This document shows positions 1 through 64,000 of a stretch of 64,000 bases of DNA, in pieces (within the stretch, counting starts at the first letter, position 1; the number at the start of each line of letters is the position of its first letter). The notes under the pieces were generated by a model that saw only the letters and a list, made by a program, of their open reading frames with translations, was not told the origin of the DNA and ran no database searches. A program made the position numbers and the translations under genes. This DNA comes from Apostichopus japonicus. Lineage: Eukaryota; Echinodermata; Holothuroidea; Aspidochirotida; Stichopodidae. The stretch covers positions 14,900,001 to 14,964,000 of the forward strand of contig NC_092573.1 of NCBI RefSeq assembly GCF_037975245.1. The letters are read 5' to 3'.

Positions 1-190
1 TGGTGTTAAATTTGTATTCTTTTTGGAGTGCATATTTGCCAACACCAGCGGGTGTTAAATTAACACCAAGTTGAGAATCCTTTTCTTTACACCACAAAGG
101 GTGTTAAATTATCTTTGGTGTTGATATTGTTACTCTGGTTGGTGTAAAATTAACACTAACTGAATTGATTTTAACACCAAAAATGGTGTT
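1..190. repeat. GTGTTAA-rich repeat at left edge
   Basis: At least six copies of GGTGTTAAATT or its complement AATTTAACACC lie in the first 190 bases, some as back-to-back palindromes. The block begins at or before the window edge. A weaker block of the same words lies at 7187-7250, so the two bracket the CIDE-N gene. Nothing coding is seen here. Confidence 0.7.
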
Positions 191-1374
191 ATTTAGATCT
201 TCCCACTGATGTTGAATTGCAAGTTTTTTATCCAATCCAGATCGTGTTAATTCTGTATTTTGTAAAACACCTTTCCAAGGTATCGCCCAAGTCTGGGCTG
301 GACAATACGCATAAGCAATAAACAACAGATAAAAGCCATAGATGCCATTTTAAATGTGTTACACGTTTTTTATATTCATCTTAGAAGCATCAGTTGTACA
401 GAAAACACCTTATTAAGTGCATAAACAAGAATGAACAAAAGCTTGTCTAACATGAGCAAGCCCATAAACTGATTAGAATCTTATTTTTTAATGAAGATAA
501 ATCAGATCATAATCCTTGCATATTATAAATGCTTAAAGTTAATATTATACCTTTGTCTTAAACTGATAAACACATGCATGGAAACCAATGGTATCACACT
601 TTAATACCCGGATGTATGTATACAATGTACACTGTGTATTCATATCTTTACACTTGAACTATAACACAGTGTTACTTTGATAATTATATGTTTGAACATA
701 ACTGAACCATTGGCAATCACATAACACTGATTAAAAGGTAATTTGTAGCATGTTCTCTAATATTCTAGCTGGCGAAACAATTTAATAACTGTTCACAGAT
801 AAAAACAATTGTTAGAAACGAACACTGACTGGGTTACTTCAGCCAAAAAATGTACAAAATTAACTCATTGAAAAATTATGTGCCTTGCACAGACATAAGT
901 GTATGATCACATCTGGATTGAATCCTCAGTAATGACAGTGGTTTGAAGTCAACAAGTTCACTGGTTTTCCTGACATAAGTCTGCTGAGGTACTGCCTCTT
1001 TCACAGCAAATCCATGAAACAATGGTTTGTAAAACAGTGTGCTACAAACAAAATTCTAACAAAATTTTTTATGGTGGAGTATAAGGATCGCGAGATACAA
1101 TGTCTCAATTTGACAAAGAAAACGTGGTGAAAATGACTGATTGAAGGTCAATTTTGACCGAAAATGTTAGGTCACTCGCAAATTATAAGAATATGTGAAA
1201 ATGAGAGTGCGACAGTTGGAAAGTTTAAAGTGCGACAGTCGCAACCCCCCACACCCCCTCTAGCGACGTCCATGCCCATGACAGACATATCTCCCCCGCA
1301 CACTTGTAAATGCATGCAATCCACAGTCTAATAGCATACATGACACCAGTCAGAATACTTTGTGTCATACTCAC
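190..1374. other. Gene-free flank, possible 3' part of the CIDE-N gene
   Basis: AT-rich sequence with no convincing exon. The minus-strand exon that ends at 1375 has a good donor (GTGAGT), so at least one further exon should lie here or beyond the window. I could not pick it out: the open stretch near 900-1030 on the minus strand has no family match that I recognise. Confidence 0.4.
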
Positions 1375-4300
1375 AAGGCCTCGAGTAATCTTGAATTGTG
1401 GAAATTCCTCTATTATATGCCCTGCTGAATTCATAGCATTGACCATGTTTCTCCTCACTAATAGAGTATTTTTCATCCTCTCAAAGACCAAATTAGAATC
1501 TGTAGATACAGCAGGGGTATGTTTCATCAAGTTTACATCTGCTGTAGTGTTATCTTCAGATTGCAGGTAATCAGACACAGCAGGTAATGGCCTTTTAAGC
1601 ATGGGGTCTCCATCTTGCTTGCAGGCAGGGTCCTTTGGAGTTACGTTTGATTGTTCAGAATGATGTTCTCCTCTATTGACGTTTTTTTATCCTTGCTGCA
1701 AGGAATCCTCCTTTGGTTCTTTCATCATAAAAAGCTTCCTGAAAATAATAATGAAATGTACTTAGTACTAGCTGTGGTTCATTTTATGTACCACTCTCCA
1801 GTTGGAGATTTCTTAATAGCATTTCCCAAGTTAAGCTGTAGGTTGAAAATTGCTAGGAGTTTTCATAAGTAGCTTCCAAGACATCTTTACCATCAAAAAC
1901 ACTCTCAGAAATTATGAGTATGTGGCAGTAATTTTAGTTTGAACTAGCAAAACTACAGCGCTTATACAAGAGACCTTTAACCACAACTTCCTCTGTTTCT
2001 ACTGAAGTCATGGGCATCTAAAGGAAGAATTGCAAAGGGGGGGGGGGGGATGAAATGTTTTCCATGGCAATGTCCAGTTCCAAATCATGCATGTCCCAAC
2101 ATTTTAAGTGAGAAAAAAAAGTTCTCCTCTTGTCCTGGAAAGATCATGATACCTATAATGTAAAATTTGACTGGCCCTGCATTAGACAAACCATTTCCCC
2201 TCCTATGCATGTATGCCTTTTCCCTGCATTTAATGTTAAACTATGATACTGCAGAACAACTGTTTTGAAGTATAGTTCCAAAATTTACAATAATGTCCCT
2301 ATGACAGCGAGTGTTTAATCCAAAAACCCTTGGTGGGGGTCTTGGGTCCTCCTGCAGTTTATTTAAATTAATTACTTACATGACCTGTTGGTGTGTATGG
2401 GTCTTGAAGGTTTTCAAACAGGTTGACAATACCGACTGCATTTTTCTTTTTTTCTTTTTGTGACCGTAGGTGGCGTCCGTCTGTGATGGTAGATGTAGGG
2501 GGAAATAAAGTGTATTATAATATGGTGTAATAGTATATTATATCATAATAAAGTGTGATATTAGTGTATTAGATGTTTGCCTTACTAAATGAGTGATTAC
2601 TTAAAGGCCCTTTTCTCTCACTTCAAATCTGCCATAAACCTGCAATACTGGTCAGTTCAAATGTTGTGTATTCTTAAAAACAACAATGGACCAATGCTGA
2701 ATTTAATAACCTGGGCCTTGAAATTCACTTGCACAGAGGAGAAAGGGGTCTTTAAAGGCGCTCAGCTATCTGCTGTATTGGTCAGAGCTCCCAAATATAA
2801 CATGCTATGAACTAGGAAAGTTTCTAACATAATGAAATTGAACTGCCTGGGTTAGCCCAACTAAGTTTGTGTACACAATTTCAATAACATGTGTCTTTCA
2901 GCATATGGTATTGTCTGTGGAGAATATTTAAAATGAAAAGCAATACCTGGTGTTCAATGGTTAATACTGATCATGTCACATCACTGTCCTTGAAAGCAAA
3001 CACATTTTTTCTATTATTGTGCTAATTTGGGGCCAATGCAGGAGATCTTTAAGGCTAAGTTTACAATGGATCCCCAGCTCAGGATCAGATCTGACAAAGC
3101 AACAGACAACTCATTCTGTAACAGGAACATACCAATTAGCCTGGTTAAAAATTGGCACAACTGTGGCAGTCAGAAATTGTTACTGCCACTCTCCAATTTC
3201 CCAACTATCTTCATGGGTTGACCAGCTAAATGTTTCATCAATGGAGCACTTACATACTTACATGTGTCAATTAATCCATGTTCATAGACATGTTAAAGTT
3301 TTAAACATTTCATTGCAGCAATCATGATTTTCTATGTTTACAACTACAAAAATAAAACTTACCCATGTACTTCCATCATGTTAGCAACTACAATGTTTAC
3401 CAACAATCTCCTGGACTTTTCGTTCAGACACTTTTGGGCTCTGTATTCAGCTAAAACAGTGGCTCCACTTGCACTTTTTTTGAAGAACTGCACTTATGAG
3501 CTTTAATAAAGTGTAGAAAAAAATACAAGGATTCTTGAAAGTTGTAATGAACTTTAGAGATTCATAATTAGAGCTTTTGTAACATAAATTAGTAAAAGAC
3601 CTTCATTCTTTTTATTTTAATATTAGTATTGTTTTCTAATGTCCTTTGAAATCCTAAATTGGATACCCAAAGACCATTCCAAATCCAGAGATGACTTCTA
3701 CAGGAGATCTTCCCAGCATCAAAACGTCAGTCCCACTTATTTTCCCACCAAATCCATTCATATTTTACATTGGTGACACCCACCTCAACCCATAATGCTT
3801 AAGGCTACATCAATTTGTTAGGTTATTGACTGTTCAGAATCTTGCAAATTAATAGCAAATATGAAAATCTCAAAAGTAATATTTCTGTTCTGTCCAGATG
3901 TCAAACCCCAAATCCAACACCAATGTATGCAGCTTCTTGAGTTGTTTTATGCTATATCCAAAGTCTTTGGGAGCAAAGTGGATTCAAGCATTATTAATAA
4001 ATACAATACATTTTCACAAAGATTGTTACATGCTAAGGAGGATACCAAAACTTTCTAATTGGAGCAAATGTTTTGCCATGTTGCAGGTTTCCATTGAATG
4101 GTATAAAGCCCTCAACATTAAAAGAAATGTTTAAATGTGATTACCTCAGCTGCCTCATCTGTTGTTGCTTCTGTTTCCCTAAATCTTTTCATGGGAGGTG
4201 CAGAACTGGTGGAGGGAAGATTAGCATAATCTTGAGTATCATCTTCCTCAGAAATTACATCAGTATCTGAATTGCTGTCTATTTTAACCCTTGCAGCTGC

Positions 4301-5276
4301 TGGAGATACTAAATAAAAGAAAATCTGCTGTTAAGCACATAGCTAGAGATAGGTGAACACATTTCTTGTAATGAATAGGAATGTGCATTTTCTAACAATC
4401 CATGAACTGATAACCAGTCAAATTTTTCAATCCGTTAACCAGTAATCAATCCTACAACCACACAAAAAATGGCAATTAATGTAACACATTGATTTCAAAA
4501 CTTCACAGAACTAGCCATAAGAACCAGACATTAAAACTGCCGCAGAGCTGCTACCCCTTAGTTGCAATTAAGTCTTATCTGTTTTGCTGTACTTGCATAT
4601 ACCCTCACTACATGAGACATTTCTTCAAATCTTCTGTGTTTTGCGTTTGGGAATTGCCAAAATTATGGGAAAAACAGTACAACGCTGATAAACTGCAGTC
4701 AAAATTCAACGTTCAACCCTTGTTATCTTGACCATATGATTGTGACTGCCACTGTATAAACTATGCTTACACACTACTCTCAATGTGGTATGGAAAGTAA
4801 ACAAAATTCCCAATTTGAAATGCTGGGGATCAAGGAGCCAGTCTAAGGTGTTATCCACCAAACGAGGCGAAAACAACAACAAATGTCATTTTTGAGGAAC
4901 CTCTGGGATCTTTTCTGTGACAAAAGGTATAGGCTTATTCCTAATTAAGGAAATGTTGTCAGAGATCCCACCACACTAACCTTCATTTTCCCATTGGAAA
5001 CACATCTGGTTATTCATGTAAGCAGAGTATTTTGCGTTGTCTGTAGCTCCTTATTTGCCACTAACCCCACTTTTCACCTCTCTTTAACACCATGATGGCT
5101 GTGTTTGGCTCCATTTCAAGGAGAGGTACAAGAGAATCTTCATCAAACTCTGCTCCATCCTTTTCTATCCACAAGTATCACATCTTCAGCAATTTTGAAT
5201 TTCTTCTTTGCTGTATCATATATGAAAGAAAATAGAATAAACCAGCAAGTATCATACTTTTGATTTAGTCATGAAG

Positions 5277-5471
5277 CCTGAAATAGGTCTGTACGCATTA
5301 AATTTAACAGCCCTTGACCTTGTATCATTAAATTTACTCCCTTAAGTTGGCCTGCACATATACTTAAGTCTATTTTGTTAGGACTAAGCCCTGAAATAGG
5401 TCTGTACGCATTAAATTTAACAGCCCTTGACCTTGTATCATTAAATTTACTCCCTTAAGTTGGCCTGCACA
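5277..5471. repeat. Tandem duplication, 113-bp period, two copies
   Basis: The block starting CCTGAAATAGGTCTGTACGC at 5277 recurs at 5390, and about 82 bases of each copy match almost perfectly. It lies in intron 1 of the CIDE-N gene. No coding content. Confidence 0.85.
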
Positions 5472-5889
5472 GAGAGCGTCATGTCTAACTCATGCTCAAA
5501 GTCATTTTTCTCAGCAAATTGCATGTTTGCAAGATAGTATACAAACAGAAACATAGTGACCAAAAGTTGGGGCTTCATTTGTCTGAATTTGTAATTCAAA
5601 TGGTAAAAACTGCTGATTTTTTATGAATTTGCCCTAACAAGGCAATTAGCCAACATTTAATGGTAATAAAACTACCATATAGACTGCAATACATTCACCC
5701 TACACATGCCTTGCAGAAAAAGCCTACAGTGAAATCACTTAGACCTGCAGTACAAGTTTTACTTTGAAAATCAAGATTGACAATGTAAATATGTAATGCA
5801 GTGCTTCAAAATTATCTACTTTTTTGCCTTTCTAAGCATGTACGCTAGACATATGCTTCCTTTCGCAGTCAAAAGTTGGCCAAAACCAA

Positions 5890-6790
5890 CATAACAAACA
5901 AGCTTTACATAGTTTCTTTTAATCTAAGATATGCAGTCTGTCATCAATTGGAAATATTGGAAATCATATAAGGCCTATCACATATTTGGTCTTTGTGTTG
6001 GCTAAATCTGCATCAAATGTTCTTGTGGATTATTGAGGGATGCAAGCTACTAGGCATGAAATTTGATGCCCTATGGCTTTCCAGTGTAACAATTTCATTT
6101 AAGCCTACTAACTACTTATAATAAAAAGTCTATTCATGAACACAGAGATGATTAGACATGCTCAACAGCAAGAGATTCAATGCAACTTATTTATTATGTC
6201 TTTCGACAGCAGCTTAATGCAGCACGAAACGATTGAGAACCCACCTCAAAATTATATTGCTTGCATTATAATCAGTGTGATGATGAGTGTGAGGCTATTT
6301 AAGGGCCTTACTCTAGTCTTAGCCTAGTTTTGTTGGTGGCCAATAGAACTGTAGGCCTCAACTTACAGTAGGGGTACGTCCTTATTAAGTTAAACTAGCT
6401 GGGGCGTAAACTATACATATAGGCTAGGTCAAGTCGTCGACGACCCTTTGAACTGGGCTAGGCTACATCATACAGGCATTATATTCGAGTCTATGGAGTA
6501 TGGAGTAGGCTAATGGTATAACTATCACTCTCCATTTCACATTGAATTAGTAAAAGGGAAAGAAGTACTCTTAATTTAAAAGTGATACATATAATAGTGA
6601 TACACAGCCCTGTTCAAGGGAAAGTAGTAATTAAACTGCCAGTTCTATAGGCTTACGCAATGATTTATAACGTTACAAATGATCTATAGGCCTAGGCTTT
6701 GGGCCTGTAGAGGCTTTAGGGCCTTCGGCAACAATTAGCCTAGGCCTAAGTTACGCAATAGGCTTCCGTTAGGCATCTGCCTATGATGAA
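5890..6790. repeat. TAGGCCTA-rich intron segment
   Basis: Intron 1 of the CIDE-N gene carries well over a dozen TAGGC/GCCTA words, several fused as TAGGCCTAGG, densest at 6330-6790. The spacing is irregular, so this is not a simple tandem array. The same word clusters in first introns of DAP3 (near 58940-59005) and SERF (near 61510-61545). Confidence 0.6.
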
Positions 6791-7186
6791 GTTATGAAAG
6801 GCAACCTTCCCTTGCCTCCGTGGATTGCCTATCATTTCACGAGAAAGTTAAAACCTATAGGCTATACACAGCTTATCTCCAAAAGAATGCATACCTGTTT
6901 CAATCAAATCTCTGAATTCCTTGAACACCACAACTTTCCTTTCTTCATTTCGAAAATAAACGAACATATTGCCCCCTTCGTTTGCACCTCGTCTGCTTTG
7001 CGCAACTTTGGCTGTAACAGCTTCGCCGACAATATCGATATGATAATTACTGCCACTACTATGGACCAATTAGGAGTCCCGATTTCTATGACATCATGTA
7101 TTTACGCGTTAAGGAGAGTAACTTGGAAAGGGATTGGCTGAAACTTCTACCTGAACGAGGTTGAAGGTCAGATTGCATTCTCTTTG

Positions 7187-7250
7187 GTGTCAAATCAACA
7201 CTGAATTCAACACCGACAAGCTAAATCCAAAATGTTAACACCGGAGTTTT
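7187..7250. repeat. GTGTTAA/TTAACAC motif cluster
   Basis: Contains GGTGTCAAATCAACAC, TTCAACACCG and GTTAACACCGG close together just upstream of the CIDE-N start codon. It matches the word set of the block at 1-190 and could be the other end of one mobile unit. Confidence 0.5.
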
Positions 7251-7259
7251 TGATTGAAT

Positions 7260-8590
7260 TCAATCCTCCAGATTTTTAGACAATCAGTAGTTTACGTCGT
7301 CCTCTTCAAAACCCAGGTATCAAAAAGAGTGATGATGACTCAGAAAACGGCCCCCAAATCAATACAGTAGGTCACTATAGAGCTATCAACCTTTCAGGCG
7401 AACGTGCACTACTTTTCACTTATTGTGATGCGACACCAACACGCACGTAGTCAGAACTTTGCAGAGATTACGAAATCACGATATTTGTCTCTTTTAGAAT
7501 TGCTTTTCCCCTTTGTCCTATATAACATTTAAGACGTTATCATTTGCGGGTTAAAGACTTAAACAATTCAGAAAAAACAGGGTAACATATTCGACTTTTT
7601 ATATGTTTGTTTTAAAATCCTCTATATTATTACTTGGGAGGTAATCATATATTGTTGGTCTATTATAAACTCCAAGGGAAAACATTGAATTGACTTGCAA
7701 CCTTCCACAGGTAAAGTGGGTATATGCCGAGTACTATCCAAATATGTGGTTACCATAGTCACATCCGCTAATGTCACCCATAATGAATCGTTCATGAAGT
7801 GTGTGTTTGCGGTGAGTCAGTAAACATCAGGTATAGATGGCTCTCTTGTACTTTATTCCTAGATGACTTACATTAAATACTATAGTGATATCACTGAGCA
7901 ACATGATAAGTAGAGAACAAACAGTTCCATTATACATGTGAAGTGCCTGTATTCGAAAATACTTCTGTAAAAATTCAATTGTCACGAAGTACCGAGATAT
8001 TATATATATAACACACTTGCCAATAAAAGTACAACTGTGAGTTGATAAAGATATCAACGTGACATGCTTTCTTCAAGAAATCGCAAGTATGTCTTGTTCT
8101 ACAAAGGGTTCATATACTCAGCGAAAAAAAAAATCGCCAGAAAACAGAGTATAGCTTCCAACCTGCAGATGAAACGACTTTAAACAGGGGTTGGTATGTG
8201 GGGAAGGGGCGGGGGGAGGTCAAATTACCGACAACTTGATCAAACGTTTTTCGGATTATTGCTACTCTGTAAGGGATTACAATTAATCAAACTAATCCTT
8301 CCTCCTAAATGTTTGCCTCAGAAAGTTAATCAGTGCTTAGTCGGAATAGTTCGACTACATTGTTGTTTAGGATTTTAGTTTTTAATAATACATGAAGCAA
8401 AATATAATAGATTCAATACGAAATGTTGGATTTAGGCAGTTCAATGATAAGCTCAGACTTGAACAGTTGGATAGATTAAGAACCATAACCCTCTTATTAT
8501 TAAATATAATACAAGCAAACTGCCGTGATTATTGAAATATGGGTATCAAACAGAATTCATATGCTCCTTTAATACCCAGTTTCCTCTATA
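7260..8590. other. Intergenic, no gene seen
   Basis: Mixed AT-rich sequence with only short random open frames and a short G-rich tract near 8200-8218. No repeat family or RNA gene recognised. It may include the promoter of the minus-strand CIDE-N gene, but no TATA box or initiator stands out. Confidence 0.5.
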
Positions 8591-8602
8591 TATAGTTCCC
8601 AA

Positions 8603-8970
8603 CAGTGGCGTAGGAAGGTACTTTTGAGTGGGGGGGCTGAAGACTGATGGTCGGCCTGGGGGAGGGGTCTAAGGGGAGGGGGTGTCCCCCTCCCCTTTGG
8701 AATTTTTTGCATTTCCAGGTGGCCTCAGATGCAATTTGGTGCAATATAGCACACTTCAACACCCACTCCAATTTGTAAACTTTATTTTGTATTTTCAGCT
8801 GGCCTTAGATGCAATTTGGTGCTCCAAATGAGATTTTTTTCTCATTTGGAAATGAAAAAGGGGTTTTCTGACTTGCGGAGCGGGGGGGCGGAATGATACT
8901 TCCGCCCCTCCGCATTTTTCACTGGGGGGGCTGGCGCCCCCAGCCCCCCCCCCCGGTTCCTACGCCCTTG
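8603..8970. mobile_element. Short non-autonomous hAT element (368 bp)
   Basis: Terminal inverted repeats are CAGTGGCGTAGGAAGG at the left and the imperfect complement GGTTCCTACGCCCTTG at the right. The flanking 8-bp duplication GTTCCCAA (8595-8602 and 8971-8978) is perfect, which is the hAT signature. There is no transposase frame. Inside lies a G-rich hairpin (8672-8697) shared with other elements in this window, and the right end has a long C run. Confidence 0.92.
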
Positions 8971-8978
8971 GTTCCCAA

Positions 8979-11326
8979 TAAGATTTGAAGCATATTTACT
9001 CAAAAACCTCGAAATTGCCAAGACCAGAATTCTTGGATAATTTCCCTCATCCTGCCCAAATGCAAATAAATTCGAGTGTACTTCCACGCACAAACTTCTC
9101 AGAATTGTTCAACCATCACTTCGATATGAATATGCATATATTCATATACCATTCTATACCCATTCTATACCAATATTTAACAAACACTTGACACAAAATC
9201 AAAGTGCAATCAGATTTTCTTTTCTGTTTTTTTGTTGTCATTTGAACAAACATTTGTTTTAAGGTGTTGTGTTTTACCGGGTACCAAAGAATATATATCT
9301 TTAGCAACTGTCAAAGGCATCAGTTGCAATATTGACATAGCAACCCACTATTACTTACTGGTACTGCTAACAAAGCAATAACAAAACGTAACCTTCAGGC
9401 TAATGACATTCAAGCAGAAGGGGAAAAAACATAAATTCAGTCACTTCTTGTTCTTCGTGATCGGTATTTGGTGGAGTCGTACGGAGACTAAAGACAACAG
9501 GAGATCAAGGTATAGGTACGTTTGCATTGCATTGAGTGTGTAGGCAGCACACTCTGTAGTATCTTACAGTATATTGCAATAGTATATATATATATATATA
9601 TTACATATTATTACAGTATATTACAGATATATGTATATGTATATATATATATATTAATATATATTATATTTATATTTATATATATATGTAATATATATAT
9701 TATTATATATTATAATCGAATATTATTATTATCATCATCATTATTATTATTATTTTTATTTAGACAAAAGCAGAGAAATAAGATATGACTCATAATTTCA
9801 CAAATAAGGATTCTGTTTTAGGGAATATCCTGGTATTTTCGGTCCCATGACCTTCGACAGCAATACTTGGCAACGGGAATGAAAAGTAAAAAAAAGTAAT
9901 ATAATGAACGTAAAAGACCAGAACATCTACAAATTATATTTGGTGTGTAGAAATTTCTACAGAAACTTTAATACTCTCATGAAATGAATTTACATGTTCA
10001 AAGAAAGACTCGAGCGATTCTCATCATGTGGCCAGACAAAAAATATATATTGTCACTGTATCTATATATAATAATGTTGCGGATAGCATTCGTGGCGTGT
10101 TCCGGGCTATAGGTAAAAGATTACCGCTGGACTGTCCTGGTATATAAGCCCGGTCTGTAGAGGAAACATCATGAGTAGTTTATATGTATTAAAGGAGCAT
10201 TGTCAATATTTAAATATTGTAAGCAATTGGAAACCGAAATTGATATATAAATAAATTGCCTTCTTCGTTTTGTATAGGCCCATAACATATAATCAAAATT
10301 TCCCTCAAGATAGATGGTTATAGTTGATAACTTCCTCATCAACCACTAATGAACAATAACTATACATTCAATTGGTAGTGTGTTGCAGTTATGTCACAAA
10401 AGCTGCATCAAACCTTGATGAAACATGTGACCTTACAACTAAATAATTAGCCAATAGCCTAGAACAACCACAATTCCATAGAGAATATGTAAGCAACCTA
10501 GCGTATACAGGTTTGGAGTAAACATAATACGATATAGCCTAACACTGTAAACTTACCTTGATATTAATCCAGCAGGTGCAACGATAGGGCGGACTCAATC
10601 TATTCTACCTTTAGCTTTTGCTACAGGCGGCCTTCCAAACTCCTGCATGGATTTATTTTCTTATGGAGGAAATAAACCACAAATTGAACACTTAATAAAA
10701 CAGGCGTTTAATAATTTAATTTACACTGAAATTTGCTCTTTTCCGGAAAGTGAATCAACAAGAGGTTGTGTCATGTGTGATAGTGATTTTCAGTAGTTTC
10801 TTAGCCTAAGTTCAGTTAATCTTCCCGCTGGTAGACCCACACGAAAGTAATTTAATTAGACGGGACTAGGTTCTTAAACAAAAACGAATTTACAGTGAAC
10901 ACCGCTAGATGAAAAGTTGCTAAGAAAATATTCAAACTTGCGACAGTAAAGACATGCGCAAAATGGAAACGCTTAGTTACTTCAGAGACCTTGGTATAGC
11001 ATCCATATAGCCATATAACCAAATACAAAGTGCTCCTATGATAGCCTTTGCAAAGATGTAAGGCATATACAGAGAATTTAAGAAGAAAATTCAATTTATG
11101 GGAATAGGGGATGAATCTGTTTACGTCATTTGTGGTGAGAAATAATCATTATCATGCAGTTACTGTCACATTTCTGGAATAAGAATCATTCCTTGAATTG
11201 CGGAGTGGATCTGTTGGGAAGTGAAACTACTGCTAGGAACCCAACTAACTGCATCAAATATTAAAATTACACAATATTTGATGGGACCTTGAGGATGGAA
11301 AGGACTTATCAAATGCATGAATGATA
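8979..11326. other. Intergenic with AT microsatellites
   Basis: No supported gene. A (TA)-rich, TATTA-rich stretch lies at about 9575-9760. The rest is AT-rich unique-looking sequence, and short frames here lack any recognisable domain. Confidence 0.5.
9575..9760. repeat. AT-rich microsatellite
   Basis: Interrupted (TA)n, TATTA and ATT/ATC runs. Open frames across it, rich in Tyr and Ile, are artefacts of the repeat. Confidence 0.85.
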
Positions 11327-11334
11327 CTATACAA

Positions 11335-11749
11335 CAGGGTTGTCCAACCTTTTGCAGAGGAGGGCCACATGGAATGATTATGATGAAGGAGCGGGCCGCA
11401 TGAACCCTACGCTCGATTTTTCGATTTTTTGCCTGCCGCCCAAATCAACAAAATGTGAGCACTGCGCGCGGAGCGCACTGATTTACTTTCCTTCCTGATA
11501 AAAGATAAAAGAGATGAATAAAGTCCAGCCGCCTCCCCCCCCCCCCCCCTCCGCTAAGAGTGTCACACAAACTGACCTGTATGCAGTTTTTTGGACCCAG
11601 AAGGTCCGAATGATTCATTATATAGCTTCAAATTGTTATCAATAAATCTGCTCATTAAAATTTCGCACCGTAGAGCATCTCTGGCGGGCCGGACGCAACC
11701 CTGCTGAGGGCCGGACTGTGGCCCGCGGGCCGTAGGTTGGACAACCCTG
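11335..11749. mobile_element. Short hAT element, CAGGGTTGTCCAACC family, copy 1
   Basis: Starts CAGGGTTGTCCAACC and ends with the complement GGTTGGACAACCCTG. The 8-bp target duplication CTATACAA is perfect (11327-11334 and 11750-11757). The 415-bp element has no transposase. A close copy sits at 23847-24254. This terminus resembles those of Charlie-like hAT repeats in many animals (recalled, not searched). Confidence 0.95.
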
Positions 11750-11953
11750 CTATACAATGAGGACGAAGTCTGGGGTTGGTCCAAATTAGTTATAAGCTTC
11801 TCAGTTAAGCACATCAAGATCGACATTGAATTTCTTTTCCTTTCTTTGTTTTTTGTTTTTCTTGTCTAACAGCTTCCAAACTATAACTGCGACGACACTT
11901 AACCATCCGTTATACAGGAGGACTCAGAGATAGACCCTGCACGCATTGACAAG

Positions 11954-13986
11954 ATGAAACTCTTCACCCTGGTGACAATTTTCCTCTCGTATGAAGTTTT
12001 CGCTGCAATTCCGTTAGGTATTCCTTTAACTGTAGAACAATTGAAAGAGATCAAACGGAATCAAGGTATCATCCGAAACATCAAGCAAAACTATTTCAAA
12101 AACAGGAAATATTATTCCCATCTACCACCGATAATTCACCTGACCGAAGAACAGGAAGCAGAAATTCTTGAACATTATCGCCATTTCTTCAGGGCCTTTC
12201 CACCGGAGACGTTATCCAGTTACGTCTTCAATGGTACCGAGTACGGGGCGGATCCTGATCCATACGCCTCTGCCCCTGTCGGCTTCGAGGCCGTCTGTCC
12301 GTCTACGTCGGTTTATGAAGATATTCTATTTACCGTCAATGACATCAACGAAGTCCTACAGATGATACAAGTAAGTATTTAACAAGAATCACAATTTATC
12401 CGTCGTCATCCATAAGACAATACACACTGCATATCATTTCCTATAAATTAAATAATTTGATTAACTAACTCGTCAAAGTAATGTGGCCTCTAAGTCATTG
12501 TAGAAGTTTCCACCAGCCTAAATCTACCCATCATAGGATAGCAGACAAGTTGGCCATTTAGGGCACATTCAATTTTCCGTATCATGACCAAGGGGTAGGA
12601 GCCGGGGGCACTGGGGGTACGTGCCCCCCCCCCACTTTTTCCAAAATAGCAAATGTGCCCTACTGGCAAAAAAATGTGCCCCTTTGAACTGTCTTTTGAA
12701 TATCTTAAGCCTTTGTTAATTTAATATTTTATTTTAATTATTTATTTTTAGTCTGTACATGCAATTTTTAAAATAGCGCAGTTAACAATAAACAATCTCA
12801 GTAAATAGGATTGATAGCATACCAATACATCATATATATTTAAGTGATATGGCCGGTGTGTATCGGTTTATAGCATAACGAGTGGTGGTTGTGGAATGAG
12901 AAAGTACCCCTCTAATGTTGTGCCCCCCCCCCCCCCACACACACACACATACACTTTTTGGAAGCTTCCTACCCCCTGATCATGACCATGTACATTTTGT
13001 GCTATGAGAGCCTGAAGTTTTCGTCACTTAGTCAAAAAAATCCTCTTAATTAAAAGTAAGCAAAATTCGTACGCTGCTCCGGGTAGACCTTAAGTTTACA
13101 ATTGCCTCAATTGACCCAAATTTCGCACCAATTTTAAGCCATAAGAGAAAAAAGGTTCCGTTTGATATAGCACATCGAAACGTATTCGCCTGTTGGTTTT
13201 CCTGAGGGAGAACATTGCGAGGATTGATACGACTCCATATTTGGAGTATGCTACCATAAGTCTATATGCATGCCAGTGATGTTGTTTTGTCAGTGGTGCT
13301 GCCAAAAATTATCAAATTTTTGTTACTAATGTTACCGACTTCTTGTATCGTTTTTATTGTTTTCTAATTTCATCTTATGTTTTTATGTTTAATTTCGCTA
13401 TAAAAATATGAAACAGAGAAACGAAAGGAAAGGAAAACGGTTTCACTTTTTTCAGCTTTGACGCCCGTTTTAAGAGTGAGGGAGTTTAAATTAAAATAAC
13501 GTTTGTATCAATATGACCTTTCATGATACTATGTAGGCTCTACTATCTGTTAAGAATTCGCATTTTACCGTAAGGTTGGGACCCAAAATTTGGTTGACGT
13601 CCGTTCTGGGGAGGAGTATAAGGGAAATCCCCTCCCCTTTGAGATTTTTTTTTTGCCGTGCCCGTTCTGTCCCTGAAGTTTCCCCTCCACCCCACCCAAT
13701 CCCCAACCCCCACCCCACCCCCTCTGACTACGCCGCTGGGTGTAAACAAGTTATAGAACAAACATTCTGAATAATAGCATATTTTATTACTTGATTACAG
13801 ATGGAATCGTTTGAACAATGGGTGTTAAATGAAACGTGTGACTCGACTTCAGGTAACGTCGTGGGCACAGTTTGCCTTGAACGGGAACGATTGATCGACG
13901 CCGTAGTCATTAATCTCGAAACGAGCGATACAACTTTCGAACAAATCAAAGTATTCTGTTGCTCAGCCTACAGCGACATTTCATAG
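11954..13986 (+). CDS. Secreted Spaetzle-like cystine-knot protein, copy 1
   Basis: Two coding exons, 11954-12370 (donor GTAAGT) and 13801-13986 (acceptor TTACAG, stop TAG), joined in phase 0: 200 aa. Residues 1-17 are a signal peptide (MKLFTLVTIFLSYEVFA). The middle is a hydrophilic pro-region, and the C-terminal part starts at CPSTSVYED. It then shows WVLNETC, a single Cys, and CC after exactly 27 residues, with IKVFCC at the end. That CPS...ETC...C-x27-CC order, and the spacing of the last step, match the Spaetzle fold as I remember it, but only five cysteines remain, so two of the usual seven are missing. An upstream acceptor (TCTAACAG, ending 11870) suggests a 5'UTR intron. Copy 2 at 28163 shares the architecture and intron position. 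A neurotrophin-related cystine knot is the main alternative. Likely role: extracellular ligand (inferred). Confidence 0.72.
12589..12978. mobile_element. Short hAT element in the intron of Spaetzle-like copy 1
   Basis: The left end CAAGGGGTAGGAGCC and right end CTTCCTACCCCCTG are imperfect inverted repeats. The 8-bp target duplication ATCATGAC is perfect (12581-12588 and 12979-12986). The 390-bp element has C/G runs just inside each end and no transposase. Confidence 0.9.
13605..13739. mobile_element. hAT remnant, right half
   Basis: Carries a variant of the G-rich hairpin module seen in neighbouring elements (GGGGAGGAGTATAAGGGAAA, then the C-rich arm) and ends ACTACGCCGCTG, like a hAT right terminus. 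No matching left end or target duplication found, so it is truncated. Confidence 0.45.
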
Positions 13987-16300
13987 ATGTGTAGAGGAAA
14001 CTAACAATGGCGTTACGTCATCGACTCGGAAGCGATCTTTATACATCATTATTCGAAGACACAACAAAGAGTGAGAATACGTCACTATAGAGTGTCACGG
14101 CGTTCACACCAGTCTGGGAAGTTGAACGCAACCTGATCCTGGGGGATCAAAATTCTGAATCCAGGCCTTCTGCGAGTTCTCAGTAGTGAGCATTCGTCAC
14201 CATGCTCGGACTAGTGTTACACAGTAATTATAAGCAAAAGAATGTGATAAACTCACCAATTATTGGTAATAAAAAAATGTTTGTAAGGAAACTTATATGT
14301 TGGGACAACATTGTGGCTAAGACTCATAATATAAACCTGTCAAGACTTTCAAACTGCTAGACATACATACTAAACTGGTCTCGCTGTTGTCAGTAAGTAT
14401 ACAACCACACTATAAGTCTTTTGTTTCGAATTTTGGAAGAAATATTTTATATCTTATGATATTTATATATGGAAACCGCTTCAAGTTTAATCGGATGATT
14501 GCATAATCAACGGTATACTATATCATTCATTTTCCTTTATTCTATTTGTGTATGATAACATAGAAAAGTATCAATTATGGTGATCTGTAGAGGTTAGACG
14601 ATGACCATGTGTTCGGGTCGATGGCGCTATACGTCCCGTGGCACCATGTGAACCACGCCACAGAAATATACATAACCGATTCCTCTCATTCCTGTGTCTC
14701 CACTCATGACCTCCGCCAACCATGATGTCTCCCTCCCTCTCCCCATCCCCCCCCCCACCTCCCTCCCCACACTCATATGATGACCACATCTCTTTTCAGG
14801 TTCCAAGGATTTCAAATAGGAATTTGTATACAGATCCCGCTTAACCACCATTTACAGCCACCGGTTGCTAACGTTATGATTACTATTTCACAGATTTATG
14901 TATCTTTATGCAATTTATTGTAATAGATGAGGATTTGTTGGTTCAAAGAATCTAGCTGCCGTATGTGGTATGTCTCTTACCTCAATTTATGTGGGAAAAG
15001 AATTGAAAACTCACTGAGCGATTTGCGAACGAGGCTCACTTCGAATTGGAGAGTAAATACGTTACACACGGGTAAGAGTCATGGGGGTAATTACTTAATC
15101 CCATTCTCCGCCCCCCCCCCAACAACTCAAGGTGTTCAGCCATACTGCGGAGGACAGGATATTACAACAAAAGCAACAACAAGCTAGTTTATAGTACCAA
15201 ACACGTGTATGTGCGGTGCAATCGAAAAAGTAGTGAAAATGTTCCAAAAGTTGCAGAGCTTGCATCTAGTAAGCATTGTGCCAAAATTTATCATAGGAAG
15301 GGGAACCTCTCCCTTTAAACCACCGCCTGCATGGATGACATACCATATTAGCCCCCCCCCCCCATCCTGTCCAGCATTTGCGCCACTGGTAGAGTTACAT
15401 GTACGTCATTCCTTTTGCTGCCTGCTTTCTCTATAGTGTGAACGGAATACACTTAATGCTAGCCTATATAGCTTAGGCTGTATACGAAGAAGTCCATTTT
15501 ACACTTGGTTCAGTTATATATTCTTAGTCTTAATCAGATTTATAATACTTGCTCTGTACTTTTATTTTTCGGTGATTTCAAGTCTCATATGTTTGTGTTT
15601 ATGTACTGGTATTGATAGTAAGACCTCAACTTTACATGCCGTATCATATATACAAAGAATTATATAATATTCCTCTTACCGTATTACAACCTGTATTCTG
15701 TACTCTCTATAACTTCTTGTAGGATGTGAGTAAGCGTTCCTTAATTAATGAAAAACCAAATATCGATTCTTGGAGCTCCTAAGCCCATATAGCTGAGGGG
15801 GGGGGGGGGCAGGAATGGGCATCATTGCTTTCCTTGGTAATAATAGTATCCTATATCAGTAACTGTATAGTGCTATTTCTAATAATAAATACATGCCTGT
15901 TGTTCCTAAAATTTGAGGACGTAGTTTCTTCATGTACACATTGAAAGATAAAGAATTGCTTGTTAAATAAAAAGAGATAGGCGGAGAATATATTGGATCA
16001 ATGGCTTGCACATGGGCAAATTGTGAATCCACCTCCCCCTAAAAAGAGGTTCATCGTCCCGCATACCCCACCCCACCCCCCCCCCCCCAGGATCCGTTTC
16101 TAGGGGCACCCTGTGACAGGTGAAGTATATAATCTATTTCTTCCCTAATTGAACGAAAAATATCCCCCGACTGAACGTATTTTCCCCTAGTGACGAAGGA
16201 AGTTCGGGGTCACCCCTCCCCATTTCCCCTCCTTCCCCAACCTTTGTCAACGACACTGTTTCGAATCACTCTGGAGTTTTGCCTTGTTTTTTATTTAAAG
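13987..16300. other. Intergenic, 3' flank of Spaetzle-like copy 1
   Basis: Candidate poly(A) signals AATAAA lie near 14268 and 15887. C-rich tracts near 14745, 15115 and 15350 are probable decayed transposon ends; one (CGCCACTG, about 15383-15390) looks like a hAT terminus with no partner. No coding sequence supported. Confidence 0.45.
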
Positions 16301-16506
16301 CATAATGATTTGGCATTTAACGTAACGCTTCTCGTGGCTAACTACGAAATGACACAGAGCCCCATCATTTTGCTAGTTTGTTCACACTTCAAAAACATAG
16401 ATTCCAAAGACTGCGTCACGTTCGTGATTCCTGTTATTGCCATTAACATATTTGGAAGGTTTCTGGCGGATTTGCTGCTTAAAATCAACCTTGAGAACAT
16501 AGTGTG

Positions 16507-18230
16507 AGTACAAAAGCAAACATGTTCCTTGTTTTAATGATTATTTATCTTTTATTTTTTCTATCTTGAATATCGACAATGTTTTAATGATGTTATAGTC
16601 ATAATATATATTGTATCGATACCAACAAATATACACTCTGCGGCAGTGTGCGTCCAATTAAAATATTTATACGCGTTTTTTACAGTTCCTGTATGTACTC
16701 TAAATTGAAACTTTGGAAACTCATGAGTTTACTTGCAGAATTGAATTAATTTAGCTACAATGCGTTTGTCACTTCAAGGTGACATATTTTGGAAGCGTTC
16801 TGTTCATTGGGAAGCAAACAATTTCTAGTGTAAAAAAAAAAAACTTGCAAGCAACCCGAATATACACTATAGTGTTGCTGTCGTATTTATAACCAAAACA
16901 AGGATTGTGCGTTAGTACAACACATCATGCAAATAAATATAGACCTGAACTAAAACATCCTCCTATCTAGAAAATTCAGTTAACATTTGAGGTATTTTGC
17001 GGACTTGTTCTGTTAAATGTTCGTATTTGATATAATCTTAAAAGTACCCACAAACTATAACCATTTGGTTAGAAAACACACCATATGATAGTTTAGTCCC
17101 AGAATACTTATTTTATGACATAGATGTGTGTACATCTCGATTGGCCCTCCACCCCCCCCCCCCCTATCCGGACCTCCATCATTAAATCTTGTAGCATTCA
17201 ATTGATATCCTGTATCATCAGCTAGCAGTTGCGTAAAATAAATATTTGATTTGATTTATTTGTTTTTCACATGTAAATTTACAGTGTGAAGGAAGTCTTC
17301 CAAAAAGCGTACAACAGCTTAATAAAGTAGAAGACTCCCTGTATAAAGAAAAGAATTTACATATAACTACAAAATAGAATAATTCCACAATCAATGAATA
17401 CTATATGATGATATCTTTATATTATATCTATATATTATAATATTATATCTATAAATGGTTCTACTAACGTTCCAATCTCTATACACTTCCTTTATCAAGG
17501 TTGAAAGCCAGTTCCGCTTTCAAATTACTTTCCTTAAAGCATTTAGTCCTTCCCAGTTTTTTGCTTCTGTTTTTGTTGTTGTAACAAGAGTACACTTCTA
17601 TAAGAAAACGTACGGTACTGTCCATTTAACGCTGCACTTTGTTGTTGAAGTTGTTATATGTACTGGTGATAATATATATCCTTGTATCGTTCAAGGACTG
17701 ACCAGATACTTGAAATGAAATTTGTCACTTTAATACCAAAGAATTCGTACGAGGAAATAATAAACGTTGACATATACGGTATATCTGCAATGTATATGAA
17801 TATCGTTACGGTAGTATATACCCGGCTACCAGTACGCCGACGCTAAGACGTAATTTTAACTCCGTTTGTACAAACAGTGCAACGTTTCTTGTGTTTTTTT
17901 CCCCTTTTTTTTCTTGACAGTTACCTTAGAGGTACCTGAAAACATAATCTTGCTCTTTGAATAAAATCGCACCAGAAAGAATTAACTTTGACAAAAGTCC
18001 ATAATATATTAAATGTGTGAAACACGAAATGTTATGTACATGATTAAGATGCCAATATGTATAGTGAATTGTAAGTGATCAAATGATTGTAAGGGTTTGT
18101 ATATCTTAGTTAGATGGAGGGGGTCCCGCATATAGTGAATAATCTCAATACAACTTTTACAACCCAACTTGAAATTAAACCTCTCAAACTTTAGCTTCCT
18201 TCTCCTCCCTCACCCATGTAACTGTAATAA
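16507..18230. other. Gene-free stretch
   Basis: AT-rich. A C-run lies near 17150 and there is a stretch of interrupted TATA words near 17405-17455. Nothing coding is supported, including the open frame at 17455-17718, which shows no domain. Confidence 0.45.
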
Positions 18231-18238
18231 CGAAACAG

Positions 18239-18335
<97 letters not shown>

Positions 18336-18345
18336 AGCTGTTTCG
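18231..18345. repeat. (TA)n tract inside a palindrome
   Basis: CGAAACAGCGTGTGTGTATA precedes about 80 bases of TA. The tract is followed by ATACACAAGCTGTTTCG, the near-complement of the left arm, so the whole 115 bases can fold as a hairpin or cruciform. Confidence 0.85.
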
Positions 18346-19363
18346 TGGAAAGATATGGCCCTGACTAAAGTGCTAATTTCGAACCACAACTGGTGTAAAG
18401 AAATCGATGGGTTGAATAACAAGTGATACTTATACAGATCAGGTTTTAACTATGTATGGCGATAGTGTAAATCTCCGTGATCTAAAAGAAAGCAAAACAG
18501 AATACGGCACGCCATAGAGGCAATATTTTTTGATAAATAGTTGTGCCATGTATTATCGGACCAATACAACAAATGAGAAATGACTCTATGACTTGTTTTA
18601 AAGTCAAACCATATTTAGATATTACAACAACATCCATTATACACGAAGAAAACAATTATTATTATTTTTTCAATTTAGCTGGATATTAAAGAAGACAAAC
18701 TGAACCACTGATATTTGTCACTGTGATAGAGATAACTATCATGAACAACTTTCCGAAACATCAAAGAAAACTCTGATTCTATTTTGAATAAACGACAGAT
18801 TTAATGTTCCTTCACACACACACCGCTGAAGACTTGATGAATTTTAATGATGACATCATCGAGTCACATGTCAATCAACCTTTATGGGTTTTTTTTTCTC
18901 TCTCTATTATGTTATTTCTGTATTCGAGATCGGTTTTGCAAACGCTGATTATAATATATTCAACCTCTTAACATGAATTAATGGCGTTGGTCTCATATGT
19001 CAACGCTGATAATATTTTATCTTGAAAATACGAATAAAACACAAAAACAAGGTTTTAGGTCATATTGGCAATGTGACATCACAGATTTACACGACTTTAA
19101 ACTATGATATCTCCCTAACGGCCGGAGCACTATTTATCGTAGCTGTACAGGGGAGTTGTTCTTCAATAACATTCCTGTGGCATAGCGTAAAGATAAAGGT
19201 TTGCTTACTCTTTAAACCTTAAAAAGTCGTGACATCTATGCAGATATTCATTTGTTCACCGTGTGACAATGATTTTGTTTTACCGTTTAATATTTTTTTT
19301 TTTTTATAGTGGACTTAAACAGCGTTTGGAAGGTAATGCGTGAAAGTAAGTAAGTCCACTTAA

Positions 19364-20188
19364 ACAGCTTCTCGGCCTTTTGGCTAAGATCATGTGTAAT
19401 ATCTGTTCCATTTCGAGGGGAATTGTGATGCACATCTGACGATGATCACACAGTCACAGTCCCGATGCAAGGGGACTGGGGTTGAGTGCGGATCAGTCCA
19501 AGGGCGGCGGAACCGGGGGGGCACAGGGGGCACGTGCCCCCCCACTTTTCCTCAGGTTAAAAATGTGCCCTTTTTCTATATAAAAATTGAGGTGTCTCAA
19601 GTCAGCAAGAGGCCAGGGAACCAGAATAAACACTCGGGAAGGGCCGTTTCCGGCCATCTGAGGGCTTTGTAAAACCAAAAATTTTCTTGTACGCTCCCCG
19701 CCAACCGATGGTGGCGCTCCGCTCAGATAGTCGTGCATACAACTTTGCTAATCCTGGCTATGCCCCTGACTGTTAATGAATTTCTGTGGGTCAAACTCAA
19801 AGCTTTTTCGAATAAAAATAAATTGTTAAGATATTAACAAGAAATAAACTCTAATTCGGAAGATTCCTACATTAGCAACTAACATGATTTCACCTCATTT
19901 TTTTCACATTGGATATTGCAGTGCTATAGTATGCATATTTTCCTTGAGGGGGGGGGGGGGGGTGGGGCGTTGATGGAGTGATGTGTATACGCAAATAAGA
20001 TAATACAATAAGAGTTATAAAGGGTACTAAATATAAGGCTGCATCAGTCCAATCGAATTTCTGCAAAGTGCCCTTTGATGTCGGTGCCCCCCCAGATTAA
20101 AAATGCTTCCGCCGCCCTTGGATCAGTCGTTCGGTAGTTTGGTTTCGTGTCCAGGTTCTTTCCTGGGCGACTTTTTCTTAAAAAGTAT
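19364..20188 (+). repeat. U2-snRNA-derived element, copy A (split by a hAT)
   Basis: Begins GCTTCTCGGCCTTTTGGCTA, the 5' stem-loop region of U2 snRNA, and continues AAGATCATGTGTAATATCTG, close to the U2 branch-site pairing segment. It then departs from U2: a CAGTCCC/GGGACTG hairpin, and a terminal hairpin CCAGG-TTCTTT-CCTGG followed by GACTTTTTCTT (20188 end). The hAT at 19499-20120 interrupts it, with GATCAGTC duplicated at the break. Confidence 0.8.
19499..20120. mobile_element. hAT element inserted in U2-like copy A (622 bp)
   Basis: Starts CAAGGGCGGCGGAACC and ends TTCCGCCGCCCTTG. The perfect 8-bp duplication GATCAGTC (19491-19498 and 20121-20128) fixes the ends. G and C runs lie just inside the ends. 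The same family in the opposite orientation is at 24866-25523. No transposase. Confidence 0.95.
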
Positions 20189-21015
20189 ATAAACAGCTAT
20201 CCCATGGGGGAGGGGGGGCGAACAAAATGATGCTTGGGTTGCAAGATCCTTTGCAGAAATCACAGAAAACATGCTAACTTTAGTTTAGGCTTTTCCCATC
20301 GCCGATACAAAAGAACAAAATAAACTCTAAAGCCTGTGATTGGTATAGAATCATTTACAAACACTTGCATGTGATGTGTGTCGGGGTTGTCCACGGTTTC
20401 TTGTATTTAAAGTCGAAGTACCATAATAAAGTTGGGCACAGTGGTCGTGCGTACCAATCTTAAGATTGCATCATCGCCTATGCAAACCAAGATCGACGGG
20501 TGTTTACCTTGCAACAACATTAGCAATAAGTTACTTTCATCCAGCAGTGCAATCCAAATTTGGCGGGTGGAGGGGAGACGGGGGGGGGAGCTGATCGATG
20601 GGATGCGACCGTATACCAAAAAGTATGCTTGGTTGTGGTTGAAAAGATTGTTAACCGCTGGTTAAGCAACATTATTTGTAAAATACTACTTCCATGAAAG
20701 AAAGTCCATAAAAATTGACTGCTATTAGAGGAGTATAGAGACTATGATATCTCCCTTTACACGAAAAAGGTTTCTCTTTGTTGATTGGTTTGATTTGTGC
20801 ATGACCTTCTTCTTTAAACAATATCAACTGAAGGACTTTTTTCTATCCCACAACAATATTTATATATTAGATATATAGATTAATGAAGATCAATACAGCA
20901 TTGCAGGACAAGTTCAACACGTTATCAAGGTTCTATTGTTAGACTAGTTTTCGTTTACCTTGCCACTCAAGTTTTAACGCAGTCGGCGAACTAATTTACC
21001 GGTGTGCAGCATGAT
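20189..21015. other. Gene-free stretch between U2-like copies
   Basis: Unique-looking AT-rich sequence with two G runs (about 20205 and 20575). Open frames on both strands show no domain. Confidence 0.45.
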
Positions 21016-21510
21016 ATCGCTTCTCGGCCTTGATCATGTGTAGTATGTGTTCAGGGGCGGATCCAGGATTTTGAGAAAGGGGGGGCCGACATCCCGATGG
21101 TAGCACTTTAGTGATCTGCGTCCTGGGGGAGGGGTCTAGGGGGAGGGGTTGTCCCCCTCCCCCTTGGAAATTTTTGGTCAATTGTGAGTGCTTAGATGCA
21201 AAATGGTGAAACATTTCGCCAAAAACTAGAAAAACCAGAAACGTTGCAGACACGCTTTTTTTGTGCACATATTTTTTTCGATAGACACATATTTAACAAC
21301 GCTCAACAGTGCATGTAGAGCACTACAATGGATACACTATTATTGCGTCGATTGGTTTTTTTCTTTTGCGCGAAAATTATATGACACCAGATTCACCCCA
21401 AGAAAAAAACATAAAACAAGATATATTCAATGAGATAATTATGATATACTTATTAATGAAAGGGGGGTGTAGGCGGTTTTACACTATCTAACGCAACGTA
21501 GTCGCCAAGA

Positions 21511-23548
21511 ACCTGAAGTATTTTGGAATTTGTGGACTATTTCTTGCTTCCTATTGTATTAAAACAAAGCACCTATGTGAAAGACACAAATCACATTCTG
21601 AAAATTGTGGAAGCCACCCCGTTACCAAAAGCAGTAGTACTTGCTACACTCGATGTCGTCGCCATGTATACCAATACTCCCAAAGAGGAGGCATTAGATA
21701 TATGTCAAGAAGTCTATGAAAAGGCAGAAAAAAGCGAATATGGAATAAATAAAATATCTTCCATATCCATGCGCAAACTAATTGAACTTATTTTTAACAA
21801 GAAACTGTTTCGAGTTCAATAACCAATTCTATCTACAAAAGATCGGTTGCGCCATGGGTAGCCAAGCCTCTTCGGAAATCTGTGATATCGTCATGCATAG
21901 ACTGGAAAACCAGATTTTACCGACAGATAATAAAATCTTAAAATGGCTCCGCTATAGAGATGAAATTCTATGGCTTTACGACGGTTCACCTCAGGAACTT
22001 GAACAACTAGTACACAGGTTGAATGAAATTCACCGCTTCTTAAAGTTTACGGTAGAAATATTACACACCGAGGTAACATACCTAGATTTGAAAATCTTCA
22101 AAGGTCCAAGGTTTGAAACCAATGGGTTATTAGACACCAAAGTCTACACCAAACCCACGGAAACCTTCCAATACCTCGACAGAAACTCTGCACACCCACT
22201 TGCTACTTCTAAAGGCTTCATTAAAGGGGAAGTCTTACGATACGCACGTCTCTGTAACAATGAGACTGATTTCTTACAGAAAAAGAATGCGTTCACAGAG
22301 AAACTGTTACTCTGTAACTATAAGAAAGAGGAAATTCCCTCAGCCACGAAAGGCATAAAATTTGAAAACCGTGGGCAATACCTCACTACCAAACCTAAAC
22401 AAAAGGAACCACCAATGGTGTTCAAGCTTACCTATACACCCCATATCAAAACCACGCATTTGAAAAATGTACTTTTGAAACATTGGCACTTAATCTCGCA
22501 ACACGCGGACAGGGGCGTAGCGAAGGTTTTTTTTGGGGGGGGGGGTGTGGAGGATTTGATTTGCCGACGGATCTGGAAGTGGTGACTGAAATGGGGGAGG
22601 GGTCTAAGGGGAGGGGGTGTACCCCTCCCCTTTGGAAAATTTTTAGTTTGAAACGTCCTTAGATGCAATCTGGTGCATATTTTAAGTCAAATTTGGCACC
22701 GTAGAATTTCCATTTCGATATTATTTTTTATGGCAGTCGGCAGAAGGATTAATTGGGACCAATTATCGAACTGTGTTTTCTCTTTCACCGATCGTTGAAA
22801 TAGTGAAACTTCGTGATGAAAATGTTCAGAAAACTTTTCGGTAATGAGAAATAACAACATTCATTGATATACAAGCGAGAAACGTTAAAAATTGTGTACA
22901 ATTCGTGAGCCGTGTCCTTAAGTTTTCCACGGAGAACGAATGACATCTGCGATGACGTCATTCTGAACAGAGGATAATAACAACACGTTGTCACACGATA
23001 GCACGACTCATGGGCTGCGGCCTATACGGAAGCCTTTAATTCCATTTCTTTCACTGAGTTGCCGGCGATTCTGGCACTCGTCTAGCTGAGCCTGGCTACA
23101 GTAGCTATACTGACGGCCGTGACATTATCAGTTATTTGCCGAGAGGTTTTTAACTTGCAGGCGTCGGGTGATTGGATTGGTGAATGAAGAACTGGAAAAT
23201 CGAAATAACCGATAAAGAAGCTCCCGTTCTCCTTTTCTCTATTCAGCTTTCCTTCTTTCTTCCCCTTCCGCTCTCTTCACCTTTTGTCCTTTTGCCGACA
23301 GACCCAAAATTTGCCGAAAGCGACCAAATTATTGGGGGATGTGACACCCCACCCCCCCCCCCCCGCTCGCTACGCCCGTGCACGCGAAATTATCCAAACT
23401 GTTTCCAAAAGAACCGATTCTAGCCTACAAAAGGGCCCAAAATCTCAAAGATTTACTTGTTAACTCAAGGTTTCATACTAACGAAGAATCAGCTGACTCT
23501 CAAGGTTCACACGAAACTCTTTTAGATGCTCTTATAGCTGCACTATGA
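21511..23548 (+). pseudogene. Penelope-like reverse transcriptase, broken
   Basis: Reads in pieces: 21511-21806, then a +1 shift near 21806-21815, then on to 22509; after the hAT it resumes at 23381 and stops at 23546-23548. Motifs in order are ATLDVVAMYTNTP, GCAMGSQASSEICD, RYRDEILWLYDG (where the catalytic pair is usually YxDD), TYLDLKIF, TKPTETFQYLDRNSAHP, and PILAYKRAQNLKDLLV after the insertion. These are the Penelope-family blocks. No GIY-YIG endonuclease follows; the frame ends about 30 residues later. The frameshift, hAT insertion, lost N-terminus and D-to-E change make it inactive. Confidence 0.82.
22510..23380. mobile_element. hAT element inside the reverse transcriptase (871 bp)
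   Basis: Left end CAGGGGCGTAGCGAAGG, right end CGCTCGCTACGCCCGTG. The duplication CACGCGGA/CACGCGAA (22502-22509 and 23381-23388) matches at 7 of 8. It carries the G-rich hairpin module (22607-22630) and long G and C runs inside its ends. Its removal restores the reading frame of the retroelement. Confidence 0.92.
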
Positions 23549-23628
23549 GTCCATAAAAACTCGTGCACAGAAAATAGATGCATTTTGAGAACGAGACGCC
23601 CAGGCCGAATATAAAATATTCGAAGGCT

Positions 23629-23679
23629 ACTACTGATGAAGCTCCTCCTATAAAGTTTGAGAGCAGAAACCGGTCTAGT
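23629..23679 (+). ncRNA. Candidate type I hammerhead ribozyme in the Penelope-like element
   Basis: The core boxes are present and ordered: CTGATGA at 23633-23639 and GAAA at 23666-23669, then CCGGTC with the predicted cut after C at 23675. Stem I pairs ACTA (23629-23632) with TAGT (23676-23679). Stem II pairs GCTC with GAGC around a 14-16 nt loop. Stem III is only CC/GG, as in the minimal retroelement ribozymes. An A-A mismatch sits at the base of stem II. Hammerheads are known in Penelope-like elements, which supports the call. Activity is not shown. Confidence 0.6.
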
Positions 23680-23846
23680 TGGTCATAAGAACCTATACAC
23701 TAGTCTCTCCTACTATTAACAGTATACACTCAATTCACCTAATAGGTGCAATTATGTTTCACCACGAGGAGCATGCTATAAGTTCATGTTCCTCGGGCCC
23801 TCCCTTAAAAATACTTCAGGTTCTTGGCGACTACGTTGCGTTAGAT

Positions 23847-24254
23847 CAGGGTTGTCCAACCTTTTGCAGAGGAGGGCCACATGGAATGATTATGATGAAG
23901 GAGGGGGCCGCATTAACTCTACGCTCGATTTTTCGATTTTTTGCCCGAAGCCCAAGGCAACAAAATGTGAACACTGCGCGCGGAGCGCACTGATTTATTT
24001 TTCTTCCTGATAAAACAGATGAATGAAGTCCAGCCGCCCCGCCCCCCCCCCCTCCGCTGAGAGAGTGTCACACAAACTGACCTGTATGCAGTTTTGTGGA
24101 CCGAGAAGGTTCGAATGATTGATTGTATAGCTTCAAATTGTTATCAATAAATCTGCTCACTAAAATTTCGCACTGTAGAGCATCTCTGGCGGGCCGGACG
24201 CAACCCTGCGGCGGGCCGGACTGTGGCCCGCGGGCCGTAGGTTGGACAACCCTG
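23847..24254. mobile_element. Short hAT element, CAGGGTTGTCCAACC family, copy 2
   Basis: Ends CAGGGTTGTCCAACC and GGTTGGACAACCCTG. The perfect 8-bp duplication CGTTAGAT (23839-23846 and 24255-24262) lies within the retroelement's inverted arm. It is nearly colinear with the copy at 11335-11749, with small indels. Confidence 0.95.
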
Positions 24255-24865
24255 CGTTAGATAGTGAAAAACCGCCTACACCCCTTTCATTCAGACATAG
24301 GCGTACGGGACCATTTCAGTTTGGGGGGACAGAACTTTTTGTGCCCGAAAGTTCCCGTGACACTATCTAAGCGGAGCGCCACCATCGGTTGGCGCGTAGC
24401 GTACAAGAAAATTTTTGGCACACAATGCCTCTCAGATTGCCGGAAACGGCACTTCTGAGGCCTTGCAAGTTGCATCTAAACATTCTTTATTTTATAATCT
24501 CACGTTTTAGAAATTTACACTTCCCCAAAAATTTGGTAAATTAGAAGAAGAAAAAATGGTAACATCACTTTGAAGGGGAAAAATGGGACAGTATATATTT
24601 TAAGCTCCTATTTAAGTTACCGTATTTATTATTTTAACACAGTACTCAGCTACCTCCAGAAAAAACATACATTGTTCAACGACACGTAGGCGGGATAATG
24701 TCGCTGTGTCGGGTGAGACTGCAATTTGTCTCACAAAAAAGTATAAAATATAACAAAGAATATGATAAACCTGTACTTCTAGGCTTGTAGGCACTCCCCC
24801 CTCCCCCCACCATCCATGAAAAAGAAAATGTTTCTTATATACACTCATGTTGGGGATGTCCAGGT

Positions 24866-25523
24866 CAAGGGCGGCGGAAGCACTTTAATCTGGGGGGGGG
24901 GGCACTGACATCAAAGGGCACTTTGCAGAAATTCGATTGGACTGATGCAGCCTTACATTTAGTCCCCCTTATAACTCTATTTGTATTATCTTATTTGTGT
25001 ATACACATCACTCCATCAACGCCCCCCCCCCCCCCCAAAAGGAAAATATGCATACTAGCACTGCAATATCCAATGCGCAAATTGGGAAACAAGGAACAAG
25101 TTTTCTTTTGAGACAAAATGAGGTGAAATCATGCTAGTTGCTATTGTAGGAATCTTCCGAATTAGAGTTTATTTCTTGTTAATATCTTAACAAATTTTTT
25201 CCATTCGAAATAGCTTTGAGTTTGACCCACAGAAATTCATTAAAAGTCACGGGCTTAGCCAAGATTTGCAAAGTTGTATGCACGACTATCTGAGCGGAGC
25301 GCCACCATCGGTTGGCGCGGAGCGTACTAGCAAATCTTTGGTTTTACAAACCCCTCAGATGGCCGGAAAAGGCCCTTCCCGAGTGTTCATTCTGGTTCCC
25401 TGGCCTCTTGCTAACTTGAGGCACCTCAATTTTTATGTAGAAAAAAGGCACATTTTTAACCTGAGGAAAAGTGGGGGGGGGGGCACGTGCCCCCTGTGCC
25501 CCCCCCCCGTTCCGCCGCCCTTG
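24866..25523. mobile_element. Nested hAT, same family as 19499-20120, opposite orientation
   Basis: Starts CAAGGGCGGCGGAAGC and ends GTTCCGCCGCCCTTG. The perfect 8-bp duplication GTCCAGGT lies at 24858-24865 and 25524-25531. It includes the block GAGCGGAGCGCCACCATCGG, which also occurs near 24370 in its host element. Confidence 0.95.
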
Positions 25524-25714
25524 GTCCAGGTATACAATTGAATAGTTAGAAAAAAATTGATCGTGCCAAAAGCGTGGTAGCCCAGATGAACTGCGCTTAC
25601 GGTGGTGTTACACGGAAATATTCGGGCATCATGATGCTAAATAAAGAAAATCATGGAATTGTCTGGCAAAAACTTGAAAAAGATTCGGGCAAGCTACTGC
25701 ATATTTATATATAT

Positions 25715-25870
25715 ATTTCCAGAGGACAAGAAACTCGGGCAAAAGTCCTGAAAATTCGGGCAGCCTAAGAGGAGAAAAAAAAAAAAAAAAAATATATATA
25801 TTTTTTTTTCTCCTCTTAGGCTGCCCGAATTTTTCAGGACTTTTGCCCGAATTTCTTGTCCTCTGGAAAT
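25715..25870. repeat. 156-bp palindrome with A/T centre
   Basis: The left arm starts ATTTCCAGAGGACAAGAAA and the right arm ends with its complement (...TTTCTTGTCCTCTGGAAAT). The arms match over about 65 bases with few mismatches, around a centre of A18 then TATATATA then T9. Confidence 0.9.
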
Positions 25871-26386
25871 TTGGGGGGGGGGGCAGTCTGCCCCCCTGCC
25901 CCCCCCCCCGCCTCGTACGCCTATGCATTCAGATAATTATGATATACTTGCTAACTGTGCATTGATTTTCCCTGACAGTAATAGTCAGCACTATAGTACT
26001 GAGCCGTATCTAATTAATACGTGATGTCGCGTAAGCCTGATAATTGCCTTAGTTTCAAATTTGGAATAAACACGATCGCGTTTCAGGGAAGAGCAGCTGG
26101 ATATATATTAGGCTTTTCTTTCAACAAGTTATGCCTATTAGGAATTTGAAGTACTCCCACATAAAAAAAACGCAACTGATTTCCAAAAAGGGGGGGCCGG
26201 GGCCGTGTCGGCCCCCCCCCCTGGATCCGCCCCTGGTGTTCTTTTAGGGAATGGTGATGCACACCTGACGATGATCACACAGTCACAGTCCCAATGCAAG
26301 GGGACTGGGGTTAGAAGTGGATCAGTCGTTCAGTAGTTTGGTTTTCGTGCCCAGGTTCTTTCCTGGGCGACTTTTTCTTAAAAAGT

Positions 26387-27300
26387 ATCGCTTCTCGGCC
26401 TTTTGGCTAAGATCATGTGTAGTATCTGTTCCCTTTCGAGGGGAATGGTGATGCACACCCGACGATGATCACACAGTCATAGTTCCGATGCAAGGGGACT
26501 GGGGCTGAGAGCGGGTCAATCGTTTGGTAGTTTGGTTTTCGTGCCCAGGTTCTTTCCTGGGCGACTTTTCCTTAAAACAATTATTATATTCGCTTCTCGG
26601 CGTTTCGTCTAAGATCATGTGTAGTATATGTTCCCTTTCGGGAGGAATAGTGATGCACACCCGACGATGATCACACAGTCACAGTACCGATGCAAGGGGA
26701 GTGGGGTTGAGAGCGGATCAGTCCTTCGGTAGTTTGGTTTTCGTGCCCAGGTTCTTTCCTGGGTGACTTTTCTTAAAAAAAGTATTATATTCCCACACAG
26801 TCACAGTCCCGATGCATGGTGAGTGGGGTTGAGAGCGGATCAGTCGTTCGGTTGTTGGGTTTTACGTGCCCAGGATCTTACCTGGGTGACTTTTCTTAAA
26901 AAGTATTCCCATTGTAGGGGAATCGTGATACACACCTGACATAATCATACAGTCACAGTCTCGATGCAAGGGGACTGGGGTTGAGAGCGGATCCGTGGTT
27001 CGGTTTTTCGTGCCCAGGTTCTTTCCTGGAGACTTTAAAAAAAAAAAAAAAGTAGCATTATGTTCCCCTTGTAGGGGGAATCATGATACACACCTGACGA
27101 TGATCTAACAGTCACAGTATCGGTGCAAGGGAACTGGGGTTGAGAACGTATCAGTCGTTTGGTTGTTTGCTTGATTTTTCGTGCCCAGGTTCTTACCTGG
27201 GTGACTTTTCTTAAAAGTACCAAGGGATCGTGTAGTATATCTATTATGTGGTTAAGAGTTGGTTTTTGTGCCAGGCTTTATTTTGGGTGACTTCTTTGTG
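26387..27300 (+). repeat. Degenerate head-to-tail array of U2-snRNA-like units
   Basis: Six units in tandem, starting near 26387, 26589, 26792, 26907, 27063 and 27218. The first keeps the U2 5' region GCTTCTCGGCCTTTTGGCTA and GTAGTATCTG. The second keeps it with changes. The third lacks the 5' part, and later units start in the CCCTTTCGAGG hairpin. All but the last, most decayed unit retain the CAGTCCC...GGGACTG hairpin region, and most keep the terminal hairpin CCCAGG/CCTGGG and the GACTTTT tail. Decay increases towards the right. Confidence 0.8.
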
Positions 27301-28162
27301 TGATATATACGGACGCGACACAGACTTAACATACTATGACTCTCTATATATGTATAATTATAACAGACATATATGATTCCAACTGGGTATTTCACGTTTT
27401 TGTTTGTAATTTTAGCATTTTTTTGTGTGAGTTTTTTTCGATGCAAGTTACCTCAATTTTGACAACTTATCGAGTATTGATCAAACTAAGATGAATTCTC
27501 AGTCATCGTTTTGTAACATCCAATATACATCCTCTAATCAAATATACTCGGTTGTCTTAGAAACTGATGACCTTTCATGTACCCTTTATCTCCTCATTGC
27601 TTATATGTCCTGCCCGTTACCTCTCCAACCTACACCCAGCCACCCTCCTTAGACCATCAGTCAATGACTCTAGCGCTGTCAAACCTCTTTCAAACAGGAC
27701 AAGAAATGTGCAATTTTCTTTCTCTCCACCTCTCTCTCTCTCTCTCTCACTCTGTTTTCCAGAGTTCTATTCTCTCTTTTCTTTGAATCAACCTGTCTTG
27801 GAATCAGTAGTATTGCTTTAGTTCCGACCTAGTCTACCAACCTCCCCCCCCCCTACCCTTCCCCTTCCCACCACCGCACGGCCCTATCCACCCATTCACT
27901 CAACTATAGGCCATGGTTGTTGTTTTTCTTGTGTACACACCAAATCGTTTGCTTTAGTTTTGTTTGTTTGTGGTCGTTTTGTTTTGTTTTGTTTTTGTTG
28001 TTGTTGTTGTTGTAGAGCTGCTTAATTATTCAACTTCCAATGTTACAGTAGAAACCTTAGAGGTCATGAAAATTAAGTATTAAAATATGGTCTTTGTCTT
28101 GATATTGTTTCACAGGGATCAATCTTAAAGCTGTAACTTGGGGCTATAAGTGCTGAGTTGAA
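27301..28162. other. Upstream region of Spaetzle-like copy 2
   Basis: Holds a (CT)n tract (about 27725-27750), C-rich runs (27840-27880) and T/G repeats (27955-28015) ending GTTGTAG at 28014, which could be the acceptor of a 5'UTR intron. No coding sequence is supported before the ATG at 28163. Confidence 0.45.
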
Positions 28163-30401
28163 ATGGCAAATTGGACGAAGCCGCGACTTGTATTGTTCTC
28201 TTTGGTTTTCGCCTTCTCGATCGAGGTTGCAAAATCAGTTTGCAACCCTCTTGCTGTTTCAGAGTTATGCCTGGATTCGCAACAGCTGAATAAGATCAGC
28301 CTCGATGCGCCTGTTAGATTAGATATCAGAACGAATTACTATACAGATGTAGCTCACTATTCCAAACTTGCTCCGATTGTCACCTTAACACCGCAACAAA
28401 TTGCGCTGATCCAAGACAAATATGGAGCCTTTTTCAAGCCAACTCCACCTGCGGCAGTACCATCTTCCTATGTTTATGGCGGGACGGTACACGGCGGACT
28501 GACCGTAGGACGAAGACGCCGTCAAGCTGAACCTTATGTTTGCCCATCAACAGGAGTTTACTCTGACATCAATTTCTGCATCAGCGCTGCCGGTGATGTT
28601 CTCCAGATGGTTCAGGTAAGATTCATTTAACTTTACTGCGCATGGCGGATTGATCTTGCATGGGGTAAAGTTTCGACAATTGAAATCATGTCTAGGCGAC
28701 GAAAAATGTTTAGAATAGACAGCATTCATTAATTGTTACGCAATGTTTCTGAGGGAAAACATCTAGAAATGTGTGAAAGTTTCATCAGGTGTACTGTTAA
28801 TGTGGAATAGTACTCTGTGTAGGTTTGTTATAAGTGTTGGAAACTGCGTACCAACTACATGAAAGAAAGGAGAGAGAAAGATGGGTGGAGAGAGGTGCAA
28901 AGGTGGTAGGATGTAAGGTAATATGTTAATATGTTGCACCTCCTTTACTTATTGACATAATCAGGCTGAGGTTATGTCAAGTTGGATGCTAACTCGATGA
29001 TTTTGTACGTTCACAAAAGCGTTATCAAACTTCACCAAGAAAGAAAACAACAATTTGAAGAACGGGTCAACTCTGTTAGCTACCCAACAGTGGAGTGCTC
29101 AAAGCGGGCCCGAACCAAACCCCCATCTTCCATTGTCAGTCGGGGCAAATGGATCAGTCGGAGGATTCATTACATTGAGCCGAGGAAGAATTAGACCACT
29201 GTTACACGTGTATAACCCCTATTCAACCTCACACAAGAAATCATAAGTATTATATTTGCACAGCCTTGTGTATAGAACTAATTATGGACGTAAATATGAA
29301 TCGGAATGAATCAGTTGTTGTTTTTCTAGAGGGGGAACCAAACCCCCAAACATGGGAGTCGCTTTCAACGACCCGACGGCCCCACCCCCTCCTTTATGAA
29401 AATTTTTCGTTCGCCTCTGGTCCTTCCATAAAAGTACAACGACTACATATATCAGTCGGGGATCCCACACCCCCCCCCCCACCCCAGCCTTTGAAATCCA
29501 GTGTGCACTCCACTCTCTGTGACCCTACTTGCTCTTCCATCAACTCCCTCAGCTATATTGCTGAAGCTGTCATTACAGGTCAACCTTATACCCTGTATTC
29601 CCAGTGCACAAACCCCAGTTCAATGAGTTTTTATGATCATGGAGGTAAAACAGACCTCCATGTTATGATTGGAAAGGTTAGTTTATTGTGAAAGACAGCC
29701 AGTTGCTTCAAAGCAAACCATGACGTCATTTCTCGGGTTATTAGGTAATGTATAACAGATGAATAGTTCGTTTCCATTGGTTGCAAAATTTCAATCAAAA
29801 CATGCAATGTAAGCTTTAACAACAAGATCAGAAACAAATGCCACGAAAGTCTCATGTTTTCGTATTTTGATTTTGGCTTCGAAGGGGATGGAGCAAGCGG
29901 GGGGGGGGAAGCGGGGGGGAGGAGAGGTGGCCAGTATTTTTACTAGAGCCGACGTCTGTATAATGTTTAAGAAACCATTCTTCAACTCTTTTATGGTTAT
30001 TGGTATGTAAAGTACGTTGATGGCGTATTTACCTTGATTTTTTTTACAAGGAACGGGGGGGGGGGGGGGTTTGGGGAAGTGGTTTGTTGAGGGCTCTTCT
30101 TCACATGATCGGAGATGGTAATATTCTTAACAGAAAGTATTCTGCGATCTCGAATTAGGTTTCTTCTCCATCAGAATCATTGCCTCACTCTTTCTTTTAC
30201 TTCTCCTTCAAGTTGGCAGATGCCTTCCAATGGGTGCTGACGGAGACGTGTCAAGACCCTGCTGCAAATGGCGTTCCAAATACTATTTGTGTCGACAGGA
30301 TACGTAACATTCCGGCGGTGGTTGTGAATGTAGACAACGGGGACAGTGTCGCTGTAGAGATGATCCAAGTCAGTTGTTGTGCTGCTCGCGAAGCCACATA
30401 G
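28163..30401 (+). CDS. Secreted Spaetzle-like cystine-knot protein, copy 2
   Basis: Two coding exons, 28163-28615 (donor GTAAGA) and 30213-30401 (acceptor CTTCAAG, stop TAG), phase 0: 213 aa. Residues 1-24 are a signal peptide (start MANWTKPR, hydrophobic core LVLFSLVFAF). The pro-region has two cysteines and a furin-like GRRRRQ site just before YVCPSTGVYSD, as in processed growth-factor precursors. The mature part shows CPS, QWVLTETC, a single Cys, and CC exactly 27 residues on (IQVSCC). The intron cuts at the same place as in copy 1 (after QMVQ/QMIQ). Eight cysteines after the signal peptide, five shared with copy 1. Assignment to the Spaetzle fold is by pattern. Likely cleaved, secreted and disulfide-linked (inferred). 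Confidence 0.75.
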
Positions 30402-31932
30402 ACCAGAGATAAAAAATCAAGGCTTGTTGTAACAGGATTAAAATAAACTTGGGCTGACAGACTCACTGACAGGGGCACGCCCATCTCCCTGTAGCTCCCT
30501 TCCACCAGGGGAAACGTTGAGCCACGTGTTCCTCTCATCTCCATACTCCCCCCCCCCCCCGCTGCTCTGGTGTCCGGCAGACATCTTTGTTCGACATAAA
30601 GTAACGATGTAAGGGACCTCTCGTTCCATACATAATCTTTAAGCATACACGCACTTCTTAAAACTATTGACTTGCAGTTTTTTTCTCCATTTTATTCTTA
30701 GGTGGAATGAAACCTACATTATAATCTCTTTGTTGGAAATTGCACCTCTCATGTTTTTAGTGTTAACTTACCCTGGTTATTATATACCTCTTACCCTATG
30801 TGGGTTTTTGTGTGTTCCAGGAAACAATATACAACGTACCAATTCACTCCAAGTAAATCCACATTACATTTCATCCAACTGGTATATTCTTCATTACCTA
30901 CTTTGTATTCATTGTGCGGGGCGTTAACGATGCTGCATGCATTGATTACAGTTCTCACAGTGTCGCAAAGTATTCCCCTGTCCCAATAGTTATGAGGATG
31001 TGGGAACAATGGGATGGGGTACCCATCCCCCACCCCTCACACCCCCTCCCCACACTTTCATAATACCTTTTCCAGGGATAGGAACGGAGCGGGATTTTGT
31101 TAACATAATGATATTAAATGGATAAGAAAAGTGAACCCAAGATGATATTAGAGATGGGATGAAATTCGAGGTGATCTCACGATATGCTTTCGTTCTACCT
31201 CTTCTGTTCGGATTTCTTACTTTTTAAAGAAATATGTCATTAAGCCATTAAGGAATTCCGCCGTTAAGAAATTCAGCCAGATTATTTTGTTTTCTTTAAA
31301 AACTAAGGAAATTGTTATCGTTTCCAAGAAAGTTATAAGTCGCAAGAAGAATGTCGACGTGGTGATATTATATATCTCTACAACCAAAATCCTCAACAAT
31401 TTTTAATGATGCAAAGAAATACATATCATAAAAAAAGACCTGTAAAGAAATTGACGAACATGTTTTGACTGCAAGACATACATACATACATTCATAGCTT
31501 TACTCGGTTTTTGTATGCCAGACGTATGTCTGACGTCACTTCCTGTTTAGAAGTGTTCAGAAATGTGTAACTTAAAGATTTCCATGTATTGTATTTGCAG
31601 ATTTTTTAGTGATTCGAATACGCTAATATTACAACTACCGTACTTCCGATCCGCAAAGGCCTACACTCTAATACTATACAGAAGGGGGAAAACACATCTA
31701 TATTTTACATATTCACTTTGCCAATGTTACTGATTTTACTATGTAAATTTAATGGTTATTTGGGAAACATTAAACTCGTCACAAAAATGCAGCTGTAATG
31801 GTTTTCTTTTTGTGGCTTTTATATTGAGCTACTTACTTGCTTGGGTGACTTGTGGGTCCCAGTACCCCCACCCCACCCCATCCCATCCCATGTTCCCCAC
31901 CCCCAAACAACACTTTCACGTGTGTTTTGTTG
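30402..31932. other. Intergenic between Spaetzle-like copies 2 and 3
   Basis: AATAAA-like sequence at 30440 (AAAATAAACTT) may be the poly(A) signal of copy 2. A hydrophobic frame near 31795-31855 could be a relic of a signal peptide for copy 3, but it is interrupted by a C-rich insertion (31860-31905). Nothing else coding is seen. Confidence 0.4.
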
Positions 31933-32344
31933 ATTTACATTTCGGGCCTCAATGCCGAATGTGACAATGAAACATGCCTTACTATCCTCGATAGTACGGA
32001 AATATTACTGACCGAGGATCAAAAGGTCCCATATAGCCGCGGAACGTACGAGCATTGACCAACTGACCACTCGGTGTGGTCAAGAGCAATATGATTACTT
32101 TGACGTCCTGGCAACAGCCTGTCATCGTTAACTTAACCAAGGAGCAAGAATTTCTTATCCTATCAAAGTATGGTTACTTGTTTTAATCTGAGCCGTTTGT
32201 TTCTTTGGAAGATGTCTCGAAGAGCTTGGGCGATCTTCGCCTCAGGATGAGAATACCCCCTTCCTGCGACCCCTTTGTCCAATCGATCAGCCATATGAGG
32301 ATGTCATATCTGTCATAAACGGAGATCTCTTGCAGATGGTTCAG
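31933..32344 (+). pseudogene. Spaetzle-like copy 3, broken exon 1
   Basis: Remnants align in order with copy 2: AECDNETCLTI (cf. SVCNPLAVSELC), then IVNLTKEQEFLILSKYGYLF followed by a stop (cf. IVTLTPQQIALIQDKYGAFF), then LRPLCPIDQPYEDVIS and GDLLQMVQ with a donor GTAATA at 32345. They sit in different frames with stops between, so the exon is dead or contains unmodelled introns. No second exon was found downstream to 34 kb. Confidence 0.65.
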
Positions 32345-33034
32345 GTAATAATATTTTAGGGGTAATTAAGGGGTATTTAAATATCTTAGATATTCAAAAC
32401 ATAACATTAGCTATATATCTTAAAGCATTACAGTTTTTGCATGTCAATTCTCTTTTGATATAAGCATTACCTTATATTCGGCCATACCAACTGAAGTAAC
32501 TGTCTCAGTGCATTGTATGGAACGCCATCAGTGTCACAAAGTTAGGAGAGAATAGAAGTATATATACCAGGAAAAAGATGAACATGTCACAGGTTGACAT
32601 CCGATATTAAAATCAACGTATTGTCTTGTAATATTAGTCTATCATAACTAACACCAGCAAGTGACAATGCAATACCAGCATGTCAAGAATAAAATTAACA
32701 GTGTAATCAATCTGAGAAAACGCGATAATTTGGGTTTGAACCTGTCGGCCTTTCCTTTCGTTTCACAATATCACAATTCGTATATCTACATCGGTTACGA
32801 CGACAAATCAGTAAGTTATACTTTACCATAAGCGTGGCACGGTTGTGTGATATGCTATACTTAAATATTAGTATGCCAGAACAGAATATTTTCATATTGA
32901 TGCTGAGATATCAGCATGTCGCGTCCAAATGGTACGCATGACAAAGGTTAGACTACTCTTGTTTCTACTCGGAGACTACTGTACAGTGATATATAGATAA
33001 AGCAAATTATTGGTGCCACTCGTTCAACGCAACA

Positions 33035-33042
33035 ATATATAA

Positions 33043-33076
<34 letters not shown>

Positions 33077-33125
33077 ATATAGATATATATTTATATATAT
33101 ATATATTTATATATATGTATATGTT
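33035..33125. repeat. (TA)n-rich microsatellite
   Basis: Interrupted TATATATT runs, simple sequence only. Confidence 0.9.
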
Positions 33126-33489
33126 TATACAGAATTTAGCCCAGGAAAAATATCTGAACAAATCTTTAGCAGACAGTGGCCATGCATGGTAAGAAATGTT
33201 TGACTGTATGTGAACCACTTAACAAATCAAGGTGTATATATTGCATGCACACATTGCATACATACAGTATTTTATTCAAGGCAGTTTACATCATACGTCG
33301 AGTATACCGAAACTATGAACAAATTGTTCTTTTAGTAATAAACAAGACGCACTTGATCAATAGTGATGACGTCGTCAGTGACGTATAACTTAAAGGCAAT
33401 TGTTTACATCTTTGTAAGAGCTCGAGATACCAATACGAAACTTGAAAACCTTGCTTTCAACTGAAAACATACATTGTTCAAAGTATCTC

Positions 33490-33800
33490 TTTCGAAATCC
33501 GGCTTTAGGAATCACAAATGATTTCGAGTTGGTAAGCATCATGCTTGATCTCTAGAGTAAGGCAAAATATGTCACCAAACACAGAACTAGCATTGTTCGA
33601 TACAGGTGACAAACGCCTGTAGTGGAATTACGACCTTCCTTACCGGTGTCGAACCTCTGGACATACAATCAGCGTCCATAGCCTAGTGGTTAGGGTGTCC
33701 GCATATTTAGCGGGAAGTCCGGGTTCGAACCCCTTTTTTTTCACTGTTCTTCATTTTCCAACTCATTACGATTTCGATTTCAATATATATATATATATAT
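33490..33800 (+). repeat. tRNA-like SINE composite, copy 1
   Basis: From 33672 it reads TAGCCTAGTGGTTAGGGTGT, a pol III A-box-like block, then GGGTTCGAACCCC, a B box, as in tRNA-derived SINEs. It is followed by a T run and then TATATA. About 180 bases upstream (CCGGCTTTAGGAATCACAAATGA onward) also match copy 2 at 55018-55335, so the repeated unit is longer than the tRNA part. Confidence 0.75.
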
Positions 33801-34888
33801 AAAGAAAACATAAAAAGAATATGAGTAGTTTAACAAGGTTAGTTTGAAAAAGGATTTTTCAGATTTTAAAGGCAACAGCTTTCTTCTTAAATAGGGTTTC
33901 AGTTACTGAATTATGTCGATTACCGAGAAAAATGGGGGGGGTGCGGGGAGGGGGTAGTGAATTCTTCTAGACTAAGTAGTACAGCTACTCCCATTGGTGA
34001 GACAACCTGATGTTTAAAGGGTCAATTCCCAAAAGCAGTTTCAAAGTAAATATGTTTTTGGATAGCAGTGGATTTTATCAGATAGGCCTAATTAATATCA
34101 AAACTAAATTCTCGCAAACAGTCTTTCAGTAACGTCATTTTGTATCTGGCGAATGAGCAAACACAAATGCTGATGAAATTTACGTTTCTTGTCCATTACT
34201 TTGCAGGATAAACAGATAGAAAAACATAATCATTAATAGAATTACGAAATAATTCTTTCATATAAAGGACAGGTTCAGCAATATTGAAAAAGTTGTTGAC
34301 CTTTGTAGAGTGATTAAAGAAAATATCGATTTTAGCTGTCGCCAAAATAATTGATCTATTATGTCCAAAATAGATGGTGAAAAATCAGTCATTCCCATGA
34401 TGCAAGACTTCGATATGACAGAACGTAGGCTATGTGAATTTTACAAACAATGTTCTTTTTTTAGTCTGTAAAGAATTAATATTTTGGATTGAAACAATAA
34501 ATTCAATAATCAAAAATATGACGTCACGAAAATTTGGTGAGAAACATCTAAAGAAAATTAATACATTATCATGAAAAAGTTGATGAAGGCAAAGTAAGTT
34601 GAATGAATTAATGAATAACTTCTAATGAATTGAGTATGAAGGGTATACCGCCTGCTACAAAAGTGTTTGGTTGAAAGAAACCTTTTACGTACCGTTAACA
34701 TGTTTAAAATGTTTACTGGATCTTGGCAATTGAAACATTAATAAATGAATGAAGATTGACAACAGTTCAACAAAATCAACATTTTTAATGAAATCATCAA
34801 ATTTCATTTATTGCAACCAGTATAAATATAGCATATTTATAAAAAGGAGTACACATGTCAAACTCAAAAATAAATAAATATGCATGCA

Positions 34889-37391
34889 TGATAGATAAGA
34901 TGTTCAAAAGATTGCACATCAAGAAAGCGTTAAAACTATGTACATTACTAGAACTAGGTGAAACAATTAAAGAATATGAAAACCATGATAGATAAGATGT
35001 TCAAAAGATTGCACAACAAGAAAGCGTTAAAACTATGTACATTACTAGAACTAGGTGAAACAATTAAAGAATATGAAAACCATGATAGATAAGATGTTCA
35101 AAAGATTGCACAACAAGAAAGCGTTAAAACTATGTACATTACTAGAACTAGGTGAAACAATTAAAGAATATGAAAACCGTGATAGATAAGATGTTCAAAT
35201 GATTGCACATCAAGAAAGCGTTAAAACTATGTACATTACTAGAACTAGGTGAAACAATTAAAGAATATGAAAACCATGATAGATAAGATGTTCAAAAGAT
35301 TGCACAACAAGAAAGCGTTAAAACTATGTACATTACTAGAACTAGGTGAAACAATTAAAGAATATGAAAACCATGATAGATAAGATGTTCAAAAGATTGC
35401 ACATCAAGAAAGCGTTAAAACTATGTACATTACTAGAACTAGGTGAAACAATTAAAGAATATGAAAACCATGATAGATAAGATGTTCAAAAGATTGCACA
35501 TCAAGAAAGCGTTAAAACTATGTACATTACTAGAACTAGGTGAAACAATTAAAGAATATGAAAACCGTGATAGATAAGATGTTCAAATGATTGCACATCA
35601 AGAAAGCGTTAAAACTATGTACATTACTAGAACTAGGTGAAACAATTAAAGAATATGAAAACCGTGATAGATAAGATATTCAAAAGATTGCACAACAAGA
35701 AAGCGTTAAAACTATGTACATTACTAGAACTAGGTGAAACAATTAAAGAATATGAAAACCATGATAGATAAGATGTTCAAAAGATTGCACAACAAGAAAG
35801 CGTTAAAACTATGTACATTACTAGAACTAGGTCAAACAATTAAAGAATATGAAAACCATGATAGATAAGATATTCAAAAGATTGCACAACAAGAAAGCGT
35901 TAAAACTATGTACATTACTAGAACTAGGTGAAACAATTAAAGAATATGAAAACCATGATAGATAAGATATTCAAAAGATTGCACAACAAGAAAGCGTTAA
36001 AACTATGTAAATTACTAGAACTAGGTCAAACAATTAAAGAATATGAAAACCATGATAGATAAGATATTCAAAAGATTGCACAACAAGAAAGCGTTAAAAC
36101 TATGTACATTACTAGAACTAGGTGAAACAATTAAAGAATATGAAAACCATGATAGATAAGATGTTCAAAAGATTGCACAACAAGAAAGCGTTAAAACTAT
36201 GTACATTACTAGAACTAGGTGAAACAATTAAAGAATATGAAAACCATGATAGATAAGATGTTCAAAAGATTGCACAACAAGAAAGCGTTAAAACTATGTA
36301 CATTACTAGAACTAGGTGAAACAATTAAAGAATATGAAAACCATGATAGATAAGATATTCAAAAGATTGCACAACAAGAAAGCGTTAAAACTATGTAAAT
36401 TACTAGAACTAGGTCAAACAATTAAAGAATATGAAAACCATGATAGATAAGATATTCAAAAGATTGCACAACAAGAAAGCGTTAAAACTATGTACATTAC
36501 TAGAACTAGGTCAAACAATTAAAGAATATGAAAACCATGATAGATAAGATGTTCAAAAGATTGCACAACAAGAAAGCGTTAAAACTATGTACATTACTAG
36601 ATCTAGGTGAAACAATTAAAGAATATGAAAACCATGATAGATAAGATGTTCAAAAGATTGCACAACAAGAAAGCGTTAAAACTATGTACATTACTAGAAC
36701 TAGGTGAAACAATTAAAGAATATGAAAACCATGATAGATAAGATGTTCAAAAGATTGCACATCAAGAAAGCGTTAAAACTATGTACATTACTAGAACTAG
36801 GTCAAACAATTAAAGAATATGAAAACCGTGATAGATAAGATGTTCAAAAGATTGCACAACAAGAAAGCGTTAAAACTATGTACATTACTAGAACTAGGTG
36901 AAACAATTAAAGAATATGAAAACCGTGATAGATAAGATGTTCAAATGATTGCACAACAAGAAAGCGTTAAAACTATGTACATTACTAGAACTAGGTGAAA
37001 CAATTAAAGAATATGAAAACCGTGATAGATAAGATGTTCAAAAGATTGCACAACAAGAAAGCGTTAAAACTATGTACATTACTAGAACTAGGTGAAACAA
37101 TTAAAGAATATGAAAACCGTGATAGATAAGATGTTCAAATGATTGCACAACAAGAAAGCGTTAAAACTATGTACATTACTAGAACTAGGTGAAACAATTA
37201 AAGAATATGAAAACCGTGATAGATAAGATGTTCAAAAGATTGCACAACAAGAAAGCGTTAAAACTATGTACATTACTAGAACTAGGTGAAACAATTAAAG
37301 AATATGAAAACCGTGATAGATAAGATGTTCAAAAGATTGCACATCAAGAAAGCGTTAAAACTATGTACATTACTAGAACTAGGTGAAACAA
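34889..37391. repeat. 97-bp satellite, about 26 units
   Basis: The unit starts GATAGATAAGATGTTCAAAA and includes GAAAGCGTTAAAACTATGTA; the period is exactly 97 at the joints I counted (34890, 34987, 35084). Units differ at a few diagnostic sites (ACAACAAG or ACATCAAG; GATGTTC or GATATTC; GGTGAAAC or GGTCAAAC; CCATG or CCGTG), giving runs of like variants. No spacers, so not a CRISPR array. Confidence 0.97.
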
Positions 37392-37644
37392 TTAGTAAAA
37401 TTAAATGAGAGGTTCCAAAATTACCAAATTGAATGTATATTGCAGCACGGTAGATGAAAGAGTTCTTATAAAGTTGAATTCTATATTCTGGCAAGGTATG
37501 AGGGTTCCTTAGATTCCTGGTAGCTTTCACCAACAGACAATTAAGTGGCCCATGTAGTGGGTGATCTTTGTCATCTCTAATTGTATTTGTCATCCTTACA
37601 AATTCATTCTTTGCAGCTAAATATCGAGTAAATAGATCACCCAC
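37392..37644 (-). pseudogene. 3' tail of a non-LTR retrotransposon ORF
   Basis: On the minus strand the frame reads DHPLHGPLN, then TRNLRNPHTLPEYRIQLYKN and SFIYRAAIYI, a pattern typical of the C-terminal end of LINE reverse transcriptase proteins (R..YKNSF..RAI). The frame runs straight into the 97-bp satellite and uses one unit before a stop. No upstream reverse transcriptase is seen beyond 37644, so this is a 5'-truncated copy. Confidence 0.6.
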
Positions 37645-39010
37645 CTTCTCGGAATTGAGTAATTAAGATATGTCAATAAAATGGGTTTTTTTGTTTTTTG
37701 TTTTTTTGGGAGAATTAATTTAAAAAATATTAAAAAGGTCGCCATAACAAGAATCAATCTAATGTCCACTAGTGCATAGATGAATTAATAGCTCTATAAG
37801 TAAACAAGTTATCATATTATCGTAAAATGTCGAAATAATAAAATTTGATATAGGCATCTATTTTGTCATTTCACTGCTATACTGTAAAAGATTGACAGCA
37901 AAATTAGGAATTTGTCAATTGGTTTAACTAGTATGCGATCTTGTCGTCTATTAGGTATAAAGTCGGTTTTTGCATATTGTTGTATATATAAGCTATTGTA
38001 TACTACAACCCCTTTCTATATGTTATTTCCATTCTAACGTCTGATTGGCTGATTATGACATCATATGGCCATTCCTGGCAATCCGTTATGTAAGGAATTC
38101 ATTGCTTTAGACTTTCTGTTGTTGATGAATAGAGAGTCGAGACGCTAAATGTTGGGGAATAATGGACAAGGCGCAGCCGAGTCCGATATTCCACAGAGTT
38201 AAGGATTTCGACTCTTTATGAACCAATAACAGGCAGCCTAAAGTAAATTATTCCTTAATTATCGTCTATATGTCAGTGTCCCCTGTACTCTAGTCCAATC
38301 TATACGCTATTATTGTATATTTAAACTCACGTCTATACGCTTTCATTGCTTACGCATTTTTTTGTTGACGCTCTGACCTATAGCCTTTTTATAATTATGC
38401 TGGTCAGTATTGGTCGCATAATCTTGCTGTGCTATACACTGGTTTAATGATGGAGAAAATGGTTACAAATTAGAAGCTCTAATCTCCTTACAGACTTTAA
38501 TTGGGCTGATATCGCAAAAGTATGTTTAACTCAAAAATTTCTGTTATCAAATAAGGTGGTTATAATTTCTTATATAGGCACACAATACCGTCATATCGGA
38601 TTGTAACCAGGTGTATCATATTTAGCATCTCAGAATTTTGGGCCGAAAAGCCGACCATCGGCCAAGTAGATATACTTCAGAGCATTCGTAAGAAAAAGCC
38701 CTTTATAATTACTGGAATTAATACGTTCAATGCATGGTGACGTATGGGATAGTCATTATTGTCATACCGTGCAACCAGTTTCTTAACAAGAAACAAATCC
38801 TCAAGTACTCATCGTTGAGGGCATGACTTATTATTCAACCGCCTTTTATTCCAAGAAGTGCATGATCTGTATGTGACCTTACCACAGATCTCCGCATATC
38901 AGAATAAAGAATGTTAACAACGTATTCCAACATGTTATCTATTGATAGGTCAACCACGAAACTAACCAAAGGATCCTTTCTGAGGGGTGTGATAAGAGAC
39001 CATCCAATAA

Positions 39011-39012
<2 letters not shown>

Positions 39013-39066
<54 letters not shown>
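39013..39066. repeat. (TA)n microsatellite
   Basis: Uninterrupted TA dinucleotides; a second tract follows at 39145-39192. Confidence 0.95.
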
Positions 39067-39069
<3 letters not shown>

Positions 39070-39140
39070 CGACTGGAATTTTTCTGGTGTGTTATTCTTT
39101 ATTGATTTACTATATATCTGTCATACCACTTGCTGCACAT

Positions 39141-39144
<4 letters not shown>

Positions 39145-39178
<34 letters not shown>

Positions 39179-39192
39179 TATATATATATATA
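39145..39192. repeat. (TA)n microsatellite
   Basis: TA dinucleotides with one interruption (TTAA). Confidence 0.95.
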
Positions 39193-42100
39193 CCACAAAG
39201 TATCACATAGGTTAATGGTGGCAAGGTTCTCCTGGGGGCGGGGCATCGTATGACGTCATAACAATGTACCGAACGACACTTTGACACGATTTATTGGACA
39301 AACAGTCTCATGGTATTATCGTTAAACTTCTATGATTCTATGATTCTTAGATGTAATTAATATAATTGCTTATTGTCCTTTCTGTTCCGTGAGAGTAGTT
39401 GTACTTCATAACCAAGGTACTTAGTGACACAAACAAACGATGAAGCCTTTCAATAAACTTCGGGGAAATGTATGGAAAAGTTCAGATGCCATCAAATGAT
39501 AATATATTCACATTATTTATGTCAGCAGTTTCTCCAAAGTGTTGAGCAAATCACTTTATACTTCTACAAAAGCAGAAAATTGTCCAATTTATTGAACGTA
39601 GTACTATATAATTTATATAAATATTTGCAATTTTGACATTTTGTAGAAAATTTATCAAATTGATGACATTTTTCAAATCGATCAGTGTAAACATTTTGTT
39701 GCAAATTGGTGAATTACAAACATCATTTGTGAAAATCTTTTAACATTTTGTTGCAAATTATCGGTAGCATAAGATTCCATAAAGCCCTTTCAATTTTTTT
39801 TCTATATCCATTTTTTTAAAGCCTGGATTAGGCTAAAATTGATTGCTTAATAAAAATGTTGGAATTGTTCTCGATCTGCAAGTCAAAACCAGATCCTCAT
39901 AGAATTTCGTTTGATGAAGATGTGAAATTATGTAAATTTGTTGGTATTTTGATATTGCATCTGCGCAACAGCCGAATGAATGATGTCATCGCGGCAATTC
40001 AGCTGGAATAAAATGTCGTTGTTTTTCTTTAAAGTAATTACCTCTCTTACAGCAAACTAATATTTCTACCAACAAGTTTCTAAAATTTCTAAATACACAG
40101 CGCCTTGTCAGCTAAGCGAATATTCCAAATGATAAAATGATAAATCAATAGCAAGATTAAAATAGCTTTGCCGTGATGTCGTCACATACTCCTTTTATTA
40201 ATCAATATGAGTTGTTGCGGAAATACGGTATACTTCCAACACAGCGGGTTGGTGGCTCACACAAGCTGCATAAACCACGGAGTTATATTAATACTTCGAG
40301 TGTCAATCATCCAACGAGAAACAAATAGCGATAAATAAAACAATAATATTTCCTGAAAAGTGTCATCTTCTTTCTCACCAATGCTGTGTGATTTATCACC
40401 AATTATTTTACAAAAAATATCGATAGTGTTAACGAAAAACACCTGCATGTGTTTTGTTTTTCTTTCCTCTATTAGAGCGACTGTTACTCCCTTTATAAAC
40501 ACAATGGTTTGATGATTAAAGTTCATTTTTAAATGAACAGAGTGCAGATGCAAAAATGTAATGTGACCTGTATACTGTGGGAAAAAAATATCAATTCAAC
40601 ACGACCACAAACGAGCTTCCTAACAATAACCAAAAAATTGTAGATCTATATGAAACTCACACACGGGAATAGGCATAATATACGCAACGAGCAGACAAAT
40701 TTAAACTGTATTCTATTTGAAAGTTATTAAAACTCTCATTTTCGACAGAGCCTTTGGAATCAGAAACAATAGAATGAATAAGAAACCATAACACAGAATC
40801 TTCTGTCAATAATATGGCATTCCATGTATATTTTGTTTCTTTTTCTTGACTCATGAGAATCGCCAAACGACATATACAGACATAAACTCCTCTTGTTGAG
40901 TCAAAGCAACAAAATTGTGTGATGGTATATTGGGGGGGGGGGGTGGTTGCGTGCTGGGTCGTCATTAAAGGTTCCACGACTGAGGGGAGGGTGTTGGCTT
41001 TTTTGTCCCACAACAATCTCTGTTTGTCCCAACCATTTGTCTCGACTCCCACAACCCATAAAGCCCCAGAAAGCACCGCCAGGTGAGGTGCCGGTAAAGC
41101 CGGTTCCCTCTTGACCGTAAACTGAGGCGTTAGAGTTGGCAAATGCGTCGCGTCCTTTCTTCAAAATCAACAAAAGGTCCGCCACACGAATCATTTACCT
41201 TTGGAAAAAAAGCTGGCGTCTCGACGCAGGACTATTGATAGCTTTGTAACTGTACTAACACACACTGACATATTGAACAGGACATTAAGCAAGAAATATA
41301 ACGAATATATGTTCAACTTGCATATTTCATTGTGGTGTATAATGTTTGAGGTCATCATTACTCACTAAAATCTCTAATGCATGGTGACTATACTGTGTAA
41401 GCTAATAGTGGAAGCATGCTTGCAGCAACACGGAAGGAAGAAGGGGGGGGGGTGGTGGGGGCTCTAACTAAACACACCCACTCTCAAATCATAGAATAGA
41501 ATAGCAAAATAAAAATGAAGTTTTGGCACGGTCATTCCTTTGGCTTCCCAGCTCATGTATGTATGTGTGCGTGCATGTGTGTGCGTGCGTGCGTGAATAT
41601 ATGTCATTCGGTTTAGTCTATAGTGCGTTGAGAATGGTTAACAGTGCCATAACCTTAACTTGACCTTGGTTTATTGTAGCAAGGGGGAAAAAAAGTCTCG
41701 CAAACAAAGTGACGTTTGATGCATGCATTCACGTAGGCCTATCATGTGGTTTGCACCTACGGTAGTGGTTGTAGCGCCATGGTTTGATTAAATAGCTATA
41801 GGCCGCATACTATCTCTCACCATCAATCACTTTTGACAAGATCATTTTAGTACCCTCGGCATATATTGGAACAATAAATATCACACCTTGCAACAGAGTT
41901 CATGGGTAGACATATGCTGTACTTTGACCATTCTTGGTCTTCATTGTATAGATTGTATGATTTCATACTGCGTACGATGCAATATTAGAAGCAAATGACT
42001 AAGAGAAAAATATCCGCTTAAATGTTGTAATTGAATGGCATTTCCTGTTGTACTTTTTAGTCCGCTATTTAAAAGTATAATCATTATTAAGAAATAACAG

Positions 42101-44225
42101 GTACCAGTGGTCAACCAAACGTTCGACACATTATATCGATGTAATAGTAAATATTGTCTACCTGCAGTAGATACTGTATGGACGGACAATATGTAGCAGG
42201 AAAACATGTTCCTTTTCCACGGAACAGTCATTTTTTGCTCGTCTCCAATTTAAATAAAAAATAATTCCGGCATGAAAACTTTTTAGAATTATGACATTTT
42301 ATGCTGTCATAACAAAGTATCATGGGGTGAATAATAACAGATCTTTGAAGTAGTAGAAGTTACATTTCACTAAAATATTTCTAGAATTCTACTGAATTTC
42401 ACAAGCTATTCAGTACTTCACCGGTAAGGTGTCACTCTCGGTGCGACGAATGCAATCACATGGTTGATCTGGCATGCGTCAGCTGACTTAGAATACGAAC
42501 GTGATTGGCCAGGCCCTGTTTATGTCTAGGACGTACAGAAGGTCAAGATCATTGTTTTTACACAAGAAAGTATCGGAATTTGTCAAAATGTTTTCAATTA
42601 CTTCTGTATCAAATTTCATGATTAAATTGCCGTAATTTGAAATTCGTGAGATGTGTAACCGATGAAATAGGCGCCGAACTCATGCAGTCCGTCAAGCAGT
42701 ATTATAGTTAAGCTGGGAAGCATTATATATTAGTAACCTATACAAGCTATATTTAGAGTATGCAGGCATTCTCTGCTTGACTCGAGCTTAATGCCTCAGG
42801 GTTTGGGGTCCCTGCCTTGCATAGCTCCAGGTCCAGCTGACCCGGCTGGTAGCACATGGCAAGGGTCCCGTGCCAGGGTTACGGTGAATACGATGGCAGC
42901 AGGTCGTAGGATGCTGATACCAGCAGATGAACCAACCTTGGTCAATGGTGGTAATCAGTCAGTTGGCATGTGGAGGAACCAACAGTTTGGTCAACAGATG
43001 GCAGCATTGCCCAGTGAGCGGCAACTGCGGGCAACCCTGTCATTCCCTAGTCTGTTTCACATCCTTGTGTACCTCTAGATCAGACTGCCAGGGTCCAGAG
43101 AGGTAAACTAGTGGGGGCACGACAGCAGTTTTCCTTTTTTTTTTACAGTGCAAGGCGTTGGGAGCAGCTGAGGTTTTGCCTGTTACACTCAACAGTCATC
43201 ATCGGTAGCGATGGACAGTCGAAGATATTTAGAGTGCTTTCCAACTATATGATGCTGAACAAAGAATGAATATAATTAAACCAAGAGTAAACTTAAAGTG
43301 ATTTCAACGATAATCTATAAATATGAAAACTGTTTGGTAATTTCTTGCTTTGTTGTTGGTGGTGGTGGGGGGGGGGGGCTGAGAGGGGGTGAAAGAGGCA
43401 TGGAATGAAAGGGTTCGTCCGAATACAAAAAGTCCCATCCCCTACATGAAAGGGCATACTTTATCGCCATCGAATGTGTTGCAAGTAAGTTTATGTACCC
43501 ACGGAGCACATGCTCATTTATAGGGACTGCCGCCATTTCTTGTAATATAAATAGACGGGGGTATAGCTATAAAAGACCGCAATTGCGAATGTTGTATTGG
43601 ACACACGTTTTTACCTTTGAACTTTATTCACGGTAAGGTTAACCACCGACGTTATAACCACATGTTATTATTTCTATTGCAACCTTGTACTTTTGCGATC
43701 ATTGATTCAAATGATTTGAGATCAAAATTGATATCTGATGTAACGTTTAAGTTGTAAGCAACCCATTGCAAAATATTTATTCAAGAGAAAATTCTGTTCG
43801 AGTAATATCGGTATAGCATCGTTGAATCAACTCAAACCCACAAGCACGATTAACATCGAAAAATTGTCAGCATAGTTGTGGTATGAGGTGGGTTGGTGGA
43901 GAGGGAGAGGTTGGTGGGGGGGGGGGGAGGGGTGGGCAGTTGGTGGAGACGGATGAAAAATGCAATGCGTCGTTGCTTAAGCCTGCCATTGGTTGACGAT
44001 CATTATGCGAGGTTTCCTTTACGTCTGAACGTGTGGCCTACAAGTCTTTCTTGACATGATAGCTATCATATTTGCCATCGAAAGATAAGTTTATGTAAAT
44101 AAAAACGAAGAAATAAATACGAAAGTAGAGAGGATAAAGGCGAGCCACTCATAACCTCTTCGTCTGACACTCTTTGTTATTTTCTGTCAGTTTATGTATG
44201 CCGGGGAGGGGGAACTAGGGGGAGG

Positions 44226-44600
44226 CAGTGGCGGAGCGTCCATACAGTCAGGGGCGGATGACCCCCCCCCCCCCCCCCGACGGACTCAAATGGACTGCTG
44301 GCACCCTTTCCAGCTCTTTACCACTTTTTACTTATTCGCGATTATTGACTTTTTTATTGCGCTCTCATCTACCTACATTTGTCACATTTTGTTGGCGATG
44401 ACACCTATTTATTCTTCGTTTATCTGCAAATTAGCCAGGTCCGGAAAGGGTCATTTCCGGCGATCTAGGGAGTATCTTTACTCAAAAAATTTCTGTACGC
44501 TACGCGCCAACCTGTGGTGGCGTTCCGCTTAGATAGTGTCGAAAGCGCCCCTACAGACAATTCTCGCCCCTCCTGACCAATACCCCTAGCTCCGCCACTG
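44226..44600. mobile_element. Short hAT element (375 bp)
   Basis: Left end CAGTGGCGGAGCG and right end AGCTCCGCCACTG are near-complements. The border repeat GGGGAGG is low-complexity (7-8 bp). The interior holds TTTCTGTACGCTACGCGCCA and TCCGGAAAGGGTCATTTCCG, related to the block in the elements at 24296 and 24866. A C16 run lies near the left end. Confidence 0.82.
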
Positions 44601-45022
44601 GGGGAGGGGAGGGGTAGGCTGGCTAAGGTCAGCCTTGTTCATCACCTGCTTGGTGAGAGGGAGAAAATGAGGAATTTTACCCATGTTATTTTCTCGTTCC
44701 CCTAATTGACTTACCAGAAGATAGTGGTGTATAATTTTGTGTGGAATCTAATGTAGCTAGGCTTTGTCGACATATATTCGAACAGCAGGTTCATAAGCAT
44801 GCTAGTATAGTATTGTACTGCACTATTAAACAAATTATCATTTCATTGTACACTGTAATACAACATCCAATAACATTATTGTGGATGTTTTATATTATAT
44901 TGTTATGATACAATATTATTGTATGATACCGTGTGAATCGGGTGATTGGAAGGGCGTTTGTAAACTGAAGGCAGTCAACAGGTGAAGGACAAATGAAAAA
45001 CGGTTTAAACAATGGTTGAGTT

Positions 45023-45465
45023 CAGCGTTACCAGCGACAGTTGACGAAAAAACGCTAGATTTGCGAAAATAAAACCCTAGAAAACGCTAAATGGTAGTTT
45101 CCCTAACATTCGTGTTGTCTGGAGTCAATTTAGCACAGATTCGTAGGATGTATGGTCACCGATCACAAAATAGATTTTGAATAGTTGATTTGAGTGATAG
45201 TCTGACCCAGAAAATTTGAAAAAATATGGAAATTTTCGGTAGGAAATTCCGAAGATTGGGCAAAAATACTCAAAATAAATTTGGATGGGTCTCCAAGTAA
45301 GAATTTTGTCTAACAAATCTGAAAAGTGGTCAATTTTTGGTAATTTTAACTAGTTTTAGGCAAAAAACGGTAGAATTACCAAAATTAGAAAAAACGTGCG
45401 TTAGAACCCCACAAATGACTAAAAACGCTAGATCTAGTGTAAAAACGCTAACTCTGGTAACACTG
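45023..45465. mobile_element. Short hAT element (443 bp)
   Basis: Left end CAGCGTTACCAG, right end CTGGTAACACTG. The perfect 8-bp duplication GTTGAGTT lies at 45015-45022 and 45466-45473. The interior repeats AAAACGCTA words on both sides. No transposase. Unlike the other elements, it has no G/C runs. Confidence 0.92.
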
Positions 45466-46164
45466 GTTGAGTTATATTGTTGTAACAAGCAAGTACAGTA
45501 TAGGCATATATTTGCAAGTTCTTAAACTGGCAGTTTCTTCAACTAAGTATTTTAAGGGTCTTTGAACAGGTGAATGACTCACATGACCAAAAAGTTTAAA
45601 ACAATTACACTGACAAGTTCTGATATTTCCAGTTTTCACGACTAAGCCTTATAAGTTTCATTTGTTTTTTCTCTTCAATCCCCGAATTGCAAAGTTGTTG
45701 GAAATTCACATAGCATGTTTTCTTGAGATATCTCTTATTCTGACTTCTTTCTGTCCTTTCATTGGTGAAAGTTAGCCCTTGGAACCAGAAAGAGGAGGAG
45801 GAGGGGAAACCACACAGAGTAAAAACATTTTGACATTTTCATAATATTCGTGTGGTAAATATTTTTTGAGTCGAAAGCTTCATGGACCTTCTCCTGGCAG
45901 GCTTTTTAGTCGGGCTTTGGGGGGGGGGGGTGTTGAGTGTGAGGGTTGCGTGGGAGGGATGAGGGGTGACCATTCTTCAATATGGGGGAGGGGCACTTTT
46001 TCAAACTGCAGAGAGGAAGGAAAGTATGTTATGTACATTACCATATATTTATTATTTATACTTTGGTATGAAAAGGATGGTGAAGAGGCAACTGTTGTGG
46101 CACCAGAGAGAAATATTCAAAGCAAAGATTGAGAAAAGAGTGAATGCAATATACGAGGGTGTTA

Positions 46165-46290
46165 ACACATATAAACCATTAGCGTCTGGGTATAACAGTG
46201 TTGGGATAAAATGAGAGTACTACACAAGTACACATATAAACCATTAGATTCAGGGTATAACGCAGTGTTGGGATAAAATGAGGGTGCTCT
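46165..46290. repeat. Tandem duplication of about 64 bp
   Basis: ACACATATAAACCATTAG through TTGGGATAAAATGAG occurs twice (from about 46165 and 46230) with small changes. It lies 3' of DAP3. Confidence 0.8.
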
Positions 46291-47099
46291 ACATATAACC
46301 GGTCTTGGAATAATCAACCTCCCTGAATTCACTTTACAATCTTGGCAGGGTCATATCTCACTTCAAAATGGATGTCAATAAAGAAGACTTGTATCTTCTA
46401 CTATCATCAGATCCAAGCTAGGTCAAGATTCAACATAAATATTCATGAATGACTAACAAGCCCAGCTTGTGTCAACGGTCACAATTCTTGTGGCACAAGG
46501 TTCTCTCAAAGCCACAAAAAAAAAGTAATGAAAGCTAATTGTCACAACCGTCAAAGAAATGCTCAAGTGTAACTTAATATTAGTATGCTGACCATTTAAG
46601 CATATCTTGCAATTTTAGAATCATTGTATCACTACCTTTAGTGTACACAAAGGATAAATAAGACCAAAAGCTCCCCCCCCCCCCTAAAAAATTTTTCTTA
46701 ATTTTCAGGTCAATATCAGAATATTTGTGCTGTTTGCTTGCAGAATAGAGAGTATGAGTGGAAGATCGATAAGAAAAAGTGAAATTGCCCGTGGGCAAGG
46801 GAGTTTCTCACTGACTATAATTAAAATTTCAAATCGTTTTCCCTTTTTCACAAATCTAGACATACAATAATTGTAGAGTACACAAATATCATTATGGATA
46901 CGATATAACAAATGTTCGATACCGTAATTCTTCCTGTTCATTCTCTTTAGAGCATATGATGTTCATTGTTGTCCAGATCTGGTAACATGTAAGCAGAAAA
47001 AAGACCAGCTTCATCATTCATGAATCCTAGACCTGCTCCTCTCCTTGTACTTAGAGAATGCTTCCTTGTAACTCTGCTGCTGGACCAATCCATCCCGCT

Positions 47100-47505
47100 C
47101 TTAGGCATCCTAGACCTCTTGTTGCGCTAAGAGATTGCTTAATCACATCCATGCTATCCTCCAATCCATTCAACTCGTAAGACCTCTTCTTGTGCTAAGA
47201 GATTGCTTAATCACATCCATGCTATCCTCCAATCCATTCAACTCGTAAGACCTCTTCTTGTGCTAAGAGATTGCTTAATCACATCCATGCTATCCTCCAA
47301 TCCATTCAACTCGTAAGACCTCTTCTTGTGCTAAGAGATTGCTTAATCACATCCATGCTATCCTCCAATCCATCCAACTCTTAAGACCTCTTCTTGTGCT
47401 AAGAGATTGCTTAATCACATCCATGCTATCCTCCAATCCATCCAACTCTTAAGACCTCTTCATAAGACCTCTTAAGACCTCTTCTTGCGCTGAGAGATTG
47501 CTTAA
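47100..47505. repeat. 68-bp tandem repeats overlapping the DAP3 stop region
   Basis: GAGATTGCTTAATCACATCC recurs at 47131, 47199, 47267, 47335, 47403 and 47494: a 68-bp period, with 23 extra bases before the last. The copy at 47494 runs into the final DAP3 exon, so on the minus strand each unit repeats the sequence of its last codons and stop (ATAGCATGGATGTGA). Confidence 0.9.
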
Positions 47506-50500
47506 TCACATCCATGCTATCAATCGATCTAGCTCTGCAGGGTTCCTCTCGCTCAATTTCTTCAAGTAAAGCTTACCTTCGTCCGTCAGTACTGAATCAA
47601 GGAGAGGACATTAAATGAGAATTATTTAAGCAGAGTGAAGGCCCTCTCAGTGATTACATGCCATATTAACCATATTAAGCCAGTATTTAATTCAAGGGAT
47701 AACTCTGTGGCAGACCAATTCAATATGTTTTTCAAGAGAAAACTTTTCCAAGGTGTTTGCTGAAAAACCCCAGCTCAATATCTTAATCCTAACTTAAGAT
47801 ACGAATGTAACCTATATTATGATTACATTGAATGGATAAAGCAACCCTCCTTTACTCTCTTCCTCTCCTGGGAAGTGGATCACTGTGGGTGGTCTATGAT
47901 ATCACCATGGCAACAGCTTAAACAAAAGTTATTTTGTTTGCATGTTCTCTGTCATGTCTTTTACAATTTCATCAAACTGTAACATATTTGTAGAAACTTG
48001 ATTTACCTCTGTTGTTAAATGATTCTCATATTAAAAAGAAATAACACTTCACATCTGGTGGCTATATCCAATTTACTTATACTTCACATCGGGTGGCTGT
48101 ATCCAATTTACTTATACTTCACATCTTGTTGGCTATATCCAATTTACTTACACTTCACATCTGGTGGCTATATCCAATTTATTGTACTTCACATCTGGAG
48201 GCTATATCCAATTTACTTATACTTCACATCTTGTTGGCTATATCCAATTTACTTTCACTTCACATCTGGTGGCTATATCCAATTTACTTATACTTCACAT
48301 CTTGTTGGCTATATCCAATTTACTTACACTTCACATCTGGAGGCTATATCCAATTTACTTATACTTCACATCTTGTTGGCTATATCCAATTTACATACAC
48401 TTCACATCTGGAGGCTATATCCAATTTACTTATACTTCACATCTGGTGGCTAAATCCAATTTACAGTTTTAGCTGTTTGCATACCCCTCTCAATAGCCAG
48501 CTTTTGAAGGGACTTGCTAACCATATAGTTTTTCACGGAAGCAGGACACTTCGCCCAACAACCATTTCGCCCAACTGCCATTTCGCCCAACCTTACCATT
48601 TTGCCCAACCAGCCTGGTCATTTCGCCCAACCAGCCTGGTCATTTCGCCCAACCAGCCTGGTCATTTCGCCCAACCAGTCTGGTCATTTCGCCCAACCAG
48701 CCTGGTCATTTCGCCCAACCAGTCTGGTCATTTCGCCCAACCTTGATTAAATATGATATTTCAAAAGGAAACGTTCGGGAATTGTTAACGTTACAGGATA
48801 CGAACCAAATATTAAGGAAACTTGAGGATTGATCAGTGTGTTAGGGGTTAGGTTTGATAGTAAATGTTCGAATATTAAGGAATATTAAGGAAACTTGAAG
48901 TCCTTTACTTTGTATAGCTTTAGTAAGGAAACGTTCGGGAATTGTTAACGTTACAGGATACGAACCGAATATTAAGGAATCTTGAGGATGGATCAGTGCT
49001 TTAGGGATTAGGTTTGATAGGTTTTTATGAAGACCGATTCCCCTGTGTTTGTATAATAATATAACTTCCATTGTATGCGTAAACGCCTAAAGTAGTGTAA
49101 TCCTCCCATTATACCCGAAATAACTGCTCAGACTCCGATCGATATCGAGCGGACCTCACTTTTTTATTTACCTATTACGAAGTAACCTAACCCAAAATAA
49201 ATCAAATTAAACTAGTGGAATAGAAAAAGTAATATTATTCTGACTGAATATTAGTAAAAATAAGGTTGGGCGAAATGACCAACACGGTTGGGCGAAATGA
49301 CCATGCAGGTTGGGCGAAATGGCCATGATGGTTGGGCGAAATGACCATGCTGGTTGGGCGAAATGACCAGGCTGGTTGGGCGAAATGGCAGTTGGGCGAA
49401 ATGGTTGTTGGGCGAAGTGACTAGAAAGCGTTTTTCACCTGACCACTTGACCAGAACACACCACTTTGTTTGTTTTGACTGTAGCAATAAGTGTGATACC
49501 TTCAATGACCAGACAGAACTAACAAAACCTTTCACCTTAAATCTTCTGGACTGTGTAATACCCTCCAGGGAGATAAGTCTCAACTTCATTTTTTTTTTAA
49601 CTTCTCTAGCTAAACATGACCAAGGTGTACATTAGCTACTAACTATATAGTACTAAATAGATTTTGATATTGTCAAATTGCTATGTTTTCTACTTCACTA
49701 CAAATTGAGCCCTAGCACAAAACTAAATGAATTATTAAACAGAGAAACTTACAGGGCATTGACTTAGGTCAACTTTTAATAGAATTGCATGTTAATTTTC
49801 ATAAACAAACAAATACTTGCAATTCATTTGTTTTACTAGGAAATAATGACCAAACAAAGATGTAAATGTTGTTGTGTAAGGAAATCTTTAGGACAGGATA
49901 TTAGTTCACTTTTATGCCCCCAATCAGGTCCTGTACAACATTTTAGGGGGATGGGGAAGGGAAAGATATGGGGGATGGAATGGTCACCTTATTAACCAAA
50001 TCAAATAACTGCATAAAATAAAGTATCCCTATTATCATCTGACCAGTCCAGATGTTCCTAGACTTCTGTAATGAATAAAACTAAGATGGTGAAGGCCAAC
50101 AGTTTTGTCCTAACAGTTACATCATCATCATCATCATCATCATCATCATGCAAACATACTAGCACTTTATATCCAGCTTACCATTTTCATTCTGTATCCA
50201 ACTCTTACTGTCATAGTATGCCATTTGACTTTCAAATTCTTTCTCAGAGTAATTATCGACAAAGACTGGGATGAACGGATCCATGTGATCAAAACCCTTC
50301 AAACAAAAGACGAAATAAATCAATCAAAACAAAAAAAATAAAAAAAATTGGGGATTTACAATTCCAGGAACTACTTAACATTGCACGAATGATGAGGAAT
50401 TTTATGCAAAGTTCCAAAGAGCAAACAAAATAGGAATGAAAAACTACTTAGCTCTACCAACAGAGCTATCTTGATGTGGGTCACAGTGGATGGTATTACA

Positions 50501-52192
50501 GGAATTGAACTGTACCAACAGAAACAATCCTGGATCTCCTGCTGCAAGATAAGGAAGGCTCTTATACTTGCTGATATATTCATGCTGGCTTGAATTAATA
50601 TTTATCCTGGATTTCGCTAAGAAAAGGTAAGAGCCGTATGCAAACTGCTGCGTTATGTGCTTATTAAGTAGTTTACCTCGATGTAACATTAAACATTTAA
50701 AATGCAGCTAAAACCTTTGGCAGACTGGCTTTATTTCAGACAATGAAACATAATTTGGCATTAATGTGAAAATATTATACACTTCAAATGTAAAGATGAG
50801 AATGCATATATCTTTAGTTTCATTTGGCCACAGTAGAGAGAGTTATATGATCTCTGCAGTGGGTTTTGCTCTGTTTACATTAATTAATCAAAATGCATGT
50901 ACGTGCATATTATTTATTCAAAGAGGAATTAGGGAAAATATGTTTCCACATCTCAAACTTGTCACTGTAGAAACAGCATGTGAATAGCATAAGCCATCGC
51001 AGTATGTTTGTCCACAGCTGGTGACATCACCCACCACCTTCTCACGGTAAGCTAGTTTTCAGCTGGCAAAACTTTACATTATTAAAAACTTTGGACTTTC
51101 AGTTGAATACAGCTTTGCATGCCACTCTTTGAACTAACACAATCAACAGATGATGTCTAAACAAAGAAGTGCTTAAAAGACACAAAAATCATTGATGTAT
51201 TACATTAAAATTAGTTAATTTTTTAGTAACTTACAATTAAACCAAATGAAAAGGAGATGCATGACTTACCTTCTTGCCGAGGAGGTAAAATGGGGTGTAT
51301 TCCTTGTTTGGCTGCTTATAACAAAACTGTTGATCTACAGAGGTGACAATACTTCCGTTTATCTGAAAAACAACGACAATGATTGGCAGTTACACTTTTG
51401 GCATGACACAAACCTCTGAATTAAAAATAACGATGAAATGTTTTGTACCACAGTACCTGTGACCAAACTCTTGAGCAAAATAAAGTTATTCCAAGCACTT
51501 GTCAGCACTGATTGGACTTTCTCCAAGTCTACTCATGTCTTATGGAGGGGTTTCATAGAGGGCTACATACCAAATGCTGGCATATTAACAGCTTGACACA
51601 AATACTATATACTTTAAAACGATGTAAAAGTTCAAAAATATTTTTGTTCCTACAAAAGCTTATGTCTAACTGTGGTCTACTACTGTACAAACAGCAAGTT
51701 ACTGTTTTGTAAAGATTTGTATGAAAATGACTACATACCCAATTTCCTTCCAGAAATTTCTTGAAGTGCATGTGTAAGGTAAGTTCTTCAACAGGAATCT
51801 ATGGTTGGAGAAATAATTAGCAATAATAAATGATTTTAAAGAAAGATTCACATTAATTAGTCAAGATTAAGATGAGACAGTAAAATGAAAGATACATTAA
51901 ATACCAACAGCCAAAATACACAGAGAAACATGACAGGTAACTACACAAAGTCTATTTATTTAGTGATTTCAAAACAATTGACGGGGCAAAATTGAATGCT
52001 GAGAAATGGGGATTTATTTTGTACATTGCGTGATTTGAGGTAAATCACACTTAAAGCAAATCCATGGAGATTGCAGGCCATTCTGAAGAAGATTTTGTTC
52101 GGATTACACCCCCAAACTTTTACACATTCATATGTCTTTCTACAGCAGATAGGACGTTTCTTAGCATCTCTTCGTTTTGTTCTCTATTTTTT

Positions 52193-52258
<66 letters not shown>

Positions 52259-55200
52259 TATACAAAAGCATGCAGTTCATATACAGGCACTCACAATATA
52301 TCCTCCTGTTTTCCTGAAGGCTGTTTCATGAGCAAATAGTCCATTCATGGCCTTAATTGCAAACAACATCTTGAACTCTTTGTTGAAGCTATGGAGTCGA
52401 AGTTCCCTCAGAATAACCCCCACTACATCTGTTGCATTCTTTGGTCTTGTAATTCCCTAAAAACAATAGCAGCCAAACAGGCAGAGGATAAATAGGAAAT
52501 GAGAAATTATTCCAAACAGCATATAAATTATTCTCGTCTTCTTCTATTCTTTCTCTTACCAGAGTTAACCATCAACAAGCTTCTCTATCTTCCCGTACGA
52601 CAAGAAAGATGGCTAGGCTCGCTTAACTCATACACTATACCTATGATTTAATGTGTTTAAATTTAACTAAAATACACTCATATTTAGCAATTAATTATCC
52701 TCAACATTTTCAGCATGTCACCGCTCACTCAGCTATAAAGCAAAGCATTATAAGACTGTCACAGCAATGATTTTTCCTTTTTTCTACTTTTTATGAAATA
52801 TTAACATTTTATTACAATGTTATAGTAAGCCAGTTGTTCACAACAACTATGTAAATCCCACTAATTGCAACAGTGTACAGGTCATGGTCTATGTTATAAT
52901 TATTCAGTTATCTCTACCTGCTCCAGCACTGCTATAAGAGGTTCATCTTTGTCGGTGGCTTCTCTCTTATTCCAAACGTACCTCTCGCTTGTTTTTAGCT
53001 GAAATGGGAAAGCAGATGGTCAAAGCGAAGTTACTATTAATGGCAAAGGTATCTGTTAGAATTACAATATCATTCAACCAAGACAGAAGGAATAACACTA
53101 AAGTTGTTTGAACAACAAAATGTAATCAAGGACTGCACTTTGCTTAAGCGTGCAAAAAACTGCTTCGACGACGGACGTAATCCAATCACCTCAATTGTTA
53201 TGACCTAGTTTTCTGAGGTTGTCAGGTCCCATCATTGTCTTACAAAAGACTCCCACACACAGAATGACTAATGAGAAAGAACACACAGAACAATTGATTT
53301 CTGATAAACAATGGGTGTTCCTTCAATTCAAAAAATCATTTCCATGTGATTGTTTTAAATTTCCATTTGTTGAAACTGGCAGTTTTATTCATGAAAGACC
53401 ACACATGGCTGATTTACCAGTCAGAAGAGAGCTATACATGCTGAGTATCTTTCTGACTGGGACCCACGCAACTTAGAAGTGGCAAAATCTTGATTATTCG
53501 TAATCTTAAGCACCTTTCACCCTGCACAATTATTGAAGATTATATATTTATTACAACAGCTGAGATGAGTCAGGTCACATTCAGACGGGCAGTGTGTGGC
53601 CATCTTGAGAGGTCAAAGTATCTAGCAAACTTGCCTTGCAAACACAACAAGCATATATGATATCAGCTAAATACTATGAAAAGGGGAACCAAGTATGACT
53701 GTGACATTGTGAAATGACTCATAATTTTACTCACTAATATTTTCAAATTTTGGTTTACTAAAATTGTGTGTGTATGTGTGTATAAGAACCCCCAAGAACC
53801 CTCATTGGCTTATCAAAGCCGCAAGCTGACTGAAGTCAGTCTCTTACATTCATATTTAACGTCCATGATTATGAATTGTTAATTGTCAACAACTCTGTGA
53901 CTGGAAGACATACATTAATCTGCGTCTGACTCGAACCGGGGACCTTATGATTGAAAGGCACCGGCGTTAACCACTGAGCTAACACTCCAAGTTGTCAAGT
54001 CTTGAATTCCAAGTCTTAAAGTCCAAAATTGTCAAGTCTTAAAAGAAGAAAACAGCCATTTCACATCCCAATGAGGAGCAGGGCTACGTATGCTTTATGG
54101 GAGAAATATTTGAAGAAATTTGGCACATGTCAGCCAATTTCAGACTACAATGATAAAATCATATGGTATTAAACACCAGTCACAAGCTGAAAATAATATG
54201 ATGGCAAACAGTCCACTTCATTTTTAGCTTGGAAACAATGTGTTCAATAAGCAAGTCAGTAATGTTTACATGTTCAATTCTACACAGGACTCTTCCGTTA
54301 TTACATCATCATGAGGGTAATATTGTTTCCAGTGGTTAAATATTACCGTTCTGACGTCAAACAAGAAAGAAATTAAGTATAGGTTCTTTCAACTGCTTAC
54401 TTTGTTCTCCAGTCCACATGTTCACATACTTTTGATATTGTTTTTGATATAAATGCAAATGATACAGAACCTTGAATGCTAATTAATAGCAATTAATAGC
54501 AATCATATGAACAGATGTGTTGATATGATGAAATGTAACTTAATAACTCCATAAAAAGTCAATTGGAAACAAAATCTGGTTCACTCCAGCAAAGAGAAAT
54601 GTCAATTTTACCTGTTTAAGGAAAGCTTCATTCCTGAGTTTGAACTGTTTCAGCCAATCGGTTGATGTTATTGGTTGGTCGTACATTCCTTCATGTGACG
54701 ATGAATCGATAAAATCGTACTTGTTTTTGAGGTTAAGGTTATTAGCTGTAGACAAGATAAGGAATGATGTTTACCTGTCATATGTAATCTGTCAAGAAGG
54801 AATACCTTATGATGTAAGTTGTCAAAAACGAATTATATCTTTCTACAATAAGTTGTGAAAAGAATGAAACTTTAAATTGCATATTGTATTATAAGAGGAT
54901 GATCATTTCTGGTAAAATTGTGACTAAGAAATTGAAGAGGCTTTATGATTCCTAGTCATAAAATGTTCCATTCATTTATCTGATTGAACAAATGTTAATA
55001 TTCAAATATATATATATATCCGAGATCCGGCTTTAGGAATTACAAATGACCTCAAGTTGGTTGGAATCATGTTTAATCTATAGAGTAAGGCAAAATATGT
55101 CAACAAAAACAGAACTAGTATTGCTCGATACAGGTGACAAACGTCTACAGTGGAATTACGACCTTCCTTTCCCGTTTCAAACCTCTGCAAATACAATCAG

Positions 55201-55325
55201 CGCCCATAGCCTAGTGGTTAGGGTGTCCACATATAAAGCGGGGGTCCAGGCTTCGAATCCCGGTGGAGGCTGGAAGTTTTTTCACTGTTCTGGATTTTCC
55301 CACTAATTACGTTTTCAAAATATAT

Positions 55326-55362
<37 letters not shown>

Positions 55363-58300
55363 TCCCTAGGATGCACATACTTAACCATACCTGAGTGTAC
55401 ATGAGCAATGAGCCAGCCTGCATTGTGACAGTAGTGTATGACATGGTTTAACGTCATCGTTTTACCGCTGCCTTTCCGACCGAAGACGACATACTTTAAG
55501 GCAAGATGGTCAAAATTTGTGTGTTTGATAAGTTGGATGATCTCCACTGCAGGTCTACGAACCATGACGGCTGCTTCGTTAAATGGTTTTATCTGTCAAA
55601 ACAATCACAGAGCAGAGTAAATAGTCATTTATGCTTCGTGACTGCAGTGTCCTGGTCATCGATCTATATAACTGCCTCAAGGTTAGATTAAAAATTTAAG
55701 TGACTTTAACAATCATTTTTAGAACCATCATTTTAGCTGTTAAAGAAGAATAGTCAAATTTGTAGACTACTAAACATTGTCTGTAATGATTTCCTCACTC
55801 ATCAAATTAACAAATTAATTACCCATCCAATTAACATTTCAGCTACTGCTATCAGCCCACATAACACCAACCACGTTGTATACATATTGTGTTAAATGCC
55901 AGTACCTCATAAAAGGTCTCTACTACACCCCACAGATCATTCATCAATGACATTCCCCAATGAGGGATGCCCCTTCCGTGCTGTAGCATTCCATTTTGTC
56001 TCATTGTTTTGTTTTGTCTATTGTTCAGATTCACATCCCTTAACCTCATCAACACACCTAAACAATAGAACTTCTTCTGAGGATGATGGTGATTTATTTC
56101 AAATGACATCTGGGGACTTGGAATTCCTTAGTTTCAAGTCCTCACACAGAATACGAAACAAGTGCAGGCCAAACATAGAAGAAGAAAAAGAAAGACAGGA
56201 AAAAGGCCCTTACCAATCGTTCCCATCTGGTCGAATAACCAACAGGGAAAACTCTTTTGACTTCATCTTGTGGAATTGTATAAAAAAGACCCTCATGCTG
56301 TAAGGTATGATTGAGCTGGAAAGAACAAGTTGAGGTACAATGAAACAGAAGAAATCAAGTGAATGTCAAAACCCCCAGATGTCTGGACAACCGTAAGTAA
56401 TGTTAATTCTGGCAAATAATTATGTTATATCTTAGGGTACTACAGCAAGAGAGTCCATATATGTTTGAATGATATAGTATTAAAGCAAAATAGCTCTTAC
56501 ATGAAAAAAAAAACATTTCTGTAATTATTAGGTGAAAAGTATACCTCTTTTTCTTGACTTGAAATGAAGGTAAAGTACTACCTGATCATGTTAAAAGAAA
56601 CTAAGCCTGTTGCTGAGTATTACTCAAAAAAAATTGTAATTGGGCAATCAATCTGAGGCACTCACTGAAACAGAAATTTTCACCAAATGAATGTTACTTT
56701 AATGCCTATCGATAAATGCTCTGTTTGGCTCTCCAATCCTCCTTGTTCAGAATGTTTTTCATGCTAGTGCAAGAAGCAATATTATTGATCGGAAATATTC
56801 AAAATGTTGAACCTGATTTTATTCAGTGTAAAGCACGATGAGTACAGCTAATAAATAAATCTATTGTTGAATGGGATTGCACTACAGAGAAATATCAAAA
56901 GTTTCCTAGTCAATGCAAAACCTGCTTTGAGGAAGGATAGCGGAAGAAAACATACCGGGTTAGTCTCTGAAGTTCTAAAATATTCTGATCTATGATCTTT
57001 GGTAACAGTTAAGTCATCTGCCAAGGGAAACCTGTTAGCTGCATGGAGATGAACGGTCCGACCCTGCAGTGCAATAATTCGGGCCAAGCGACTACAAGAA
57101 AACATGCCTCCAGAAAACAGATTCTGAAGATAAATAAGGTGAAATAGATGTGCATGATATATGTAATAAATATCAAAGAGTTGTATATATTCAAGTAGCA
57201 ATTAACAAATGATAATCTGAAATATATATCAAGCAGAGTAGTTTTGTTGTATTTGTTTTTAATATTCACTAGTGATAGAAATATTAAATAATGCAGCAGT
57301 ACTGCAATACTTTCGAATATCAAGACCATAAACTTCCAATCCCACCTGATAATCCCAATGTTTATCCCAATGATATCCCACCTGATAATCCCAATGTTTA
57401 TCCCAATGATATCCCACCTGATAATCCCAATGTTTATCCCAATGATATCCCACCTGATAATCCCAATGTTTATCCCAATGATATCCCACCTGGTAATCCC
57501 AATGATATCCCACCTGATAATCCCAATGGTTATCCCAATGATATCCCACCTGGCACTTGATAATCCAAATGTTTATCCCAATGATATCCCACCTGATAAA
57601 TCCAATGTTCATTATTTAAACAATTTAGTCAGTAAACAGTTCTCTCAGGTATTTCCAAACAATCTTTAGCTTAGAATAAGTAAACCGTTTGGAATTTAGA
57701 AGATAATGAATCAAATTTTGCAAAACACGATCTCAAAGAGCTTAAGTAAAGTAGTATTCACAGCATTTGACTTACCTAAGAAATATCACACAATTAGCTC
57801 TTTTTCATTGACTATGTGATTGTTTGCCTGAAGTTTATTAAACTTTGATTTCGGTATTAGAGAAACCTCTGCTGTAAAGTGACTTTCACCAAAAAGCAAC
57901 ATTCTATACCTGTTCACAAGGACTAAAGAAATTAAAAGCTTTTATAACTTTCATCTAATTTACCTGCAGCTTCTATTGGACATAACAACTGAAAGACCTG
58001 ATAAACTTTGGAATGTTTCTGATAAACTGAACAAAATTCTTTTAAAGTTGGTTAGAAAAACATTGACAAATAATGCACTCACTCCTGAAATGACATTGAT
58101 GAGGTTATTTACCTTGCAAGAGTGTAGAAGATGAATATGACCAGCACCTACGGATATAAAAATGAACATTTAAGGCGTGAAATTTTAAGGAATCACAACA
58201 ACGGCTTAAAGAGTTAACATAAACTGATTATACAAAGGAGGTATGGCAACTAAATCTTCAAGATTTCATCTATAATCCATATTAAATAAAATTACAGCGT

Positions 58301-59188
58301 GAATAAACGACAGTTAGGGAAAGCTCACAAACTTGGAAGCAATCACAATGATGGCTACTGTACATTACAACTGTCTCAACCGGCATCTTTTCCTAACAAG
58401 TGGGATTTCTTGAATATTTAAGCAAATAACATTCTTTCATTACAATTTACCAAATGTACCACAAAGCATGTGACAGTTCCTTTAGATCTACACAATTACA
58501 ATGTTTCCAATCATTTCAATTACCAAACAAGAGAAGAAGACATGTTTTACAGTGATCAAGTGTGTGACTAAATACAAGTATCAGCTGCAGACTAGAGCCT
58601 TCTGTATGTCTAACTCATACACACTAATCTACTTTATGAATAGCTGTCTCTACATTTGGTGTCAATCGCGAATGATAATTAACCCTGTACAAAGTCAATT
58701 GTCATTCGCTGTCATTCGTTTTAGTTTGTCCTTATAACAACGGTGTTTCAGAAATGACGTTAGCAAGCCACATCGTTAGTTAAACAATTCCCCTCTCTGT
58801 GTATGAATTGTACACTTGCTCTCGGAGATTGTTTGGATCTTGATGCAAAATTTCAAAGTGCCAAGCATTTGGTTGAGTTAACAGGAGAGGGAGGAAGGAG
58901 CAGTGAACGGTAAACGATATTATTATATTACCACTGTTAGGCTAGGCCTTACACTGTTAGGCTAGGCCTAATAGTTAGGCTGTAGATGGGACTAGGCTAT
59001 GAAATAATTTAAGCCTGCTACTCAGATGAAAACAAGTAAAAAGACCACCCAAACAAGGTTCATTTTATGTCATTCAATCTCGTTTGTAAACATCATGGTA
59101 AAATTCACGTTGGGATAACATTCCTAGCAAAGTATCAATAAATACCTCTGCAGACCGACGGGACTTGCTTCATTAGGGGGGCTGCCAT
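47506..59188 (-). CDS. DAP3: DAP3 / mitochondrial ribosomal protein mS29, 12 coding exons
   Basis: Exons: 59188-59146, 58147-58113, 57123-56956, 56315-56214, 55592-55391, 54745-54612, 52998-52918, 52456-52295, 51798-51739, 51362-51270, 50296-50182 and 47591-47506. All have GT-AG borders and agreeing phases: 1281 nt, 426 aa (human protein about 398). It is a GTP-binding subunit of the mitochondrial small ribosomal subunit, also linked to apoptosis in mammals. The N-terminus (MAAPLMKQVPSVCRGAG) is basic and non-acidic, as for mitochondrial import. SETNP, LNHTLQHEGLFY, MVRRPAVEII, P-loop GRKGSGKT (residues 154-161), WNKRE, GITRPKNATD, GFDHMDPFIPVFVDNY and ERNPAELDRL follow the family order. At residue 290, where vertebrate DAP3 has Asp (VAVDGIN), this reads AIKAMN. 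Intron 11 holds a MULE-like element and minisatellites; intron 2 has a 36-bp repeat. Confidence 0.95.
48045..48470. repeat. Minisatellite of about 36 bp in DAP3 intron 11
   Basis: About 12 units of ACTTCACATCT(G/T)G, GGCTATATCCAATTTACTTA, with alternating GGTGG, GGAGG and TGTTGG forms. Open frames over it are repeat artefacts. Confidence 0.95.
48537..49429. mobile_element. MULE-like non-autonomous element with tandem-repeat inverted ends (893 bp)
   Basis: Flanked by a 9-bp direct repeat GTTTTTCAC (48528-48536 and 49430-49438). Both ends share, in inverted order, CACTTCGCCCAACAACC, then CATTTCGCCCAACTGCC, then several 23-bp units of CATTTCGCCCAACC plus a variable tail (left to 48741, right from 49264). 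The core (48763-49050) has a 2-fold duplication starting AAGGAAACGTTCGGGAATTG. The 9-bp duplication and long repeat-filled ends suggest the Mutator-like class. No transposase. It lies in the last DAP3 intron. Confidence 0.82.
50123..50149. repeat. (CAT)n microsatellite
   Basis: Nine CAT units in DAP3 intron 11, just 3' (in gene direction) of the exon at 50296-50182. Confidence 0.95.
52199..52255. repeat. (TA)n microsatellite in DAP3 intron 8
   Basis: About 28 TA units, 40 bases past the exon 8 donor in the direction of transcription. Confidence 0.95.
53936..53996 (-). repeat. tRNA-like SINE fragment
   Basis: On the minus strand it reads GGAGTGTTAGCTCAGTGGTT, then AACGCC (A box), and CCCCGGTTCGAGTC (B box). 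The anticodon loop is 8 nt and the T stem does not close with the following bases, so it is a tRNA-derived repeat rather than a tRNA gene. Lies in DAP3 intron 6. Confidence 0.6.
55018..55335 (+). repeat. tRNA-like SINE composite, copy 2
   Basis: Matches 33490-33800 along nearly its whole length, including the upstream 180 bases and the ATAGCCTAGTGGTTAGGGTG A-box block (55205 on). The B box is GGCTTCGAATCCCGG. It ends in TATATA. It lies in DAP3 intron 5, antisense to the gene. Confidence 0.75.
57340..57600. repeat. 36-bp minisatellite in DAP3 intron 2
   Basis: About seven units of CCACCTGATAATCCCAATG, TTTATCCCAATGATATC, some shortened. Both strands stay open because the unit length is divisible by three; no coding role is inferred. 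Confidence 0.95.
58930..59010. repeat. GTTAGGCTAGGCCT repeats in DAP3 intron 1
   Basis: Two near-identical copies of ACTGTTAGGCTAGGCCT within 30 bases, then TAGTTAGGCTG and ACTAGGCTATG. They share the TAGGCCTA words of the other first introns here. Confidence 0.7.
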
Positions 59189-61436
59189 CTTTGAAAAGTA
59201 TCGCAAGGAACGCCAATTTAGGTCGTAAGTACAGTTCTGATCACTCGAGAATAAATACCTTTCATTTATTTATGGAATCGATATCATCCAACGGGAATAT
59301 TGCGTGAGGCAATGCAGTGCTCTGGAAATATCATGATCTTTCACGTTGCAGTGTTAATTTAGTAACGTGTTGGGTGTTGGTTACATGTTGTTTTGAGAAC
59401 AAGTGAGAACAATCCGTGCCCGTGCAAGTTTCGATACACCAGCGTCGTAACGATGAGTCTGTGGGCCCTTGTGTCCAGGGAAGGAAGGGCCCCCTGACTG
59501 CTGCGGAGAATCAACCGATGTGCGCGCAGGGTATATCACGAGCGCAGAGCGCGAAGTCCCAAAGGCGTGGGTCCAGGGCCCGCCTTAGGGCCCTGGAAGC
59601 TCTGGGGTTCTGGAAGCTCTCTGGTGCAATCTAAGCCGTATATGTAACATTTCGTGGTGATTTTATCGGCTGAGATTTTGGGGAAAATCTGCGTTCATAG
59701 ACACATTTTTGGTCCGCCTTGTCTGTCATACTGGGAACATGAAAAAATGTGTTGCAAAGCTAGAATACATAAAGAGATTGAAAGGACAATAAGACCAAAT
59801 GACCAATGTCCAATTAACATAAACATGTATATTTCCACCCGTGGCAAAATATCAGCAAAACGGTGGAAAATATGCCAAATTCGATTTACTGTCTGATACG
59901 GAAACATACAAATCCACACATAAATCTTAGGCATCGGCGATTTTGCCGATAGCTGAGGAAAGCATCAGCCAAAGGGGTTCAAAATATGCAAAATTTGTGT
60001 CATTTGGCCAGTTATCGACCAATGTCATGTGGCAACCCTGACCGAGGGCGAATTCATTGAAATTAGAGGCGCTATTTCACTATAATATGTACCAGCGTAG
60101 CCTATCAAGTTCCAGTGTGTACCTCAGGCTCTTGAGTCAGTCGTGCGGAAAGAAGGATACGAGATTTGCAGTTGCAGGGGCATATGATTTATGACGAACG
60201 TATTCACGCACAGAAAAATATGTCCATTGTCTCGTTTATAGTTTCTTTTCCAACGAAAACGTGCCGTTTCAAAAAAAAAAGAAAAAAAAGGGTACCCCTC
60301 TTATAAGTTCGGTACATCAGTGCAGCAGGGCCCCTTTTGGTCGGGGCACCTGGGTTTGTCCCGTCCGAGCCCATAGGCGTTACGCCGCTGCGATACACAC
60401 AGATCATCCATATTACCCTATTTGCTAAAATGTCATTCAATTTTAGTCTTATATCAGCTACAGCTGCATCCATATGTCACGTCCTGGCCTGAAAAGCTAT
60501 TTAACAGACTGAAATTATTGGAGGGCATCACCTTGCATGCACCAAACTGGCCCTACCCACGTACGCTCACACATGCACACCCACCCATACCATGCTTGGA
60601 ACCGGTATGTGCGACGTGTGTACATCCTTGCCATCCCCCCCCCCCCCCCCTTTTCATTGCAACCAACCTCACACGAAAATTGTTATGAGCACAAATGCAG
60701 ACGTAATTATAGAACTAAGTTATTGTCCATCTGCCTCAGAATGAACCCGTACTTGAAAATTTTTCTGGAATAGGAATCCCAGCCCCCCCCCACCTACCCC
60801 CACATCCCTGGCCCGATCTGGGAGACGGCCTCAACGACCCAGTGCCACCGGCCTTCCTCTTTAAAATCCTGGCCCTATACACACATCCAGAACAGTGCAA
60901 AGTAATCGGTGCACCTTACTCCTCGCTCAGTGAAACTTAATTACGTAATAGTACACCTCCCCCCCCCCCCCCAGAAAGGATAGAAGTTCCAATCTTTAAC
61001 AAAGGATATTGCAATAAAATATGAACACATTAGGGTTGTAAAGGATGAAGACGTGATACAGCGGAGTGTCCGCGGACGTTCCCGAAACATGTAGTACTTT
61101 GAGATATTTCTCCCTGTGCTTTTTTTACTCGTTTATTCTAGGGTGTTGTTATGGATATACACAATTCCCAATTCATTTTTGTTTTCGTTTTACGTATGCT
61201 GCCCTCAGTTAATAAAAGGAGCTCTGTCAGCAACCAGAGCCATATTCACAGAGACTCTGTACTGTCAGCAACAATAGGTGAGATCATCAATGGGATTCTT
61301 GCTAACCACAGTACACTGTACAGTGTGACAACGGCCTGAGTTATTCCTGTTTTCACTGTTGAAATCATAAAACTAGAGAGGTTCTGAGACCGTCTGGGAA
61401 CTTTGTTTCACAGAGTTACTGTTTGAATCATAGAAA
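59189..61436. promoter_or_regulatory. Intergenic region between divergent DAP3 and SERF
   Basis: 2.2 kb between the DAP3 ATG (minus) and SERF ATG (plus), so it should contain both promoters. No TATA box stands out. The GC-rich, CpG-bearing part at 59400-59640 is the best candidate for an open region but could be a repeat, since a similar GGGCCC-rich piece is at 60320-60375. C-runs occur at 60637, 60784 and 60957. Confidence 0.35.
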
Positions 61437-63661
61437 ATGACACGTAGGTTAAAGAGAACAAATAATTTTCCTAAGTATAACAAGTTAGAATTTGCCCAGC
61501 GAGTATAGGGCTACTGGCTTAGGCTAGGCCTAGCGTTAGGCATGAGTCCCTACAAAGTAACATAAACCCTAAATCCTAAATGAATGCATTAAGCACCATT
61601 ACGACGGTCTAATGTGGGTACTAATTTAGAATCCGTACCATTCCTAACCCTATTCCCTACTTCCTAACCCTAATTCCTAACCCTATTCCCTACTTCCTAA
61701 CCCAGCTTCCTAACCCTATCCCCTACTTCCTAACCCTAATTCCTAGCCCCTAGTAAGCTTTCCCATTCATATGGTACAGATTCTAAAGTTAGGCCCTAAT
61801 GTGAACTTAGTAATCATGACAACATACATTTGCCAAAATTGTATTTAGCCCAATTTCAAAAATCACATAAATGCAATTTTACATTTAGGCTAGGAGGCCA
61901 ACCCAAATGAAATACAAAAAAATTATTTTAGTTTTACTACCAGAATAGAGGTTCTTGTTCAAAACATTACTCAAATGCATGCATGAAAAGATGGCTTGAC
62001 ACTTCTGTTTCATACCTGAACATAATGCCTATGCTGGGATACATATATATTTTAGGCAATGCCTAGCACCTTAATGTAAAAAAAATTGCAGACCAGCATT
62101 TCAGGTTGTTCACAAATAACTTTCCATAGAACTAGTAGTAGAAGAACAGTTGTTTGAAGAACACCGTAATCAAGTACCCTTGAGTCCCTGGCTTTTGAAT
62201 CCATGACTGTTATGACAGTATTCTATTTTCGAGGAAAAATTTTAACAACATGGTTTTTCAATATTACATTTGTCTGATAAATTTGCCTTTGAACAAGAAC
62301 AGTGACTCTGTTAAGTGTTAGAAAGCAACCACCCTGTTGGAGTGTAGCATAAGGTATTGTAATTAACACTGAAAATATTTAGTAGCAAACACGAATGTCA
62401 TTTGTGGTGTGAATACATACCAATATATGTAACCATAGTGACTTTGAAATTGACATTTGGCAACATATGATCAAGAATTAACAGAGAAATAATAGCTTGT
62501 TTTGGCTTTTTTGGCTTTAATTAGTACCGTACCTATTACCTAAATTACTAGAAAGAAAGCTTTTGGTACAAAACCTATTGTGCACTTTTGAATACTGTAC
62601 ATAGGTGTTGTAACAATTTCAGTAAGTACTTTGCTATAATTGTATGATCTACCAAATAAAACATTCTTCTCAGAAACTTTAAATTTTGCAAACAAACAAC
62701 TAATTTCTAAAATTTCTATGTAAATGTCAAAATTGTCTATAAGATGTCACATATTTAAGCTTCACTCTTCTATTTTCTACATGATACCATAGTTTGTCCA
62801 TATTGCTCTATATCTTGATTTCAATGTACGTAGTTCGTTGAGGAAGAATATAAGGGAATAACATAAAAATAGAGTTAAATTTGGTAACTGATGACTCATG
62901 GTACTGACAGGATTGTGTTTATTGCTCTGATCCTCATATTTAAGGCGGAAATCAAAGGGAATTGGCCCGGCAAAAGAACCAGAAGAAACTAGAGAAGCAG
63001 AAATCATCCAGTAAGGACAAGGGCGAAAACAGGGGAAAGAAACTGGATGACAGGAGACACAGGTACTAAACCATCTCCCTCTCCTTACAAGTTTGCCTGG
63101 CCTGTTATTGGCTTCCAAACATATCCAAATTTGGGGTTTCTAATTCACACAAAGTGACTATATTTATTCAAAGCAAATCTTGTAATTTCACCACTGAATA
63201 TCAATAATTCAGTGCAAATGCAGCTGATATTGTTAAGAACGAGTCTTTTGAAGATGATTTGATTGGCTGAAGACTGCCTAAAATATGATTGTGAACCATT
63301 CTGGCATCTAGGATGGCTGTGTGCTTTCATTTCTTCAAAGTCATTGTTTCTGGATCAGGTAAAGGGGAAAATAAATTCCTTTTGAAAGCCAAACTGTAAG
63401 AGGGGGCAGGGATGGTGATTAAATTATTTAGAAGTTCTAAGAGTTGACAGATCTGAGAAGCAACTTTTGTTTTTAGCCAAAGCTTTCAGTAATTAATGTT
63501 TAAAGGTGAGAGAATGTTTAGACATGTACATGTATGTCATTTGACTTAACCTACCTGTTGGCTTTTCCTTCTCATATTCTAGAGACGCTGAAGTAATGAG
63601 ACTCAAACAACAAAAGGCCAACGAAAAGAAGAATGAACCATCAGCCGGGGCCAGCAAGTAA
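61437..63661 (+). CDS. SERF: SERF family protein (small EDRK-rich factor)
   Basis: Three coding exons: 61437-61443 (ATGACAC, donor GTAGGT), 62945-63062 (acceptor TTTAAG, donor GTACTA) and 63583-63661 (acceptor TTCTAG, stop TAA). They total 204 nt, 67 aa; family members are about 59-65 aa. The protein reads MTRGNQRELARQKNQKK at the start, the SERF signature, then a Lys/Ser-rich stretch, then RRHRDAEVMRLKQQKANEKK and a short tail. SERF/MOAG-4 proteins are small, basic and disordered, and speed amyloid aggregation in model systems. The 7-nt first coding exon is supported by exact phase and the conserved MTRGNQ join. It diverges from DAP3 upstream. Which vertebrate paralogue (SERF1 or SERF2) it matches cannot be told. 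Confidence 0.93.
61640..61750. repeat. Degenerate CCTAACCCTA repeats
   Basis: Units of TTCCTAACCCTA and TTCCCTACTTCC alternate about eight times. The words resemble the animal telomere repeat (CCCTAA) but the spacing is irregular. In SERF intron 1. Confidence 0.75.
61751..62944. other. SERF intron 1, remainder
   Basis: AT-rich, with no other feature supported. Confidence 0.5.
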
Positions 63662-64000
63662 AGATTGTTTGGTCCTGGGGCTTGTATTTTTTATTTGAGA
63701 AAGATCGTAAACTTAATATTTCCTGTCCTCCCAAAAGTGCCTGGCTCATAACTTTCATGGCAGCTTCCAAAAGTGAAACATGTAGCTGTCAGTGCATATA
63801 GGTACTCGAGGGGCCCTACTGCGGTTTGCGGCTTACTTACAAAAGAATCTTCCATACATTTTGAAGTGGGCCTCGGCTGGTGATCTACAACTGTGAATAT
63901 ATTTATTTTGTGATTTTTGCGTTCTCCGGGCATCGCCTCCTACCAGGGTTGAAGAATTGGTCCGCCTGGAGTTTGGGAGTCTGGATGGAGGGGATAAAAC
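63662..64000. other. SERF 3' flank to window edge
   Basis: Probably 3' UTR and beyond. No poly(A) signal is clear before the window ends. Confidence 0.4.

Follow-up and report, generated by a model that had tools for sequence, protein, structure and literature searches.

The window analysed here, the whole 64,000-nucleotide stretch of DNA, carries on its + strand two intact two-exon genes (gene 1, 11954-13986; gene 2, 28163-30401) and the broken remains of a third copy. Judging from their sequences, both intact genes probably encode secreted, processed proteins with a cysteine domain. The explanation that we tentatively favour, at somewhat short of an even chance, is that they are divergent dimeric ligands of the Spaetzle/neurotrophin type from which one bridge of the cystine knot has been lost; kinship with the Spaetzle/neurotrophin superfamily is not established. 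The features of the locus are as follows.

11954..12370, + strand: gene 1 exon 1, coding part, encoding a signal-like start, a pro-region and Cys I (C115, in CPST), up to LQMIQ (open frame, donor GTAAGT, paralogy with gene 2)
12371..13800, + strand: predicted gene 1 intron, phase 0, 1430 bp, GT..AG (CAA/GTAAGT...TTACAG/)
13801..13986, + strand: gene 1 exon 2, encoding Gln, Cys II, Cys IV, the long hairpin region and CC, then stop
28163..28615, + strand: gene 2 exon 1, coding part, encoding a signal-like start, a pro-region, RRRR and Cys I (C127, in CPST), up to LQMVQ (sequence, paralogy with gene 1)
28511..28522, + strand: RRRR, gene 2 residues 117-120, a possible furin-type cleavage site
28616..30212, + strand: predicted gene 2 intron, phase 0, 1597 bp, GT..AG (CAG/GTAAGA...TTCAAG/)
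30213..30401, + strand: gene 2 exon 2, encoding Gln, Cys II, Cys IV, the long hairpin region and CC, then stop
32118..32195, + strand: relic exon 1, pro-region piece, ending at a stop codon (tblastn, shuffles)
32273..32344, + strand: relic exon 1, Cys I piece (LCPIDQPYEDV...LLQMVQ) in another frame, followed by GTAATA (tblastn, sequence, shuffles)

Splicing at the predicted sites would give products of 200 residues for gene 1 and 213 residues for gene 2. The two introns occupy equivalent positions, directly after LQMIQ in gene 1 and LQMVQ in gene 2, and both are phase 0, in agreement with the shared intron position and QMVQ/QMIQ exon end given in a preliminary description of this DNA. Scanning of about 500 bp past each stop revealed one poly(A)-signal-like hexamer (AATAAA or ATTAAA) per gene, at 14268 and 30437. 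Transposon-like sequence was observed between gene 1 and gene 2, and a DAP3 exon is present in the same 64-kb window.

The two proteins were aligned by BLASTP over almost their full length, with 81/211 residues identical (38%) and an E value of 3e-42; the earlier statement that only short blocks match was therefore incorrect. Within the cysteine domain, identity in a MAFFT alignment was 47%. Across 189 aligned codons, pN was 0.385 and pS was 0.846, the latter being saturated and past computable distance. The pro part (pS 0.823, pN 0.404) and the cysteine domain (pS 0.875, pN 0.363) were also scored separately. The pair is an old tandem duplication kept by purifying selection. Fast evolution, which had been suggested previously, is unsupported, because synonymous change has reached saturation and pN amounts to under half of pS.

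The third copy was detected by tblastn as a broken exon 1 at 32118-32344, split into two pieces in separate frames, the first of which contains a stop. The E values were 3.4e-4 against gene 1 and 0.011 against gene 2, with match ends at 32356 or 32347. The lowest best E seen across 60 dinucleotide-shuffled windows was 0.012; the relic is considered to be beyond chance because none of the 60 reached either of its E values, although 0.011 was cleared only narrowly. No relic exon 2 was found among the tblastn matches listed, at E values up to 100, and the relic reads CPI at Cys I, versus CPST in gene 1 and gene 2. The preliminary description was thus right to count two intact genes and one broken copy. 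Its common order of CPS...ETC...C-x27-CC in all three, however, applies to the two genes and not to the relic, with its CPI and no exon 2 among the matches listed, and the last interval is 27 residues in gene 1 but 28 in gene 2.

Both proteins contain a hydrophobic N-terminal stretch, the best 11-residue windows starting at residue 15 in gene 1 and residue 10 in gene 2, and these stretches are putative signal peptides. The cysteine domain starts with CPST in both genes and is 87-88 residues long; RRRR lies six residues ahead of Cys I in gene 2, and a basic pair is absent there in gene 1. The cysteine spacing is C-36-C-11-C-27-CC in gene 1 and C-36-C-12-C-28-CC in gene 2, which has one additional Cys within the first gap and two upstream. 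For comparison, the spacing is C-36-C-6-C-13-C-29-CC-1-C in Drosophila Spz and C-42-C-9-C-11-C-27-C-1-C in NGF. When assigned by spacing, knot cysteines I, II, IV and V are present and III and VI are absent in both genes. Cys III and VI are partners in NGF, and their joint absence would, if they pair likewise here, have the appearance of one lost bridge. A Gln is located seven residues ahead of Cys II (QWVLNETC, QWVLTETC), as in Spz and NGF, and both genes have the CC pair, in which an extra Cys stands beside knot Cys V, as in Drosophila Spz. By count, it is the first Cys of this pair that makes the dimer bond of Drosophila Spz.

As described by Wilson 2009 (PMC2772990), six knot cysteines and Gln44 are common to Spaetzle and neurotrophins, Pro13 is a mark of Spaetzle, and Trp130, before the last knot cysteines, is a mark of neurotrophins; the Gln ahead of Cys II is also given as shared by Spz and neurotrophins in PMC2586362. 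In a gapless comparison from Cys I to Cys II, both genes have Ile at the place, read as Pro13, where Drosophila Spz and Aedes Spz1C have Pro, and in the alignment Trp was absent between Cys IV and CC in both. Because defining features were looked for and not found, the genes are assigned to neither Spaetzle nor the neurotrophins. Mode of action and ancestry are separate matters here: the layout is stronger support for a processed secreted ligand than for descent.

A usable AlphaFold model was obtained for gene 2 exon 2 only (residues coded from 30216), which is about half of the cysteine domain. A strand was predicted at residues 4-8 and hairpin strands at 29-38 and 44-53, ending at the CC of residues 54-55. 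The mean pLDDT was 71.4, with 80, 88 and 86 in the ten-residue blocks over the strands and 64 in the block containing the hairpin end and CC. A fold search with this half-domain query gave no significant match; sclerostin ranked 20/92 with an E value of 5.7, which is at chance level. The structural check that had been proposed gave a strand and a long hairpin up to CC, but not a significant fold match. The pro-region was predicted, at low confidence, to be mostly helical.

Family searches were conducted with both proteins. The Spaetzle and NGF models of Pfam were unmatched at E values up to 10, and the sole row returned was LSM14 for gene 1 (E 0.094). NCBIfam was uninformative, because it was blank for Drosophila Spz as well as for both proteins. 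A phmmer search against PDB gave chance-level rows only, among them a lymphocyte receptor (E 0.17) and galectin-4 (E 0.43), and a two-protein profile against PDB gave two chance-level rows and no cystine-knot family. We also built small models from four neurotrophins (NGF, BDNF, NT3 and NT4), two Spaetzles, these six sequences combined, and two IL-17 chains (IL-17A and IL-17F), and counted how many of 2000 shuffles, either cysteine-fixed or full, reached the real score. With cysteines fixed, the counts for gene 1 and gene 2 were 568/2000 and 1644/2000 for the four-sequence neurotrophin model, 160/2000 and 94/2000 for the two-sequence Spaetzle model, and 262/2000 and 230/2000 for the six-sequence combined model; the two-sequence IL-17 model left gene 1 unscored and gave 576/2000 for gene 2. 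Full shuffles gave 531 and 1687 for neurotrophin, 125 and 78 for Spaetzle, 120 and 160 for all six, and 604 for IL-17 with gene 2. When the two-gene profile was compared by hhalign with 300 column shuffles, the counts were 161 (neurotrophin), 75 (Spaetzle), 142 (all six) and 237 (IL-17). By these sequence scores, the small models are insignificant at a strict level, Spaetzle being the best among poor scores. Profile searching thus did not yield the cystine-knot match expected for the Spaetzle-like genes first proposed: what stands of that proposal is a local family with a prepro-type layout, a cysteine domain and a shared intron, and a Spaetzle-type cystine knot is not established.

The lack of any family match in these profile searches, together with the two absent knot cysteines, would also suit a family of secreted cysteine-rich proteins that is specific to one lineage, is unrelated to cystine-knot ligands and resembles Spaetzle in its spacings by chance. 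We regard this as a serious possibility, if a doubtful one. Such proteins might have a role in extracellular matrix, defence or regeneration, and tandem secreted cysteine-rich families without homologues do exist, as exemplified by the PSP94-like cluster described in Apostichopus japonicus (PMC5638244). However, the 36-residue gap, the place of the Gln, the CC pair, the prepro layout and the predicted hairpin jointly fit a Spaetzle-type domain. Descent from another class of cystine-knot ligand (IL-17, sclerostin/CTCK or similar) that has lost cysteines and lies outside the Spaetzle/neurotrophin branch is decidedly improbable. A hairpin ahead of the last cysteines is common among knot ligands, so the predicted one would be at home there, and sclerostin did appear in the fold search, but only at chance level; moreover, the IL-17 models performed no better than shuffles (gene 2, 576/2000; hhalign, 237/300), classes besides IL-17 were unmatched in the Pfam and PDB searches, and the Gln and the Cys I-II gap favour Spaetzle. 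It is very improbable that the intact copies have been silenced recently, or are wrongly joined exons, and yield no such proteins: the relic adjoins them and transposon-like sequence lies between them, but their full-length open frames, their matching phase-0 splice sites and a pN well under pS argue otherwise.

Gene 1, gene 2, Drosophila Spz and Aedes Spz1C all have 36 residues between Cys I and Cys II, and this equal length therefore made a gapless comparison possible. Against the two Spz chains, using features picked after inspection of the data, the real score was reached by 225/20000 column shuffles, or by 648/20000 without the Gln column. Several results weigh against the likeness: identities ranged from just 3 to 7 of 36, the score was negative, one of the 35 other circular shifts scored above the true register, the true frame ranked 4/165 and 4/178 among windows of the same proteins, and reversed proteins contained windows that scored above it. 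Between Cys IV and CC, a comparison of gene 2 with Aedes Spz1C gave 1827/20000 shuffles. The likeness between Cys I and Cys II lends weak support to Spaetzle kinship.

If the genes are divergent Spaetzle/neurotrophin-type ligands, as we prefer, each intact gene would, after splicing at the predicted sites, give a secreted precursor composed of a signal peptide, a pro-region of about 95 residues and a cysteine domain of 87-88 residues. Cleavage of the gene 2 product at RRRR by a furin-type protease would free the cysteine domain, whereas the gene 1 product, without such a site, would be cut otherwise or left uncut. The domain would then most likely work like a Spaetzle/neurotrophin ligand, built in the order strand, Cys II, loop, Cys IV, long hairpin and CC. 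Of the knot bridges, I-IV and II-V would persist, and III-VI would have disappeared along with both of its cysteines. The spare Cys of the CC pair would link two chains into a covalent dimer, and this dimer would bind a leucine-rich-repeat or similar receptor. A covalent dimer with a central bond that is conserved in Drosophila Spz is described for Aedes Spz1C (PMC9427763).

A narrower version of the preferred reading, that the genes form a deuterostome branch of the Spaetzle type which kept the dimer Cys and the Gln, lost one bridge and expanded in tandem within the 64-kb window, is unlikely. If it were true, such ligands would occur on both sides of the protostome-deuterostome split. According to Wilson 2009, Spaetzle-type ligands had not been found in deuterostomes as of 2009, which left the question of whether they existed before the split and were then lost or were born in protostomes (PMC2772990). 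Kinship in a deuterostome host would therefore bear on whether Spaetzle originated before or after that split, and would imply that the ligand fold can survive the loss of one knot bridge. If the kinship is false, the genes would still encode two secreted cysteine-rich proteins that are under purifying selection and lack a family match in the searches.

Among known systems, Spaetzle (Drosophila Spz C-106 and Aedes Spz1C; PF16077) resembles the genes in the layout of signal, pro-region and cysteine domain, the Cys I-II gap of 36, the Gln, the CC pair and the long stretch from Cys IV to CC, and in having an intron inside the domain, which in both genes lies between Cys I and Cys II. An intron within the knot is described for Spz, Spz2, Spz3 and Spz5 (PMC8296651) and, for several Spz genes, also in PMC2586362. 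Unlike Spaetzle, both genes lack Cys III, Cys VI and Pro13 and have a shorter Cys II-IV stretch, the sequence and profile match is insignificant, and gene 1 has no basic cleavage site. Neurotrophins of the NT2 type (sea urchin Sp-NT2 and acorn worm NTa and NTb), compared here by description, share with the genes introns that split the coding region (Sp-NT2), an extra Cys beside Cys V (Sp-NT2 and NTb) and the Gln (PMC2772990), whereas the genes are without Cys III and VI. Drosophila Spz6 likewise lacks two conserved knot cysteines, but is described as having three extra cysteines in unusual places and as lacking the conserved intron (PMC2586362). The PSP94-like cluster of Apostichopus japonicus, also compared by description, is similarly tandem, cysteine-rich and reported to be without known homologues; in contrast, it comprises eleven genes and is named for its PSP94-like cysteine topology (PMC5638244).

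Two protein-coding-like frames and several repeats were recorded in the window, each frame by its reading together with a Pfam match:

19364-19451 (+), U2 snRNA-like segment (first ~45 bases of U2 snRNA)
21782-22585 (+), reverse transcriptase-like frame, 267 residues
26387-26463 (+), U2 snRNA-like segment (first ~45 bases of U2 snRNA)
34887-37394, minisatellite, 97-bp unit, 25.9 copies, 98% matches
48597-48742, array of a 22-bp unit, orientation opposite to the next
49264-49387, array of a 22-bp unit, orientation opposite to the preceding
55221-55595 (-), DAP3-like exon frame with a P-loop

The 267-residue frame lies between gene 1 and gene 2, the two intact paralogues. An RVT_1 match (E 3.3e-4), found in one of the 40 frames scanned, was assigned to it by reading, and its sequence reads like a reverse transcriptase. 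Both U2-like segments retain a nearly intact 5' end of U2 snRNA and diverge beyond it, and the one at 26387-26463 sits inside a 202-bp tandem array; they look like U2-derived repeats and not U2 genes. AT and GC skew were locally strong at the minisatellite. One 22-bp array carries TTCGCCCAACC, the other the complement of TTCGCCCAACC.

A Pfam DAP3 match (E 1.7e-15; 1 of 40 frames scanned) was assigned by reading to the minus-strand frame, which reads like an exon of DAP3, a mitochondrial ribosomal protein, and could be used as a synteny anchor.
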